64,000 nucleotides of DNA from Bacteroidaceae bacterium (GTDB taxonomy: Bacteria; Bacteroidota; Bacteroidia; Bacteroidales; Bacteroidaceae). Each line of letters opens with the position of its first letter. Positions within the stretch are counted from its first letter, which is position 1. The translations under genes were made by a program, and so were the position numbers. Shown piece after piece: positions 1 to 64,000 of this stretch. The notes below the pieces were generated by a model that was given only the letters and a program-made list of their open reading frames with translations, was not told the DNA's origin and searched no databases. Location: the NCBI GenBank assembly GCA_016280445.1, contig JAEEGS010000041.1, positions 1 to 64,000 on the forward strand, read 5' to 3'.

Positions 1-1
1 C

Positions 2-490
2 CTCCACATCCTGACCAAGGAGGAGGCTGTCGAGCTGAACGACAAGATGAGATACATGAGGGAATATTTCGGAAGCCACTACACGGATGCCTACGTGAAG
101 GACACCACAGAGGTTTACTTCTACTACGACTTCCTCAGCGAAAATTACGTTCCAGCTGTCAATGAATTTTACAATTCCTGTCCCGACCGCTATGCCTTCG
201 ACATTCCTGAGGGCTACAATCGCATGGTTCACGTTTACACCCCTGTCGCCACCTGCAAGACATGGCAGGAAGGAGTGAAAGTCATACCCACCAATGGAGA
301 GGAGAGATTCGACACCGTCTATATCAGCGTCAAGACGCTCAAGGAACACGAGCAAGTGATGGACACCCCCATTCTCCTCCCCTGCTCCTCCGACAGCACC
401 CTCTACTACGCCACCCATTTCTATATCTGCGACAATCGGAAAGGGGAATACCGTATAGACGTCACGGGGTTCGTCCTACAAAAGAAATAA
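2..490 (+). CDS. Hypothetical protein, C-terminal part
   Basis: The reading frame is open from base 2 to the TAA at 488-490, so the gene begins before the window and only about 162 C-terminal residues are seen. An ATG at 47 lies inside this frame but is probably internal. The visible part is soluble, rich in Tyr, Asp and Glu, with no membrane segment, and I recognise no motif. It ends 18 bp before pyrF on the same strand, so the two may be cotranscribed. Function unknown. Confidence 0.6.
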   Translation, partial: LHILTKEEAVELNDKMRYMREYFGSHYTDAYVKDTTEVYFYYDFLSENYVPAVNEFYNSCPDRYAFDIPEGYNRMVHVYTPVATCKTWQEGVKVIPTNGEERFDTVYISVKTLKEHEQVMDTPILLPCSSDSTLYYATHFYICDNRKGEYRIDVTGFVLQKK

Positions 491-508
491 CTAAAACATC
501 AAGAATAT

Positions 509-1321
509 ATGACTCGTCAAGAACTTATCCATCAGATTTTCACGAAGAAGACCTTCCTCTGCGTGGGTCTCGATACCGACATCAAGAAGATTCCTGAGCA
601 CTTGCTGCAGGAGGAAGACCCCATCTTCGCCTTCAACCAGGCAATCATCGACGCCACAGCCCCCTACTGCGTGGCTTACAAGCCCAACCTCGCCTTCTAT
701 GAGAGCATGGGCGTGAAGGGCTGGATCTCGTTCGAGAAGACCATTTCCTACCTCAACGAGAACTATCCCGACCACTTCATCATCGCAGATGCCAAGCGTG
801 GCGACATCGGCAACACCAGCGCGATGTATGCCCGCACATTCTTCGAAGAAATCAACCTCGACGCACTCACCGTTGCACCTTACATGGGTGAGGACAGCGT
901 CACTCCTTTCCTCCAATATCCAGGCAAGTGGGTGATTCTCTTGGCACTCACCTCCAACAAGGGCAGCCACGATTTCCAACTCACCACCGACCAGAACGGT
1001 GAACGCCTTTTTGAGAAAGTCTTGAGAAAGAGCCAAGAATGGGGCAATGCCGACAACATGATGTATGTGGTGGGTGCCACACAGGGGCAGATGTTTGAGG
1101 ACATCCGCAAAGTTGCTCCCGACCACTTCTTGCTCGTTCCTGGCATCGGAGCACAAGGTGGCAGTCTTGAAGAAGTCTGCAAATACGGCATGACCAAGGA
1201 TTGCGGCCTCATCGTCAATTCTTCACGTGCCATCATCTATGCCGACAAGACCGAGAAGTTTGCAGAAGTGGCAGCACAGGAAGCCAAGAAAGTAGCAGAA
1301 CAGATGGCAGCTCTCCTCTGA
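509..1321 (+). CDS. pyrF: Orotidine 5'-phosphate decarboxylase
   Basis: This enzyme decarboxylates OMP to UMP, the last step of de novo pyrimidine synthesis, in the cytoplasm. The 270-residue length fits the longer PyrF subfamily rather than the roughly 240-residue E. coli form. The N-terminal FLCVGLDTD strand and the active-site [10 protein letters not shown] segment (about residues 92-101, carrying the catalytic Asp/Lys array) are clear, as is a C-terminal VNSSRAI stretch near the phosphate-binding site. The ATG at 509 starts this conserved N-terminus. The stop is 1 bp before the next gene, so translation of the two is probably coupled. Confidence 0.96.
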
Positions 1322-1322
1322 T

Positions 1323-2540
1323 ATGCAAAGCGCTAAAATCATCAACGACCCCGTCTTCGGCTTTATCCGTGTGCCACGCGGCTTGTTGCTCGACATCGTG
1401 CGCCACCCAGCCTTCTACCGCCTCAGTCGCATCAAGCAGTTGGGTGGTGCCAACATTGTCTATCCAGGAGCGCAGCACACCCGTTTTCAGCACTCTCTCG
1501 GTGCATTTCACCTGATGGGCAAGGCGATTCAGTCGCTTCAACTGAAAGGTCACTTCATCTTCGACAGCGAAGCCGAAGCCGTGCAGGCAGCCATCCTCTT
1601 GCACGACATCGGGCACGGGCCTTTCAGCCATGTGTTGGAACACACGCTCATCAGCGGTGTCAGCCATGAGGATATCTCCCTGATGGTGATGGAACAGATG
1701 AATGAAGAATTACGCGGACAACTTACCCTTGCCATCAAGATTTTCAAGGACGAATACCCCAAACACTTCCTCCATCAACTCATCTCCTCACAACTCGACA
1801 TGGACAGGCTCGACTACCTCAAGCGCGACGCCTTCTTCACCGGAGTGAACGAAGCCAACATCGGCTCTTCACGCATCATCGACATGCTGGATATGGCGGA
1901 TGACCAGTTGGTGGTTGACAAGAAGGGCATCTACTCCATCGAAAACTACCTCGTCAGCCGTCGCCTCATGTACTGGCAAGTCTATCTGCACAAGACTTCC
2001 GTAGCGGCCGAGCACGTGATGATTAACGCCCTGCTGCGTGCGAAGCAGTTGGCACGCCAAGGTACAGAACTCTTTGCTTCCCCAGCTCTTCGTTTCTTCC
2101 TCTATCATGACATCGACCGGAAGGAATTTGTAGGTAATCCCGACTGCTTACATCATTATCTGACCTTGGATGACAATGACATCTGGTCAGCCATGAAGGT
2201 ATGGTGCGAACACTCCGACCCTATCCTATCTTTACTCAGTCGCGACTTTATCAATCGCAACATCTTCAAGATAGAAATCAGCGACCAACCTGTCAGCGAT
2301 GAACACAAACAAGAGAAACTTCAGGAGTTGTCTCAGCGCCACAGTATTTCCATTGATGACGCTAACTATCTCATCGCCAGCATTGAAGTGGGTAAAGACA
2401 TGTACAGCCTCGATGACGACCAGATAGAAATCCGCTTCAACGATGGAACCACACGCGACATCACAGAAGCAAGCGACATGCTCAGCACATCGCTCGCCTC
2501 CAAGAAAGTGAGGAAACATTACTTCTGTTATCAACGATAA
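1323..2540 (+). CDS. HD-domain phosphohydrolase (COG1078/SAMHD1-like)
   Basis: The product is a 405-residue HD-superfamily metal-dependent phosphohydrolase. The N-terminal half carries QHTRFQHSLG (first metal-binding His) and the HDIGHGPFSH signature with the paired His-Asp, followed by a further conserved Asp in SQLDMDRLDYL. This order is typical of the COG1078 proteins related to dGTPases and SAMHD1. Members hydrolyse dNTPs or other phosphate esters, but the substrate cannot be read from sequence. The start codon lies 1 bp after the pyrF stop, suggesting an operon and perhaps a link to nucleotide metabolism. No signal peptide or membrane segment. Confidence 0.9.
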   Translation: MQSAKIINDPVFGFIRVPRGLLLDIVRHPAFYRLSRIKQLGGANIVYPGAQHTRFQHSLGAFHLMGKAIQSLQLKGHFIFDSEAEAVQAAILLHDIGHGPFSHVLEHTLISGVSHEDISLMVMEQMNEELRGQLTLAIKIFKDEYPKHFLHQLISSQLDMDRLDYLKRDAFFTGVNEANIGSSRIIDMLDMADDQLVVDKKGIYSIENYLVSRRLMYWQVYLHKTSVAAEHVMINALLRAKQLARQGTELFASPALRFFLYHDIDRKEFVGNPDCLHHYLTLDDNDIWSAMKVWCEHSDPILSLLSRDFINRNIFKIEISDQPVSDEHKQEKLQELSQRHSISIDDANYLIASIEVGKDMYSLDDDQIEIRFNDGTTRDITEASDMLSTSLASKKVRKHYFCYQR

Positions 2541-2592
2541 AGCAAGAGGACATTTGCCCACACCCTCCGTTGTCTTAACTCTGTGGTCAAAT

Positions 2593-5418
2593 ATGAAAAA
2601 AATACAACCAAGACAAGCAGACCTCAAGGACTACATCAGCGTGCGTGGATGCAGGGTGAACAACCTGAAAAACATCGACGTGAAGATTCCGCACGACCAA
2701 TTTGTAGTGATAACGGGGGTGAGTGGCAGCGGCAAGTCATCGCTGGCATTCGACACGCTCTATGCTGAAGGGCAGCGGCGATACGTGGAGAGTTTGTCCA
2801 CGTATGCAAGGCAGTTTCTGGGGCGAATGAACAAACCTGACTGTGACTTCATCGAAGGCATCTCGCCAGCCATAGCCATCGAACAGAAAGTGAGCAGCCG
2901 AAATCCGCGTTCGACCGTCGGCACCAGCACTGAAATTTACGACTACCTCCGAATGCTGTACGCAAGAATCGGACGAACCTATTCACCCGTCAGCGGACAA
3001 GAGGTGAAGAAGAACACGACCGACGACATCATCCAGTGCATGCTCACCCACGAAGAAGGCACCAAGTTGATGGTGCTGACACCCTTAGTGGTGAGGAACG
3101 GGCGGACACTGCACGAACAGTTGGACATAAACTACAAGACAGGATATCAGCGTGTAGAGATAGACGGAGAAGTGGTGAAAATCACCGAGGCGATGCAGAA
3201 CCTCTCCCCGACTGCATCCCCGACAGAAAAGAAAATCTTCCTTGTCATTGACCGTTTGAAAGTGGCCAACGAGAAGGCAACCATCAACCGACTGGTGGAT
3301 TCGGCCAACACGGCTCTGTATGAAGGAGACGGGCATTGCATTTTGCACTTTGAAGATGGAGAAGAGCGGGAATTATCCCTCAAGTTTGAAGCCGACGGCA
3401 TGGAGTTTGAAGAGCCTACCGACCAGATGTTCTCGTTCAATTCTCCCGTAGGTGCCTGTCCCGAATGTGAGGGATACGGCAAGATTATCGGCATTGACGA
3501 AAGTTTGGTGATACCCGACCCTGAATTATCTGTGTATGATGGTGCCGTCGTTTGCTGGAAAGGTGAAAAGATGGGCGAATGGAAGAAAGAGTTTGTGCGA
3601 CGAGCGGAAAAGTACGAGGATTTCCCAGTCTTCACTCCGTACAGTCAACTGACTCAACGGCAGAAGGACGTGCTCTGGCATGGTGTGTACGAAGAGAACG
3701 AATGGGGCAACCGCTCCATCTGCATCGATGAGTTCTTCCGCATGTTGCAGGAAAATCAGTACAAGATTCAGTATCGTGTGATGCTAGCACGTTACAGAGG
3801 CAAAACCGTGTGCCCCACTTGTCGTGGTCGCCGACTGAAAAAGGAGGCAGAATACGTGAAGATTGGAGGCAAGAGCATCATCGACCTTTGCGAATTGTCC
3901 ATTGACGAACTGCACGAGTTCTTCCGCACCTTGAAAGTGACGGAGCATGAAGCCCAAATAGCGAAACGGCTCTTGGTGGAAATCAAAAGCCGTCTGAAAT
4001 TTCTTGTGGATGTCGGCTTGAGTTATCTCACCCTTTCACGACTCAGCAACTCCCTCTCAGGCGGAGAGAGCCAACGCATCAATCTGGCCACCAGCCTCGG
4101 TTCTTCATTGGTGGGCAGCATGTACATCCTCGACGAACCAAGCATCGGCCTTCACTCAAGAGACACACAGCGGCTCATACACGTGCTGCGTCAACTGCAG
4201 CAACTGGGAAACACCGTGATTGTTGTAGAGCATGACGAAGAAATCATGCGGGCGGCTGACTATCTTATCGACATTGGCCCCGATGCAGGACGATTGGGAG
4301 GAAACATCATGTTTGCGGGAAGCCCTCGAACTCCCCAAGGAGGAACGTCCCACACCCTCGACTATCTCACGGGAAAAGAACAGATAGCCATACCCGACAC
4401 CCGCCGGCCGTGGAACAACTACATCCTCGTCAAGAATGCTCGTGCCAACAACCTGAAAGGCGTCGACGTGAAGTTTCCACTGAACGTGATGACCTGCGTG
4501 ACGGGCGTGTCGGGCAGTGGCAAGTCGTCGTTGGTGAGAGACATCCTTTATCCTGCCATGAAGCGTTATCTGAGTGAAAGCGCCGAGAAACCAAGCCTCT
4601 TCTCCGGGCTGGAGGGCGACATGAACATGATCAAGCATGTGGACTTCGTCAACCAGAACCCCATCGGCACCTCTTCACGTTCCAACCCTGTGACCTACAT
4701 CGGTGCGTGGGACGAGATTCGCAAACTTCTTGCCTCCCAGCAGTTGTCCAAGCAAATGGGTTACACTCCTGCCTACTTCTCCTTCAATGCCGAAGGCGGC
4801 CGCTGCGAAGAGTGCAAAGGTGAGGGAACCGTCACCGTGGAGATGCAATTCATGAACGACCTCGTGCTGGAGTGCGAGACCTGCCACGGCAAACGCTTTA
4901 AGAGCGACATTCTGGAAGTGAGGTTTCAGGGCAAGAATGCTTACGACATCATGGAGATGACTATCAACCAGGCCATTGAGTTCTTCACAGAACATGGACA
5001 GAAGAAGATTGTGGAGAAGATGAAGCCCCTCCAAGATGTGGGATTAGGATACATCAAATTGGGGCAGACGTCATCCACCCTCTCTGGCGGTGAGAATCAA
5101 CGCATCAAATTGGCCTCCTACCTCAGCCAGGAGCGTTCCGCACCCACCTTGTTCATCTTCGACGAGCCAACCACGGGTCTTCATTTCCACGATATCCGCA
5201 AGTTGCTCAATGCCTTCAACGCCCTTATAGCCCGAGGGCACACCATCCTCATCATCGAGCATAACATGGACATCATCAAATGTGCCGACCACATCATCGA
5301 CTTGGGGCCCGAAGGAGGACAAGCAGGCGGCAACGTGGTGGTGACAGGCACTCCCGAGGTGGTGGCGAAGTGCGCTTACAGTTATACAGGACAATTTTTA
5401 CAAGAAAAAATGTTATAA
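2593..5418 (+). CDS. uvrA: Excinuclease ABC subunit A
   Basis: UvrA is the damage-recognition ATPase of nucleotide excision repair. The protein has two ABC modules. Module 1 has Walker A GVSGSGKSS (residues 42-50) and the family motif GQRRYVESLSTYARQFLG; module 2 repeats Walker A GVSGSGKSSLV. Zinc-finger cysteines are present in CPECEGYG, CPTCRGR, CEECKGEG and CETCHGKRF. ABC signatures LSGGESQR and LSGGENQR and both DEP Walker B motifs are intact. A segment at the UvrB-binding position is present, arguing against the short UvrA2 type, although Bacteroidetes often carry paralogues. I chose the ATG at 2593 (941 residues); an in-frame ATG at 2554 would add 13 non-conserved residues. Confidence 0.93.
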   Translation: MKKIQPRQADLKDYISVRGCRVNNLKNIDVKIPHDQFVVITGVSGSGKSSLAFDTLYAEGQRRYVESLSTYARQFLGRMNKPDCDFIEGISPAIAIEQKVSSRNPRSTVGTSTEIYDYLRMLYARIGRTYSPVSGQEVKKNTTDDIIQCMLTHEEGTKLMVLTPLVVRNGRTLHEQLDINYKTGYQRVEIDGEVVKITEAMQNLSPTASPTEKKIFLVIDRLKVANEKATINRLVDSANTALYEGDGHCILHFEDGEERELSLKFEADGMEFEEPTDQMFSFNSPVGACPECEGYGKIIGIDESLVIPDPELSVYDGAVVCWKGEKMGEWKKEFVRRAEKYEDFPVFTPYSQLTQRQKDVLWHGVYEENEWGNRSICIDEFFRMLQENQYKIQYRVMLARYRGKTVCPTCRGRRLKKEAEYVKIGGKSIIDLCELSIDELHEFFRTLKVTEHEAQIAKRLLVEIKSRLKFLVDVGLSYLTLSRLSNSLSGGESQRINLATSLGSSLVGSMYILDEPSIGLHSRDTQRLIHVLRQLQQLGNTVIVVEHDEEIMRAADYLIDIGPDAGRLGGNIMFAGSPRTPQGGTSHTLDYLTGKEQIAIPDTRRPWNNYILVKNARANNLKGVDVKFPLNVMTCVTGVSGSGKSSLVRDILYPAMKRYLSESAEKPSLFSGLEGDMNMIKHVDFVNQNPIGTSSRSNPVTYIGAWDEIRKLLASQQLSKQMGYTPAYFSFNAEGGRCEECKGEGTVTVEMQFMNDLVLECETCHGKRFKSDILEVRFQGKNAYDIMEMTINQAIEFFTEHGQKKIVEKMKPLQDVGLGYIKLGQTSSTLSGGENQRIKLASYLSQERSAPTLFIFDEPTTGLHFHDIRKLLNAFNALIARGHTILIIEHNMDIIKCADHIIDLGPEGGQAGGNVVVTGTPEVVAKCAYSYTGQFLQEKML

Positions 5419-5423
5419 TTTAT

Positions 5424-5472
5424 AATAATGTGGAAGAAAAATGCTCAAGTTTTTCTTCCACATTATTTTTTT
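5424..5472 (+). terminator. Intrinsic terminator after uvrA
   Basis: A perfect 18-bp inverted repeat, 5424-5441 pairing with 5450-5467, encloses an 8-base loop and runs into seven T residues. It closes the forward operon ending in uvrA. The following -7 promoter box begins only a few bases later. Confidence 0.9.
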
Positions 5473-5475
5473 ACT

Positions 5476-5483
5476 TACCTTTG
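5476..5483 (+). promoter_or_regulatory. Bacteroidetes -7 box for the M64 peptidase gene
   Basis: TACCTTTG matches the Bacteroidetes TAnnTTTG consensus and sits 28 bp before the ATG at 5512, immediately after the uvrA terminator. The -33 position falls inside the terminator hairpin and has no clear TTTG, only a TTTTTC run. Confidence 0.65.
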
Positions 5484-5511
5484 CAACCAAACTATACCTG
5501 ACAACTAACTC

Positions 5512-6945
5512 ATGCAAAGAAACCTATTGACACTGCTAACCTTCTGTTGTTTGCTGACAACACAGGCACAGACGTTTGATGACTACTTTGAGGATGCCAC
5601 CTTGCGCCTCGACTATGTATTTGCTGGCAACACAAAGGAGCAGCACATCTATCTACAGGAACTGAAGAAACAAGACAAATGGGCTGGCCGCAAAAGCCGC
5701 CTTGCCGAGAAATTTCTGAACGGCAACGGCCAACTGACCGTCAGAGACCACGAGACCCAGCAAGTCATCTACGTATGGACATTCTCCACCCTCTTTCAGG
5801 AGTGGCTTCAATACGACGAGGCCAAGAAGGTGGACAAAGCCTTCGAGACATCCTACAATGTGCCTTTCCCCAAGAAGCCCATTGACGTAACCGTCACACT
5901 GACCAACAACCATCAAGTGGTGACCACCCAGATGACACACACCGTTGACCCGAAAGACATCCTCATCCGCAAGATTGGAGCCAATGGCATCCCCTTTCAT
6001 TACGTGTGGAAAGGGCAACAGACTATGGACAACAAACAACGCACCGACAACCGTGAACCCCGTAGCGGCAAAGGCCGCGACTTCGTGCCCAGTGTGTACG
6101 ACCCCTTCACCGGAGTGGACATCACCAATTGCATCGACCTCGCCATCGTGGCCGAAGGCTACACCGAGGCAGAAATGGGCAAGTTCTACCACGACTGCGA
6201 AAGAGCCGTTGACGCTCTCTTCGCTTGGGAACCGTTCAAGTCATTGCAAAACCGCTTCAATGTTGTGGCAGTAGCCGCACCATCCATGCAGTCGGGACCG
6301 ACAGTGCCCCACGATGGTGTATGGAACAACAGCCCTGCCGGAAGTCATTATGACACATTCTACACCGACCGCTACCTCATGTCGCAAGACATGCACAAGA
6401 TATACGACCTGCTTTCAGGTGTACCTTTCGAGCACATCATGGTGTTGGTCAACAGCGACACCTATGGCGGCGGAGGCATCTACAACCAGGTGACCTTCTC
6501 CACCAGCGACCACCCCACCTTCAAGGAAGTCTTTGTGCATGAGTTTGGCCATAGTTATGCAGGCCTTGCAGACGAGTATGCCTACGATGACATGGACTCA
6601 GAGTGGTATCCTGCCGACACAGAGCCATGGGAACCCAACATCACCACCTTGAAAGACTTCGATTCGAAGTGGGCAGACCTGATGCCGAAGAAACAACCCA
6701 TCCCCACTCCACTCGACCCCAAGGTGCCTGACTACAAAGAAATCGACAAGACGGACGCTAAGGCTATGGCGGCACTCAACCGCTGCACACAAGTGGTTGG
6801 TGTGTTCGAAGGAGCAGGATATCAGAGCAAGGGGTGCTATCGTCCCGCCCAAGAATGCCGCATGAAAATCAACGAAGTGGAAGACTTCTGTCCAGTGTGC
6901 ACCCGTGCCATTCAACGAATCACCGACTTCTACACGGCAAAATAA
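5512..6945 (+). CDS. Secreted M64 (IgA-type) zinc metallopeptidase
   Basis: A 477-residue exported peptidase of family M64, named after a Clostridium IgA protease. Residues 1-20 form a signal peptide ending TQAQ. An N-terminal β-rich region (about 22-165) resembles the M64 N-terminal domain. The catalytic domain begins near NCIDLAIVAEGYT (207-218) and carries the zinc motif HEFGHSYAGLADEY (343-356), with His343, Glu344 and His347. A Cys-containing C-terminus (CRMKINEVEDFCPVC) follows, as in the family. Substrate specificity for IgA cannot be inferred. The gene has its own -7 box and is followed 48 bp later by a secreted glycosidase gene, so both may be cotranscribed. Confidence 0.9.
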   Translation: MQRNLLTLLTFCCLLTTQAQTFDDYFEDATLRLDYVFAGNTKEQHIYLQELKKQDKWAGRKSRLAEKFLNGNGQLTVRDHETQQVIYVWTFSTLFQEWLQYDEAKKVDKAFETSYNVPFPKKPIDVTVTLTNNHQVVTTQMTHTVDPKDILIRKIGANGIPFHYVWKGQQTMDNKQRTDNREPRSGKGRDFVPSVYDPFTGVDITNCIDLAIVAEGYTEAEMGKFYHDCERAVDALFAWEPFKSLQNRFNVVAVAAPSMQSGPTVPHDGVWNNSPAGSHYDTFYTDRYLMSQDMHKIYDLLSGVPFEHIMVLVNSDTYGGGGIYNQVTFSTSDHPTFKEVFVHEFGHSYAGLADEYAYDDMDSEWYPADTEPWEPNITTLKDFDSKWADLMPKKQPIPTPLDPKVPDYKEIDKTDAKAMAALNRCTQVVGVFEGAGYQSKGCYRPAQECRMKINEVEDFCPVCTRAIQRITDFYTAK

Positions 6946-6993
6946 TCAGATCATTCCATACAACAGATAACAAAAACTAAAAACCTACATATT

Positions 6994-9879
6994 ATGAAAC
7001 TAAGACAACTCACTTTCGCACTACTCGCAGCCTTCGGGCTTGCAGCCAGTGCAGCCAATGAGAAAACAACGGTCTCACAAGTGACAGATGCCGTAGAACT
7101 CACCACCGATGTGGATTACATCGTGACAGGTAACGAGCCTTTCGTCACATCAGGCAGCGTAAACATCGTGAACAAGGAGCATGCCGTGCTCATCATCTCC
7201 AGCATCAAGCCGAGCAAGGTGCTGAGCAACTGGATGAAGTTCATATTCATCGATGGCGAGCCTGCAAAGGACGGAACGAACTGCCAGGTGAAAATGTACG
7301 ACAGAGGTACCATCATCTTCCCATACGCCAGCAACATTCAACCTTTGACTTGCTACACCGAGCAGAACTACGAGGGTGAATCGTGCAGCAACTATAGCGA
7401 GGGAAGCAACGGCGGTTATATGAAAACCCTGTCCACCTCTTTGCTCAACAACAAAATTCGTTCCTTCAAGCTGAAGCGTGGTTATATGGTCACCTTCGCC
7501 ATCGGTACTGGCGGTTGGGGATACAGCCGTTGCTTCATCGCCGACCAGGAAGATCTTGAGGTGGCCACTTTGCCCACTATTCTTGACCAACGAATCTCTT
7601 CTTATCGCATCTTTAAGTGGCAAAATGCCCACAAGGCAAGTTTGGCTAACGATACAGGATATAATATCACCCAAGCCCTCAACGTTACCAGTTGCTATTC
7701 TTTTGGCCTTGGAGAAAATCGCTACCCTGACACTGAGTGTGTACCTCACCACATCTATGAGAACTGGCCATCTCCTACCGAGTGCGGCAACGTAACCTAC
7801 TCGTGTCACCTGAAGACCAACAACGAGCCTGGTAACTCAGCCGACCCTTCTCCACAGGATGTGGCCACCGTGCTGGCCAACTGGCAAAACCTGATGCGCA
7901 CAGGTATGCGTCTCTGTTCAGAATCTTCACATGACGGCAGTTGGGCACACCTGCGTGCTTTCATCGACTCTATCGATGCACGTGGTTGGCGATGCGACAT
8001 CCTCGACCTTCACTGCTACTGGGGAGCCGGTTCCTTCGGCGATTTCTCGAACTACTACAATAATTACGGTGGCCGTCCTATCTGGATATCCGAATGGGTT
8101 TGGGGTGCCAGCTGGAACGCAAGCAACTGGAGTAGCGGCGGTATCTTCGCTCAAGCACCAGATGGAGCAGGGAGTTACAGCACAGCCAACCAACAAACCT
8201 GCTTAAATGGCACTAAGCCCATCCTTGAAAAGCTTAATGCCAGCAAATATGTAGAACGCTACTACTATTGGAACAGCGAAAACCTCGCTTCCAAGATTTA
8301 CTACAACGGCGGGCTTTCCCTCTTAGGTCAATACTATGCCAACATGAACGATGGCATGGGCTACGACGCTTCTATCCAAAAGATTCCTACTGCCACGCGT
8401 CTGGAAGGTCTGTCGGAACTCACCAGCGAATACAAGAGTGCAGCAAAAACCGTGAAACTAACATGGTCAGACCCCAACGGCGATTTGTCGGAGGCCATCA
8501 CCGTGCAGCGCGCATTGCTGCCTATCACCAAGGATGGAGACTATAAAGACATTGCCACCATCACTCCTCAAGATAAGAATTCTGCCGCTGGCCCCACCTA
8601 TACTTACACGGATGAAATCGAGGAGCCTGGAGCATACAGTTACCGCATCAAGGTCGTTACATACAACAAAAAGAAGCTCCTCTCTTCCACCGTCAATGTC
8701 AATGTCGACCCCGCTCAGGGATTTTCTGGATTCCAGTACGGCAAACTGATGATTAACAACACGAACGAAAACAAAATCAAGTACACAGAACTCTTCCCCG
8801 AAGGAACGATTTTCCATGCATTCATAGGCCCCATGTCGAACAGCAACTCCAGTTTCTATGCTGGAAACAACGTGACAGCCCCAATATCAGACAGGGAGAA
8901 ACTCACCTATCAGCCACTACAATGGAAAAGCAACAATGCAACGGTCACAGACAACATGGAAGTGCCTTTCCTCGTGCTCAATGCAGGCGACTACCATTTT
9001 GATGATTTGTACTGCGAGGTGGATAGTGTGAAAGCGAAGAGAAACAGCGGAACAAACACTTTCACCGACCCCACCGAAGTGACATTCCACAACCCATTCC
9101 CTGAAGGTGTTACTCCAATCGTGCTGACAGAAATCTTCAGCCCCAATTTCAAGACCAAGACATCTCTGTGCACCCGAGTGTACGATGTAACCAACACTGG
9201 TTTCAAGTTTATCATCTACTCTGAAGAAGGAACGAGCCAGAAGATCACCATGCAACAGAACGTCAGTTACCTTGCCATCGCACCTGGTATCGGAACCGTG
9301 GACAGCGAGAATGGCATCATCATTGCCGCCGGACATAGCAACACCCAAGCCTATGGCAACAGCATCCGTGAAACAAAACTGCTCATCCCGGCTAACAACG
9401 GAAACGAATCAGAGACGGAACAACTGTACCTCCACAACCCAACCATCCTGTGCGGGCTGCAAACCAACAACTACCCATCGCTCTGCATGCTGCGTCGTGG
9501 GACTAATACAGAAGTGGTGGAAGACGGAACGACATGGCTGACAGGCATCAGAGTGAAACGCATCCTTGACCACGACCTCAGCACGAGCGTCACCAAGACC
9601 ACCGCGCTGGAAGATTACCGCGACAACTTGGGATGGGTGGCCATCTCTGTATACAAGGAGGGCGGCTCTGCACCAACAGCCATCAAGCAATTGAAGGGGG
9701 AAGAATCCAAAGGCCACTTGAAGCCACGTGTGGTGAACGGACGCATCTACGTCGATGGAGCATCCTCCTTCGAGGTGTATAGCATCGCTGGTGCAAAGCA
9801 AGCGCCTAACACCTCTTTGAAGCCTGGCATCTATGTAGTGAAGGCACATGGCCAGTCCTCTAAAGTCCTCGTGAAATAA
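6994..9879 (+). CDS. Secreted GH128-like glycoside hydrolase with T9SS sorting domain
   Basis: A 961-residue exported protein. A signal peptide covers residues 1-20 (LAASA/A). A β-rich N-terminal region (about 25-195) precedes a TIM-barrel catalytic core (about 200-455) resembling the 'glycosyl hydrolase catalytic core' family that includes GH128 endo-β-1,3-glucanases. TNNEPG (Glu278) and WISEWVWG (Glu367) fit the acid/base and nucleophile. A fibronectin-III-like segment (about 460-575) and further β-rich modules follow. The C-terminus (about 895-961, GIYVVK...KVLVK) is a type A T9SS sorting domain, implying export across the outer membrane. A β-glucan substrate is an inference from the family. 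A strong terminator follows at 9908. Confidence 0.82.
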   Translation: MKLRQLTFALLAAFGLAASAANEKTTVSQVTDAVELTTDVDYIVTGNEPFVTSGSVNIVNKEHAVLIISSIKPSKVLSNWMKFIFIDGEPAKDGTNCQVKMYDRGTIIFPYASNIQPLTCYTEQNYEGESCSNYSEGSNGGYMKTLSTSLLNNKIRSFKLKRGYMVTFAIGTGGWGYSRCFIADQEDLEVATLPTILDQRISSYRIFKWQNAHKASLANDTGYNITQALNVTSCYSFGLGENRYPDTECVPHHIYENWPSPTECGNVTYSCHLKTNNEPGNSADPSPQDVATVLANWQNLMRTGMRLCSESSHDGSWAHLRAFIDSIDARGWRCDILDLHCYWGAGSFGDFSNYYNNYGGRPIWISEWVWGASWNASNWSSGGIFAQAPDGAGSYSTANQQTCLNGTKPILEKLNASKYVERYYYWNSENLASKIYYNGGLSLLGQYYANMNDGMGYDASIQKIPTATRLEGLSELTSEYKSAAKTVKLTWSDPNGDLSEAITVQRALLPITKDGDYKDIATITPQDKNSAAGPTYTYTDEIEEPGAYSYRIKVVTYNKKKLLSSTVNVNVDPAQGFSGFQYGKLMINNTNENKIKYTELFPEGTIFHAFIGPMSNSNSSFYAGNNVTAPISDREKLTYQPLQWKSNNATVTDNMEVPFLVLNAGDYHFDDLYCEVDSVKAKRNSGTNTFTDPTEVTFHNPFPEGVTPIVLTEIFSPNFKTKTSLCTRVYDVTNTGFKFIIYSEEGTSQKITMQQNVSYLAIAPGIGTVDSENGIIIAAGHSNTQAYGNSIRETKLLIPANNGNESETEQLYLHNPTILCGLQTNNYPSLCMLRRGTNTEVVEDGTTWLTGIRVKRILDHDLSTSVTKTTALEDYRDNLGWVAISVYKEGGSAPTAIKQLKGEESKGHLKPRVVNGRIYVDGASSFEVYSIAGAKQAPNTSLKPGIYVVKAHGQSSKVLVK

Positions 9880-9907
9880 ATTGCTGGTAATCAGCTAGAA
9901 CAAACAC

Positions 9908-9954
9908 AAAAAGAGTGGTCACCCAGGCAGTACGCTTGGGCGGCCACTCTTTTT
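9908..9954 (+). terminator. Intrinsic terminator after the GH128-like gene
   Basis: AAAAAGAGTGG pairs with CCACTCTTTTT, extended inward by CCCA/TGGG, around a short loop. The flanking A and T runs make it usable from either strand. It closes the two-gene secreted-protein unit starting at 5512. Confidence 0.88.
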
Positions 9955-10387
9955 CGTTCCCATTCCTCTTCAATGGCAGCGTCGCTTCCTATTAATTGGG
10001 AAAAGAGTCATCAATTCATCGGTAACGGAAGTGTCAATGAAATGGTAATGACGGTGTCATTTTTACACTTTTTTTTGTTTTCACGCTTTTCTGCACTTTA
10101 AGCTTACAAGATGCCCCTTCTAAAGAGAATTTAACTTTTTTAGCGTTAATTTGTGTTAAGAAAAATCATTTTCCTTTTGTCCTTACACAGATTTTTTAAG
10201 GATACTTCTTAAATTTGCAATGCTTTTGTGGCCGTAAAACGGCACACAAGTGTGACCAACCCAAAACCTGACACAACATCTATCACATTTGTGCTCTGGT
10301 AGTGCTGTTGTACACATATATATAATATATAGTGGAAGAGAAGTATGAATTATCTCAATTAAAAACTAAACAATATTCTAAACCTTT
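9955..10387 (+). other. Long upstream region and leader of the SusCD/FAS1 locus
   Basis: About 430 bp without a gene. It is AT-rich, with T runs, and holds the -7 box at 10210-10217. The downstream part would be a roughly 170-nt untranslated leader. I see no recognisable riboswitch, small ORF or strong dyad. The length suggests room for operator sites or a regulatory RNA structure. Confidence 0.5.
10210..10217 (+). promoter_or_regulatory. -7 box for the SusCD/FAS1 operon
   Basis: TAAATTTG matches the TAnnTTTG consensus. No convincing TTTG lies at the expected -33 distance; the nearest is at 10176-10179, about 30 bp away, so activation by a regulator is possible. Transcription would start near 10223, giving a leader of about 165 nt. 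Confidence 0.5.
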
Positions 10388-13300
10388 ATGAACAAACGCT
10401 TTTGTAAATTAGGACAGTATGCCGCTAAAGCATTCTTCCTATTTGCCATGTGCGGTACGACCTATTCATGCAAGGACGACTACGTCTTCGACGATGGAGA
10501 TCCATCGTGGCTCGGCTCTATTTATGGATATCTCGAAAGCCAAGGCAATTACACCAACTTTGTCAAGCTCATCAACGACCTGGGCTACAAGGAGGTGCTC
10601 GCTCGTACAGGTTCAAAAACAATGTTCGTTGCTGACGACGATGCTTTTGCAACCTTCTATCAGAGTAACGCATGGGGCGTAAGCAGTTACGACCAACTGA
10701 CTAAGAGTCAGAAGAAACTGCTGCTCAACACTGCGATGGTGAACAACGCCTATCTGCTCGAGATGATGTCGAGCACACCAGCTGGTTCTGGTGACAACGA
10801 CCTTCCACAAAAAGGCCAGGCACTTCGTCGTGAGACTGCTGCGGACGTGACAGACTCCGTACCTCACCTTTTTGCCGAAGACATTCCTTTCAGTTACAAC
10901 ACTGAGGACAAGGACTACTGGGCACGTTTCCGCAACAACGACAAGGGTATCTACCTTGCCCTCGACGCCAGCAATCCAATGATAACCCACTTCCTCGCCG
11001 CACAGATGGCCAAGAAGGACATCACAGATGCTGACTTCGAAATCATCACAGGACAGAAGCGCGACAAGAACGACGCATTCATCTATGACAGCAAGGTGTT
11101 GCAGCAAGACATCACTTGCCAGAACGGTTACATCAACTGCCTTGACAAGGTGCTTGTCAACCCACAGAACATGGCAGAGGTGCTGCGCACCAATGGCGAG
11201 ACAAAGGTTTTCAGCCACATGATTGACCGCTTCTCCGCTCCTTTCTACAATGCCACCTTGACAGAGCGTTACCGTCTGCTCTATGGCAACGACGTGGACT
11301 CTGTTTGGCAAAAGCGCTATTTCTCCAACCGCTCACAAGGCAACTCTGCCCTCAAGAGCGACAGGGGCACCGATCCTATCGGCAACCCCACAGGAAATAC
11401 TGTCAAATATTACCTGAACTTCGACCCAGGATGGAATGAATACTCAGCCAATGACCAAAATGCCAAGGAACAAGACATGGGTGTCATCTTCTGTCCAAGT
11501 GACAGGAAATTGATTCACTACTTCTTTGACGAGAACGGTGGTGGACACTTCCTCGTGAAAACTTACGCCCCCGACCTCGTGGCAGGCATCACTGGCGACA
11601 CCGAAGACTATGACAAGGTTTTCCAAGCTATCGACCAGATTCCACTCGACGTCATCCAGGAGCTCCTCAACAACCTGATGAAGCCATCCTTCAACAGTGC
11701 TGTGCCCAGTAAGTTCGAGACCATCAAGAACTCGGCACAAGACCCCATGTTTGACGAAGTTGACGATTACCATCGCGGCAAGATTCAGAAAGTGCTCTTG
11801 GCCAACAATGGTATCATCTACCTGATGGACGAAGTGACCACACCTGCACAATACGCAGCCGTGCTGGCACCAACTTATACAGAAACAGACAAGCAGATTT
11901 TCCGCTATGCCATCAAAGATATGGAAGTGGGTGGTACAAAACTCAACTACAATGCCTACCTGTTGGCCATGAGTTCCCGTTTCTCTTTCTTCGTCCCACA
12001 AGACGAAAATTTCTGGTATGTAGACCCACTTTCGTTCTATTCTCCAGAAGTAACGGCTGGCTCCACCACCCTCACAGGACGTGCCTACAAGTTCACTTGG
12101 GACGCCACCAAGAAAACCAACCAGTTGTCCGTGGCTTCCTACAAATATCTCTATGACCCCATCAACAAGACAGGTTCTATTGGAACACTTGTATCCAACG
12201 AGAATGTGAATGCCACATGCTACTCCAACCGTCTGAAAGACATGCTGGAGACCCACACCATCATCCACGAAGACAGCACTGCCGGTGCCATCATCAAGGA
12301 GACAGAAACAGGTGTGGAGTGCAACAAGCACTACTTCTACACCAAGAACAACGCTGTGCTGTATGTGGACAATGCCCAGCAACGTAAGGCTGGCATGACC
12401 GTGAAGGGCGGCTGGCACCTTGGCGATAACCCAAGCATCAGCGGTGCCAACGGTGACGAGTCCATCGACTACTGCACCGTCATTGGTTTCGATGACAAGT
12501 CTGCTCAAACCAACGGCTACGGTAACGGTTTCGCCTATATGATTGACGAGCCCATCATCCCAACCATTGAGTCTGTATTCTCTATCATGTACAACAACCC
12601 GAACTTCTCCAAGTTCTTCGCATTATGTCAGACCGACAATGCCGTGCTGGAAGAGATTGGCCTCAAGACTACTGCTGAAAAGGAAAAATACACCATCTTC
12701 ACCAACAACAAGGGTCTTCCATGCTATAGTTACAAGAAAGACGAGGATGGCAATTTCACCTCCGACTTTGGAAAGATTGACGGTAGTGACGCATCCAATA
12801 TCCGTTTCTTCAACAACTACCGCTACACTATCTACATTCCTACCAACGAAGCTATGGAAGAGGCAGAAAAGGCTGGATTGCCCACTTGGCAAGACCTGCG
12901 CGACATCCTCGAACTGGATCTTGAGAAGGATGAGAGAAAAGATCTGACAAACGACGAACTGAATGAACGCAATCAGCAGGTGAAAGAAATGATTGAGGTG
13001 ATGATTAACTTTGCAAAGTACCACTTCCAGGATAACAGCATCTTTGCTGACACACAACCTCTGGAAGCCACTGCATATGAAACAGCAACCCTCAACAGCA
13101 AGACTGGCACCTACCGCAAAGTGACCGTTGCTGGCAATGGTGGCAACAACCTCACCATCACCGACGCAACTGGCGTATCGCGCACTTTGACTGCAGACAA
13201 GAACTTAATTGCACGTGACTACATCACTGCCGGTAAGGCCAACGCTATCCAGAACACCATCACGACCAGTTCGTCAGCTGTCATCCACGGCATCAATGGT

Positions 13301-13402
13301 GTGCTGAACTTCACCGAGTATGAAGGAGGCAAATACAGTTCTGTATGGGAATCACCCTCTATGCACGACGCCTATTTCTCTAAGTATAGAATCACTGAAT
13401 AA
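10388..13402 (+). CDS. Fasciclin (FAS1) domain lipoprotein, 1004 residues
   Basis: First gene of the SusCD/FAS1 operon. The signal peptide ends in a lipobox TTYSC (Cys28), followed by KDDY. Lys plus two acidic residues after the Cys matches the Bacteroidetes lipoprotein export signal, so the protein is probably displayed on the cell surface. A FAS1-type segment begins about residue 38 (SIYGYLESQGNYTNFVKLI) with the typical TMFVADDDAF core. Similar patterns recur near 290, 510 and 750, suggesting several FAS1 or FAS1-like repeats. FAS1 domains mediate adhesion or ligand binding in other organisms; the ligand here is unknown. It ends 21 bp before the first SusC gene. Confidence 0.8.
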   Translation: MNKRFCKLGQYAAKAFFLFAMCGTTYSCKDDYVFDDGDPSWLGSIYGYLESQGNYTNFVKLINDLGYKEVLARTGSKTMFVADDDAFATFYQSNAWGVSSYDQLTKSQKKLLLNTAMVNNAYLLEMMSSTPAGSGDNDLPQKGQALRRETAADVTDSVPHLFAEDIPFSYNTEDKDYWARFRNNDKGIYLALDASNPMITHFLAAQMAKKDITDADFEIITGQKRDKNDAFIYDSKVLQQDITCQNGYINCLDKVLVNPQNMAEVLRTNGETKVFSHMIDRFSAPFYNATLTERYRLLYGNDVDSVWQKRYFSNRSQGNSALKSDRGTDPIGNPTGNTVKYYLNFDPGWNEYSANDQNAKEQDMGVIFCPSDRKLIHYFFDENGGGHFLVKTYAPDLVAGITGDTEDYDKVFQAIDQIPLDVIQELLNNLMKPSFNSAVPSKFETIKNSAQDPMFDEVDDYHRGKIQKVLLANNGIIYLMDEVTTPAQYAAVLAPTYTETDKQIFRYAIKDMEVGGTKLNYNAYLLAMSSRFSFFVPQDENFWYVDPLSFYSPEVTAGSTTLTGRAYKFTWDATKKTNQLSVASYKYLYDPINKTGSIGTLVSNENVNATCYSNRLKDMLETHTIIHEDSTAGAIIKETETGVECNKHYFYTKNNAVLYVDNAQQRKAGMTVKGGWHLGDNPSISGANGDESIDYCTVIGFDDKSAQTNGYGNGFAYMIDEPIIPTIESVFSIMYNNPNFSKFFALCQTDNAVLEEIGLKTTAEKEKYTIFTNNKGLPCYSYKKDEDGNFTSDFGKIDGSDASNIRFFNNYRYTIYIPTNEAMEEAEKAGLPTWQDLRDILELDLEKDERKDLTNDELNERNQQVKEMIEVMINFAKYHFQDNSIFADTQPLEATAYETATLNSKTGTYRKVTVAGNGGNNLTITDATGVSRTLTADKNLIARDYITAGKANAIQNTITTSSSAVIHGINGVLNFTEYEGGKYSSVWESPSMHDAYFSKYRITE

Positions 13403-13423
13403 TCAACTTACATGGAACGCAAT

Positions 13424-16400
13424 ATGAACAAGATTAAATTCATCATCTCATCTCTCGTGCTGTTCTTCTGTGTAAGTTCAGCAGTTGCTCAGCAACGACG
13501 CATCACCGGTTATGTCTATGACGACATGGGCGGCATCATGATGGCCAACGTTGTAGAGCGAGACAACAACAACCGTATTGTGGAAGCAGCCGTGACCGAT
13601 ATCAACGGTAACTTCTCAATGGTCATTAAAAATCCAAAAGACAGACTCGTCGTCAGTTACATCGGTTACAAGACTTGGAGCCAAGTCATCGGCAACACCA
13701 CCAAGTTCAACATCCGCCTGCAGGACAACACAACCTTGACGGAAGTGGTCGTGAAGGCAAAGCCAATGGTACAGAGCAACGGTATGACCATCCCACTCAA
13801 GGAAATCTCTGTAGCCACCCAAACCATGAACATGGATGATGTGGAAGGCCTTTCCTTCGCATCGGCCGACGAAGCCCTTCAGGGTAAAATTGCCGGTCTC
13901 GACATCATCGCCAACTCTGGTAACCTCGGTGCCGGTACTTCCATGCGTATGCGTGGTGTCAGCACCATCAATGGTTCTGCAGAGCCTCTCATTGTTGTGG
14001 ATGGTAACATTTTCGACCTGCCAGACGACGTGTCTGAAGTGAACTTTGAAGACCTCGACAACGAAGAGCAGTTCTCTACCCTCCTCTCGGTTAACCCTGA
14101 AGACATCAAGGAAATCAAGGTACTGAAGGATGCTGCTGCAACCGCCATCTGGGGTTCAAAAGGTGCCAATGGTGTGATTGAAATCACAACCCGTCGTGGT
14201 GTGACTGGTAAGACCAGGGTGAACTTCTCTTATCGTTTCTCTGGCGCTTGGGCACCTTCGGGGCTCAATATGCTCACGGGTGACGGCTATACCATGATGC
14301 TGAAGGAAGCCTATTTCAATCCTAAGCAGAACCGCGCCACATCCGACATGGTGGAGTTGAACTATGACCAATCCTACCCTGTACAATACTACAACTTCAA
14401 CAAGAACACAGATTGGGTGGATGCCGTGAACCAGTTCGGCCAAACACACAACTACTACGTGACACTCACGGGTGGTGGTGAGAAGGCCAAATTCCGCATT
14501 TCAGGCGGTTATGACCACCAGACAGGTACCATCATCAAACAGAAACTTGACCGTTTCTCCACGCGTCTTGTGCTCGACTATGATGTGTCTGACCGCATCC
14601 GTTTCTCTACAAACTTCGCACTCACCTACACCGATAACCACCGTAACTGGGACGGAAGTTCCACCGCATCTATCTTGGGTAAGGCATACAACAGCATGCC
14701 TAATATGTCCATCCACGAGTATGATCAGAACGGTGTGTTGACAGGTGACTACTACAAGATGCTGCCCACCAACCCAACAACCAACGCTGGTGGCAACAAC
14801 TACTACTCTTCTTACTATCTGAGTGACATGAAAGGAATCGGGAATCCTGTAGCCATTGCACATCAGGCTTTCAACAACCAGTCCACCTATCGTATCACGC
14901 CGCAGTTCAACCTTCAGTATAAACTGCTCGGTAAAGATGCTGATTCACACCAGTTGAATTTGAATGCCGAAATGTACATGGACATCTACAACGAGTCCTG
15001 CAACACCTACTTCCCTTCCTCACTGACAACCGACTCATGGTCTGCTGGCGTCAACAAGACGAGCAACAGCGAGTACAAGTCATTGGCACTCACCAACCGA
15101 GAGAAACTCGTGTTCATCCCACACTTCAACACGGATAAAATCTCCATGAGTATGTTGGGACAGTTTGAGTTCACCTCCGGAAACGGAACCAGCCAGAACC
15201 TGGCTCACAATGGTGTGCCAACAGGCATTAATTCATCCATCGCTGACGCCTATCTGACCTCAGCGTCTTCAGGCACCAGCCAGTGGCGCAGAGCCTCCAT
15301 GTTGGGAAGTATCCACATTGCTTTCTTCGACGGACGCTACTCTTTCGATGCCACTGTACGTCGAGACGGTTCCACCAAGTTCGGTGCAGGTCGCAAATGG
15401 GGTACATTCCCTGGTCTTTCTGCTCGTTGGAACATCAACCAGGAACCTCTCTTCGAAAAACTCACTCAAGCAATTGGCCTGAAAGAAGGTGTCATCTCCA
15501 TGCTGTCCTTCCGCCCATCATGGGGTCGCGTTGGTCGTGAACCAGGTGGTGAATACCTGATGTATAACACCTACAAGAGTTATGGTCTCTACGGCTCTAA
15601 TGGAAAAACCATGACAGCCATTTCACCAGACGGTCTCCGTCTGACAGATATCAAGTGGGCAACCACTTCCTCTTGGAACCTTGGTGCCAACTTGAACCTC
15701 TTCAACGACTTGTTGCAGTTCGACTTCAACTACTATAACAAGCAGACCAAAGACCTGCTCATGAGCGGTGTCGGCATCCCTGGTTCCACAGGATTCAATT
15801 CACTGTCTTGGAAGAACGTAGGTGGTCTGCGCAACCGTGGTTGGGAATTGTTCATGAACACAGGTAAGTTCCTGAAAAAGGGCAAGTTCTCCATGTCTGT
15901 CAACTTCAACATTGCTCAGAACATCAACACCATCACAGAAATGGATGCAACCGTGTTGGCATCTATGAACGGTGACTATTCGTACAACAATGCAGACTTC
16001 TTGAAGCGTATCCAGATTGGCAATGCCGTCGGTTCCATCTATGGTTTCCACTATCTCGGTGTTTACCGCTATGACTACGAGCACAATGGCTATACGGAAC
16101 TGTCACGAGAGACCTACGGAGACAACACTGCAGCCGCTGCTGAAGAGCGTGGTGAGAACGCCACCTTGCCAGTTGCACGTGACGCCAATGGCGCCATCCT
16201 GTACGATTCCAAGGGTAACCCACTCCACATGTACTTCAACTACGGAGGAAAGAACTATGAGTTCAAGGGTGGTGACGTGATGTATGAAGACATCAACCAC
16301 GATGGTCAAATCAACGAACTTGACATCATCTATCTGGGTAACTCTAACCCTAAGATGAATGGTGGTTTCGGTTTCAACTTCAACTATGGCCAGTGGACTC

Positions 16401-16846
16401 TCAAACTCTCGTTCAACTATCGTCTGGGTAACAGAATTGCCAACTTGGCACGTTTGAACAATGAGTCCATGCGTAGCAACATCAACCAATCGCAAGCCGT
16501 GGCTTGGCGTTGGCGCAAGAATGGTGACATCACCGAGATTCCACGTGCCATGAACGCTAACATCGGTGCATCATACAATGTGCTGGCTAGCGACCGTTTC
16601 GTGGAGAAGGGTGACTACCTCCGTCTGCAATACATGCAGTTAGGTTACTCCCTGCCCAACAAAGTCTGCAAAGACCTTGGTATCCAAAGCTTGCGTATCA
16701 GTGCTTCTGCCAACAACCTCTTCGTGCTCACCAAATATACAGGTATTGACCCTGAGGTTGGCTATGGTACATGGGGTGTTTGTATCGACAACTCTAAGAC
16801 ACCACGTGCCAAGTCATTCACAGTCAGCATAAATCTTGGATTCTAA
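13424..16846 (+). CDS. SusC-like TonB-dependent outer membrane receptor 1
   Basis: A 1140-residue SusC/RagA-family transporter. After a signal peptide ending SSAVAQ comes a carboxypeptidase-like regulatory domain (about 25-105, RRITGYVYDDMGG ... SYIGYKTW). Then follow the TonB box region (TTLTEVVV), the plug domain (ALQGKIAGLDI, MRMRGVSTINGS, PLIVVDGNIFD, SNGVIEITT-like end) and a large β-barrel ending in aromatic Phe. I chose ATG 13424; an ATG at 13412 adds four residues. It pairs with the SusD gene 23 bp downstream: SusD caps the SusC barrel and passes substrate to it. TonB and ExbBD homologues are in this window. Substrate unknown. Confidence 0.95.
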   Translation: MNKIKFIISSLVLFFCVSSAVAQQRRITGYVYDDMGGIMMANVVERDNNNRIVEAAVTDINGNFSMVIKNPKDRLVVSYIGYKTWSQVIGNTTKFNIRLQDNTTLTEVVVKAKPMVQSNGMTIPLKEISVATQTMNMDDVEGLSFASADEALQGKIAGLDIIANSGNLGAGTSMRMRGVSTINGSAEPLIVVDGNIFDLPDDVSEVNFEDLDNEEQFSTLLSVNPEDIKEIKVLKDAAATAIWGSKGANGVIEITTRRGVTGKTRVNFSYRFSGAWAPSGLNMLTGDGYTMMLKEAYFNPKQNRATSDMVELNYDQSYPVQYYNFNKNTDWVDAVNQFGQTHNYYVTLTGGGEKAKFRISGGYDHQTGTIIKQKLDRFSTRLVLDYDVSDRIRFSTNFALTYTDNHRNWDGSSTASILGKAYNSMPNMSIHEYDQNGVLTGDYYKMLPTNPTTNAGGNNYYSSYYLSDMKGIGNPVAIAHQAFNNQSTYRITPQFNLQYKLLGKDADSHQLNLNAEMYMDIYNESCNTYFPSSLTTDSWSAGVNKTSNSEYKSLALTNREKLVFIPHFNTDKISMSMLGQFEFTSGNGTSQNLAHNGVPTGINSSIADAYLTSASSGTSQWRRASMLGSIHIAFFDGRYSFDATVRRDGSTKFGAGRKWGTFPGLSARWNINQEPLFEKLTQAIGLKEGVISMLSFRPSWGRVGREPGGEYLMYNTYKSYGLYGSNGKTMTAISPDGLRLTDIKWATTSSWNLGANLNLFNDLLQFDFNYYNKQTKDLLMSGVGIPGSTGFNSLSWKNVGGLRNRGWELFMNTGKFLKKGKFSMSVNFNIAQNINTITEMDATVLASMNGDYSYNNADFLKRIQIGNAVGSIYGFHYLGVYRYDYEHNGYTELSRETYGDNTAAAAEERGENATLPVARDANGAILYDSKGNPLHMYFNYGGKNYEFKGGDVMYEDINHDGQINELDIIYLGNSNPKMNGGFGFNFNYGQWTLKLSFNYRLGNRIANLARLNNESMRSNINQSQAVAWRWRKNGDITEIPRAMNANIGASYNVLASDRFVEKGDYLRLQYMQLGYSLPNKVCKDLGIQSLRISASANNLFVLTKYTGIDPEVGYGTWGVCIDNSKTPRAKSFTVSINLGF

Positions 16847-16869
16847 CAACCGACGTAAAAGAGAAGAAA

Positions 16870-18780
16870 ATGAAAAATATCATCAAACATATAACATTCT
16901 GCGGACTGGTCTCAATCAGTGCTGGCATGGGGCTTTCTTCCTGCGAAGACTTCCTCACCATCACACCAACAGACCGAATCGTGGAAGAAGACTTCTGGAA
17001 GGACAAAAACGACCTGAACAGCGCTGTCATGGCATGCTACAAGCGCATGGTAGCCGATGACCTGCTTCGCAAGTACATCTATTGGGGCGAAGAACGTTCG
17101 GATAACTTCGACCGTTCCACTTCCACATCAGCCTCCGGTCCAGAGGCAAACATCATGAATGCCAACCTGCTGCCCACATATGGCCAGTTTGACTGGACAG
17201 CCATGTACAATGCCATTAACTATTGCAACAAGGTGTTGGCACACGGCAAGGATGTTATCCAGAACGACGAGAGTTTCTCGGAAAACAACTGGAAGCCTAT
17301 CCAGGCAGAAATCATCACTTTGCGTGCCTTGTGCCACTTCTACCTGGTGCGTACATTCGGTGAAGTGCCTTATATCACTACCGACTACAACAATGATGGT
17401 CAAATGCTCCTCTCTCCCCAGTCCACACAGCTGACTGTGCTCAACAACATCATCGACGACCTTGAATCCATCAAGGACGACGCAATGGTTGACTACGGCA
17501 ACACGGTGGAAAACAAGGGCCGCATCACCAAGAAGGCAGTCTATGCACTGCTGGCCGATGTGTATTTGTGGCGCGCATCTTACAAGGCGGGTAACAACCA
17601 ACCCTTCAAAAAAATATCGCTCGCAAAGAACTATATCGGTGAATTGACGGAGGAAGAACTTTCTTCACGTTATGAAGAGTATGAGACAACCGCTGAATCT
17701 GACTACCAGAAGTGCATCGACTACTGCGACCTCATTATCGACATGGCCTATCAGGAGAAACTCGAATACATCGAGAAGAACGGTCTGAACGTAGGTGGTA
17801 GCGCCATCGAACTTGAGTTGGAAGACCTCCTCGCTATCGAGGCAGAATCCACATCAAGAAGCAGAAAGAGTTACTACACCTCCTCCCGCACCGCTTATGC
17901 ACAGATTTTCGGCGTGGGTAATTCCGATGAATCCATCTTTGAACTTCAGGTGGAGGGAACTGACTATACCAACTCGATGGTGGGAAGTTTGTTCTACAGT
18001 CTGAATGGTAAAACCGGGTCTTTCACTGGCTCTGAGAGTCTTTTCTCAAGCATTGAATCTACACCCAACAACATCGATCCTCTATATGTTTTCACCAAGA
18101 CTGACTACCGCCGATGGGAAACCATCGTCTTTAAAGAGATTGGCCAGAACACATACGATATCGGTAAGTTCTCCAACAGCAGCGTGTCGCAGAGAAACTC
18201 AAACTCACGCACATTCTTAACAGACAACAACGCCAACGACTTGACGACAAATATGATTGAAGCCAGCAAAAGAAGCCGGCTTGACAACAACTGGATTATC
18301 TACCGCCTTTCGGAAGTGTTCCTCATGAAGGCAGAAGCCATGTCGCAGATTTACAACGACGAGGAGCACATGGCTGAGGCATTCCAATATGTACGTGAAG
18401 TTTTCAAGCGTTCGAACCCTTATGCTTACGAAGCCAGCAACGAAACTCGCAAGACCGATTCGCTCACATTCAAGAGCAATTTCGACACAGCGGACAAAAT
18501 GGAGGCTTTAGTAATGACAGAGCGTCACCGCGAGTTCGTGGGTGAAGGCAAACGCTGGTATGACCTCGTTCGCTATGCACTCCGTCGCGGCAACACCACC
18601 GACATGCTGAAGATTCTTTGCAAGAAATACACAAACAGCAAAGCCATCGAGGCAAAACTCGCTGACATGCAATCTCTCTTCTCACCCGTATATAACTCTG
18701 AAATCAAGAACAATGGTTTGTTGTATCAGAATGGAGTATGGTTTGTGAATGAGACTTCTTCAAGAACTGATGACCTATAA
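16870..18780 (+). CDS. SusD/RagB-like nutrient-binding lipoprotein 1
   Basis: A 636-residue partner of the preceding SusC. The lipobox is GLSSC followed by EDF, an acidic start typical of surface lipoproteins. The N-terminal helix TPTDRIVEEDFWKDKNDLNSAV and the segments ITLRALCHFYLVRTFGEVPYIT and RHREFVGEGKRWYDLVRY are diagnostic of the SusD family and its TPR-like helices. The 3' end overlaps an upstream in-frame ATG of the following lipoprotein gene, but the likely start of that gene is 13 bp after this stop. It is expected to bind the glycan or peptide ligand on the cell surface. Confidence 0.95.
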   Translation: MKNIIKHITFCGLVSISAGMGLSSCEDFLTITPTDRIVEEDFWKDKNDLNSAVMACYKRMVADDLLRKYIYWGEERSDNFDRSTSTSASGPEANIMNANLLPTYGQFDWTAMYNAINYCNKVLAHGKDVIQNDESFSENNWKPIQAEIITLRALCHFYLVRTFGEVPYITTDYNNDGQMLLSPQSTQLTVLNNIIDDLESIKDDAMVDYGNTVENKGRITKKAVYALLADVYLWRASYKAGNNQPFKKISLAKNYIGELTEEELSSRYEEYETTAESDYQKCIDYCDLIIDMAYQEKLEYIEKNGLNVGGSAIELELEDLLAIEAESTSRSRKSYYTSSRTAYAQIFGVGNSDESIFELQVEGTDYTNSMVGSLFYSLNGKTGSFTGSESLFSSIESTPNNIDPLYVFTKTDYRRWETIVFKEIGQNTYDIGKFSNSSVSQRNSNSRTFLTDNNANDLTTNMIEASKRSRLDNNWIIYRLSEVFLMKAEAMSQIYNDEEHMAEAFQYVREVFKRSNPYAYEASNETRKTDSLTFKSNFDTADKMEALVMTERHREFVGEGKRWYDLVRYALRRGNTTDMLKILCKKYTNSKAIEAKLADMQSLFSPVYNSEIKNNGLLYQNGVWFVNETSSRTDDL

Positions 18781-18793
18781 ATTAGCAAGAACA

Positions 18794-20899
18794 ATGAACA
18801 AGAACAATCATATCAAAAAATATTGCGGGGCCGCATTATTCATTTGTGCGGCATCTGCCGTAACGCTGAACTCCTGTACAGAGAACGTTGACGAAAGTGC
18901 TCTCTACACCTTCACAGGCGAGATGATGATTGACCACTTCGAAAATAATCCTGAGACATTCAGCAGTTACTACACCGTTTTGGGCATGGTTCATCAGAGC
19001 AAGCGTTCTCCTTCCACCATGAGGGATTTGCTGGATGCCCGTGGCAATTACACTTGTTTTGCCCCCACCAATGAAGCCATCGACATCTACCTTGACTCCC
19101 TCCTTGAAATCGGCGAGGTGGAGTCTAAGAACCTCGATGAACTTCCCGACTCAGTCGCAGAAGACATCGTGCTCAACTCTATCATTGAAAACGGTGACGA
19201 CGAAGCCTACCAGACCACGGCATTCGCTCACGATGTGCCACTCAACTTGACCAACATGAACGGGCGTTACATCACGCCATCATACGGCCTTGACGAGGAT
19301 AACAACACCATCCTCTACATCAACAAAGACTCTCGTGTGGTTGATGCTGACATCGAGGTGGAGAATGGTTACATCCATGCCGTTGACCACGTGCTATCTC
19401 CATCGAAAGATAACATCGGTGAGTTGATTATGGGCTTGGAAGACGTGAAACAGTTTGGAGAAATGCTTTCCCTGACAGGTTGGGACAAGAAAATCAGCAA
19501 GTATAGAGACCTGGAGTGGGAAGACAAGCACTACGACATTCTGGGCACAAAGTACACTTGCCGATATAACTCCGGCTATAGTGGTCGATATCCAGACAAG
19601 CGTAATTATGGCTACACCGTGTTTGCGGAACCTGATACACTCTTGGAACGCCTCGGCATCACTGACATCCCAACCCTGAAGGAGTATGTGAGAGCCAACA
19701 ACAACTTCGATGATGAAACCAATCTGGGGAATCAAACCAGTTGGGGTGATGATTATGAAAACCCCTACAACTGGCTCAACCAGTTTGTAGCTTACCACAT
19801 TCTTCCTGAAAAACTCAGCGCCAAGAAAGCGGGTGGTCTCGTGACTTTCGCCAACGAATATGGTGTCAGACTGAACGAGCGCAGAAATGAAGGTGACAAA
19901 TTCAGAGTTACTGTGAATGTCTGGGATTATTGGGAGACTGTGGGCGTTCAACGTCGTTCCCTCAAGATTACGGGCGGAAACATGAATGGCTCTCTTCAGC
20001 GCCGCATCAACCGTAAATCGGTATATAACATGACCAACTATCAAGAAGTCGCTTCCAACATCACCATTCCTGGGATCTTGATACTTGAGGAAGGTGCAGT
20101 TGAGGCCAAAAACGGATTCTTCTACCCCATTAACGACATTCTCCTTTGGACGAAGGATGTTCCAACCAAGGTGTTGAACGAGCGTATGCGATATGACGTC
20201 ACATCTCTGTTCCCCGAAATGTTGACGAATGAAATCAAACAAAACCGTGTCGACTCATGGTTCTTCCCACATGACTACTTCGACAATGTGTACGAAATTA
20301 CTGACGCAACAGAATTTGAGTACATGCCAAACACTGGATGGGAAAGTTGGGACGGCGGTTGGAGTGATTTCCAAGGCGACGAATTCAACATTCGTGGTCC
20401 TGTGGACTTCACCATGAAGTTGCCACCAGTTCCTTACACAGGTACCTACGAACTCCGTTTTGGTGTATGGATCAGTAGTAACCGTGGTATGGCACAGATT
20501 TACATGGGTAAGAACCCAAGGAACCTGCCAGCTCTCGGTGTGCCAATCGACCTCCGTGAAACGGGTGTTGGTAGAGACCTTACAGGCTGGACAGAAGAAG
20601 CAAGAATCAAAGCAACAGTGGCTGACTCAACGGCTCTATATGAAAACCAGAAAACCATGCGTAACCTGGGCTTCATGAAAGGACCGAAATATATCCAGCT
20701 CAATGACAATAAAACACAGCGCGATGGTTATGGTAGCGTACGTAAGATTATCTTCACCGGCACGCTTGAAGCAGGTGAGACCTACTGGATCCGCTTCAAG
20801 TCCGTACTCGACAACAATGCGCTTGAATTCTTCTACGACTACATTGAACTCGTTCCCAAGGCTGTCTATGCTGGCGAATACAACGAGGATATTTGGTAA
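18794..20899 (+). CDS. Fasciclin (FAS1) domain lipoprotein, 701 residues
   Basis: The start at 18794 (MNKNNHIKK) gives a normal lipoprotein signal with the lipobox LNSC; an ATG at 18749 would bury it behind 15 residues. A FAS1 domain occupies about residues 45-210: MRDLLDARGNYTCFAPTNEA, then a segment ending YIHAVDHVLSPS, the classic FAS1 end motif. A second FAS1-like unit follows (about 225-450, FAEPDTLLERLGI to FYPINDILLW). The C-terminal 200 residues form a predicted β-sandwich (YTGTYELRFGVWISSNRG) that looks like a binding module. It lies 13 bp after SusD 1 in the same operon. Ligand unknown. Confidence 0.82.
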   Translation: MNKNNHIKKYCGAALFICAASAVTLNSCTENVDESALYTFTGEMMIDHFENNPETFSSYYTVLGMVHQSKRSPSTMRDLLDARGNYTCFAPTNEAIDIYLDSLLEIGEVESKNLDELPDSVAEDIVLNSIIENGDDEAYQTTAFAHDVPLNLTNMNGRYITPSYGLDEDNNTILYINKDSRVVDADIEVENGYIHAVDHVLSPSKDNIGELIMGLEDVKQFGEMLSLTGWDKKISKYRDLEWEDKHYDILGTKYTCRYNSGYSGRYPDKRNYGYTVFAEPDTLLERLGITDIPTLKEYVRANNNFDDETNLGNQTSWGDDYENPYNWLNQFVAYHILPEKLSAKKAGGLVTFANEYGVRLNERRNEGDKFRVTVNVWDYWETVGVQRRSLKITGGNMNGSLQRRINRKSVYNMTNYQEVASNITIPGILILEEGAVEAKNGFFYPINDILLWTKDVPTKVLNERMRYDVTSLFPEMLTNEIKQNRVDSWFFPHDYFDNVYEITDATEFEYMPNTGWESWDGGWSDFQGDEFNIRGPVDFTMKLPPVPYTGTYELRFGVWISSNRGMAQIYMGKNPRNLPALGVPIDLRETGVGRDLTGWTEEARIKATVADSTALYENQKTMRNLGFMKGPKYIQLNDNKTQRDGYGSVRKIIFTGTLEAGETYWIRFKSVLDNNALEFFYDYIELVPKAVYAGEYNEDIW

Positions 20900-20916
20900 C
20901 AAAAAAAAGAAAGAAT

Positions 20917-22794
20917 ATGAATATCAATAATATAAAATGGCTCACAGGTTCACTGATGACAGCAGCGCTTGCTGCTGGCATCAGCGCCTGCACGGATGAT
21001 CATTTCGACATCTCATCCGCTGCAGCAGGCAAGCAAACGGTCTGGCAAAACATCCAGTCAAACAGTGAAAAACTGAGTGAGTTTGCCGACATCCTGCAAA
21101 GTGTTTACTACTCGCAGACTGAGGAGAAGGCCACTCCTGAAACATATGCCGACCTGCTCAATGGTGACCAAACATTCACAGTGTGGGCACCTGTCAACGG
21201 TTCTTTCAACTACTCTTACTATAAGGGCTTGATTGAAACTGGCATCCGTGATAGTATCTACAAGGTGGAAAAAGAATTGATTCGCAACAACATGAACCGT
21301 TACAGCACTGCAGTCAACGGTACAGACACGGCTGTTATCAAACTCTACAACAGCAAGGGTGCCACAATCAATTTTGACAAATTTACCATCAAAGGTGTGA
21401 ACATCCAGCAAGCCAACATTGGTGCAAAGAACGGTGTGCTTCACATCTTGGAAAATCCTGTGCCTTATCAGCCCAATCTCTATGAGTACCTTGGGACGCG
21501 ACGTGACCTCGACTCCATCAACACCTTCATCAAGAGTTTCCAAACGACGGAGTTCAATGAGTATGCATCAACCCTTGGCCCTACGGTCAACGGAAAAATT
21601 ACATGGGTGGATTCCATCACTTCCATCTCCAATGATTACACCACCTACTACATGCGTGCACGTCTCAATGCCGACGACTCTTTGTATGCGATGGTCATAC
21701 CTACGAATACTGCATGGACAGAGACCCTGGCAAAAACCAAAAAATATTTCAAGTTTAAGGAGGTTTACGAGCAGGACGTCAACACACAGACAGAAGCCGG
21801 AGTCGACACCCTCATCAAGGGAAAGAAGACTACTTTCACTCAAGCAGAACTGGATTCTCTGCTTAACCACTATGCAAAGAATGCCATCTGCGAGAACCTT
21901 GCATTCAACGCCAAATGGCAGTATGAGCAGATTCCTATCGCTACCATTGCTGACATTCAGGCTGTAGATGAACGTCAGGACTCCCTCCTTTCAACAGCAG
22001 GCACCAAGTTCAAGAAAACTGGCACACTCAACTTAACTAACGGCACAAGCGTTGTTGAAGTTGACAACTATGCCCAAATGTTTGGTAATGCCGATCCTGT
22101 GAAAGTGAGCAACGGTTATGCATACGTGACAGACCAGTTTAACTATCCATTCCATACGTATGCACCTATCATCGATGAGAACGGTATCACAGCCTATGAG
22201 TCAAAAGATAACGCTTGTGACCCTGTTTCTGGTAACAAAATCTATCAGGAGCCCACAGTCATCATCGACGATGAAACCATAGAGTGCGACTCTACCTTCA
22301 GATATTCATTCTTGAGAATGCAACCTAAGGGTAATGTGCATCCTGGTGCTTTCTTCAAATTATTCAATGTGCTTTCATGCAAGTATGACATTTACGTGGT
22401 CATCAATTATAACACGGACTACGATTTGCGCAACAAGTTCTACGTGTATATCTCTTATGACAAAGAAGATACGCGCGAAAACAACATCCGTCTTACGAAC
22501 CCAGACCCAGAGGCGATTGATGCCAGCGGTGAATCCCTTCTCGGGACGAATTTTTTCGTCAACAGAGGTATGCACTACAACCAAAAGGGAGAAGTGGACT
22601 ACACGGACACCCTTCTCGTTGCTAAGGACTTCGAGTTCCCTGTATGTTACTACGGAATCTCCAACAACGCCTACCCTGTCATAAACATTAAAAGTTATTT
22701 TAAATCTAGCGAACGTTCATTGTACTGCCGAGAGATTTGGGTCAACTCCATTATCTTGAAGCCGAAAGAGTGGACTGCAAGTGAAGAAGAATAG
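20917..22794 (+). CDS. Fasciclin (FAS1) domain lipoprotein, 625 residues
   Basis: The start at 20917 (MNINNIKWL) gives a signal peptide with lipobox GISAC followed by TDDHFD; a TTG at 20893 is unlikely because it overlaps the preceding stop. A FAS1 domain (about 30-170) has SEFADILQSV, TFTVWAPVNGSF and the ending NGVLHILENPV. A second, more divergent unit follows (about 175-400). The C-terminal 200 residues are β-rich (YSFLRMQPKGNVHPGAFFKL) and probably a binding module. Only 17 bp separate it from the previous FAS1 gene, so the two may be duplicates that have diverged. Confidence 0.78.
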   Translation: MNINNIKWLTGSLMTAALAAGISACTDDHFDISSAAAGKQTVWQNIQSNSEKLSEFADILQSVYYSQTEEKATPETYADLLNGDQTFTVWAPVNGSFNYSYYKGLIETGIRDSIYKVEKELIRNNMNRYSTAVNGTDTAVIKLYNSKGATINFDKFTIKGVNIQQANIGAKNGVLHILENPVPYQPNLYEYLGTRRDLDSINTFIKSFQTTEFNEYASTLGPTVNGKITWVDSITSISNDYTTYYMRARLNADDSLYAMVIPTNTAWTETLAKTKKYFKFKEVYEQDVNTQTEAGVDTLIKGKKTTFTQAELDSLLNHYAKNAICENLAFNAKWQYEQIPIATIADIQAVDERQDSLLSTAGTKFKKTGTLNLTNGTSVVEVDNYAQMFGNADPVKVSNGYAYVTDQFNYPFHTYAPIIDENGITAYESKDNACDPVSGNKIYQEPTVIIDDETIECDSTFRYSFLRMQPKGNVHPGAFFKLFNVLSCKYDIYVVINYNTDYDLRNKFYVYISYDKEDTRENNIRLTNPDPEAIDASGESLLGTNFFVNRGMHYNQKGEVDYTDTLLVAKDFEFPVCYYGISNNAYPVINIKSYFKSSERSLYCREIWVNSIILKPKEWTASEEE

Positions 22795-22817
22795 TATAAC
22801 TCCTAAATAACAAGAAC

Positions 22818-25800
22818 ATGAAAAATCAGAATATTCACAAAGGCTTTTTTCGCCTCGGTATGGGTCTCATGATGTTATCAGGAGCGACTACCCTATTTGC
22901 GCAAGAAGCAGAAGAATCAACACCACAGCAGCCAGCCAAGACAAGAACCGTCATCACCGCTCCTCAATATGAGATGAAGGAAGTGAGCGGTTATGTGTAC
23001 GACGCTGCCACCAAGGCACCTATAGATGGTGCCAAGGTACAGGCATACGGCAACGGCAGATACTCTGTCATGACTGGCGAAGACGGAAAATACACTCTCA
23101 AAGTGCCTGTGTTTGTCAACTCACTCTACATAACAGTGCTTGAGTACAATGATGTACAGGTGAGTTTCGATGGTGCCACGGCTCCATCCGTAGGACTCTA
23201 CAGCAGCAAGTTCAACACGGTCTATTCACCCAAGACCAGCATCACTGCCAGTGCTGTGGCCAACGTGAACAACACTTCCGCCATCATTATAGATGAAGAG
23301 ATTGACAATAAACTGTCTGGCGACGTTCACACCATTAACCGTTCTGGCTTGCGTGGACAAGGTGCAGCCATGTTCATTCGAGGACTCAACTCGCTGAACA
23401 TCAATGCACAGCCACTTATCGTGCTCGATGGAATGTTGATGGATCCACAACTTGACCGCACCAGCATACACGAAGGTTTCTTCAACAACATCCTTGCTGG
23501 TATCGATCCTGAAGATATCGAGACCGTGGAAGTGATGAAAAACGCTACTTCACTCTATGGTGCCCGTGGCGGCAACGGTGTGGTCATCATCAACACCAAG
23601 CGTGGTCACTCTATGGCAACCAAAATCAATGTGAGTGTCAACGCAGGCTTTGAACCTAAGCCATCGCTCACACCCATGATGAATGCCAGCCAGTACCGTT
23701 CTTACCTCAGTGACCTGATGGGTACAACCACCTACGGCTCTGAGTACAACACGGCTAACACTGCGATACCATTCCTGAACAGCAACCCGAACTATTATTG
23801 GTATCCAATGTACCACAACGAGACAGACTGGTCAAGCGGCCTGTATCGTACAGCAGCCACCCAGAACTATAAGGTGAATGTACAAGGTGGTGATGATGTG
23901 GCCATGTACAACCTTGCTCTTGGTTACACAAACTCTCAATCCACCGCTAAGAGCAACGGTTTTGATCGTCTGAACATTCGTTTCAACACCGACATCAAAC
24001 TGATCAAGAATCTGTCCACTCAACTTGACCTCGCCTATTCGAAGATAACGAACAATCTCCGAGACAACGGCTGGGCAGAGTCTTACACCACCAACACCAT
24101 TTCTTCTCCTAATGTACTGGGCTATACCCAAGCACCATTCCTCTCAAAGTATGGTTACTACACCGGTGACGATGGAAAACTGCATTTGTCTTCTGTGTAT
24201 GCTGGTAAGTATATTAGTGATGACAACTATCCATTCAACTTCGCTTCCGCTTATGGAACGAATGTGGCACAGGCCAACCCCTATTGGATTCTCCAGAATG
24301 GTCAAGGCGAGAACAAGAACCGACAAGAGGTGACCCAATTCAACCTCAACATCATGCCTAAGTGGGAAATCAACAAGCATTTGAACATCACCAACCGCTT
24401 TGCTTATCAGTTGAACCGTTCCAATGAGAAATACTACCTCCCAGAGGCCGGTATCCCTTCCTTCAACTATGAAGGCTACGGTGATGTCACTTCGGGGGTA
24501 AGATCTCTCTTCTCGAAAGAGACCTCTGTCTATGAGGACTTCCGCATCAACTGGACAAACAACTACAAAGGCATCCATGACCTGACGGTGTTCGGTGGTC
24601 TCCGCTTCACAAGCAACAGGTTCTCAGACTCCTACATGCGTTCTTACAATACCGGTAATGACAAAATGCCTAACATGACCCCCACTTTCCGCTCTGTGGA
24701 AGGTAGCCAGGATGCATGGAACAATTTGGCGTACTATGCACATGGACGTTGGGCTGTGAAGAACACTTACATTCTGGAAGGAACATTCTCCGCTGAAACT
24801 TCTTCACGTTTTGGCAAGAAAACAAAGGAAGGTGTGAAAGTGTTTGGTGTCAAATGGGGTCTCTTTCCAAGCCTCCAAGCAGGTTGGGTCCTGACCAATG
24901 AAAAGTGGTTGGCCAACGTGAAGGGTCTCGATTATCTGAAAATGACAGTGGGTTACGACGAGTCTGGTAATGACAACATTGACTATGCAGCAGCCCGCAC
25001 ATACTTCAAATCCTACACGTTCTTGAAAAACGCCACAGCGCTCCAACTGACCAACGTGGAGAACCCCTCCATCCAATGGGAAACCACCCGTCGCTGGAAT
25101 TTAGGCCTCAACGGCTCTTTCTTCAACAATCGTGTTCAGGCTGGCATTGACCTCTACACGTCCAAGACCAGCAACTTGATTACTTACAAGAGCATCAACT
25201 ATCTCTCAGGTCTCTCTGGCTATCTGTGCAACGGTGGCTCACTCACCAACAAGGGTATTGATGCAAGAGCCAACATCATCCTTATCAACTCAAAAGACTT
25301 CAAATGGCAGATTGGTGCTACACTCGGACACTACAAGAATAAAATCAAGTCGCTGCCAGAGGGTGACTACACCCAGAATATCTATGGCGCCGAGGTTCTC
25401 ACTTCTGTAGGCCATGCGGCAGGTGTCTTCTACGGCTACAAGACAGCTGGTGTCTTCTCCACTGATGCAGCCGCTTCAACAGCACACACCAGCATTGACG
25501 AGCAGGGTCAGCCACACAGCGACTATCTGAAGTACCCCACTGGCATCACCAAGAATCCATATCGAAACTTCTCTGCCGGTGACATTCATTTCGTTGATCT
25601 CTACAAAGATGGTATCATCGACGAAAAGGACAAGACCATCATCGGTGACCCGAACCCAGACATCTACGGAACGATTTACACGAACTTCGCATACAAGCGC
25701 TGGAGTCTTGACATCAACTTCAAGTATTCTGTTGGCAACGACATCTACAACTACCAACGTTCACAGCTGGAGTCTCTGAGTTCCTTCTACAACCAGACCA

Positions 25801-26153
25801 CCGCAGCTGTCAATCGTTGGACCTACGATGGAGACAACGCACTTCTGCCACGCGCCATGTCGCCCGAATCAGAAAGTTGGGTGAACAACGAACGCTTCTC
25901 CGACCGCTGGATTGAAAATGGCTCATACTTCAAACTGAAGAAGATTCGCCTCTCATACGAGTTGCCTCTCAATGCATCTTGGATTCAGGGTCTCACCATC
26001 TGGGGCGAAGCCAACAACCTTGTGACACTGACCAAATACACAGGTAAAGATCCTGAGTTCTCCTGTGGCAACAGTGTCCTCTATCAAGGTATCGACGCAG
26101 GTTTGCTCCCCAGCAACAGAAGTTTCAATCTCGGTGTTAAAATCAACTTGTAG
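22818..26153 (+). CDS. SusC-like TonB-dependent outer membrane receptor 2
   Basis: A 1111-residue SusC/RagA-family protein. The signal peptide ends TTLFAQ; a short acidic linker and a carboxypeptidase-like regulatory domain (VSGYVYDAATKAPIDGAKVQ) follow. The plug shows LSGDVHTINRSGLRGQGAAM, PLIVLDGMLMD and GARGGNGVVIINTK, and the barrel ends in NRSFNLGVKINL. It differs clearly from receptor 1, with a longer linker and divergent plug, so the locus holds two distinct uptake channels. Its SusD partner follows after 62 bp. Confidence 0.94.
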   Translation: MKNQNIHKGFFRLGMGLMMLSGATTLFAQEAEESTPQQPAKTRTVITAPQYEMKEVSGYVYDAATKAPIDGAKVQAYGNGRYSVMTGEDGKYTLKVPVFVNSLYITVLEYNDVQVSFDGATAPSVGLYSSKFNTVYSPKTSITASAVANVNNTSAIIIDEEIDNKLSGDVHTINRSGLRGQGAAMFIRGLNSLNINAQPLIVLDGMLMDPQLDRTSIHEGFFNNILAGIDPEDIETVEVMKNATSLYGARGGNGVVIINTKRGHSMATKINVSVNAGFEPKPSLTPMMNASQYRSYLSDLMGTTTYGSEYNTANTAIPFLNSNPNYYWYPMYHNETDWSSGLYRTAATQNYKVNVQGGDDVAMYNLALGYTNSQSTAKSNGFDRLNIRFNTDIKLIKNLSTQLDLAYSKITNNLRDNGWAESYTTNTISSPNVLGYTQAPFLSKYGYYTGDDGKLHLSSVYAGKYISDDNYPFNFASAYGTNVAQANPYWILQNGQGENKNRQEVTQFNLNIMPKWEINKHLNITNRFAYQLNRSNEKYYLPEAGIPSFNYEGYGDVTSGVRSLFSKETSVYEDFRINWTNNYKGIHDLTVFGGLRFTSNRFSDSYMRSYNTGNDKMPNMTPTFRSVEGSQDAWNNLAYYAHGRWAVKNTYILEGTFSAETSSRFGKKTKEGVKVFGVKWGLFPSLQAGWVLTNEKWLANVKGLDYLKMTVGYDESGNDNIDYAAARTYFKSYTFLKNATALQLTNVENPSIQWETTRRWNLGLNGSFFNNRVQAGIDLYTSKTSNLITYKSINYLSGLSGYLCNGGSLTNKGIDARANIILINSKDFKWQIGATLGHYKNKIKSLPEGDYTQNIYGAEVLTSVGHAAGVFYGYKTAGVFSTDAAASTAHTSIDEQGQPHSDYLKYPTGITKNPYRNFSAGDIHFVDLYKDGIIDEKDKTIIGDPNPDIYGTIYTNFAYKRWSLDINFKYSVGNDIYNYQRSQLESLSSFYNQTTAAVNRWTYDGDNALLPRAMSPESESWVNNERFSDRWIENGSYFKLKKIRLSYELPLNASWIQGLTIWGEANNLVTLTKYTGKDPEFSCGNSVLYQGIDAGLLPSNRSFNLGVKINL

Positions 26154-26215
26154 CCCCACCCTCCTATGGGAGAGGCCATTCGGATAAAAACAACTTCTAT
26201 AAACATATTACTATC

Positions 26216-28438
26216 ATGATTACTTATCAAATAAAGAAATATATACTTCGCACGGCAGCGTTAGCCCTTCCTCTCTTGGGACTGGGGGGCTTTACCTCCT
26301 GCGAGGACATGATGACAGTAGACACGGGTGACAAGGCCTACCGCAATGCACAAGATACGCTCTACTCTTATCTCGGCATCATGCGTGCCATGCAGGACGT
26401 GGCAGAACGCCAAGTGATACTCGGTGAAATACGAGGCGATCTGGTGACTTCAACCGACTACACAACGGATACACTCCATGCCATCTCTAACTTTGACACG
26501 GAGAGTCCCTACTGGAAAGACCGCAGTGAGAATGACAATGAGAGTTGCTCCATGCTGCAAGTGAGTGACTACTATAACATCATCAACAACTGCAACTTTT
26601 ACATCCAGAACGCTGACACCAATGCAGTGAAGTCGAATATCAAGTTTATGATACCAGAGTATGCACAGGTGAAAGCCGTTCGTGCATGGGCTTACCTACA
26701 ACTTGTCAAGAACTACAAGGAAGTGCCATACATCACCAGACCTGTTAACAATCTCAGCGTCATCGAGAACTTTGACTATCAAGGAAATCTGGTTAACAAA
26801 GACAACCTCGTGGACAAGTTCATCGAAGACGGCCTTTCCAACTTCATTAACACGCCTTATCCTCAATATGGTTCAGCAGCATCTCCCAACGGCAAATGGG
26901 AAAACGGTTACACGACCATCGATGCCCGCATGATGATGATACCTATCCGCATCCTGCTTGCCGACAGTTACCTGCTCCGTGGTGCCTCAACCAGCGACTA
27001 TGAGAAGGCTGCACAGTATTACTATGATTATCTGAAGAATGAGACTGAGACAACCCCCTTGTACCTGCAATATTGCACTGCAGACAACATCTTGCGCTCC
27101 AACTCCATCGATTATTCAAGAATAAATAATTGGGGTTCGTGGGCTTCCGAATACTCTTATTCTACTTCCCAAAACGAAGTCATCTCGCTCATTCCAAGTT
27201 CTGCCAATGCAGGCTTCGGCAAGATGCTGACACGTGTAGCAGACATCTATGGCTACACCCCATCATCATCGCAGTCATCGCATGCTATCGATCAAAACGC
27301 CGACGACAACACCACAGGTTCTGACTCTGAATCTTCTGGTAACATTTCTGTCAGCAGAAACTACAAGCGTCAGTATGCTCCGTCAAATGCATTCCAGGAG
27401 GTGGCCAACAACCAAACTTATGTGGAATATACGGGTACGACATCCACAAATCCTCAAGCCCGTTACATTGAGAACTGTGATGCACGTTACGGAAGTTCTA
27501 TAGAAAACCTCACCTACGAAGGTGATGCCTACCCACTTTGCAGCAAGGCTGCTCGTGGCGCTGCTTTCTACTACTCTATTCCAATCTACAGAAAGACCCT
27601 CATCTGGCTCCGCTTAGCCGAGGCTATCAATCGTGCAGGTTATCCTGAATTTGCCTTTGCAATCCTGAAAGACGGTATCACCCAATACTCGCTCCCCACT
27701 TATGTCAATCGTTATATTCCAAGACATGACGATGAAGGACGTGTCATCTACTACAACAGAATCGAAGACAATTACCGTTATAAAGATACGGAAACAGGCA
27801 TCTTCTACGAGTTCGACGAAGAAGGTACATTGGTTGAAGTGGAAGGCATGACTGGTTCCAGTTACATGATAGTAAGGGACACGTTGTACAACGACTCCCT
27901 CAGTTACGGCACTTACGGAGCCATGTACTATGTCACCGACACTGTAAAACTGAACAAATTCAACACATTCCTCAATTTTAAGAACGACCATTGGGACAAC
28001 ATGTACGGACTCCATGCCAGAGGAGCAGGTCTGGGCAATTGGGCCTCTAATAATGGAACAACCATCACCAACATTGCGGGCTATCACGACTCCGTCTACT
28101 ATGACTACTCCAAGCTGCTCCTTGCTCAAGGTGTCAAATTAGAAAGTGCTTCAGAAGAAGACATCATCAATGCCGTGGAGAATCTCATCGTAGATGAATT
28201 GGCACTGGAGACTGCTTTTGAGGGCAACCGTTTCACAGACCTTGTCCGCATTGCCGAGCACAAGAACATGTCTGGCTACAATGGTACAGAATGGCTCGCC
28301 AACAAGATTGCAAACCGAGGCACAAAGACTGCCACTCCTACAAGTGCAGGTGTGGACGGCTTTGACCAATCCCTCTTCGACAAATTGAAAAACGTATCTG
28401 CATGGTACTTCCCATTGCCAAAGTGGAAGACCAAATAG
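26216..28438 (+). CDS. SusD/RagB-like nutrient-binding lipoprotein 2, long form
   Basis: A 740-residue SusD-family lipoprotein, longer than the usual 500-650. The lipobox is GFTSC followed by EDM. Family features are YYNIINNCNFYIQ, VKAVRAWAYLQLVKNYKEVPYIT, RKTLIWLRLAEAINRAGYPEFA, and near the C-terminus LETAFEGNRFTDLVRIAEHKN. Extra length comes from a Ser/Asp-rich segment (about 348-375) and an acidic, Tyr-rich insertion (about 505-590, including FYEFDEEGTLVEVEG). It partners receptor 2 and is the last gene of the operon, followed by a terminator. Confidence 0.92.
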   Translation: MITYQIKKYILRTAALALPLLGLGGFTSCEDMMTVDTGDKAYRNAQDTLYSYLGIMRAMQDVAERQVILGEIRGDLVTSTDYTTDTLHAISNFDTESPYWKDRSENDNESCSMLQVSDYYNIINNCNFYIQNADTNAVKSNIKFMIPEYAQVKAVRAWAYLQLVKNYKEVPYITRPVNNLSVIENFDYQGNLVNKDNLVDKFIEDGLSNFINTPYPQYGSAASPNGKWENGYTTIDARMMMIPIRILLADSYLLRGASTSDYEKAAQYYYDYLKNETETTPLYLQYCTADNILRSNSIDYSRINNWGSWASEYSYSTSQNEVISLIPSSANAGFGKMLTRVADIYGYTPSSSQSSHAIDQNADDNTTGSDSESSGNISVSRNYKRQYAPSNAFQEVANNQTYVEYTGTTSTNPQARYIENCDARYGSSIENLTYEGDAYPLCSKAARGAAFYYSIPIYRKTLIWLRLAEAINRAGYPEFAFAILKDGITQYSLPTYVNRYIPRHDDEGRVIYYNRIEDNYRYKDTETGIFYEFDEEGTLVEVEGMTGSSYMIVRDTLYNDSLSYGTYGAMYYVTDTVKLNKFNTFLNFKNDHWDNMYGLHARGAGLGNWASNNGTTITNIAGYHDSVYYDYSKLLLAQGVKLESASEEDIINAVENLIVDELALETAFEGNRFTDLVRIAEHKNMSGYNGTEWLANKIANRGTKTATPTSAGVDGFDQSLFDKLKNVSAWYFPLPKWKTK

Positions 28439-28463
28439 CGGAACACTACCCTATTTCTTACTC

Positions 28464-28497
28464 AAGCCCTGAAGACAAACGTCTTCGGGGCTTTTCT
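28464..28497 (+). terminator. Intrinsic terminator closing the SusCD/FAS1 operon
   Basis: AAGCCCTGAAGAC (28464-28476) pairs with GTCTTCGGGGCTT (28481-28493), with one G-U pair and a four-base AAAC loop, followed by a T-rich tract. It separates the seven-gene operon from deoD. Confidence 0.9.
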
Positions 28498-28567
28498 TTT
28501 ACATGGTCATCCATTCAGCACGTTTACTACAACAATCCACGCGGGTCATCACTTTTTACAGTTCTTT

Positions 28568-28599
28568 TTTGTTGTTTATAAAAAAAAGCCTTACCTTTG
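28568..28599 (+). promoter_or_regulatory. deoD promoter (-33 and -7 boxes)
   Basis: TTTG at 28568-28571 and TACCTTTG at 28592-28599 are separated by 20 bp, the usual Bacteroidetes spacing. Transcription would begin near 28605, which decides the start codon: the ATG at 28605 would be leaderless, while that at 28620 leaves a roughly 15-nt leader. Confidence 0.75.
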
Positions 28600-28619
28600 C
28601 CACGATGAAACAAGAACCT

Positions 28620-29336
28620 ATGGCAACACCCCACATCTCAGCGTCAACAGGCGCATTTGCAAAAACACTGCTAATGCCCGGCGACCCTCTTCGGGCAAAA
28701 TTCATTGCAGAAACTTTCCTGACCAACCCACAACTGGTCACATCGGTACGTAACATTCTGGGCTATACCGGCACCTACAAAGGTGTTCCCGTGTCTGTGA
28801 TGGCCAGTGGAATGGGTATGCCCAGCATTGGCATCTACTCATGGGAGTTGTTCAGTTTTTATGACGTGGAGAACATCATCCGCATCGGCTCCGCTGGCAG
28901 TTACCGCGACTGGCTCAACGTGATGGACGTGACATTGGCTGAAAGTGCCGTGAGCGAATCCTCTTTTGCTCGTGTACAAGGCGGAGAGACCTCCCACAGC
29001 TTGAAACCCAGCGAGACGCTGAATGCTGCCATTCAGAAGAAAGCAAAAGAGCTCGGTATCGTTTTGAAGATGAGTGTGGTACATTCCAGCGACGTATTCT
29101 ATTCCGACCCGTCGCAAGGCACCTGGCAGGACATTGCCGAACGGACAGGCAGCGACTGCGTGGAGATGGAGAGTTTCGCTCTCTTCCACAACGCCCACGT
29201 ACTGGGAAAGCAAGCCGCCTGCCTGCTCACCATCAGCGACTCGTTCGTCAACCATGTAGAACTCACCTCCGAGCAGCGGCAAAACTCCTTCACCGAAATG
29301 ATGCGACTGGCACTGGAAACAGCCATCGAACTGTAA
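28620..29336 (+). CDS. deoD: Purine nucleoside phosphorylase, DeoD type
   Basis: It cleaves purine (deoxy)nucleosides with phosphate to base and ribose 1-phosphate in the purine salvage pathway. The start at 28620 gives MATPHISASTG, the conserved N-terminus of DeoD (238 residues, matching the about 239 of E. coli). Motifs are LMPGDPLRAKFIAETF, GMGMPSIGIYSWEL, IIRIGSAGSY and SDCVEMESFALF, with the substrate-binding Glu pair, and LLTISDS near the C-terminus. In-frame upstream ATGs at 28503 and 28605 lie at or before the predicted transcription start. The next gene starts 21 bp later. Confidence 0.95.
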   Translation: MATPHISASTGAFAKTLLMPGDPLRAKFIAETFLTNPQLVTSVRNILGYTGTYKGVPVSVMASGMGMPSIGIYSWELFSFYDVENIIRIGSAGSYRDWLNVMDVTLAESAVSESSFARVQGGETSHSLKPSETLNAAIQKKAKELGIVLKMSVVHSSDVFYSDPSQGTWQDIAERTGSDCVEMESFALFHNAHVLGKQAACLLTISDSFVNHVELTSEQRQNSFTEMMRLALETAIEL

Positions 29337-29357
29337 GAAACTAAAAAGACTAATGAT

Positions 29358-32300
29358 ATGAAGAAAATCTTGCTTACTAACATTCTGATGTTAACCGTTC
29401 TCTGCCTGAATGCACAGACTGACATCACGAAGTATTACCTCGCGAACTATGGGTTCGACGAAAACTTTGACTACCCTGCCAGCAGTTCAAAGTCTGTGGC
29501 TGAAGAAATCCTGCCTGTAGACGGGTGGACTGCTAACTTGAGTGCGACCTATACTATTGTAGGCACTTACGAGTTTGGCTTCAAGGGAAAATTCAACAGC
29601 GGAGCCAGTACCCCCGGCTCTGTGCCCGCTACAGGCTATGATGGTGAAGCAGGTGGCGGTTTGGCCATTTCCACGGGCTGGGAACAAACTTTCCTTTTCT
29701 ATCAGACAATCACCCTGCCTGCTGGAACCTACACTCTCAAAGTACCCACCTACAATGGATGTACAGTAAGTACAGCCACCTCGCAAGTGGCATGGATACC
29801 CAACAGCGGAACAGCCAAACGCTCCACTAAAACCAGCTATACGGCAAACAGCTGGACTCTCGACCAGATTACGTTCACCCTGACCAAGACCACAACGGGC
29901 AAGATTCAGTTCGGCATGAAAGCCGCAGCGGGCGGTTCTGTCAATTCAGCCAAACTGGTCATCGACTATGTGCAGCTGTTGGGCGAGAACATGAGTGTGG
30001 ACAAATCATCGCTGAGCACCACCCTCACCTCTGCCAACAAGTACTATGGCGATGGCACAGGCAACGAAGCCGCAGCCTTAAAGTCTGCCATTGACACCGC
30101 GCAGGGTATATATAACGATGCAAACGTTGACATGATTACCGTGCTGGAAGCAAACATTGTGCTCAATGCCGCCATCGATGCCTACCGCAAAGAAAACGTA
30201 AGCGAGGAGAATCCGCTCGACAAGACTGAATACATAACCAACCCTAGTTTCGAGAACACGACCAACGGATGGACAGTAGAAAACTTAAGCACACAGACCA
30301 ATAGTTCGTTTAGCAAAAAGGCCGGTAGCACCTACATGGAAAAATGGGTGTCTTCTGGCAGTGTAGGTAGTGCCTCTGCTATCCAGACCATCAAGAATCT
30401 GCCCAGAGGAAAGTATAAACTGACAGTAGCAGCACAGAACTACACCGAGAGCAGTACCACAAAGAAGAACACAGGTGCTTACATCTACGCAGATGACCAA
30501 CAGACAACCGTCTATACACCCAATAATTACTCGGTAACATTCACCAGCATTTCTGGTGAAGCGGAGATTGGTTTTGTGGCTGTAAACGCTACAGGCAACT
30601 GGTTGGCACTGGACAACTTCCGCCTCTACCTCATCGGCTATATGAGTACAGAAGAAGTGATGGCTGAAATCCAGCGCTTGGTAAATGAAGCCAAGGCTTT
30701 GCAGGCCAGCATGATGTCTGCTAAAGCCGCCACCACGCTGCAATCGGCCATCAATGCAGGCGAAGCCATTACACCCACCTCTGAAGAGACTGACGTGCAG
30801 ACCGCAACCAAGACCCTGCATGCAGCCTTGAAAACAGCCAAGGAATCCATTGCTGAGTATCAAGTACTTGAACAGAAAATAACAGAGGTTGAGAACAGTT
30901 ACGATGAAACAAAAGAAGGGGCAGCAGACCTGAAGGCCGCCATCGACAACGCCAAGGAACTGCACCAGAACGCAGAAGCCACTTCTGCCGCATTGGCAGC
31001 AGAAATCGTAACACTCGACAAGGCTCTTCTTGCCTTCCATCTGGCTAATGCCACTCCTGGTACCGGTACAGCACCCAAAGTGACAAGCACCAATCATTAT
31101 GTAGCCACTGGTGCCACACAGGCTCTTGTGCGCGCCACCATGACAGGCAGCAACATCCTTGAGCGCGGTGTGTGCTGGAGCACTGAGCATGAACCCACCG
31201 TGCTGGACAACCGAACAACAGACCACTTCTCGTTGAAAGGCTACATCTTCCACCTTTCGGGTCTGAAACCTGCTACGGTCTATTATATCAGACCCTATGT
31301 GATGAACAAAACCTACACCGTGGCATATGGTGACGAGGTGAAGATTGTGACCATCTCCAAAGGTACCTGCACATGGTCTTGGAACAATGGCGCACCCGAC
31401 GAGGCTGCTAATGCCCGCTGCCGCAAAGCCATGGAAGAAACCATCGAATACTTCAACGAATGGACTGGCATCAAAGGTTTCCATCTCACAGGCTCCTACG
31501 GTGCACAAACTCCTACAGCCGACTGTTCATACGGCGGCAACATGCGTATTGGTCCTAGCGCCTCCTATCAGGCTATCGGCACCGTGTTGCACGAGACTGG
31601 GCATGGCGTGGGTGTTGGCCAGCATGTGCGCTGGACAAATTGTGCTGAAACTCGCGAAAGCACCACATACGGCAAGTGGCTGGGACGCGAGGCCAATGAT
31701 GTCCTGCACTTCCTGGAGAACAACTACAATTCTGAAGAAGTCTATTTCACTGGAGATGGAGTACACGGCTGGGGATGGGGTTCCAACAGCGGATCAAATA
31801 TTTCCTATGACTGGTTGGTGAATGGTGCCGACAAAGACAAACACATAGCCATTCAGTACATTGGTGGCATGTGCATCATGCGTGGTCTCTTCGTCGACGG
31901 TCTTGACCCCACTTCAGGCGGTTATTGGTATGCTGAACACAACGGTATTGCCAGCTACACTTACAACTTTGATGATGACAAGAAATACTACCTGATGTGC
32001 AAAGACACCAACCACGGACTGGGCGAAGGTCTGCTCTATCAGCGAGCAAGTACCGCTGTGGGATGGAAGCCTTGTCTGACAGGTGAGGTGGTGCAGGACT
32101 CTGCTGCATGGTACATGGAGTTTGTGCCAACTACAGGATATTACCGTTTCAAGAATGTTGCCTCCGGCAAATATCTGACCCACTCTACCAGCAGCAGCTT
32201 AGTTGCCTTAAAGTCAACAAGTTCACCTGGCGCAACCGAAAACTTCCAACTCATGCCAGACCGTACCGATGTTTCCTTCAGTATTGACGGAAAGAATTTC

Positions 32301-32660
32301 AACACACATGGTTACTGGTTCACATGGACTCCTTCTTCTTCCACCTTCAAGTCCATGAGTGCCAAAGATTTGTCGGAAGAACTCGGCTATGGATCCATCG
32401 CTCAAGCAAACTTCAACTATGCCAATAGTGCTACCGCCCAGCAATGGATCATCCTGAGCGAGGACGAACTGGCTGCCTACCAAGAGAAGGCTATCGCCAC
32501 GGGCGTTCAAAGCATAGCAGTGAGCGACAAGACGCCGAACGGCAAGAAGAGTGTGATGGGCATCTACACTACAGGCGGTGTACAACTGAAGGAAACACAA
32601 CCAGGTTTCAACATCATTAAATATAGCGACGGTACAACAAAAAAGATTTTTGTGAAGTAA
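29358..32660 (+). CDS. Large T9SS-exported, metallopeptidase-like multidomain protein
   Basis: An 1100-residue exported protein. A signal peptide (1-20, CLNAQ) is followed by two carbohydrate-binding-like β-sandwiches: about 25-210, and 293-427 (TNPSFENTTNGWTVENL to LALDNFRLYL). A helical Ala/Lys/Glu-rich FIVAR-like linker follows (430-565), then a β-domain (575-665) and a putative protease domain containing HETGHGVGVGQH (745-756: His745, Glu746, His749, His756). A β-trefoil-like region (about 870-1020) and a type A T9SS tail ending IKYSDGTTKKIFVK complete it. The zinc motif resembles metzincin HExxHxxGxxH, but the third His is one residue late, so catalytic assignment is uncertain. It sits between deoD and GH28. 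Confidence 0.7.
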   Translation: MKKILLTNILMLTVLCLNAQTDITKYYLANYGFDENFDYPASSSKSVAEEILPVDGWTANLSATYTIVGTYEFGFKGKFNSGASTPGSVPATGYDGEAGGGLAISTGWEQTFLFYQTITLPAGTYTLKVPTYNGCTVSTATSQVAWIPNSGTAKRSTKTSYTANSWTLDQITFTLTKTTTGKIQFGMKAAAGGSVNSAKLVIDYVQLLGENMSVDKSSLSTTLTSANKYYGDGTGNEAAALKSAIDTAQGIYNDANVDMITVLEANIVLNAAIDAYRKENVSEENPLDKTEYITNPSFENTTNGWTVENLSTQTNSSFSKKAGSTYMEKWVSSGSVGSASAIQTIKNLPRGKYKLTVAAQNYTESSTTKKNTGAYIYADDQQTTVYTPNNYSVTFTSISGEAEIGFVAVNATGNWLALDNFRLYLIGYMSTEEVMAEIQRLVNEAKALQASMMSAKAATTLQSAINAGEAITPTSEETDVQTATKTLHAALKTAKESIAEYQVLEQKITEVENSYDETKEGAADLKAAIDNAKELHQNAEATSAALAAEIVTLDKALLAFHLANATPGTGTAPKVTSTNHYVATGATQALVRATMTGSNILERGVCWSTEHEPTVLDNRTTDHFSLKGYIFHLSGLKPATVYYIRPYVMNKTYTVAYGDEVKIVTISKGTCTWSWNNGAPDEAANARCRKAMEETIEYFNEWTGIKGFHLTGSYGAQTPTADCSYGGNMRIGPSASYQAIGTVLHETGHGVGVGQHVRWTNCAETRESTTYGKWLGREANDVLHFLENNYNSEEVYFTGDGVHGWGWGSNSGSNISYDWLVNGADKDKHIAIQYIGGMCIMRGLFVDGLDPTSGGYWYAEHNGIASYTYNFDDDKKYYLMCKDTNHGLGEGLLYQRASTAVGWKPCLTGEVVQDSAAWYMEFVPTTGYYRFKNVASGKYLTHSTSSSLVALKSTSSPGATENFQLMPDRTDVSFSIDGKNFNTHGYWFTWTPSSSTFKSMSAKDLSEELGYGSIAQANFNYANSATAQQWIILSEDELAAYQEKAIATGVQSIAVSDKTPNGKKSVMGIYTTGGVQLKETQPGFNIIKYSDGTTKKIFVK

Positions 32661-32661
32661 C

Positions 32662-34023
32662 ATGATACACAAACTGATATCACTGATGGCATGCGCACTT
32701 TTGTGCATGCCATCTTTTGCAAAGAAAGCGGCCGATATGTGGCCAGACGGCACACCAATTAGTGAGTGGTTCAAAGAGACAGAGCCTGTCGACGTTGCAA
32801 AACTCGGCAGACAGTATCGTGTAACAGACTATGGTGTGGTAAACGACGGACTGCTGCATACAACTGAGATGCAGGCACTGATTGACAGAGTGGCCTCAGA
32901 AGGTGGCGGTGTCATTGTCGTGCCCGAAGGGACGTACATGACAGGGGCGCTTTTCTTCAAACAAGGTGTTCACCTGCATCTCTACGACGGAGCCACTTTG
33001 ATGGGCAGCAACAACCCGAGCGACTACCCTATTCTGAAGACACGCATCGAAGGAGAGACTTGCCTCTACTACTCAGCCCTCATCAATGCTGACGGATTGG
33101 ATGGCTTCACCATCTCTGGGAGAGGCACCATAGATGGCAACGGCTACACCTATTGGAAGCACTTCTGGGAACGCCGTTCGTGGAATCCTCGCTGCACGAA
33201 CAAGGATGAGCAGCGCCCCCGACTGGTGTATGTGAGCAACAGCAAGAACGTGCAGATTGACGGAGTGAAATTACAGAACTCTGCCTTTTGGACAACCCAC
33301 ATCTATCATAGCGAGAACGTCAAACTGTTACGTCTCCACATCTACTCGCCAGCCAAGCCCGTGAAGGCTCCAAGCACTGATGCCATCGACCTCGACGTGG
33401 TGAAGAACATTCTGGTGAAAGACTGCTACATGAGTGTCAACGACGATGCCGTAGCCATCAAAGGTGGCAAGGGTCCTTATGCTGACTACTGGCGCACCCC
33501 ATATGAGAGCGTTGACATCAATCAGTTCCCCGAAATGGTGGGAGATGGTGGCAATGAGAACATCATCATCGAAGATTGCGAGTATGGTTTCTGTCACGGA
33601 TGCCTCACGTTAGGCAGCGAGTCGGTGTATGACCACAACATCATCCTGCGTCGCATCAAGGTGAACGAAGCCAACAATCTGCTTTGGCTGAAAATGCGTC
33701 CGGACACCCCACAACGGTATGAATATGTGACCGTGGAAGACATCGAAGGAAATGGAAAGAACTTTCTGTTGGTGGCTCCCTGGACACAGTTCTATGATTT
33801 GAAGGGACGTGACAATGTACCCATGTCGTATTCCGACCACATCACCATGCGTAACATCACCTTCGACTGCAATGTGTTCTTCAACGTGATACAACAGGAA
33901 GACCAATATCATCTTAGCAACTTCACTTTCGAAAATTTGAACGTGAAAGCCAAGAATGCGGATTTCCATCAGGAATATGTGGAAAATTTCACAGTCAAGA
34001 ATGTGAAAGCCGAAAAAAAGTAG
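32662..34023 (+). CDS. Exported glycoside hydrolase family 28 (polygalacturonase-like)
   Basis: A 453-residue exported right-handed β-helix enzyme that would hydrolyse galacturonide or related links, as in pectin. The signal peptide ends PSFAKKA. GH28 motifs appear in order: STDAIDLDVV (about 236-245, NTDGID equivalent), NDDAVAIKGG (about 259-268, the two catalytic Asp), CHGCLTLGSE (about 312, GHG equivalent) and RRIKVNEANN (RIK motif). The start codon is 1 bp after the previous stop, so both proteins are translated from one message. Unlike its neighbours it has no T9SS tail, so it is probably periplasmic. The exact substrate is not determined by sequence. Confidence 0.9.
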   Translation: MIHKLISLMACALLCMPSFAKKAADMWPDGTPISEWFKETEPVDVAKLGRQYRVTDYGVVNDGLLHTTEMQALIDRVASEGGGVIVVPEGTYMTGALFFKQGVHLHLYDGATLMGSNNPSDYPILKTRIEGETCLYYSALINADGLDGFTISGRGTIDGNGYTYWKHFWERRSWNPRCTNKDEQRPRLVYVSNSKNVQIDGVKLQNSAFWTTHIYHSENVKLLRLHIYSPAKPVKAPSTDAIDLDVVKNILVKDCYMSVNDDAVAIKGGKGPYADYWRTPYESVDINQFPEMVGDGGNENIIIEDCEYGFCHGCLTLGSESVYDHNIILRRIKVNEANNLLWLKMRPDTPQRYEYVTVEDIEGNGKNFLLVAPWTQFYDLKGRDNVPMSYSDHITMRNITFDCNVFFNVIQQEDQYHLSNFTFENLNVKAKNADFHQEYVENFTVKNVKAEKK

Positions 34024-34031
34024 TACCTTTG
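34024..34031 (+). promoter_or_regulatory. -7 box for the AspT-type transporter gene
   Basis: TACCTTTG matches TAnnTTTG and lies directly after the GH28 stop codon, 34 bp before the ATG at 34066. The -33 region lies inside the GH28 coding end and has no clear TTTG. Confidence 0.6.
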
Positions 34032-34065
34032 TGCCTCATAAAAACAACTCAAGAACAAAAGCATC

Positions 34066-35775
34066 ATGGATTGGCTTATTGAACTTTTCACCACAGGTGG
34101 CGGTGTCGCACATACGGTGATTCTGTATGCAGCAGTCATTGCACTGGGCGTGTTTCTTGGCAACAAGATAAAGTTTGGCAGCGTATCACTGGGAGTCACA
34201 TGGATTCTCTTTGTGGGCATCCTGGCCGGTGACTTGCTGATGCGTGGCGGCATCGAAGAGAATCAGGCTGTCATCAACTTCATACAAGACTTTGGCCTCA
34301 TTCTTTTCGTGTTCAGCATTGGTTTGCAGGTGGGTCCTTCGTTCTTCACCTCGCTGAAACAAGGAGGTCTGAAAGCCAACGGCGTGGCTGCAGGTGTCGT
34401 AGGGCTGAACATTGTGGTGATGCTGATCATCTACTACAGTTTCCGCAACGTCATTCCAGCGGTGGACAACCTGCCTATGCTGGTGGGAACGCTGTGTGGT
34501 GCAGTGACGAACACCCCTGGTCTTGGTGCTGCCAATGCGGCCTTGGAACAGATTAACCAGATTCACCCCTTCGAGGGCGGTGTTCCTGTGATTGCCAACG
34601 GTTATGCCTGCGCCTACCCTCTTGCTGTGGTGGGCATCATCGGCAGTATTATTCTCATCCGTGTCATTTTCAAAGTGGACTTCCAGAAGGAGGTGGAACA
34701 CTTCAACAAAAAGAACAACAAGGAAGCCGTGAAGCCTCACCTGATGACGGTGAAGGTCTTCAATCCAGCCATCGCCGACAAGACCATCCTGCAAGTGAGA
34801 GGTTTCATCGGACGTGACTTTGTATGCTCTCGTATGCTCCACAACGGCCATGTCGTTGTGCCCAACAAGGAAACCTTGCTGAATGTGGATGACAAACTCT
34901 ACATCGTATGTGCTGAAGAAGATGCCGCTGCCATCGTGGCATTCATCGGTCCTGAAGTGGAAGTGAAATGGGACGACCAGGATGTGCCAATGGCATCGCG
35001 GAAACACACGGTCACCAAGGAGGACATCAACGGAAAGACGCTTGGCAGTTTGCACCCCAGTTCCATGTACGGAGTCAATGTCACCCGTCTGTACCGCTCT
35101 GGTATTGAACTGTTTGCAAGCCCCAGCCTCATCCTGCAGATGGGCGACATCTTGACTGTGGTGGGACCTGTGGATGCGGTGGAACGATTTGCCAACAAGA
35201 TTGGCGACAAGAAGCAGCAACTCGACAAGCCCAACCTGCTCACCCTTTTCCTGGGCATTCTCGTGGGTATCATCTTCGGTATGCTCCCTATCAGCATACC
35301 AGGCATGTCAATGCCTGTGAAACTGGGACTCGCCGGCGGACCTCTCATCATCGCCATTCTGCTGGGTCGCTTCGGTTACAAACTCAAGTTGATTGCCTAC
35401 ACCACCAACTCTGCCTCGTTCATGATTCGCGACATTGGTTTGGTGCTCTTCCTTGCCAGTGTGGGCATCAAGGCTGGAGGCAACTTCGTCGACACGGTCA
35501 TCAATGGTGGCATTCACTACGTGTGGATTGGCTTCCTCATCACCGTCATTCCTTTGATCATCATGGGTGTGTTTGCCCGCATGAAGTGGCACATCAACTA
35601 CTTCCTCCTGATGGGCATCATGAGCGGTGCCACCACCGACCCACCAGCATTGGCCTTCAGTACCTCCAACGCTAACAATGGTATCCCATCAGTCGGCTAT
35701 TCAACCGTTTACCCACTTTCCATGTTCTTGCGCATCATCACAGCACAAGTCATCATCCTGCTCTTCTGCAGTTAA
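34066..35775 (+). CDS. AspT/YidE-type transporter with RCK_C domains
   Basis: A 569-residue inner-membrane protein of the aspartate:alanine exchanger (AspT/YbjL/YidE) family. It has two membrane halves of about five helices each (about 5-205 and 390-569), each with a duplicated pattern around GTLCGAVTNTPGLGAAN and GIMSGATTDPPALAFSTS. The central cytoplasmic part (about 220-380) holds two TrkA-C-like modules (LQVRGFIGRDFVCSR and INGKTLGSLHPSSMYGV). The family moves amino acids or carboxylates by exchange, but substrate is not predictable. It has its own -7 box; the next membrane-protein gene starts 8 bp later. Confidence 0.88.
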   Translation: MDWLIELFTTGGGVAHTVILYAAVIALGVFLGNKIKFGSVSLGVTWILFVGILAGDLLMRGGIEENQAVINFIQDFGLILFVFSIGLQVGPSFFTSLKQGGLKANGVAAGVVGLNIVVMLIIYYSFRNVIPAVDNLPMLVGTLCGAVTNTPGLGAANAALEQINQIHPFEGGVPVIANGYACAYPLAVVGIIGSIILIRVIFKVDFQKEVEHFNKKNNKEAVKPHLMTVKVFNPAIADKTILQVRGFIGRDFVCSRMLHNGHVVVPNKETLLNVDDKLYIVCAEEDAAAIVAFIGPEVEVKWDDQDVPMASRKHTVTKEDINGKTLGSLHPSSMYGVNVTRLYRSGIELFASPSLILQMGDILTVVGPVDAVERFANKIGDKKQQLDKPNLLTLFLGILVGIIFGMLPISIPGMSMPVKLGLAGGPLIIAILLGRFGYKLKLIAYTTNSASFMIRDIGLVLFLASVGIKAGGNFVDTVINGGIHYVWIGFLITVIPLIIMGVFARMKWHINYFLLMGIMSGATTDPPALAFSTSNANNGIPSVGYSTVYPLSMFLRIITAQVIILLFCS

Positions 35776-35783
35776 CACATCCT

Positions 35784-36491
35784 ATGCGATTCAACCTCAA
35801 CGAGTTATTAAATACGCTCTTGCAGTCAGCAGACCTTCCTCTGTTGGCTGCATTTGTACTGGGCTTGCTCGTGGCACTTAATCCTTGCCAACTGGCCATC
35901 AGCATTTCGGCACTGGCTTACGAGTACCGCAACAAAAAGCGCCTGATAGACGGCATCGTCTATGCGTTCGGTCGTACAATCACCTACACGCTGTTGGGTT
36001 GGGTGACGATGTGTCTGATTGGTGGAGGCAGCAACATCGCCGGACTTCAGAACGTGTTGTCGAAGGCTGAAGTCGTCGTACCCTACGTGCTCATCGTGCT
36101 GGGTGCCTACCTCCTGTTCAGAGCATTCCACCGCCACCACCACGACGGAGAAAACTGCCACAACAGCGGCCGAATCATCAAGAGGAATGGCCCGCTCGGC
36201 TCGCTCATCTTGGGCATGACCCTTGCCCTCGCCTTCTGCCCTGAGAGTGCCATTTTCTATTTCGGCATGATGATTCCCCTCAGCATCTCCAGCAGCATGG
36301 GAGCCGCCGTGCCCCTTGTTTTTGGATTGGCGGCCAGCATTCCCGTCGTGGTCATTGCATGGGTCATGCACAAGGCTGTCGATGGTGCCACCCGACTCAG
36401 CCGGGGTTTCGAGCACTTCCAGCAATGGCTGAATGGCATCACTGGATTGCTGTTCATTGCGATTGCCATTCTGTTGCTGTTCGAAGACTGA
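35784..36491 (+). CDS. CcdA/DsbD-like six-helix membrane protein (ArsG-like)
   Basis: A 235-residue polytopic protein related to the DsbD transmembrane domain/CcdA superfamily. About six helices are predicted, with paired Cys motifs near the start of each half: ALNPCQLAISISALAY (about residue 33) and LALAFCPESAIFYFG (about residue 150). These Cys positions match the redox pair that carries electrons across the membrane in CcdA/DsbD; the same fold is used in ArsG-type arsenical permeases. A His-rich loop (FHRHHHDG) between the halves may bind metal. It is probably cotranscribed with the transporter 8 bp upstream. The exact role is not resolved. Confidence 0.75.
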   Translation: MRFNLNELLNTLLQSADLPLLAAFVLGLLVALNPCQLAISISALAYEYRNKKRLIDGIVYAFGRTITYTLLGWVTMCLIGGGSNIAGLQNVLSKAEVVVPYVLIVLGAYLLFRAFHRHHHDGENCHNSGRIIKRNGPLGSLILGMTLALAFCPESAIFYFGMMIPLSISSSMGAAVPLVFGLAASIPVVVIAWVMHKAVDGATRLSRGFEHFQQWLNGITGLLFIAIAILLLFED

Positions 36492-36562
36492 GAAACCTAT
36501 TCTTCCACTCCCTACTCTGACATTCCCTGTATACCTCCTCTTCCTCCCTTCCACTGCCTCAA

Positions 36563-36631
36563 AACCGACGTCGTCGACATCGACTAACCGACATCGTCGA
36601 CATCGACCAACCGACATCGTCGACGTCGATT
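36563..36631 (+). repeat. 23-bp tandem repeat array A (3 copies)
   Basis: Three direct copies of a 23-bp unit based on AACCGACATCGTCGACATCG begin at 36563, 36586 and 36609, with one or two substitutions each. Each unit contains GTCGAC and further CGAC/GTCG inverted symmetry. The array lies in an intergenic region and the period is not a multiple of three, so it is not coding. Confidence 0.9.
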
Positions 36632-36633
36632 TG

Positions 36634-36803
36634 GAGGATGTGGAGGTAAGTATTGTGAGGATGTGGAAGTGAGTCTTGTGAGGATGTGGAAGTGAGTCAT
36701 GCGAGGATGTGGAAGTGAGTCATGCGAGGATGTGGAGGTGAGTCATGCGAGGATGTGGAAGTGAGTCATGCGAGGATGTGGAGGTAAGTCTTGCGAGGAT
36801 GTG
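36634..36803 (+). repeat. 23-bp tandem repeat array B (7 copies plus a partial)
   Basis: Seven direct copies of a second 23-bp unit, beginning GAGGATGTGGAAGTGAGTC, start at 36634 and repeat exactly every 23 bp to 36794, then a 9-bp partial copy. Units differ at a few positions (AAG/GAG, GAG/AAG). The sequence is unrelated to array A but has the same period and abuts it, only 2 bp out of phase. Confidence 0.95.
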
Positions 36804-37020
36804 ACACTGAGGAGTCGGAGGCTCTTCGTAAACGCGTCAAGGCAAAATGGAAGGGTCTCATTGGGGGCACTGGCTGATTACCGAATGGCATCTGTCCACA
36901 TGATTTCATCGAACTTTCGTGAATTTAACAAATTTAAGGATACAAAATGCGGAAAAGTAGTTTTTTTGTGCTAACTTCGCAACAAAATTCATAACACTAC
37001 ACTTTCCATCACATCCATTT
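36804..37020 (+). other. Intergenic region after the minisatellites
   Basis: About 217 bp without a gene, leading to the start at 37021. The last 120 bp are AT-rich. TAACTTCG at 36972-36979 is an imperfect match to the TAnnTTTG box and could be the promoter of the downstream gene. No terminator is visible after the CcdA-like gene. Confidence 0.4.
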
Positions 37021-37815
37021 ATGGAAGAGGAAGAAATATATAACGGAAAAGAAACACATAAGGAACATGAGGAATATACCGGAAGAAGTGCCTCGCAACT
37101 CTTCCGCGAATTGCTGCGTCTGCTCCTTGTGCTGATATGGCGGTTCTTGGTGTGGCTTTTCAAGCGCATCTTGAAAGGCATCCTGTGGTGCATGCAGGCC
37201 ATTGAGGACGGGTTGATACGTCTGAACGATTGGTGGCACGACAACAACACCCAAGAGAAAGTGACCAAGACGAAGGCATGGCTGAAGAAAGCCGCCAAAA
37301 CCTTCGGACACTGGTGTGTGGTGGCAGCGAAGGCAACGGGACGAGGAATCGCCATTGCCGCCAAGGCGACAGGGCACGGATTGCTGGTGGCCGCCAAGGC
37401 GACGGGACGTGGAATCGTCATTGCCGTGAAGGCCACCATCCAAGGCATCATCCACCTGCGCCCCACCATCAAGAAGATAGGACAACTGATCGTCAAGGGG
37501 GCCAAAAACATGGCCGCCGGAATGAAACGCATCAGAAGAGGCATGAAACTCTCCAGCATCAGAAGACGCAGACGCCACGAAGCCTTTGTCCGCAACGGAG
37601 GCATGAAAGGCTGGATGAACCGAACCTCACACAACGTCAGAAGCAACATCGAGCGCTTCATGGAAGAAGACCAGGAAGAAGCCACGCCGGATGCTGTGAC
37701 GGAAGACGACATCATGGAGGAAGCACTGGAAAAAGGGGCCAACGATGGCAAAAAACCTATGAAGATTGGCAAAACCTTCATCACTCATGCCAAAAACTTC
37801 ATGGATGTAGAATAA
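37021..37815 (+). CDS. Unknown protein with five 11-residue amphipathic repeats
   Basis: A 264-residue protein I do not recognise. An acidic N-terminus (1-28) is followed by a hydrophobic stretch (about 30-60, LLRLLLVLIWRFLVWLF) that is probably membrane-associated. Residues 91-145 consist of five consecutive 11-residue repeats with consensus A-A-K-A-T-G-[RH]-G-[IL]-x-[IV]. An 11-residue period with Lys and small residues is typical of lipid-binding amphipathic helices. A strongly basic region (168-187, including RRRRR) and an acidic tail (214-240) follow. It ends 1 bp before an MscS-type channel gene, suggesting cotranslation and a membrane-related role. Confidence 0.7.
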   Translation: MEEEEIYNGKETHKEHEEYTGRSASQLFRELLRLLLVLIWRFLVWLFKRILKGILWCMQAIEDGLIRLNDWWHDNNTQEKVTKTKAWLKKAAKTFGHWCVVAAKATGRGIAIAAKATGHGLLVAAKATGRGIVIAVKATIQGIIHLRPTIKKIGQLIVKGAKNMAAGMKRIRRGMKLSSIRRRRRHEAFVRNGGMKGWMNRTSHNVRSNIERFMEEDQEEATPDAVTEDDIMEEALEKGANDGKKPMKIGKTFITHAKNFMDVE

Positions 37816-37816
37816 A

Positions 37817-40411
37817 ATGGCCACAAACAAAGCCTCACACGACACTCATCACTCACTCAAAATCAACAACATCGTGAAAAAGATACTGCTCACCCTACTG
37901 CTGCTCATGGTGGTCTCGCTGTCAAGCCATGCCGTGCTGAAAGAGAAAGACCTCGGGAAAACCCTGCACGTGCTGCGCCTCGAACTGTACAACAAATGGA
38001 TGAAGCAACAGGAACGGATGAAGCAAATGGATGAACGGCGGACGATGCAGCACAAACAACTCGTCAACATCATCAAGCGCACGGAAACCACCAGCCTCAT
38101 CCTCTACTCCCAAGGGCAAGATTTCACCTTCGACATGGCGTATGCCTGCCAGGAAGCCACGAACCTCTATCAGGAAGTCAACGAGAACAGCATACCTTAT
38201 GCACAAATCAAACTCTACATCGAGACAGAGATTGCCAATTACGACAGCCTGATATACACATTGAAACAGATACCGCCAGCCATCACGGACTCCAGCGCCC
38301 GTGCGGAAATGGCTGACACCCTCCCCGGCAAGAAACTGCCTTTGGTTGAACCGAAAAACGCACTCTTCCTGCTGGACGCTCAAGGTATCCAAGACCGCGC
38401 CATGTGTATCCAATATGCCGAGACACTACGCGACAACATGAAAATCATCCTGAGCAAACTTGAGCAGGACAACGGATATTACAACAATTTGTTCAACCGT
38501 GTGGATCGACTGAACCAATATGCCCAGGACAAATACACACGACTCCAGCAAAGCATCTTCATCGACCCAGGCACCAACTACTTCCAGATTCTCACCCGTA
38601 TCCCCCACCAGTGGCAACGGGTGAAGGAAGACTTCAACACGAAATACAAACCGCTGGAAGAGAAAAGCAACAACGGCCGCTCCCACGTCTACAAATCAGA
38701 ATGGAGAGGTCCCATCGTCATGTTCGCCAGCATTTTCATGCTTATCTACATGCTTGGAGGAGCCATTCTCAGCAATGTGCTCATCCGATTCTTGGTTCCC
38801 AAACGTTTCCGCACCGAAAAATTCAAGCAGAAGCGCCCCATCCTCATCACGGCTCTGGCCGTCCTCCTCTTCGCCATCGCGGTGATGATTGTCCGCACCT
38901 TCATCCACCACAACTTGATGCTGATGGCCACCAGCCTCATGATAGAGATGGCCTGGTTGATTGAAGCCATCTTCATCTCCCTCATCATCCGTCTGAACGG
39001 ACGCCAAGTGAAAAGTGGGGCAAGAATCTACACCCCCTTCATCCTGATGTCGCTCATCGTCATCTGCTTCCGAATCATCTTGATTCCCAACACTTTGGTC
39101 AACATCATCTTCCCGCCCATTCTGCTCATTTTCACCCTCTGGCAAGCCTTCATGCTGCAGAAAGACCGGAAGAACGTGCCCTATAGCGACAGCATCTACT
39201 GCTGCATTTCCCTGTTCGTCATGCTGTCTTCATGCATCCTCGCATGGATAGGATTCACACTCATGGCCGTACAAATCATCGTGTGGTGGACCTTCCAATT
39301 GGCAGCCATCGCCACCATCACCAGTTGCTACGACCTGATGGAGATGTACGAGAACAGCTTCATGTCAAAGCGCATCAAGAAGGCCTACGGTGCAGACATT
39401 GCCGACAGCCAAATCCGCATCAGAATGAAGCGTGGCGATTTCGTGGAACAAACATGGTTCTACGACTTTGTCCATCAGGCGTTCATCCCCGTCTGCGGCG
39501 TGTCCTCCTTCATGCTGAGCATCTATCTGGCAGCCGAGATCTTCGACTTGCGCCACCTGTGCATGACATGGTTCATGCATGAAATCGTCATCGAAAGACT
39601 CATGTCGGTTTCTGCCTTCAAATTGTGTCTGATTGCAGCGATGTTCTTCATCTTCAAATATGTGAACTACCTCATCCGCTCCTCTTGGTTCAATTATCGC
39701 AAGAGAACACACAACAAGGACTTCAACGCCACCCTGGCCAAGAACATCATAGGCCTGTTCATCTGGGGCATCTACACCATCACCGTCTTCCTGATGCTGG
39801 ATGTGCCAAGCACAGGCATCGCCATCGTGACGGGCGGTCTTTCAACAGGTATGGGTTTCGCATCCAAGAGCCTGCTCGAAAACTTCTTCTACGGCATTTC
39901 CCTAATGTCGGGACGTGTGCGCGTGGGCGACTACATCGAATATGACGGCACCATCGGAAAGGTGGAGAGCATCACCTACCAAAGCACACAAATCACCACG
40001 TTAGACGGCAGCGTCGTGGCCATCCTCAACTCCGACCTGTTCGGAAAGAATTTCAAGAACCTGACACGCAACCACCAATACGAGCGCATCACCATACCTT
40101 TCGGAGTGGCCTACGGAACCAATGTCGAGGCCGTGCGAAAGATGGTGATCGAAGGCATCACGCCGCTATGCAAAAATACGGCCGACGGACGTTCTATCGT
40201 CAACCCCAAGCACCCCATTCTGGTGGCATTCTCCGACTTCGGAGCCAGCAGTATCGACCTCATGCTGGTGGCATGGGTGCTCGTCGACCACAAGATACCT
40301 TTCGCCGCACAGGCCAAGGAAAAAATCTACCAAGTGCTCAACGAGAACCACATCGAGATTCCGTTCCCGCAACAGGACATTTACATCCGAAGTATTACAA
40401 AAACCGAGTAG
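37817..40411 (+). CDS. Large MscS-family mechanosensitive channel
   Basis: An 864-residue member of the small-conductance mechanosensitive channel family, in the size class of MscK-like proteins. An N-terminal hydrophobic segment (about 17-37) precedes a long periplasmic helical region (about 40-285). About eight to ten membrane helices follow (290-680), ending in the pore helix and MscS β-domain: STGMGFASKSLLENFF, then RVRVGDYIEYDGTIGKVESI (about 700-720) and a C-terminal α/β domain. It would release solutes on hypo-osmotic shock. Its start is 1 bp after the repeat protein gene. The -7 box of tonB lies 80 bp after its stop. Confidence 0.92.
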   Translation: MATNKASHDTHHSLKINNIVKKILLTLLLLMVVSLSSHAVLKEKDLGKTLHVLRLELYNKWMKQQERMKQMDERRTMQHKQLVNIIKRTETTSLILYSQGQDFTFDMAYACQEATNLYQEVNENSIPYAQIKLYIETEIANYDSLIYTLKQIPPAITDSSARAEMADTLPGKKLPLVEPKNALFLLDAQGIQDRAMCIQYAETLRDNMKIILSKLEQDNGYYNNLFNRVDRLNQYAQDKYTRLQQSIFIDPGTNYFQILTRIPHQWQRVKEDFNTKYKPLEEKSNNGRSHVYKSEWRGPIVMFASIFMLIYMLGGAILSNVLIRFLVPKRFRTEKFKQKRPILITALAVLLFAIAVMIVRTFIHHNLMLMATSLMIEMAWLIEAIFISLIIRLNGRQVKSGARIYTPFILMSLIVICFRIILIPNTLVNIIFPPILLIFTLWQAFMLQKDRKNVPYSDSIYCCISLFVMLSSCILAWIGFTLMAVQIIVWWTFQLAAIATITSCYDLMEMYENSFMSKRIKKAYGADIADSQIRIRMKRGDFVEQTWFYDFVHQAFIPVCGVSSFMLSIYLAAEIFDLRHLCMTWFMHEIVIERLMSVSAFKLCLIAAMFFIFKYVNYLIRSSWFNYRKRTHNKDFNATLAKNIIGLFIWGIYTITVFLMLDVPSTGIAIVTGGLSTGMGFASKSLLENFFYGISLMSGRVRVGDYIEYDGTIGKVESITYQSTQITTLDGSVVAILNSDLFGKNFKNLTRNHQYERITIPFGVAYGTNVEAVRKMVIEGITPLCKNTADGRSIVNPKHPILVAFSDFGASSIDLMLVAWVLVDHKIPFAAQAKEKIYQVLNENHIEIPFPQQDIYIRSITKTE

Positions 40412-40491
40412 AACAGGCACGGAAAACAAAAAAACACGCTCTTTTGATAAAAAAAAGCATCATTTGTAGCGTCCGAACAAAAAAAAAGTAT

Positions 40492-40499
40492 TACTTTTG
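40492..40499 (+). promoter_or_regulatory. -7 box for tonB
   Basis: TACTTTTG matches TAnnTTTG and lies 95 bp before the tonB ATG. A TTTG at 40463-40466 is 25 bp upstream, wider than usual. The remaining leader is AT-rich near the start codon. Confidence 0.55.
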
Positions 40500-40594
40500 C
40501 CTCGAAACTGGGTTGTGGAGTGTTTCAGCACCATCAATAAGGCGCCACTCACATGGTTTCCACCAACAGCAATAACTAAAAAATAAATAAATCT

Positions 40595-41311
40595 ATGGAA
40601 GTAAAAAAATCAAAGAAAGCAGACCTTGAAAGCACCAAAGGCACTGGACTGCTCATCGGCTACATCGCAGCATTGGCTACCATGTTTGCATGCTTCGAGT
40701 ACACCACTCGAGAGTATGAGGAGACCGATGTTGTTTACGCCACCACTTCTTTCGTGTCAGAAGAAGAAATCATTCCAATCACACAACCCATCTTCACGGC
40801 AGCACCACCTCCACCAGCCGAGACTCCTGCCGTAGCTGAAATCCTCGACATCGTGGACAACAACACCGACATCGAAGAAGAGAAGATTGAGACTTCTGAG
40901 GACACCCACGAAGCAACTTCTGGTCCATCTGTTCAGCACACCTCTGGTCCCGTTATGGTGGCTCCCGGTCCTGTGCAGGAGGAAAGTGATGAAGGTGAAA
41001 TCTTCGAGATCGTAGAACAGAACCCAGAGTTCCCAGGTGGCGAAAAGGCGTTGATGGCCTATCTGCAGAAGAACTTGAAATATCCTGCAGCAGCCCAAGA
41101 GAACGGCATCCAGGGTCGTGTGTTCATTCAATTCGTGGTGAACAAGGACGGTTCCATCGTAGACCCCAAGGTTCTTCGTGGCGCAGACCCATCACTTGAC
41201 AAAGAAGCCATGCGCGTTGTTCAGAGCATGCCGAAGTGGATTCCTGGCAAACAGCGCGGAAAGACAGTGCGTGTACGCTTCACGCTCCCTGTCATGTTCC
41301 GTCTGCAGTAA
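40595..41311 (+). CDS. tonB: Energy transducer TonB
   Basis: TonB transmits proton-motive energy from ExbBD to outer-membrane TonB-dependent (SusC-type) receptors. The 238-residue protein has a short cytoplasmic N-terminus, one membrane helix (about 17-35, LLIGYIAALATMFACF), a Pro/Glu-rich periplasmic linker (about 60-140) and the C-terminal domain (about 148-238). That domain begins NPEFPGGEKALMAYLQKNL and has YPAAAQENGIQGRVFIQFVV and a final VRFTLPVMFRLQ, typical of Bacteroidetes TonB. A terminator follows, so it is monocistronic. exbB/exbD lie 2.2 kb downstream. Bacteroidetes have several TonBs, so which receptors it serves is unknown. Confidence 0.92.
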   Translation: MEVKKSKKADLESTKGTGLLIGYIAALATMFACFEYTTREYEETDVVYATTSFVSEEEIIPITQPIFTAAPPPPAETPAVAEILDIVDNNTDIEEEKIETSEDTHEATSGPSVQHTSGPVMVAPGPVQEESDEGEIFEIVEQNPEFPGGEKALMAYLQKNLKYPAAAQENGIQGRVFIQFVVNKDGSIVDPKVLRGADPSLDKEAMRVVQSMPKWIPGKQRGKTVRVRFTLPVMFRLQ

Positions 41312-41360
41312 CCCGACATCAGACTCATCGCTCTGCAACGATGACACAACAACAAACAAC

Positions 41361-41396
41361 ATGCCGCACACACAACAACTGTGCGGCATTTTTTTA
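41361..41396 (+). terminator. Intrinsic terminator after tonB
   Basis: ATGCCGCACA (41361-41370) pairs perfectly with TGTGCGGCAT (41380-41389) and is followed by a run of T to 41395. Confidence 0.93.
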
Positions 41397-41413
41397 CCAC
41401 ATTATATATAAAT

Positions 41414-42382
41414 ATGTACACACAAAAAGAACTCACCGAGAAAATCAATGACGCCGTGATGAACATCCAGTACCACACGGAGCCAAAGAACCTATACGAA
41501 CCCATCCGTTATATCCTGTCCATCGGTGGCAAACGTATCCGTCCCCTGCTCATGCTCATGGGCTACAACCTCTATAAAGAAGATGTGGACACCATCATGA
41601 ACAACGCTCTGGCATTGGAGACCTACCACAACTTCACCCTACTCCACGACGACTTGATGGACAAGAGCGACATGCGTCGCGGACACCTGACCGTGCACAA
41701 GAAATGGGACGACAACACCGCCATCCTTTCTGGCGACACCATGTTGATTATGGCCTATCAACTCTTCAACAAAGGCATAAAAAGCGATGAGGCATGGACA
41801 GCTTTCATCGACGCCACGCTCGGTGTGGGCGAAGGACAGCAATACGACATCGACTTCGAAACACGCAACGATGTGACAGAAGAGGAATACATGGAGATGA
41901 TACGCATGAAGACCTCTCTGCTGTTAGGCTATGCCCTGAAAATTGGAGCACAATTGGGAGGTGCAGACCAAGAAGACGTGGAACATCTCTACACCTTCGG
42001 AGAAAAGATGGGGCTGGCCTTCCAACTGCAAGACGACTGGCTCGATGTGTATGGCGACCCCAAGACATTCAAGAAAAAGTTAGGCGGTGACATCGTCGAA
42101 AACAAAAAGACCTTCATGCTCATCAATGCCTACCAGCAAGCCAATGCCGAGCAGAAACAGGAACTCGACAAGTGGATAAGTGCTCAAACCTTCAACGCAG
42201 AAGAAAAAATCGAAGCCGTTACACATATATATAATATATTAGGCATCGACAAACTGGCGTTGGCGAAGATTGAAGAGATGTTTGCCCTATCGCTACAAAG
42301 TCTTGACAAGGTGAAAGTGGCAGAAGAGAAAAAGGCAGAACTCCGTGCCTTTGCCAACAAACTGCTGAACAGAAAATACTGA
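41414..42382 (+). CDS. Polyprenyl (isoprenyl) diphosphate synthase
   Basis: A 322-residue all-helical trans-prenyltransferase that extends allylic diphosphates with IPP. The first Asp-rich motif LLHDDLMDKSDMRRG (Asp79-Asp83) and the second QLQDDWLDVYGD (Asp207-Asp211) are intact, as is GGKRIRPLLMLMG. It could make FPP, GGPP or a longer quinone side chain; the residues before the first Asp motif (TYHNFTLL) do not settle chain length. The start at 41414 (MYTQKELTEKI) is preferred because the ATG at 41381 lies within the tonB terminator. TatD follows after 16 bp. Confidence 0.9.
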   Translation: MYTQKELTEKINDAVMNIQYHTEPKNLYEPIRYILSIGGKRIRPLLMLMGYNLYKEDVDTIMNNALALETYHNFTLLHDDLMDKSDMRRGHLTVHKKWDDNTAILSGDTMLIMAYQLFNKGIKSDEAWTAFIDATLGVGEGQQYDIDFETRNDVTEEEYMEMIRMKTSLLLGYALKIGAQLGGADQEDVEHLYTFGEKMGLAFQLQDDWLDVYGDPKTFKKKLGGDIVENKKTFMLINAYQQANAEQKQELDKWISAQTFNAEEKIEAVTHIYNILGIDKLALAKIEEMFALSLQSLDKVKVAEEKKAELRAFANKLLNRKY

Positions 42383-42398
42383 CAGGACACCCCACAAG

Positions 42399-43187
42399 AT
42401 GATTGACACACATGCACACATTGATGGTCCCGAGTTTGCTGAAGACATGGAGGCCGTCATAGAAAGGGCTCAAGCAGCGGGGGTAAGGAAAATCTTCGTG
42501 CCTGGCATCTGTCTCAAAGACACACCTCACCTGCTCAGCATCTGCCAATCGCATCCCGGCTACCTCCACCCCATGATAGGCCTTCACCCCGAAAACATCA
42601 TGGATGAAGACTACCACCAAGCACTGAACCAACTGGAGCGTATGATAGACGACAACACCATCGCCATCGGTGAAGTGGGTCTGGACTTCTACTGGGACGA
42701 CACCCACAAACAGGAGCAGATAGAAGTGTTCGAGCACCAGATACGGTGGGCAGAGAAATACGGACTCCCCCTGATGATTCATTCACGCAACGCACATGCC
42801 GAACTCATGGAAGTGATGGAGAGACATAGGGCCAGCAACCTCAGCGGTGTGTTCCACTGCTTCACAGGTACCGAGGAAGAAGCCCGCGACCTCCTCACCT
42901 TCCCCAACTTCATGCTCGGCATCGGCGGTGTGCTCACCTTCAAGAAGTCCACTCTGAGAGAAGTGGTGAAAAACGCCATTCCCCTCTCGCGAATCGTCCT
43001 CGAAACCGACTCGCCCTACATGGCTCCCGTCCCCAATCGAGGCAAAAGAAACGAAAGTGCATACGTCAAAGCCGTCGCCGAAAAGTTAGCAGAAGTTTTT
43101 GAGCTGGATTTTGACACAATTGTGCTTCAAACCACGGAAAATGCGCTCAAAGTCTTCAAAAAAGTGACTTTTTTCAATAAAAATTAA
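42399..43187 (+). CDS. TatD-family metal-dependent hydrolase (DNase)
   Basis: A 262-residue TIM-barrel amidohydrolase of the TatD/YcfH family, associated with 3'-5' exonuclease and quality-control roles. It begins with the metal motif MIDTHAHIDGPEF. GEVGLDFYWDD, LPLMIHSRNAH, GVFHCFTGTEEEA, GIGGVLTFKKS and LETDSPYMAPVPNRGKRNE supply the remaining metal and catalytic residues in the family order. It starts 16 bp after the prenyl synthase, so the two are probably one transcript. No signal peptide. The exact paralogue (TatD or YcfH) cannot be fixed. Confidence 0.93.
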   Translation: MIDTHAHIDGPEFAEDMEAVIERAQAAGVRKIFVPGICLKDTPHLLSICQSHPGYLHPMIGLHPENIMDEDYHQALNQLERMIDDNTIAIGEVGLDFYWDDTHKQEQIEVFEHQIRWAEKYGLPLMIHSRNAHAELMEVMERHRASNLSGVFHCFTGTEEEARDLLTFPNFMLGIGGVLTFKKSTLREVVKNAIPLSRIVLETDSPYMAPVPNRGKRNESAYVKAVAEKLAEVFELDFDTIVLQTTENALKVFKKVTFFNKN

Positions 43188-43229
43188 AAGTTTCCACCTT
43201 TTTACTTTAACGGAACGAAAAAAAATCAT

Positions 43230-43237
43230 TATTTTTG
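43230..43237 (+). promoter_or_regulatory. -7 box upstream of tRNA-Ser
   Basis: TATTTTTG matches TAnnTTTG, 80 bp before the tRNA. No clear TTTG lies at the expected -33 distance. The promoter probably serves the tRNA and may also read into exbB. Confidence 0.55.
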
Positions 43238-43317
43238 TCTCGAATTATGGACATGCACCGCAATTTCGGAGGAAAACGCCCCTCGAAACATCGTGGAGAT
43301 AGACCATAAGCAGCTGA

Positions 43318-43405
43318 GGAGAGATGCTCGAGTGGCTGAAGAGGCACGCCTGGAAAGCGTGTATACGTCAAAAGCGTATCCGGGGTTCGAATCCCCGTCT
43401 CTCCG
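43318..43405 (+). tRNA. tRNA-Ser (anticodon GGA)
   Basis: An 88-base class II tRNA with a long variable arm. The acceptor stem GGAGAGA pairs with TCTCTCC (43398-43404), discriminator G43405. The anticodon stem CACGC/GCGTG encloses CTGGAAA, giving anticodon GGA (reads UCC and UCU). The T arm CGGGGTTCGAATCCCCG is canonical. The 3' CCA is not encoded (CAAAA follows). Confidence 0.97.
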
Positions 43406-43476
43406 CAAAAAACAACAACATTGTATCAGAGAAAAAGAAAATAAAATAATTTATTAATCTTAAAATTTTCAAGACA

Positions 43477-44298
43477 ATGAAAAAAATTTTTGCAATCATT
43501 GCATTGATGGGTGTGTTTACATTTGGTATGACACAGTCAGTTTCAGCTCAGGACGAAGCAGCCGACAGCGCAGCAACTGAGCAGGTTGATTCAGCAGCCG
43601 TTGACACAGCTGCCGCTCCAGTAGTAGACGAAGAGCCAGTTGAATCAGAGCCAGTTGAGATTGGTATGTACAAGGAAATCAAGACAAAGTTCATCGAGGG
43701 TTCTGCAGGCTTCATGGCACTCGTAGCAATCGCCCTCATCCTGGGTCTTGCATTCTGTATCGAGCGTATCATCTACCTCGCTCTCTCTAAGGTTAACACA
43801 GTGAAGTTCATCGAAGATGTTGAGAACGCTCTCCTCAACAAGGGTGACCTCGAAGGCGCAAAGGCCATTGCACGCGACACTCGCGGTCCTATCGCCTCTA
43901 TCTTCTATCAGGGTCTCACTCGTCTGAACGACGGTGCTGACGCCGTGGAGAAGTCAGTAGTTGCCTATGGTGCCGTTCAGGCTTCCAAGCTCGAAAGCGG
44001 TTGCTCATGGATTACCCTCTTCATCGGTATGGCTCCATCTCTCGGATTCTTGGGAACTGTGATCGGTATGGTGCAGGCATTCGACGACATCCAGGCTGCA
44101 GGTGACATCTCTCCAACAGTCGTTGCAGGTGGTATGAAGGTGGCCCTTTTGACAACTATCTTCGGTATCGTCGTTGCCCTTATTCTTCAGGTGTTCTACA
44201 ACTACATCCTTGCTGAAATCGAAGGTCTTACCGCTAAGATGGAAGACTCCACAATTTCTCTCCTTGACATCGTTGCTAAGTACAACAACAAGAAGTAA
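43477..44298 (+). CDS. exbB: ExbB/TolQ-type proton channel
   Basis: This is the MotA/TolQ/ExbB proton-channel subunit that converts proton-motive force for TonB. Of 273 residues, the first 24 form a signal-like segment (MTQSVSAQ), followed by a Glu/Ala/Val-rich acidic stretch (25-62) that would be periplasmic. Three membrane helices follow: about 77-100; 180-205 (SWITLFIGMAPSLGFLGTVIGMV, the diagnostic motif); and 220-247. The N-terminal extension is common in Bacteroidetes ExbB. It is the first gene of exbB, four-helix protein, exbD, exbD, and begins 71 bp after tRNA-Ser without an obvious separate -7 box. Confidence 0.92.
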   Translation: MKKIFAIIALMGVFTFGMTQSVSAQDEAADSAATEQVDSAAVDTAAAPVVDEEPVESEPVEIGMYKEIKTKFIEGSAGFMALVAIALILGLAFCIERIIYLALSKVNTVKFIEDVENALLNKGDLEGAKAIARDTRGPIASIFYQGLTRLNDGADAVEKSVVAYGAVQASKLESGCSWITLFIGMAPSLGFLGTVIGMVQAFDDIQAAGDISPTVVAGGMKVALLTTIFGIVVALILQVFYNYILAEIEGLTAKMEDSTISLLDIVAKYNNKK

Positions 44299-44358
44299 TT
44301 AGGGACTAAATCTTTCAGTCATTAACTAATTATTTATCATTAAAAAGGAGAATTCAAA

Positions 44359-44871
44359 ATGGATAAAGCACAAGTAATAAGCGCACAGGATAAGGTCGAG
44401 AAGATCTCCAAGATTACACTGTGGGTGCTCATCGGCATCTCTCTCGTAGTCATGGCTCTCTTCCTTCTCGTAGGCTACAACACACCATACGAGGAAAATC
44501 CTAAGCAGGTGGCTCCACAATTGACGGACCTCCTGATTGTATGGACTTACATCCTCATCGCCGCCACCGCTCTTGCAGCCATCGGTGCTGTCATCTACGG
44601 TTTCGTAAGCGGAGGAAACAAATCGAAGAACGAAGATGTTGGCCTTGCCAGCAAAGCAGGTCTCATTGCATGGGGTACATTCATCGTGTCAGTTGTTGTC
44701 GGTATCGTTGTTGGTATCGCAGCCAAGGATGAGGTACTTCTCATCAATGGTAAAGACTGGAATGATCCCACCGACATCATTTTGACTGACACATCGATGA
44801 TTGCAATTATGATTCTCACGATTGTGACAGTTGCTGCAACCGTCTTCAGTATGGTAACAAATAAGAAGTAA
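44359..44871 (+). CDS. Four-helix membrane protein between exbB and exbD
   Basis: A 170-residue protein I do not recognise by family. Four hydrophobic helices are clear: about 18-40, 55-78, 94-116 and 145-166. Charged loops (NKSKNEDVG and AAKDEVLLINGKDWNDP) lie between them. It has no ExbB or ExbD motif. It sits 60 bp after exbB and 25 bp before exbD, within a conserved-looking energy-transduction operon, so a role as an accessory subunit of the ExbBD motor is a reasonable inference but unproven. Confidence 0.8.
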   Translation: MDKAQVISAQDKVEKISKITLWVLIGISLVVMALFLLVGYNTPYEENPKQVAPQLTDLLIVWTYILIAATALAAIGAVIYGFVSGGNKSKNEDVGLASKAGLIAWGTFIVSVVVGIVVGIAAKDEVLLINGKDWNDPTDIILTDTSMIAIMILTIVTVAATVFSMVTNKK

Positions 44872-44896
44872 ACAACTTTAACTCAGAGCAAATAAT

Positions 44897-45490
44897 ATGG
44901 GAAAGAAAAGAAAAATGCCAGGACTGAACACCAGTTCTACAGCCGACATCTCATTCATGTTGCTCATCTTCTTCCTTGTCACGACGTCAATGGACACCGA
45001 TCAGGGTTTGGCACGTACATTGCCTAAACCACCAGAGGATGACCAATTGAACAACGAAATCAAAGTGAAGGAACGCAATATCCTCAACATTCGTATCAAC
45101 AAGGACAACTACCTCCTCATCGGCGATGACTATTCCACACTTGCAGACGTGAAGGAGAGAGCTAAAGAGTTTATCAAAAACGCGGACAACAAGCCTAATC
45201 TGCCCGAACTGAAGCCCAAGAAAATCAAAGGATTGGGTGGCAAGACGATGATGGTGACAGAAAACCACGTCATCTCCGTTCAGACAGACCGCGGAACCGA
45301 CTACGGTGTTTACTTCGCCGTGCAGGATGCGCTTGTGTCAGCCTACAACGAACTTCGTGATGAACTGGCTAAGGAAGAATTCGGTTACAAATACGAATTC
45401 TTGACCAACGATCAGCAGAAAGCGATTCGTGAGGTTTACCCACAGAAGATTTCAGAGGCAGAACCAAAGAAATATGGAGGACAAAAGTAA
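44897..45490 (+). CDS. exbD: ExbD/TolR-type biopolymer transport protein 1
   Basis: A 197-residue ExbD/TolR family protein, the partner of ExbB in the proton-driven motor. A basic N-terminus (GKKRKMPGLNTSSTADISFMLLIFFLVTTSM) leads into one membrane helix (about 20-36) containing the conserved Asp (ADISFML) needed for proton passage. The rest is a periplasmic domain (about 40-197) with a Bacteroidetes-type insertion (KPKKIKGLGGKTMM). Its stop codon overlaps the start of the second exbD by one base (TAATG), indicating translational coupling. Confidence 0.92.
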   Translation: MGKKRKMPGLNTSSTADISFMLLIFFLVTTSMDTDQGLARTLPKPPEDDQLNNEIKVKERNILNIRINKDNYLLIGDDYSTLADVKERAKEFIKNADNKPNLPELKPKKIKGLGGKTMMVTENHVISVQTDRGTDYGVYFAVQDALVSAYNELRDELAKEEFGYKYEFLTNDQQKAIREVYPQKISEAEPKKYGGQK

Positions 45491-45957
45491 TGAGCAGATT
45501 TAACAAAGGCGCAGGCAGAGAAATGCCTGAGATGAACACCTCATCTCTCCCCGACTTGATCTTCACCATCCTGTTCTTCTTCATGATGGTAACCACCATG
45601 CGTGAAGTGACGCTGAAGGTGAAATTCGAGAAGCCCGTCGGTACGCAGCTTGAGAAACTCGCTCGCAAGTCTTGTACCTCATTCATCTACATTGGTCAGC
45701 CCACCGACGCATTGAAAGGCCAGTTCGGTACGGCACACCGTATCCAGCTGAACGACAAATATGCTGAGGCACCAGAAATCTACGACTATGTGATGTCAGA
45801 CCGCGGCGAATTGCCCGAGGCAGACAAGCCCTTCTACACCGTTTCACTCAAGGTCGACCACCACACCCCCATGGGTATCATCACCGACGTGAAGCAGGTG
45901 CTCCGAAAGGCATACGCACTCAAGATTGTCTACTCGGCCAACAAGAAACAAGACTAA
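45490..45957 (+). CDS. exbD: ExbD/TolR-type biopolymer transport protein 2
   Basis: A second, shorter ExbD paralogue of 155 residues. The N-terminal MSRFNKGAGREMPEMNTSSLPDLIFTILFFFMM region has the same TSSL(P/A)D signature Asp at the start of its single helix (about 22-40). A compact periplasmic domain ends KKAYALKIVYSANKK. Start and previous stop share one base. Paired exbD genes after exbB are common in Bacteroidetes and may form a heteromeric ExbD pair. A strong terminator follows. Confidence 0.92.
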   Translation: MSRFNKGAGREMPEMNTSSLPDLIFTILFFFMMVTTMREVTLKVKFEKPVGTQLEKLARKSCTSFIYIGQPTDALKGQFGTAHRIQLNDKYAEAPEIYDYVMSDRGELPEADKPFYTVSLKVDHHTPMGIITDVKQVLRKAYALKIVYSANKKQD

Positions 45958-45972
45958 CATACTTAACATCAT

Positions 45973-46012
45973 AAAAAGGGGCGACTCATACATCGTGAGT
46001 CGCCCTTTTTTG
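45973..46012 (+). terminator. Intrinsic terminator after the exb operon
   Basis: An inverted repeat AAAAAGGGGCGACTCA / TGAGTCGCCCTTTTT around a short loop, with terminal T run. Symmetric A and T tracts. Confidence 0.92.
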
Positions 46013-46057
46013 TGTCCCTACACCCATAAGTAGAAACAACAAAAAAGAACCGAAAAA

Positions 46058-46089
46058 TTTGGCGGAGTGTGGAAATAAGTATATCTTTG
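46058..46089 (+). promoter_or_regulatory. Promoter of the histidine phosphatase gene
   Basis: TTTG at 46058-46061 and TATCTTTG at 46082-46089 are separated by 20 bp, the same geometry as the deoD promoter. The leader to the ATG at 46193 is about 98 nt and contains a small hairpin (CCATTTCC/GGAAATGG, 46129-46151). Confidence 0.75.
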
Positions 46090-46192
46090 CAAACGTAAAC
46101 TATAAATATTCGTTGTTTAGGCACGTAACCATTTCCAAGACAAGGAAATGGCGGGTTTTCAAGCCATAAACAGAAAATTAAAACTTTATCAG

Positions 46193-47599
46193 ATGAGGAA
46201 ACAAGGAATGTGGATGCTGGCGCTGTTGCTCATCTTTGGCACAGGCGCTCAGGCACAGATGAAACGCTTTGAAGATTTTCGGGCGAAATATGCACTGAAG
46301 GAGGTGGTGGTGATGAGTCGCCACAACATCCGCTCGCCGCTGTCATCAGGCGGTGCGGCCTATAAGCGTGTGACGCCCCACCAATGGTTTGCATGGTCGT
46401 CGCCCAGCAGCCAGTTGTCGTTGCGTGGCGGTATGCTGGAGACGGCTATGGGGCAGTTCTTCCGTCAATGGGTGGTCAGCGAGGGATTGCTGCCTGACAA
46501 CTACCGTCCCCAAGAGGAGGAGGTTTTGTTCTATGCCAATTCGCGGCAACGCACGTTTGCCACTGCAAAGTATTTCTCTGCCGGGTTCCTGCCTTTCGCC
46601 AACGTGGAGATTATGCATAAACTCGAGGAGGACAAGATGGATCCCGTGTTCACGCCGCAGTTCACAAAGATGAACGACACATACCGCCAACAGGTGCTCA
46701 ACGAGATGGCGGCACTGAATGGTGGTCCACAGAAATGGATGGAGAGCGTTCAGCCTACGCTGACCCTGATGGAAGAGGTGCTCAACATGTCGGCATCTCC
46801 TGCCGCGCTGCAGGGAGACACGCTACACTTCCGTTTCGACGACACACAATTCAAGATTGAAAAAGGCGACGAGCCCCGCATGACGGGTGGCTACACGTTG
46901 GCCAACAGCGTGGCTGATGCACTGGTGCTACAGTGCTACGAGAGCGAAAGCATGACGGCCTTCGGCCACGAACTGACGACTGAACAATGGCGCAACATCT
47001 GCAGCGTGAAGGAGGTCTATGACGGTATTCTTTTTACCACCCATGCCGCTGCCGTCAATCTGGCCCACCCTTTGGTCAGCCGTATTCGCGAAGAGTTGCA
47101 ACGCACCGACCGCAAATTCATGTTCCTCTGCGGTCACGACAGTAACCTTGCCAGCATCAGCGCCGCCCTGCGTTTTGTGCTCCCCGAGACCGAGAATGCA
47201 CTGGAACGGCATACACCCATCGGTTCCAAGATTGTCTTTGAGAAGTGGAACGACGGGAAGGAGGATTACGTGGCTGTCAATCTGGTCTATCAATCCCTGA
47301 GCCAATTACAGAATCGCACACTGCTCTCGCCCGATGTACCACCGATGGTGTTGCCCATCACTGTTGAAGACTTGACCGCCAATGACGATGGTCTTTATCG
47401 CTGGGCTGACCTTGATGCCCGTATGTCTGAGGCAATGGCCGAATACGATGCCATCGAGGATGCACCCACCGGTGTTTCTTCTGCTGCCAGCCCCACTTCC
47501 AACGGCAAGGGACACGCCTACACGCTCAGCGGTGTGTCTGCCACAGACTCCACGCATGGCATCGTGATTATCGACCATCAGAAAGTCCTCAGGAAATAG
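46193..47599 (+). CDS. Exported histidine-type acid phosphatase
   Basis: A 468-residue branch-2 histidine phosphatase (acid phosphatase/phytase/glucose-1-phosphatase group). The start at 46193 gives a good signal peptide (MRKQGMWMLALLLIFGTGAQAQ); the ATG at 46148 would put 15 polar residues in front. The phosphohistidine motif is VVMSRHNIRSPLS (RHNIRSP, with Asn in place of the usual Gly of RHGxRxP). A second Arg block (YANSRQRTFATA) and the catalytic CGHDSNLASIS (HD motif) are intact. It would release phosphate from organic phosphates in the periplasm. It has its own promoter and is followed 38 bp later by thyA. Confidence 0.9.
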   Translation: MRKQGMWMLALLLIFGTGAQAQMKRFEDFRAKYALKEVVVMSRHNIRSPLSSGGAAYKRVTPHQWFAWSSPSSQLSLRGGMLETAMGQFFRQWVVSEGLLPDNYRPQEEEVLFYANSRQRTFATAKYFSAGFLPFANVEIMHKLEEDKMDPVFTPQFTKMNDTYRQQVLNEMAALNGGPQKWMESVQPTLTLMEEVLNMSASPAALQGDTLHFRFDDTQFKIEKGDEPRMTGGYTLANSVADALVLQCYESESMTAFGHELTTEQWRNICSVKEVYDGILFTTHAAAVNLAHPLVSRIREELQRTDRKFMFLCGHDSNLASISAALRFVLPETENALERHTPIGSKIVFEKWNDGKEDYVAVNLVYQSLSQLQNRTLLSPDVPPMVLPITVEDLTANDDGLYRWADLDARMSEAMAEYDAIEDAPTGVSSAASPTSNGKGHAYTLSGVSATDSTHGIVIIDHQKVLRK

Positions 47600-47637
47600 A
47601 CCGCGGTACACTAACTGGAGATAAAACCTATTGAACA

Positions 47638-48432
47638 ATGAAACAATATCTTAACTTGCTCGACCGCATCCTGAAGGAGGGTGTGCAGAAAGGCGACCGT
47701 ACAGGAACTGGCACCATCTCGGTGTTTGGCAACCAGATGCGGTTCAACTTGGAGGAAGGCTTTCCTCTGCTGACAACCAAGAAGTTACACTTGAAGTCCA
47801 TCATCTATGAGTTGCTGTGGTTCTTGCAGGGCAACACGAACGCGAAGTGGCTGCAGGAGCGCGGTGTGCGCATCTGGAATGAATGGGCGGACGAAGATGG
47901 CAACCTCGGTCATATCTATGGTTACCAGTGGCGAAGTTGGCCCGACTACAACGGAGGACACATCGACCAAATCAGCGAGGTGATTGAGCAAATCAAGACC
48001 AATCCCAACTCGAGGCGATTGCTGGTGTCTGCATGGAATGTGGCAGACATCAACAACATGAACTTGCCACCCTGCCACATCCTGTTTCAGTTCTATGTGG
48101 CTGCAGGGAAGTTGAGTTGCCAACTCTATCAGAGGAGCGCAGACACTTTCTTGGGTGTGCCTTTCAACATCGCTTCGTATGCGTTGCTGACCATGATGGT
48201 GGCACAGGTGTGCGATTTGCAACTGGGTGATTTCGTGTACACTACGGGCGACACACACCTATATCTCGACCATATCGAACAAGCTAAATTGCAACTCACG
48301 CGCGAGCCTCGTCCATTGCCAAAGATGAAGATTAACCCGAACGTGAAGAGCATCTTCGATTTCCAGTACGAGGACTTCGAACTGACAGATTACGACCCGC
48401 ACCCTCACATCAAAGCAACGGTAAGCGTATGA
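47638..48432 (+). CDS. thyA: Thymidylate synthase
   Basis: It methylates dUMP to dTMP with methylene-tetrahydrofolate. The 264-residue length equals E. coli ThyA. Conserved segments are [13 protein letters not shown], the [10 protein letters not shown] region, the catalytic [12 protein letters not shown] (Cys146), [20 protein letters not shown] and the C-terminal IKATVSV. Its stop overlaps folA by four bases (ATGA), coupling translation with the reductase that recycles its dihydrofolate product. Confidence 0.98.
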
Positions 48433-48917
48433 TTTCCATTATTGTAGCTATCGCTGAAAACCGCGCCATTGGTTCGGAGAATAAACTCATCTATTGGCTC
48501 CCCAACGACCTCAAACGCTTTAAGACACTGACCACGGGCAACACCATCATCATGGGCAGACGCACGTTCGAAAGTCTGCCCAAGGGCGCATTGCCGAACC
48601 GCCGCAACATTGTGCTATCACGTAAGGGAAAGGCGGAGGACTTCCCGAGGGCTGACCTCTACCCCAACCTGGACGAAGCACTGGCTTCGTGTGAGGGCGA
48701 TGTGTACATCATTGGTGGGGCCTCCGTGTACAAAGAAGCCCTCCCCAAAGCGGATCGCCTCTGCCTCACTTATATCTACGACACCCCAAAGAAGGCCGAC
48801 ACCTTCTTCCCTGAAATGGATGAACAGGATTGGGTGGAAACGTTCAGAGAGGAGCATGAAGTGGATGAGAAGCATGCGTATCGATATGCGTTTGTGAACT
48901 TAGAGAGAAAAGCATGA
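48429..48917 (+). CDS. folA: Dihydrofolate reductase
   Basis: It reduces dihydrofolate to tetrahydrofolate with NADPH. The 162-residue protein has the typical N-terminus [54 protein letters not shown] and [14 protein letters not shown] (the NADPH-binding Gly pair). It overlaps thyA upstream and the rRNA methyltransferase downstream by four bases each, giving a tightly coupled three-gene unit. Confidence 0.97.
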
Positions 48918-50302
48918 ATCTGCCCCACGATTTTCAGCAAATGATGACAGAATACCTCGGCGAGAAGGAGTACGCTCTGCTTGCCGAGGCATTGTCTTTG
49001 CCTGCACCCACCAGCATACGCCTCAATAAAAAGAAAGCCCCAAGCCCCCTTCTAACCTCCCCCAAGGGGGAGGAATCCCATCCGGAGACAGCTTCCCCAC
49101 TTGGAGGGATAAGAGGGGGGCTTGTCCCCTGGTGCCCTGATGGCTTCTACCTTTCCGAACGTCCTTCCTTCACGTTCGACCCACTCTTTCATGCAGGCTG
49201 CTATTACGTGCAGGAGGCATCGTCAATGTTCCTGTCGCACGTTTTGAGAGAGTATGTGGATGAGCCTGTTATGGCGTTGGATTTGTGTGCCGCACCAGGA
49301 GGGAAGTCGACGTTGGCATTGTCGCAGTTGCCTGAAGGGTCGCTGCTGATCGCCAATGAAGTGATGCGGCAACGGGCCAACATCTTGGCGGAGAACATCA
49401 TCAAATGGGGCAATCCGAACTGTATTGTCACAAACAACTATGCGGAAGACTTTCAAGCCTTCAGCAACTGCTTCAACCTCATCATCTGCGATGCACCCTG
49501 CTCAGGAGAAGGGATGTTCAGGAAAGACCCTGACAGCATCGGGGAATGGAGTCTCGCGAATGTGGATGTGTGCTGGAGACGGCAACGGGACATCGTGAGA
49601 GACATCTGGCACACGCTGAAAGAGGGAGGACTGTTCATCTACAGCACCTGCACATACAACCCATTGGAAGACGAGGAGAATGTGGCATGGATTGCCAACA
49701 CACTGGGGGCTGAAGTGCTGTCGTGCCACCCGCTGGAAGAATGGGGCTTGGCAGAGAAGAACACACATTTCTTTCCGCATCGGACGAAAGGTGAGGGCTT
49801 CTTCATCAGCGTGTTGCGAAAGACATCGGAAGCGGAAGGAAGGAAAAAGGGAAAGGGAAGCAAGACAAGCAAATCTGCGAACAGAGTGCCTGCTGAATTG
49901 AGGGGTTGGCTGATGGAAAGTCAGGACTTTACCATCATGGAAGACAAGGATGGTTTCCGCGCCTTCCCAACGGAGTATCTTGACACTCTCAGACAAGCCC
50001 AGAGTACACTGAGAGTGATTCATGCTGGCATTGAACTTGCAACGCTCAAAGGCAAGAACTTGCAGCCCTGCCATAGTCTTGCCATGAGCAACAGCCTCAA
50101 CATGGAGGCCTTCCCCACAGCAGAAGTGGGCGAACAACAAGCCATCGCCTATCTGAGAACCGAGGCTCTGCAACTGCCTGAGGGAACACCACGAGGGCAT
50201 GTGCTCATCACCTACCAAGGACATCAGCTCGGGTTTGTGAAGAATATTGGCAACCGTGCTAACAACCTCTATCCCACAGAGTGGAGAATTAGAAAGAATT
50301 GA
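48914..50302 (+). CDS. rRNA (cytosine-C5)-methyltransferase, RsmB/RsmF (NOL1/NOP2/Sun) family
   Basis: A 462-residue SAM-dependent RNA m5C methyltransferase. After an N-terminal RNA-binding segment, the catalytic domain starts PLFHAGCYYVQEASSM and contains the SAM motif ALDLCAAPGGKSTLALS, NCIVTNNYAEDF and the catalytic CDAPCSGEGMFRKDP and STCTYNPLEDE cysteines. A C-terminal ribosome/PUA-like domain follows. Residues 42-71 (APSPLLTSPKGEE to RGGLV) are an in-frame palindromic repeat insertion absent from what I know of the family, between SIRLN and VPWCPDGFYLSERPSF. The gene ends within the stem of a large hairpin (50294-50394). Confidence 0.9.
   Translation: MNLPHDFQQMMTEYLGEKEYALLAEALSLPAPTSIRLNKKKAPSPLLTSPKGEESHPETASPLGGIRGGLVPWCPDGFYLSERPSFTFDPLFHAGCYYVQEASSMFLSHVLREYVDEPVMALDLCAAPGGKSTLALSQLPEGSLLIANEVMRQRANILAENIIKWGNPNCIVTNNYAEDFQAFSNCFNLIICDAPCSGEGMFRKDPDSIGEWSLANVDVCWRRQRDIVRDIWHTLKEGGLFIYSTCTYNPLEDEENVAWIANTLGAEVLSCHPLEEWGLAEKNTHFFPHRTKGEGFFISVLRKTSEAEGRKKGKGSKTSKSANRVPAELRGWLMESQDFTIMEDKDGFRAFPTEYLDTLRQAQSTLRVIHAGIELATLKGKNLQPCHSLAMSNSLNMEAFPTAEVGEQQAIAYLRTEALQLPEGTPRGHVLITYQGHQLGFVKNIGNRANNLYPTEWRIRKN
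49042..49123 (+). repeat. In-frame palindromic repeat element inside the rRNA methyltransferase
   Basis: The outer arms AAGCCCCCTT (from 49042) and AAGAGGGGGGCTT (49111-49123) form an imperfect inverted repeat around a perfect 18-bp palindrome CCTCCCCCAAGGGGGAGG (49056-49073) and a CCATCCGG core. Related sequence occurs twice in topB. The insertion stays in frame, adding about 30 residues. Confidence 0.75.
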
Positions 50303-50402
50303 AAAATTAAAGAGTTGAAGAACCTTTAGCTCGACGTAGTCAATTGAAAAATGCCGAATTTTTGACATTTCAATTCTTTAATTTTTCAGTTCTTCATTTT
50401 TT
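50294..50402 (+). terminator. Long hairpin/terminator after the thyA-folA-methyltransferase unit
   Basis: A 25-bp stem (50294-50318 with 50370-50394, two G-U pairs) with a 51-base loop, itself holding AAAAAT/ATTTTT, is followed by a T run. The stop codon of the methyltransferase (50300-50302) lies in the 5' arm. It may act as a terminator or be a small palindromic repeat. Confidence 0.65.
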
Positions 50403-50406
50403 TACC

Positions 50407-50414
50407 TATCTTTG
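50407..50414 (+). promoter_or_regulatory. -7 box for the gene at 50443
   Basis: TATCTTTG matches TAnnTTTG, 28 bp before the ATG and directly after the hairpin. No clear TTTG at -33. Confidence 0.6.
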
Positions 50415-50442
50415 CACACCAAAACAAAGCAAAACAACACAA

Positions 50443-51051
50443 ATGAACTTATACATTCGATATTTTGATCACGAGTGCTTAGCCAAAAGTGTAGATGAAG
50501 CACTCGATTTTCTCAGTTCCATAGGCGAAATCAAGATGGAGAGCAATATGCCTTCGCGCATTGCCACGTTCCTTAGTTCGTCCAACCTCTACCCTTTCCG
50601 TCTGAAGGTGAGTTACTCGAACTATGTGCTTTTCCTGAAGACCGAGGCTGAAACCCTTGAGCAGTTCAAGGAAGAACAGGCACAACGCAAAGAGCAGAAG
50701 GCTGAACGCGTGGCAACAATGGCCGAGCGCAAGAAGAACATCCTTGATGCCCTCAATGAACAGAAAGTTGGATGGTGGGAAGTGATGTTCACGTTCAAGC
50801 GCGTCATCACAATGCCCGATACAGGAAAGTGCAAGTACATCGACACGCCCTTCCGTGTGCGTCTGAAAGCCAACAGCGCCATGGATGCCTATAATCGCGT
50901 CATCGACCACTTACTCGAGCGTCCAGACATCGACCCACGTTCTCAGTTCCCTTCACCCAAAAGCGAGAAGTTTGAATACAGATACTTGGGCGAGGAAGAG
51001 GCTGAGAAGAAAGAGGAGGAGTCCACTCCTTCTGAAGAGGCTGAAAGCTAA
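50443..51051 (+). CDS. Conserved hypothetical protein with acidic tail
   Basis: A 202-residue soluble protein I do not recognise. The start at 50443 (MNLYIRYFDHECLAKSVDEAL) follows a -7 box; the ATG at 50344 lies before the promoter. A β/α N-terminal part (1-65) is followed by a Lys/Glu/Gln-rich coiled-coil-like helix (about 68-108, EEQAQRKEQKAERV) and a second mixed domain (110-175, WWEVMFTFKRVITMPDTG). The tail (177-202) is Glu/Ser-rich. No signal peptide. It stands alone between two terminator-like structures and converges with porE. Confidence 0.7.
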   Translation: MNLYIRYFDHECLAKSVDEALDFLSSIGEIKMESNMPSRIATFLSSSNLYPFRLKVSYSNYVLFLKTEAETLEQFKEEQAQRKEQKAERVATMAERKKNILDALNEQKVGWWEVMFTFKRVITMPDTGKCKYIDTPFRVRLKANSAMDAYNRVIDHLLERPDIDPRSQFPSPKSEKFEYRYLGEEEAEKKEEESTPSEEAES

Positions 51052-51084
51052 GGTTTTGCAATCCAGACACTACTTAAAAACTAA

Positions 51085-51128
51085 AAAGGGCGCGGGGTCA
51101 CACAAAATGTGTTTGACCTCGCGCCTCT
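51085..51128. terminator. Bidirectional terminator between the 50443 gene and porE
   Basis: GGCGCGGGGTCA pairs with TGACCTCGCGCC, with one G-U pair, and the loop contains CACA/TGTG. The A run on its left gives a good U tract for the reverse-strand operon ending in porE; the right side is weaker for the forward gene. Confidence 0.75.
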
Positions 51129-51166
51129 TATATGAGATGCTGTGTTCTTCCACCCAAGCAACATCC

Positions 51167-53257
51167 TCAGAAAATAAAGTCGTCCTCTTTGGTCGCCTCT
51201 TCTTTCCGCTTGGCAGCAGCCTTCTTCTCCTCTTCTTCCGGCTTGTATTCGTTAAGCGTGGTTCCATATGTAGTGCGTAGCACGCGGAACTCTGTGCGAC
51301 GGTTGAGGGCATTGAGCACTTCCTGCTCGTCATCGCCTTTCACACCAAGAATGTATGCCTCGGTGAGAGTATCGTTCACCTGCACTTCCACTTTCGGATC
51401 ACCAGCCAGAAGGGTTTCGGCCAACTTCTTGGTGACAATCTTAGGACGCGACTCACCATAACCAACAGCTGTCAGACGGTCTTTCGCAATGCCATGCTGA
51501 ATCAGATAACGCACAACAGATTCAGCACGACGCTGAGAAAGCCGCTGGTTGTAGTCATCGTTGCCTCGATAGTCACAATGGGCAGAAAGTTCGATGGTGA
51601 TGTTGGCATTCTCGTTCATCATCTCCACCAGTTTGTCAAGGGCTTCCGTTGACTCGGGTGTGAGGTCTGCACGGTCGAACTCATAGAAGATATTGTCTAT
51701 CAGCACAGGCACGTTGATGGGTGGCAAGGGGAACTGAAGCGTATATTCGTGGCTCTCTTCCGAGTCTTCCACACGAATTTCGTTCTTCACATTGAGATAG
51801 CCTTTACAAGTGCCGAGCAGCACATAATCCACACCTGGTTTGAGCACCTGCGTGAAGGAACCGTCACCCTTGACGGAAAGTTTCAGGTTAGTGCCATCGT
51901 TACCCACCATATACACAAGCGCCTCGGGCAGTTCATAGCCATCTTTCTCATACACCCATCCTGTCACCGTCTGAAGAATCTCTGGGCATTCGAAGGAGAA
52001 GATATGTTCCCAACCCTTGCCATCGTTGCGTGACGACGAGAAGTAACCACGATTGTGCACTCCCTCGAAAGTCATGCCAAAGTCGTCGGCAGAGGAATTA
52101 AGCGGGAATTGCTGATTCTCCACAATCGTGCCACGGATGGAGTCTTCGTGCGCAATGAAAATGTCGAGACCACCCATGCCAGGATGACCATCCGACGAGA
52201 AATAAAGGTCGCCATTGGGACGGAAAGCCGGGAACATCTCATCACCAGCCGTATTAATGGGGCGACCCACGTTTTCCATGCCACCAAATCCGTTGTCCAT
52301 AATGCGGGTACGCCAAATGTCCAAACCACCTTCTCCGCCAGGGAAATCGCTGACGAAATAAAGCCACTGTCCATCAGGACTCACCGCCGGATGCGCATAG
52401 GAACTGAGGGTGTCGTGAGAAATCTCACACTTGACAGGCTTGCTCCACGATGCATCATTACGCTGCGACTTCCATATCTCGGCATAACGCGGATAGTCGG
52501 GGTCGCTGCTGCATCGGGTGAAGTACATCGTCTTGCCGTCAGGACTGAGGCATGAGGCACCTTCGTCGTACTCCGTATTCACCTCACCCTCGATGATTTC
52601 CACCTGTTGCCACTTACCTTGTTCGTTCTTCCGAGAGAAGAAAAGGTCGCCAAACTTCAAACCTGTGATACCCGAAATATCGTCACCTGTAGCCTCCTTG
52701 CGTGTGGAGGAAAGCACAATTTGGTCGGCATCATCGCCCACCAGCATCGGACTGTAATCGGAACGGCGAGAGTTGAAGATGGCCTCCTTCTTCACCTTGT
52801 ATTGGTTCGGCTTCGCTTTCCATTGCGGACCTAATTCACAAGACAATAAACCACTGTGCGCCAATTCATTGCCTCCATCGTATTCAAGGTATTGATTAAA
52901 ATTCTGCGCAGCCTGTTTATACTGTCCAGCCTTCAACTGCTGACGTGCCAGATGCAGGTAAACCGTGCTGTCTTCCACATTGTATCGGATGGCATTCGTA
53001 TAGGCCGCCATCGCCTTTTGTGTGTAACCGATGTGGCGATAGCACTCACCCATCTTGAATGCCCTCACGGCTCGTTTCGCCTTCTCCTTGGGAGCACATC
53101 GCGAATACGATTTTTTATAATTGATTGAGGCTGCATAATACTCGCCCAAGGCATAACTCTGCTCCGCTTTCTTGAAAGCAATGCCCTCGTTGGAACAAGC
53201 ACACACAAGCATCACAGCCGCCATGTATATCAATATGTGGAAAATCTTCCTTCGCAT
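51167..53257 (-). CDS. porE: PorE-like T9SS lipoprotein (TPR, β-propeller, CRD, OmpA)
   Basis: A 696-residue lipoprotein (lipobox LVCAC, Cys21). The domain order is TPR-like helices (about 25-135), a PD40/WD40-type β-propeller (about 165-420, blades such as ASCLSPDGKTMYFTRCSS and AHPAVSPDGQWLYFVSDFP), a carboxypeptidase regulatory-like domain (about 430-500) and an OmpA-like peptidoglycan-binding domain (about 515-625, NIFYEFDRADLTPES ... LSQRRAESVVRYL). This four-part order is that of PorE, which anchors the type IX secretion machine to the cell wall. T9SS substrates are encoded in this window. It ends a reverse-strand run with topB 35 bp upstream. Other OmpA/PD40 proteins share parts, so the symbol is inferred. 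Confidence 0.75.
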   Translation of the reverse strand: MRRKIFHILIYMAAVMLVCACSNEGIAFKKAEQSYALGEYYAASINYKKSYSRCAPKEKAKRAVRAFKMGECYRHIGYTQKAMAAYTNAIRYNVEDSTVYLHLARQQLKAGQYKQAAQNFNQYLEYDGGNELAHSGLLSCELGPQWKAKPNQYKVKKEAIFNSRRSDYSPMLVGDDADQIVLSSTRKEATGDDISGITGLKFGDLFFSRKNEQGKWQQVEIIEGEVNTEYDEGASCLSPDGKTMYFTRCSSDPDYPRYAEIWKSQRNDASWSKPVKCEISHDTLSSYAHPAVSPDGQWLYFVSDFPGGEGGLDIWRTRIMDNGFGGMENVGRPINTAGDEMFPAFRPNGDLYFSSDGHPGMGGLDIFIAHEDSIRGTIVENQQFPLNSSADDFGMTFEGVHNRGYFSSSRNDGKGWEHIFSFECPEILQTVTGWVYEKDGYELPEALVYMVGNDGTNLKLSVKGDGSFTQVLKPGVDYVLLGTCKGYLNVKNEIRVEDSEESHEYTLQFPLPPINVPVLIDNIFYEFDRADLTPESTEALDKLVEMMNENANITIELSAHCDYRGNDDYNQRLSQRRAESVVRYLIQHGIAKDRLTAVGYGESRPKIVTKKLAETLLAGDPKVEVQVNDTLTEAYILGVKGDDEQEVLNALNRRTEFRVLRTTYGTTLNEYKPEEEEKKAAAKRKEEATKEDDFIF

Positions 53258-53292
53258 ATTACTAAAAACGAAAAAACGGCTTCATTATTGCA

Positions 53293-55521
53293 TCAAGCCT
53301 TGTCGAAGGGCAAACGGTAGGTGCAGCCTTCTTTCCAACGGGAACAACCATAGGCGGTGTTGCCTTTGATGATGTGACCTTCGTGGCAGACGGGGCAAGG
53401 CATACCAATCACCTCGTCGGGATTGTGAGCGGCCTTGACTTCTTCGGTGGTTTTCTTGGAAGTCTTCTTCGGAGCGGACTTCTTTTTCGGTTGGAAACCC
53501 GCGGGAACATTCGAGGGAGCCGGTTTGGGCTTCTTCTTTTTCAGGTCTTCCTCTGTCGTGATGGCCACGTGGCGGTTGGAGTTGTCGTTGCGCACCTGAT
53601 TGATGAGGTCGACGACCATCTGTTTGAGCTCAGCGATGAAAGTTTGGGCATCGTACTGCTTCTTCTCAATCTCACGAAGTTTCTTTTCCCAAATACCTGT
53701 GAGTTCGGCACTCTTGAGGAGTTCCTCGTGGATGATGCCAATGAGTTCCACACCTGTGGGAGTGGCGATGAGATTCTTGCGCTCCTTGCGGATGTAGCGA
53801 CGCTTGAAGAGGGTTTCGATGATGGCAGCGCGGGTGGATGGACGACCGATGCCGTTCTCCTTCATGGCATCACGAAGTTCTTCGTTGTCAACGAACTTGC
53901 CAGCCGTCTCCATCGCACGGAGCAGAGTTGCTTCCGTGTAAGGTTTAGGTGGTTGCGTCCACTTTTCGGAAAGCATGGGGAGATGCGGGCCGCTTTCTCT
54001 TTTGGTAAAGAGAGGAAGAGCAGACCCTCTCTGTCCTGCGGACATCTCCCCCTCTATGGGGAGACCATCCGGCGTGTTTTCGTCGGTGGTGTCATTGTTG
54101 TAGATGACTTTCCAACCTTCGTCCAAAATGGTGCGGCCACTGGTGCGGAACAACACCCCGGATGGCTCCCTCTCCATAGAGGGGGAGGGTTCGGGGAGAG
54201 GGTCTGGTTTCACCTCGCCAAACACGGTGGTTGTCTCGAACTTGCAATCGGGATAGAAAACGGCGATGAAGGCACGAGTGACGAGGTCATACACGCGGCG
54301 TTCCATATCGGTGAGGCTGATGGCCGGGACACCTGTGGGAATGATGGCGTGGTGGTCGGTCACTTTTGAAGAGTCGAACACTTTCTTCGACTTCGGAAGT
54401 GGCTTACCTTCAAGCGGTTGTGTGAATTGCTCATAGCCTCTCAAGCCTCTGAGTGTCTGAGGGCATTTGGCATAGATGTCATCGCTGAGGAAAGTGGTAT
54501 CCACACGTGGATAGGTGGTGAATTTCTTTTCGTAGAGGCTCTGAATGAGTTGCAAGGTTTGTTCGGCAGAGTAGCCGAATTTGCGGTTGCAATCCACCTG
54601 CAAGGAAGTCAGGTCATACAGTCGTGGCGGTGCTTCCGTTCCTTTCTTCTTCTGAATGTCCGTCACGGTGAAAGGCTTTCCCTCGATGGCTTGCAGCACA
54701 GCCCTACCCTCTTCCTCTGTGGCATATTCTATCTGTCTGTAGATGGGTCCTTTGCCCTTGATGGTCTTTCCCTGCTCCGCTGCCGCTTTCACTTCGGCTG
54801 CATCTTCCGCCTCTGCTTCTTCATCGTGGGCAATGGCTGTGAATTTGGTGTCGCGATAGAGTGTGGAGAGCACCCAACTCTGCTTGGGCACGAATGTTTC
54901 GATTTCCTGTTGACGACGCACGATGAGCGCCAGCGTGGGTGTCTGTACGCGTCCGATGGAGAGCACCTGCTTTTGCTGTCCGTATTTGAGGGTGTAGAGA
55001 CGTGTGGCATTCATGCCGAGTGTCCAGTCACCGATGGCACGACAAAGTCCTGCCTCATACAGCGATTGGTATTCTATTTGGTCTTTGAGGCTGTTGAATC
55101 CCTCGCGGATGGACTCTTCTGTCAGCGATGAAATCCAAAGGCGCTTGACGGGGCACTTGGCACCAGCCTTCTGCATCACCCATCGCTGAATCAGTTCTCC
55201 TTCCTGGCCGGCATCGCCGCAGTTGATGATGCCATCCGCTGCCTGCATCAACTTCTCAATCGTGGCGAACTGCCGCTTCACGCCGTCGTCGTCTTTCAGC
55301 CGAATGCCATAACGTGCCGGAATCATGGGCAAGTCCCAGAGATCCCAACGCTTCCATCGGGGATTGTACTCATCGGGCTCTTTCAGTTCGCACAGATGTC
55401 CGAACGTCCAAGTGACCTGATAGCCGTTCCCTTCGAGGTAGCCTTGCTTCATGTCTTTGGCTCCCAACACGTTGGCGATGTCTCTCGCCACACTCGGTTT
55501 CTCCGCTATACAAACAATCAT
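53293..55521 (-). CDS. topB: DNA topoisomerase III
   Basis: A 742-residue type IA topoisomerase that passes single strands and decatenates DNA. The Toprim domain begins MIVCIAEKPSVARDI and has CGDAGQEGELIQRW. The catalytic Tyr337 lies in KKFTTYPRVDTTFLS. SIGRVQTPTLALIV, the ENGIGRPSTRA motif and a C-terminal zinc finger (CPVCHEGHIIKGNTAYGCSRW) are present. It is about 50 residues longer than expected. Two extra segments, 438-457 (PDPLPEPSPSMEREPSGV) and 483-512 (TPDGLPIEGEMSAGQRG...), come from palindromic repeat elements inserted in frame in opposite orientations. It follows mlaF by 113 bp. Confidence 0.95.
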   Translation of the reverse strand: MIVCIAEKPSVARDIANVLGAKDMKQGYLEGNGYQVTWTFGHLCELKEPDEYNPRWKRWDLWDLPMIPARYGIRLKDDDGVKRQFATIEKLMQAADGIINCGDAGQEGELIQRWVMQKAGAKCPVKRLWISSLTEESIREGFNSLKDQIEYQSLYEAGLCRAIGDWTLGMNATRLYTLKYGQQKQVLSIGRVQTPTLALIVRRQQEIETFVPKQSWVLSTLYRDTKFTAIAHDEEAEAEDAAEVKAAAEQGKTIKGKGPIYRQIEYATEEEGRAVLQAIEGKPFTVTDIQKKKGTEAPPRLYDLTSLQVDCNRKFGYSAEQTLQLIQSLYEKKFTTYPRVDTTFLSDDIYAKCPQTLRGLRGYEQFTQPLEGKPLPKSKKVFDSSKVTDHHAIIPTGVPAISLTDMERRVYDLVTRAFIAVFYPDCKFETTTVFGEVKPDPLPEPSPSMEREPSGVLFRTSGRTILDEGWKVIYNNDTTDENTPDGLPIEGEMSAGQRGSALPLFTKRESGPHLPMLSEKWTQPPKPYTEATLLRAMETAGKFVDNEELRDAMKENGIGRPSTRAAIIETLFKRRYIRKERKNLIATPTGVELIGIIHEELLKSAELTGIWEKKLREIEKKQYDAQTFIAELKQMVVDLINQVRNDNSNRHVAITTEEDLKKKKPKPAPSNVPAGFQPKKKSAPKKTSKKTTEEVKAAHNPDEVIGMPCPVCHEGHIIKGNTAYGCSRWKEGCTYRLPFDKA
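53986..54075. repeat. Palindromic repeat element A in topB
   Basis: About 90 bp containing CTCCCC/GGGGAG, GTCC/GGAC and CTCTTT/AAAGAG dyads, ending in the CCATCCGG core. The right part (from CAGACCCTCTC) is an inverted copy of element B 77 bp away. It encodes topB residues 483-512 with no frameshift. Confidence 0.75.
54151..54210. repeat. Palindromic repeat element B in topB
   Basis: About 55 bp, CCGGATGG core followed by CTCCCTCTCC/GGGGGAGG symmetry, reading as the reverse complement of element A. It encodes topB residues 438-457. The 25 residues between A and B (SGRTILDEGWKVIYN) look like normal topB sequence. Confidence 0.75.
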
Positions 55522-55634
55522 ATTTTTCTATTTTTCAACAACGAATTCTTCTAATTAGACGAATAAAAAATGTCGAAAGCGACTACGAATAAAAACGAAT
55601 GCCCCTGACACATTATCTCCACAAAAGAAATTCG

Positions 55635-56414
55635 TCAATTTCGATTCATTCGTTGTTGTTGGTCGTGCAGTTCCTTCGCCTGGCGCAGAATGTCGCTGGC
55701 AAAGATGAAGTCTTCCAGTTTCTTGTTGGTGGCATCCATAATCTCTTTGTTGTTGCCCTGCCACTCGGCCTTGCCTTCGCAGATGAAGGTGATGTTCTCG
55801 CCGATGCCCATCACGGAGTTCATGTCGTGGGTGTTGACGATGGTGGTGATTTTATCCTCGTGGGTGATGCCCGCGATGAGTTCGTCAATCACGATGCTGG
55901 TTTTGGGGTCGAGACCCGAGTTGGGTTCATCGCAGAACAGATACTTCGGCTGCAGCACAATGGCACGTGCGATGGCCACACGCTTCTGCATACCGCCCGA
56001 AATCTCGCCTGGGAATTTGTTCTCGGCGCCTTGCAGATTGACACGTGCGAGACACTCGAGCGCCCGTTTCTTACGGTCCTCGTAAGCGTCATACGAGAAC
56101 ATGTCGAGCGGGAACATCACGTTGTCGAGCACCGACATCGAGTCGAACAGCGCGGCACTCTGGAAAATCATGCCCATCTCACGACGAAGGAGAATCTTCT
56201 CCCGTTTCGAGAGCGACACGAAATCGCGGTTATCGTAGTAGATGCTGCCCTTGGTCGGTGTGAGCAATCCCACGATGTTCTTCATCAGCACCGTCTTGCC
56301 GCTACCGCTCTGTCCGATAATGAGGTTGACCTCGCCATCTCGAAACGTGGCGTTGATGTCCTTGAGCACCTCCTTATCATCAAAACTCTTGTATAAATGT
56401 TCTACTTTTATCAT
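55635..56414 (-). CDS. mlaF: MlaF-like ABC transporter ATP-binding protein
   Basis: A 259-residue ATPase of the Mla/Ttg2A-type phospholipid transport system, with an MlaE-type permease gene upstream. Start at 56414 (MIKVEHLYKSFDDKEV); an upstream ATG at 56468 adds 18 unconserved residues. Motifs are Walker A GQSGSGKT, GMIFQSAALFDSMSVLDNV (family-diagnostic Q-loop region), signature ISGGMQKRVAIARAI, Walker B YLFCDEPNSGLDP and VNTHDM. With the permease it would move phospholipids between the membranes. An MCE-domain (MlaD) gene is not in this window. A 220-bp gap with a palindromic repeat array separates it from mlaE. Confidence 0.92.
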   Translation of the reverse strand: MIKVEHLYKSFDDKEVLKDINATFRDGEVNLIIGQSGSGKTVLMKNIVGLLTPTKGSIYYDNRDFVSLSKREKILLRREMGMIFQSAALFDSMSVLDNVMFPLDMFSYDAYEDRKKRALECLARVNLQGAENKFPGEISGGMQKRVAIARAIVLQPKYLFCDEPNSGLDPKTSIVIDELIAGITHEDKITTIVNTHDMNSVMGIGENITFICEGKAEWQGNNKEIMDATNKKLEDFIFASDILRQAKELHDQQQRMNRN

Positions 56415-56486
56415 ATCTTTTATCGGTCTTTCGACCCTTTCGTTGTCTTTTTTGCCTTGCTGAAACAACCTCCTTTTTGCATCTGT

Positions 56487-56574
56487 CAGTGTAACACTTG
56501 TAACACACCTACTGTTACACTTGTAACACCGCCACTGTTACATTTGTAACACTGCAACTGTTACAAGTGTTACA
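56487..56574. repeat. Palindromic 23-bp array between mlaE and mlaF
   Basis: Four related units. Units 2-4 begin at 56512, 56535 and 56558, 23 bp apart. Units 1-3 contain or approximate TGTTACAnnTGTAACA, an inverted repeat with a 2-bp spacer; the fourth reads TGTTACAAGTGTTACA. It is A/T-C biased and lies inside a reverse-strand operon. Confidence 0.9.
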
Positions 56575-56633
56575 AAACGTGTCGTTCGGGCACGATTATG
56601 GAAGCCGTTCGTCTGCATGAAACGGTGTACGTC

Positions 56634-57377
56634 TCATGTGAGCATGTTGGTTAGGAAAATGTCGGAAAACAGTACAAGAATGCTGCTGGTGACGACGGCA
56701 TCGGTGCTCGACTTACCCACTTCCACACTACCGCCTTCCACCGTGTAGCCTTTATAAGCGGAGACGCTGGTGATGATGAACGCATACACCACCGCCTTAA
56801 TCATTCCACACCAGAAGAACCACTGGTTGAACTGGTAGCGGAAGCCCTCCGTCAGTTCCGGCACCGTGGTCGTCCCGAGCAAGGAGGTGGCATAGGCACC
56901 CAGAATGCCCGCCGCCACACTCAGCGTGACGAGAATGGGCATGATGGTCATCAGCCCCACAATTTTCGGCAGGATGAGATAGTTGGCCGAGTTGACACCC
57001 ATGATGTCGAGCGCGTCAATCTGCTGCGTGATGCGCATCGTGCCAATCTCAGAGGCGATGTTCGAGCCGACCTTACCCGCCAGGATAAGGCACATGATGC
57101 TCGACGAGAACTCCAACAGCATGATTTCGCGCGTGGTGTAGCCAACCACCATGCGGGGCATCCACGGGCTCTGAATGTTCAGTTTGATTTGAAGGCATAT
57201 CACGGCTCCGATGAAAAAAGAAATGATGAGCACAATGCCTATCGAGTTATACCCTAATTGATACATCTCGGTCACATACTGTTTCAAGAACATCCGCCAC
57301 CTGTCGGGCTGTGAAAGCACGCGTCCCATCAGCATGACATACTTACCGAGATGTGTTAATCCACTCTTGATTGAAAG
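56634..57377 (-). CDS. mlaE: MlaE-like ABC transporter permease
   Basis: The membrane subunit of the Mla-type phospholipid transporter. About five or six hydrophobic helices are present, including SIGIVLIISFFIGAVICLQ, and the MlaE signature GKVGSNIASEIGTMRITQQIDALDIMGVN with its cytoplasmic coupling helix. The frame is open to 57425, but the TTG there overlaps the likely -7 box at 57423-57430. I therefore prefer the GTG at 57377 (MLSIKSGLTHLGKYVMLMGR), which keeps the family N-terminus; an ATG at 57335 is also possible. It is divergent from lptB and leads the mlaE, mlaF, topB, porE run. Confidence 0.88.
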   Translation of the reverse strand, partial: LSIKSGLTHLGKYVMLMGRVLSQPDRWRMFLKQYVTEMYQLGYNSIGIVLIISFFIGAVICLQIKLNIQSPWMPRMVVGYTTREIMLLEFSSSIMCLILAGKVGSNIASEIGTMRITQQIDALDIMGVNSANYLILPKIVGLMTIMPILVTLSVAAGILGAYATSLLGTTTVPELTEGFRYQFNQWFFWCGMIKAVVYAFIITSVSAYKGYTVEGGSVEVGKSSTDAVVTSSILVLFSDIFLTNMLT

Positions 57378-57422
57378 CACTTTAATTGCGTTTAAATGAT
57401 TTATAAATAGCAAAAATCTTCG

Positions 57423-57430
57423 CAAAATTA
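57423..57430 (-). promoter_or_regulatory. Reverse-strand -7 box for mlaE
   Basis: Read on the reverse strand, TAATTTTG matches TAnnTTTG and would start transcription near 57417. No clear TTTG at -33. It argues against the TTG at 57425 as the mlaE start. Confidence 0.45.
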
Positions 57431-57504
57431 GTTATTTTTGTTCAAAAGAGAGGCTTTTAACATAGTTTTTTGATTTAGAAAGTGACTAATCAACAAACAA
57501 TTCG

Positions 57505-57512
57505 TACTTTTG
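57505..57512 (+). promoter_or_regulatory. -7 box for lptB
   Basis: TACTTTTG matches TAnnTTTG, 18 bp before the ATG at 57531. The -33 region has no clear TTTG. Confidence 0.55.
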
Positions 57513-57530
57513 TCACTAATTTGAAGAAAT

Positions 57531-58379
57531 ATGGAGTTAAAAAGACAGTCCATCACGACCAATGCGGGCGATGAAAACATACCCGAATACTCGGACGACC
57601 GAAACACCCTCTATACGCGCCACCTGGTGAAGACCTACGGAAAGCGCACGGTGGCCAACGACGTCTCCATCAGTGTGCGGCAAGGAGAAATTGTGGGACT
57701 GCTGGGACCAAACGGAGCCGGCAAGACCACCTCTTTCTACATGACTACAGGTCTGGTGGTGCCCAACAGCGGACAGGTGTTCATCAACGACATGGAAATC
57801 ACCAAAGACCCCGTGTCCACCCGTGCCAAGAAAGGCGTGGGCTATCTGGCACAGGAGGCCAGCGTGTTCCGCACCATGAGCGTTGAAGACAACATCATGA
57901 CGGTGCTGGAGATGAAATACAAGTCGGTGGACGAGCAACGAGAGCATCTGGAAAAGTTGCTGGACGAGTTCAACCTGCAGAAAGTGAGGAAGAACCGAGG
58001 CAACCAACTCTCAGGTGGCGAACGGCGCCGCTGCGAGATTGCCCGCTGTCTGGCCATCGACCCGAAGTTCATCATGCTCGACGAGCCATTCGCCGGAGTC
58101 GACCCCATCGCTGTGGAGGACATCCAATATGTGGTGTGGAAACTGAAAGACCGCAACATCGGCATCCTCATCACCGACCACAACGTGCAGGAAACCCTCT
58201 GCATCACCGACCGCGCCTACCTGCTCTTCGAGGGGCGCATCCTCTTCAAAGGCACACCGCCAGAACTGGCCAGCAATGTCATCGTCAAAGAAAAGTACCT
58301 CGGCAGCAACTTCGTGCTGCGCCCCAAGGACTTCCAGATGATTGAAGAGAAAAAGAAACGAGAACTCGAAGAAAATTGA
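57531..58379 (+). CDS. lptB: LPS export ABC transporter ATP-binding protein
   Basis: The ATPase that drives LptB2FGC to extract LPS from the inner membrane. It is 282 residues: an N-terminal extension of about 25 residues (rich in Asp, Asn and Thr) before HLVKTYGKRTVANDVSI, then Walker A GLLGPNGAGKTT (57-68), DPVSTRAKKGVGYLAQEASVFR (LptB-diagnostic), signature LSGGERRRCEIARCL, Walker B FIMLDEPFAGVDP and the switch His in ILITDHNVQETL. The E. coli protein is about 241 residues, so both ends are extended. It divides from mlaE and precedes rsfS by 34 bp. Confidence 0.95.
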   Translation: MELKRQSITTNAGDENIPEYSDDRNTLYTRHLVKTYGKRTVANDVSISVRQGEIVGLLGPNGAGKTTSFYMTTGLVVPNSGQVFINDMEITKDPVSTRAKKGVGYLAQEASVFRTMSVEDNIMTVLEMKYKSVDEQREHLEKLLDEFNLQKVRKNRGNQLSGGERRRCEIARCLAIDPKFIMLDEPFAGVDPIAVEDIQYVVWKLKDRNIGILITDHNVQETLCITDRAYLLFEGRILFKGTPPELASNVIVKEKYLGSNFVLRPKDFQMIEEKKKRELEEN

Positions 58380-58413
58380 GACGATTTAACCGATATACAT
58401 TATTTATATATAA

Positions 58414-58773
58414 ATGACAGAAACACAACAGTTAGTACAAGCCTGTGTGGCAGGCATCCAAGAGAAAAAAGGAAAGAAAATACGCGTCGTCAACCTGGAA
58501 GGCATCGACGACACGATTACAAAATATCTGGTCATCGGCGAAGGCAACTCCCCCAGCCAAGTGACAGCCCTCACAGAATCGGTGAGAGAGTTCGCACGCA
58601 AGCAGGCCAATGCACGCCCATCGGCGGTGGACGGCTTGCGCAACAGCCTTTGGGTGGCCATCGACTTCATCGACGTGGTGGTGCATCTTTTTGTGCCAGA
58701 CGCACGAGAATTCTACGATGTGGACAACCTGTGGGAAGATGCTGAAATCACCGATATTCCAGACCTTGATTAA
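58414..58773 (+). CDS. rsfS: Ribosome silencing factor
   Basis: A 119-residue RsfS/Iojap protein (DUF143) that binds L14 of the large ribosomal subunit and prevents joining of subunits when nutrients run low. The core is KKIRVVNLEGIDDTITKYLVIGEGNS, then a central helix (VTALTESVREFARKQ) and the family ending GLRNSLWVAIDFIDVVVHLFVPDAREFYDVDNLW. Its start is 34 bp after lptB and its stop 8 bp before ftsH, so the three are probably one unit. Confidence 0.94.
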   Translation: MTETQQLVQACVAGIQEKKGKKIRVVNLEGIDDTITKYLVIGEGNSPSQVTALTESVREFARKQANARPSAVDGLRNSLWVAIDFIDVVVHLFVPDAREFYDVDNLWEDAEITDIPDLD

Positions 58774-58781
58774 ACAGAAAA

Positions 58782-60899
58782 ATGGATAACAACGCTCAAA
58801 ATAATACGAACAACAGAAACAAAATGCAAAAGCCACGTTTCAACTTTTCGTGGCTCTACATCCTGCTCATCGCCGGATTGGCATTCATGATTTTCACCCG
58901 TCACGACACGAGTGCGTCGCACAATGTCGACTACACGACCTTCAAGGAATTTGTCAAACGAGGATACGTGTCGGATGTGACCGTCAACAAAGACAACAAC
59001 ACGCTGACACTGGCGATTGACCCGAAGTTCAACAAGCAAGTTTTTGGCGCAACCGGCAAAGACCAAAAAAACGCGCGTATCAAGGTGGAGTTCGGTTCCA
59101 TCGAAAATCTGGAGGCTTATCTTGACGCTCAAAACAAAGAGGGAAAGTTCAAAGGAAAAGTCACATACGAGCGGAATAACGACTTCATTAGCAATTTATT
59201 GTGGAATTTTGCTCCACTTATTATTATAGTCCTTATCTGGCTGTTCATCATGCGAGGATTTGGCAGTGGTGGCGGTTTCATGGGAGGTGCCAGCAGCATC
59301 TTCTCTGTCGGAAAATCGAAGGCACAACTCTTCGAAAAGGACGATAAGAACTCTCCACAAATCACCTTCAAGGATGTGGCCGGACAGGCTGGTGCCAAGC
59401 AAGAGGTGCAGGAGATTGTGGACTTCCTGAAAAAGCCGGAGAAGTACACCAGCCTTGGTGGTAAGATTCCGAAGGGAGCACTCCTTGTGGGTCCTCCGGG
59501 AACGGGTAAGACATTGTTGGCAAAGGCTGTGGCAGGAGAAGCAGGTGTGCCCTTCTTCTCATTGTCAGGCTCTGAGTTTGTCGAGATGTTTGTGGGTGTG
59601 GGAGCCAGCCGTGTGCGTGACCTCTTCCAACAGGCCAAGGCCAAAGCGCCCTGCATCATCTTCATCGACGAAATTGACGCCATCGGTCGTGCGCGCAGCA
59701 AGACGGCAGCGATGGGAGGCAACGACGAGCGCGAAAGCACCCTCAATCAGTTGCTGACCGAGATGGACGGATTCGGCACCAACAGCGGTATCATCATCAT
59801 GGCCGCCACCAACCGTGCTGACATTCTGGATGGCGCCTTGCTTCGTGCCGGTCGTTTCGACCGACAGATTCACGTCGATTTGCCCGACCTGAATGAACGC
59901 AAGGAAATCTTCATGGTGCATCTGAAGCCCCTCAAGATAGACGAGACCGTGGATGTGGCGCAGTTGGCACGACAGACACCCGGATTCTCTGGTGCAGACA
60001 TCGCCAACGTGTGCAACGAAGCAGCCCTCATCGCCGCCCGCAACAACAAGGAGTGGGTGGACAAACAATGCTTCCTCGATGCCGTTGACCGTATTATCGG
60101 TGGTTTGGAGAAGAAGACAAAACTGCTCACCGCACAAGAAAAGAAGACCATAGCCCTGCACGAAGCAGGTCATGCCACCATCTCGTGGTTCCTTGAGTAT
60201 GCCAACCCGTTGGTGAAAGTGACCATCGTTCCACGTGGACAGGCCTTGGGTGCAGCATGGTACATGCCCGAAGAAAGGCAAATCTCCACGAAAGAGGAAA
60301 TTCTCGATGAGATATGTGCCACGCTGGGTGGTCGTGCCGCTGAAGAACTCTTCACCGGACGCATCTCGACAGGCGCAATGAACGACCTTGAAAAGGTGAC
60401 CAAACGCGCCTATGGCATGATTGCATACGCTGGTATGGGAGAGAAACTGCCCAACCTCTGCTACTACGACAACCAAGAGTATCAGTTCAACAAGCCCTAC
60501 AGCGACAAGACTGCCGAGACCATCGACGAAGAGGTGCGCAACCTCATTGCTGGCGAATATGAGCGTGCCAAGAAAGTGCTGCTCGACCACAAGGAGGGTC
60601 ATGCGCAACTGGCACAGCGACTCATCGAAAAAGAAGTCATATTTGCCGAAGACCTGGAAGAAATATTTGGCAAGCGTCCTTGGACTTCACGTACAGAAGA
60701 AATTCTGGCCGCCAATGCTGAGGCTGAGAAGAAAGAGGAAGAGAATGCACAGACTGATGGTACCGACCACAAGAAGGAGAATGAAGAAATCATCCGCCAG
60801 AAAATCGTTCAGGCCGTCATAGAGAAAGCAGAAAAAGCAGAGAAAAAACCTGAAGAACAACCTCAACCAACAGAAACTGACAAAAAGAAAGAAGCGTGA
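58782..60899 (+). CDS. ftsH: ATP-dependent zinc metalloprotease FtsH
   Basis: A 705-residue membrane-anchored AAA+ protease. It has two N-terminal membrane helices (about 24-40 and 144-158) around a periplasmic domain. The AAA+ domain has Walker A GPPGTGKT (237-244), Walker [13 protein letters not shown] and [20 protein letters not shown] (second region of homology). The zinc motif is [12 protein letters not shown] (His460, Glu461, His464), with the third ligand in the MNDLEKVTK region. A Lys/Glu-rich charged tail (about 645-705) follows. It degrades misassembled membrane proteins and regulatory proteins. cdsA overlaps it by four bases (GTGA). Confidence 0.97.
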
Positions 60900-61756
60900 A
60901 AAACTTGATTATACGAGCCGTCACGGGGGCATTGTTCGTTATCATCCTTGTTGCAGGAATCGTACTACACCCCTACTCACTCTTGATACTCTTCACCCTC
61001 ATCACAGCCATGACGGTGTGGGAGTTCACTACCATTGTCAACCGTCACATGCACCTGCATGTCAACCGCTTCATCACGACGGTGGCAGCAGCCTATCTGT
61101 TTGTGGCAGTTTGGGCTTTCAATACAAACATGATGGGAGCCGAGGTGTTCATCCCATATCTCATCTCCATCATCTACCTGCTGGTGGCCGAACTCTACTT
61201 CGACCGCCCCGATAACATCCAGAACTGGGGCATGACTTTCATGGCGCAACTCTACATCGCCCTGCCCTTTGCCTCACTCAACACACTATGCTTCATCGGC
61301 ACTCCCGCTGGAGTCACTTACTACTATTGGTACGCCCTGTCGCTGTTCATTTTCCTCTGGTCGAACGACACGGGAGCCTACCTGTTCGGTTCGTGGTTAG
61401 GCAAGCACAGACTTTTCCAACGCATCTCACCCAAGAAGTCGTGGGAAGGCAGCATCGGAGGTGGCATTACCGCCATCGTTGCCTCGCAAGTCATTGCCTA
61501 CTTCATTCCTTTCGCAGAGACATTGACACCTCTGGTGAGCCATCTGCTCTGGGCCGGTCTTGCTTTGATTGTCGTGGTAATCGGCACATGGGGCGACTTG
61601 GTGGAGTCGCTGCTCAAACGCCGGCTGGGCATCAAAGACTCCGGCAATATCCTACCTGGGCATGGAGGCATGCTCGATCGTTTTGATAGTTCACTGCTCG
61701 CCATTCCTGCGGCAGTCATCTACGTATACACAATTATGCTTAATATAATACATTAA
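60896..61756 (+). CDS. cdsA: Phosphatidate cytidylyltransferase
   Basis: It makes CDP-diacylglycerol from phosphatidate and CTP, the branch point for membrane phospholipids. The 286-residue protein starts at a GTG that overlaps the ftsH stop. About seven or eight membrane helices are seen. The signature near the C-terminus is SLLKRRLGIKDSGNILPGHGGMLDRFDS, with the conserved Asp, Lys and His residues. Translational coupling to ftsH suggests joint control of protein and lipid quality in the membrane. Confidence 0.95.
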   Translation: MKNLIIRAVTGALFVIILVAGIVLHPYSLLILFTLITAMTVWEFTTIVNRHMHLHVNRFITTVAAAYLFVAVWAFNTNMMGAEVFIPYLISIIYLLVAELYFDRPDNIQNWGMTFMAQLYIALPFASLNTLCFIGTPAGVTYYYWYALSLFIFLWSNDTGAYLFGSWLGKHRLFQRISPKKSWEGSIGGGITAIVASQVIAYFIPFAETLTPLVSHLLWAGLALIVVVIGTWGDLVESLLKRRLGIKDSGNILPGHGGMLDRFDSSLLAIPAAVIYVYTIMLNIIH

Positions 61757-61762
61757 AAAACT

Positions 61763-63697
61763 ATGACTGAAATCAAGAACCCCACTGAGGAGCCTGTAGT
61801 TGAACCTACAGCAGAACCCGCAACAGAACCCGTTGTGGCCGAAGAGCCAGCAATCGTTGCAGAAGAAGCAGCCGAGACAACAGCCGAAGAGACATCTGAG
61901 CCTGTTGCAGAAGAAGTAGCCGAGCCTGTTGCAGAGGAAACCACCGAGGCAACCGCCGAAGAAGCTGCCGAAGAGCCTCAGGCAGAAACCGCTACAACTT
62001 CTATCGCCACCTACGAAACCAAGGCCGAGATTATCGCACGGCTCAAGGAGATTTCCGAGGGAGACGAAGAGGTCGCTCGCCAAGAACTCGACAGCCTCAA
62101 GAGTCACTTCTATCGCATTCATCGCCAAGAGTCGGATGCGGCCTACAAGAAGTTTATTGAGGAAGGAGGTGTGGCCGAGGAGTATGTCTCCACACCAGAC
62201 CCTGACGAGAACACGTTCAAGGAACTGATGGCTGTTGTACGCGAAAAACGTGCCGCAGCAGCTGCTGCTCTTGAACAGCAACGCGAGGAAAACTATCAGA
62301 AGAAAATCGAGATTATTGACAAGATAAAGGCACTGACTGAAAACCCAGACGAAATCAATCGTGGCTACAACGACTTCAAGGAGTTGCAGCAGCAGTGGAA
62401 TGACATCAAGGAAGTGCCAGCCGAGAAGGCCACAACCCTCTGGAAGACTTACCAGCAGGCTGTCGAAGCCTTCTACGACACGCTCAAACTGAGCAACGAA
62501 CTGCGTGCCTACGACTTCAAGAAGAATCTGGAGAAGAAGACCGCATTGTGTGAAGCTGCAGAACAATTGGCTGAAGAGACCGATGTCATCGTGGCTTTCC
62601 GCAAACTGCAGCAACTGCATCAGGACTTCCGCGAGACAGGCCCTGTAGCCAGCGACTTGCGCGAACAGATTTGGACACGTTTCAAGGACGCTTCCACCGT
62701 CATCAACAAGCGTCATCAGGAGTATTTCGAAGCACGCAAGCAGAAGGAAGAGGAAAACCTCGCCAAAAAGACCGCTATCTGTGAGGCCATCGAAGGTATC
62801 AACCTGGAAGAACTGAAGACGTTTGCAGAATGGAATGCCACCTCTGAGAAAATCACCGCATTGCAGGCTGAATGGAAAACCATCGGTTATGCTCCACAGA
62901 AGATGAACACAAAAATCTTCGAGCGTTTCCGTGCAGCATGCGACAATTTCTTCTCACACAAAAGCGAATACTTCCAGACGGTACGCGACAACCTCAACCA
63001 GAACTACGCCCTCAAACTGGACCTCGTAGAACAGGCTGAAGCGCTGAAAGACAGCACCGACTGGAAAGCCACAACAGATGCGTTGGTGGAATTGCAGAAG
63101 AAATGGAAGGAAATCGGCACCGTGCCTAAGAAGTACAGCGACCAGATTTGGGAACGCTTCAATGCGGCTTGCGATGCATTCTTTGCCGCCAAGAAGGAAG
63201 CCAACAAGGATGCACATGCTGAACAATCAGCCAACATGGAGAAAAAGAAGGCCGTCATCGAACGTCTGGCCGCTATCGTGCCTGAAGAGTTCGAGGGTGA
63301 CCTCCGCACCCATCTGCGTGAAGCACAAGAAGAGTGGAACCAGATTGGTCATGTTCCTTTCAAAGAGAAGGACAAACTCTACAAACAACTGCGTGAGCAG
63401 ATGGATCGTCTCTACGGCTATGCCAATCAGAATGCAGCCAAGCGTCGCCTCGACCGCTTCAAGGAAAGTATCAAGGGCGGCAACGGCAACGATTTGCGTT
63501 CTCGTCTCACACGCCAGATGGACATCCTCAAGAATGAAATCAAGACCTACGAGAACAACTTGGGCTTCCTCTCCCTCTCCAGCAAGTCTAAGCAAGGCAA
63601 TGCGCTCGTGGAGGAATTGAACCGCAAGATGGACAAACTCAAGGCTGACCTCGAAGAGGTGAAAGCCAAGATTGCCGCACTTGACGAAACCAAGTAA
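61763..63697 (+). CDS. DUF349-repeat protein
   Basis: A 644-residue soluble protein with an acidic low-complexity N-terminus (about 1-75, repeats of EP/EE/AA with TAEE and VAEE) and then consecutive DUF349-type helical repeats (about 130-600). These repeats have W-containing segments such as LQQQWNDIKEVP, WTRFKDASTVINKRHQEYF, LQAEWKTIGYAPQK and WKEIGTVPKKYSDQIWERF. It ends in a Lys-rich coiled coil. DUF349 proteins are common in bacteria and their role is not well defined. It starts 6 bp after cdsA, so the ftsH-cdsA unit may continue into it. A weak terminator follows. Confidence 0.9.
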   Translation: MTEIKNPTEEPVVEPTAEPATEPVVAEEPAIVAEEAAETTAEETSEPVAEEVAEPVAEETTEATAEEAAEEPQAETATTSIATYETKAEIIARLKEISEGDEEVARQELDSLKSHFYRIHRQESDAAYKKFIEEGGVAEEYVSTPDPDENTFKELMAVVREKRAAAAAALEQQREENYQKKIEIIDKIKALTENPDEINRGYNDFKELQQQWNDIKEVPAEKATTLWKTYQQAVEAFYDTLKLSNELRAYDFKKNLEKKTALCEAAEQLAEETDVIVAFRKLQQLHQDFRETGPVASDLREQIWTRFKDASTVINKRHQEYFEARKQKEEENLAKKTAICEAIEGINLEELKTFAEWNATSEKITALQAEWKTIGYAPQKMNTKIFERFRAACDNFFSHKSEYFQTVRDNLNQNYALKLDLVEQAEALKDSTDWKATTDALVELQKKWKEIGTVPKKYSDQIWERFNAACDAFFAAKKEANKDAHAEQSANMEKKKAVIERLAAIVPEEFEGDLRTHLREAQEEWNQIGHVPFKEKDKLYKQLREQMDRLYGYANQNAAKRRLDRFKESIKGGNGNDLRSRLTRQMDILKNEIKTYENNLGFLSLSSKSKQGNALVEELNRKMDKLKADLEEVKAKIAALDETK

Positions 63698-63721
63698 TCC
63701 CCTGCTATAGGGCAACAAACG

Positions 63722-63758
63722 ATAGGGAAGACTCGATTTAGAGCCTTCCCTATTCTTT
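63722..63758 (+). terminator. Terminator after the DUF349 gene
   Basis: ATAGGGAAG (63722-63730) pairs with CTTCCCTAT (63745-63753), with CTC/GAG continuing inside, followed by TCTTTATT. The U tract is imperfect. Confidence 0.75.
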
Positions 63759-63805
63759 ATTATGCAAAATAATGTAATTTTCGTGTGAGTTCGGGGAAAA
63801 AAGCG

Positions 63806-63813
63806 TATCTTTG
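63806..63813 (+). promoter_or_regulatory. -7 box for the DUF1573 gene
   Basis: TATCTTTG matches TAnnTTTG, 32 bp before the ATG at 63846. No TTTG at the -33 spacing. The leader contains TAACCATCTCCAAGACAA, also seen in the histidine-phosphatase leader. Confidence 0.55.
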
Positions 63814-63845
63814 CATTTAATAACCATCTCCAAGACAATATAAAG

Positions 63846-64000
63846 ATGAAGAAATACGTTATAATAAGTGTGCTGGGAATCGTCTCTTCTATGGGCGCAT
63901 GGGCACAAAGAATCTCGTTCGATAAAAACACCGTGAATGCTGGTACCACGTTGTGGAAGAAGCCCATAACAGCCGTGTTCAAATTCACCAACAAGGACCG
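63846..64000 (+). CDS. DUF1573-like exported protein, N-terminal part
   Basis: The gene runs out of the window after 51 codons. The visible part has a signal peptide (MKKYVIISVLGIVSSMGAWAQ) and then RISFDKNTVNAGTTLW and KPITAVFKFTNKD. This pattern, a β-strand with an approach to the 'F.F.N.' core, resembles the DUF1573 immunoglobulin-like fold of Bacteroidetes exported proteins. The rest is needed to be sure. Its promoter lies 32 bp before the ATG. Confidence 0.65.
   Translation, partial: MKKYVIISVLGIVSSMGAWAQRISFDKNTVNAGTTLWKKPITAVFKFTNKD

Follow-up and report, generated by a model that had tools for sequence, protein, structure and literature searches.

The described systems closest to the locus studied here are the Bacteroides SusCD utilisomes for levan and dextran (PMC7618045); according to the part of that paper accessible to us, both encode, side by side, the SusC barrel, the SusD lid and the surface lipoproteins of an outer membrane system. 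Two SusC/SusD pairs per cluster and a plant polysaccharide are the features in common with the arabinan PUL BT0361-BT0364 and with xusABCD of Prevotella bryantii (PMC8002723, accessible in part), while a FAS1 protein near SusD is found in a cellulose/hemicellulose-like PUL of Gramella (PMC4891872, accessible in part). In the partial texts searched, with thin coverage of subscription journals, FAS1 or fasciclin proteins in connection with SusCD or PULs appeared only as passing co-mentions with SusD (PMC10199937, PMC4891872).

Arrangement and boundaries of the seven genes

In the window (the whole stretch of DNA analysed, 64,000 nucleotides of a contig from a Bacteroidaceae bacterium), positions 10388-28438 hold seven open reading frames, all on the plus strand, in the order FAS1-A, SusC1, SusD1, FAS1-B, FAS1-C, SusC2 and SusD2. 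The features of the unit and its surroundings are presented in Table 1. The SusC/SusD pair by which a PUL is recognised is present in the unit: both SusC proteins score above the TIGR04056 cut-off of 368 bits and belong to the SusC/RagA family, and both SusD proteins exceed the PF07980 cut-off of 23.1 bits, SusD1 clearly (79.5 bits) and SusD2 as a weak SusD_RagB match.

Table 1 Positions of the seven genes, their putative signals and neighbouring genes in the window
Feature	Position	Strand	Basis
M64 peptidase, neighbour (linkage seen within one genus)	5512..6945	+	PF09471
Up961, probable clan-A-type glycoside hydrolase, outside the operon	6994..9879	+	homology to a Glyco_hydro_cc protein
Predicted hairpin terminator ending the upstream unit	9909..9955	+	hairpin
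-7 promoter-like box TAAATTTG	10210..10217	+	sequence match
FAS1-A, lipoprotein of 1004 aa	10388..13402	+	Pfam, lipobox, profile, model
SusC1, TonB-dependent outer membrane transporter	13412..16846	+	TIGR04056, 652 bits
SusD1 lipoprotein	16870..18780	+	PF07980 and PF14322
FAS1-B lipoprotein	18794..20899 (longest ORF from 18749)	+	two FAS1 domains and a C-terminal CBM35-like beta-sandwich (model)
FAS1-C lipoprotein	20917..22794 (longest ORF from TTG 20893)	+	one FAS1 domain by profile
SusC2, TonB-dependent outer membrane transporter	22818..26153	+	TIGR04056, 568 bits
SusD2 lipoprotein, divergent	26216..28438	+	PF07980, 27.5 bits; SusD2 clade
Predicted intrinsic terminator	28464..28493	+	13 pairs, 7 G-C; top of the terminator scan
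U1100, predicted secreted protein, neighbour	29358..32660	+	HETGHGVGVGQH zincin-like motif (HExxH), beta-trefoil-like part
GH28 (polygalacturonase family), neighbour	32662..34023	+	PF00295, 80 bits

Consecutive genes are separated by 9 nt (or 21 nt if SusC1 starts at its second ATG), 23, 13, 17, 23 and 62 nt, provided that FAS1-B and FAS1-C start at ATG 18794 and ATG 20917; their longest frames begin earlier and overlap the preceding genes. The hairpin behind Up961 sets the unit apart from that gene. Of 19 orthologous loci, 17 have a TAnnTTTG box at most 320 nt 5' of FAS1-A, a raw count taken without a shuffle baseline. The terminator scan as a whole returned 20 sites compared with 16.5 in shuffles, i.e., no excess of terminator-like sites, and no RNA family reached its gathering score anywhere in the window. 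We infer that the seven genes are co-transcribed. Lipobox cysteines are visible in all three FAS1 proteins and in both SusD proteins. Thus, the gene content and order, the short gaps (9-62 nt with the chosen starts), the -7 box, the terminator and the five lipoboxes reported in the first-pass annotation were all recovered.

Inheritance of the module and its genomic neighbours

Is this arrangement confined to a single locus? Comparison of gene order showed that many related bacteria have this seven-gene set in an identical arrangement. The source genome carries three copies, that of the window and two more, and with 81 distinct complete modules gathered, the gene order is far beyond chance. It was exact in 27 of 31 loci, after the omission of 7 of 38 loci whose main run contained no more than five different module genes; one comparison used the best 80 of 171 confirmed relatives. 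In the scan, 54 of 79 loci were complete. Among the 25 incomplete ones, 12 are interrupted by a contig end (L088 also has a split SusD2), nine are FAS1-B homologues without SusCD in the sequence examined (L103, L112-L117, L126 and L143), two are without SusD2 (L084 and L124), L139 is without FAS1-A, and L120 has FAS1-A at its end. Pairwise distances among the seven proteins correlate at 0.91-0.98, and each SusC and each SusD forms its own clade in the tree; the seven-gene set therefore moves, and is inherited, as one unit.

Pfam searches found no carbohydrate-active enzyme inside the unit and no regulator among the nine neighbours scanned in the window. The neighbours of several other copies include glycosidases, lyases, esterases and HTCS regulators, some copies adjoining genes for rhamnogalacturonan lyase, GH28, GH88, GH115, GH67, GH51, L-rhamnose catabolism or HTCS. 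The first-pass view of a system with neither enzymes nor a regulator thus applies to the seven genes themselves and fails for the system, given these flanking genes. As to enzymes, it also fails because the upstream neighbour in the window, Up961, is probably a glycoside hydrolase from a family linked to the module.

The Up961 protein of the window matches no Pfam family at E 0.05 or better. It shares 50% identity over 494 aa with a Glyco_hydro_cc (PF11790) protein adjoining another module, and on this homology it is probably a cryptic glycoside hydrolase. Strong homologues (E<1e-60, a threshold chosen post hoc, after inspection of the list) have a module adjacent in 6 of 11 places outside the window (P 1e-6) and in 7 of 12 with the window included; at E<1e-40, the counts are 7 of 18 and, without the window, 6 of 17 (P 1e-5). 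These P values were computed with rounded genome sizes and assume independent places, which the places are not fully (six genera and five families, with G457 and G693 congeneric). Adjacency in G520, G693 and G629 was taken from coordinates, and G427, matching by its C-terminal tail only, was left out of the count. Where an orthologous locus had 6 kb or more of upstream sequence, that sequence contained Up961 in 13 of 16 cases and the M64 peptidase in 12 of 16, the latter count covering one genus. In other genera, U1100 homologues are found next to both Up961 and a module. An M60 peptidase gene lies divergent from one module copy (C63), and an M28 peptidase gene lies near another (G318).

Proximity of glycosidase families was counted edge to edge within 25 kb of a FAS1-B place, with near matches picked by eye. 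Among the matches listed, at least 10 of 177 GH28 genes were near (4.4 expected, P 0.015; an alternative distance measure gave 9), as were at least 2 of 221 genes of the GH13 control (4.6 expected); for GH115, the count was 3 of 66 (1.9 expected). With such counts, no link to any single substrate can be claimed.

FAS1 proteins and the proposed function of the module

Against the PF02469 cut-off of 22 bits, FAS1-A scores 36.9, FAS1-B 49.3 and FAS1-C 20.1, just under it. Despite this score, FAS1-C can be regarded as a putative FAS1 protein because its own family profile matches periostin (E 1.7e-19); its FAS1 domain is accompanied by a further C-terminal part. Assignment to the FAS1 (fasciclin) family thus comes from Pfam and fold for FAS1-A and FAS1-B and from the profile for FAS1-C. 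An iterated profile detected three FAS1 domains in FAS1-A, the predicted model of which aligns with the four-FAS1 proteins TGFBIp and periostin, and FAS1-A is probably a four-domain arm. The modelled likeness lies in the multi-FAS1 architecture; the proteins studied here differ in being bacterial lipoproteins of an importer operon, and the alignments have 15-17% identity. The predicted CBM35-like fold of the FAS1-B C-terminus suggests that this protein may bind glycans. Each FAS1 protein has a lipobox in 77-80 of its 83 copies, compared with 15-20 of 83 for the SusCs. Predicted lipoproteins encoded in a SusCD operon, as SGBPs are, the FAS1 proteins could take that role.

Surface glycan-binding proteins are usually encoded right after SusD, and the genes following SusD1 occupy this position. 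The locus could accordingly be read as a standard PUL importer in which proteins of the SusE/F type were wrongly labelled FAS1. This is extremely improbable: sequence, profile and model comparisons all identify FAS1-A and FAS1-B as FAS1, as does the profile for FAS1-C. In addition, no SusE/F entry was among the structural matches listed for the FAS1-A or FAS1-B models.

We propose, with moderate confidence, that this gene set, conserved and inherited as a whole, specifies an outer membrane module that captures and imports large glycans of complex structure, in all likelihood plant cell-wall material bearing uronate or rhamnose. TonB-dependent import would be the task of the two SusC barrels with their SusD lids, and the three FAS1 surface lipoproteins would serve as glycan-grabbing and scaffolding arms, the role of SusE/F-type proteins elsewhere. 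In this scheme, FAS1-A would be a long arm of several FAS1 domains, FAS1-B would present the CBM35-like domain on its two FAS1 domains, and FAS1-C would be a shorter FAS1 protein; all the parts may assemble into one complex. Cutting enzymes would be supplied by neighbouring or distant units, the best candidate in the window being Up961. The earlier capture-and-uptake reading with FAS1 in place of SusE/F, in which glycan binding is still presumed, gains support from the constancy of the module, from the lipoboxes and from the FAS1 and CBM-like folds; the substrate, formerly left unassigned, can be narrowed with caution to plant cell-wall glycans.

Another important question is whether the cargo or the activity could be of a different kind. 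One alternative is glycopeptide import: the cargo would come from glycoconjugates rich in protein, for instance arabinogalactan-proteins of plants or mucins of the host, and metallopeptidases and a glycosidase would act beside the module. The upstream M64 peptidase and Up961, the HExxH protein U1100 downstream with its homologues, and the M60 and M28 peptidases at other copies are consistent with such foraging, and GH115, GH43, GH30, GH95 and GH51 would also be suited to arabinogalactan. However, the M64 linkage comes from one genus, and copies G094 and G162, which have rhamnogalacturonan-type enzymes or L-rhamnose catabolism, are without a peptidase among the flanking proteins scanned; we regard this reading as unlikely. 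A function chiefly in fixing cells to plant fibre or to neighbours, with SusCD import secondary, is still less probable. Eukaryotic FAS1 proteins mediate interactions at the cell surface (PMC6032426, accessible in part), the FAS1-A model resembles periostin and TGFBIp, and the nine FAS1-B homologues without SusCD indicate that the FAS1 part can work alone; yet the FAS1 genes are co-inherited with two importer pairs (distance correlations of at least 0.92), and import therefore fits better than adhesion.

Within the import reading, we tentatively put forward a more specific possibility: two different SusCD transporters may form a lasting pair within one assembly, held together by multi-FAS1 arms of the periostin type that pass a branched plant glycan or glycopeptide on to two lids differing in specificity, so that a fold known from adhesion would act as a nutrient-import scaffold across Bacteroidia. 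If true, the module names a recurring importer architecture, with the FAS1 adhesion fold serving nutrient capture, that occurs in three copies here and also in numerous related gut bacteria. It also gives the 'fasciclin domain-containing' lipoproteins of Bacteroidota a context in which function can be tested, and raises the question of why two SusCD pairs stay together in one unit.

The Gramella PUL differs in that, in the accessible text, its FAS1 protein is named and a double-SusCD seven-gene module is not described (PMC4891872). In BT0361-BT0364 and xusABCD, enzymes lie within the same system, and the accessible text mentions no FAS1 protein (PMC8002723). Compared with the utilisomes, as far as the accessible text describes them (PMC7618045), the module, here a putative complex, has no enzyme in the unit and combines two SusCD pairs with three FAS1 lipoproteins that replace the SGBP and the surface glycosidase.

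Organisation and recurrence of the FAS1/SusCD module

The first-pass annotation had proposed an operon of seven FAS1, SusC and SusD genes with one -7-type box, one terminator and lipoboxes in the three FAS1 proteins and both SusDs. The features of this putative operon were all recovered: the seven genes lie in the proposed order on the same strand, their families were assigned with Pfam and NCBIfam, both signals were found, and the lipobox cysteine is visible in all five non-SusC proteins. FAS1-C scores slightly below the Pfam cut-off for PF02469; its family profile matches periostin (1.7e-19), and profile comparison aligns it with FAS1-B at 98% probability.

Features of the putative operon and its surroundings in the window
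Feature	Position	Remark
M64 peptidase gene	5512-6945	kept upstream of the module in 12/16 orthologous loci with enough sequence
Up961	6994-9879	immediately upstream of the operon
Hairpin	9909-9955	closes the unit upstream of the operon
-7-type box	10210	operon
Interval from -7 box to FAS1-A start codon	10218-10387	about 170 nt; no match in Rfam search
FAS1-A, SusC1, SusD1, FAS1-B, FAS1-C, SusC2, SusD2	10388-28438	operon, all one strand
Strong terminator	28464-28493	operon
Promoter-like TTTG/TACCTTTG pair	28568-28599	own to the downstream phosphorylase gene
U1100	29358-32660	HExxH zincin-like motif and beta-trefoil-like part
tRNA-Ser	43318-43406	by ARAGORN; no Rfam match at gathering score

All seven PF02469 matches found in the window's own genome fall inside three clusters, each with the same seven-gene order, and the two copies outside the window share 23-49% identity with the window copy. 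Within the genus, FAS1-B was matched in 36 of the 37 genomes searched (own genome counted), and the module is complete in 17 of 19 fetched orthologous loci; one exception ends at a contig end (G029) and the other is without SusD2 (G004). A genome-contig scan, in which 171 relatives were confirmed and the best 80 retained (79 loci), yielded 54 complete, in-order modules. Names in the record titles include rumen and horse-faeces MAGs, Paludibacter, Candidatus Symbiothrix, Paraprevotella and Xylanibacter muris. Sampled searches gave FAS1-B matches at E<=1e-20 in 38/392 genomes (29/205 genera) at order level and in 9/392 genomes at phylum level; the own genome is counted in both figures, and in many cases the match is confined to the N-terminal FAS1 part. 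From 30 neighbourhoods of these searches and eight more came 31 loci with six or more module genes, and 27 of these keep the exact order. Pooling these with the scan loci and the three own-genome copies gave 83 complete modules, or 81 once two near-identical pairs were removed; the gene-order comparison suggested earlier shows a recurring FAS1-SusCD order.

Some loci depart from this pattern. FAS1-A follows SusD2 in L120 and G427:C7, and nine loci with FAS1-B homologues (L103, L112-L117, L126, L143) have no SusC or SusD within the sequence available for them; several such loci adjoin a conserved gene of ~1150 aa (5 loci) and another gene of ~523 aa (4 loci). In the own genome (C40), a 576 aa secreted protein (L032:12513-14243), whose gene follows an ORF bearing a T9SS sorting tail, is homologous to FAS1-B residues 233-716 (46% identity), with no homology to its N-terminal FAS1 domain.

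The module is a single inherited unit. Across the 83 complete modules, the seven proteins give pairwise distances that correlate with one another at 0.91-0.98, median intergenic gaps are 11-26 nt, and lipoboxes occur in 78 FAS1-A, 77 SusD1, 77 FAS1-B, 80 FAS1-C and 83 SusD2 proteins, against a background of 20/83 and 15/83 in the SusCs. Trees were built from 41 of the 81 modules, with four further SusCs or SusDs encoded at the same loci as a small outgroup; in them SusC1, SusC2, SusD1 and SusD2 each form a monophyletic group (support 0.97-1.0).

Enzymes and regulators around the module

The earlier description of a locus with neither enzymes nor regulator holds for the seven window genes, but several other copies do adjoin glycoside hydrolases, a lyase-family protein or HTCS regulators. 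In genome G094 the module is preceded by GH88, GDSL, GH28, SASA and GH115 genes and followed by genes for GH2 and a rhamnogalacturonate-lyase-family protein, all of them sharing one strand. The genes upstream in G162 (RhaT, aldolase/dehydrogenase, TIM-barrel isomerase, FGGY kinase) are read here as L-rhamnose catabolism, with GH2 downstream. In G318, GDSL and SASA genes follow the module and genes for an M28 peptidase and an amidase precede it, and G239 has GH30, esterase, HTCS and GH51 nearby. The own-genome C63 copy has GH115, GH43, GH30, GH95 and esterase genes to one side; to the other lies a divergently oriented M60 peptidase gene. Among 65 further co-directional flanking proteins, HTCS parts (4-6), T9SS tails (6) and GH2 (4) are commonest, with GH67 and GH43 in two each; GH28 is downstream in 8/14 genus loci with at least 10 kb there. 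Enrichment around modules is absent for GH115 and weak for GH28, so different copies probably serve different plant glycans.

Up961 has no convincing Pfam family match and is probably a hidden enzyme. It shares 50% identity over 494 aa with a Glyco_hydro_cc protein whose gene is the immediate downstream neighbour of a module in G239, and keeps NEPG and SEW motifs, of the kind that typically mark the acid/base and nucleophile residues of clan-A enzymes; NEPG is missing in some genus homologues. Seven of 12 strong homologues (35 genomes) are encoded no more than 9 kb from a FAS1-B gene, or 6/11 without the window (about 0.4 expected), and Up961 is upstream of the module in 13/16 genus loci that have 6 kb or more of sequence on that side.

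The downstream neighbour U1100 carries HETGHGVGVGQH and has no clear Pfam family, and possibly represents an undescribed group of metallopeptidases. Its homologues adjoin Up961 homologues and a module in G239, G457, G693 and G520.

Capture, uptake and known systems

The proposed role in surface capture and uptake is favoured by the conserved module and its lipoboxes; the enzymes and regulators beside several copies tell against the picture of a system that lacks both. By analogy with SusCD utilisomes, as described in PMC7618045, the FAS1 lipoproteins would most likely grapple the substrate and then hand fragments to the two SusCD importers, with cutting performed by enzymes encoded in neighbouring units; that capture takes place, that a complex forms and which substrate is taken up are all inferred. 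Two SusCD pairs within one PUL are already known (PMC8002723). FAS1 as a recurrent surface partner receives passing mentions only, in the accessible parts of PMC10199937 and PMC4891872, within the literature searched on FAS1 with SusCD or PULs.
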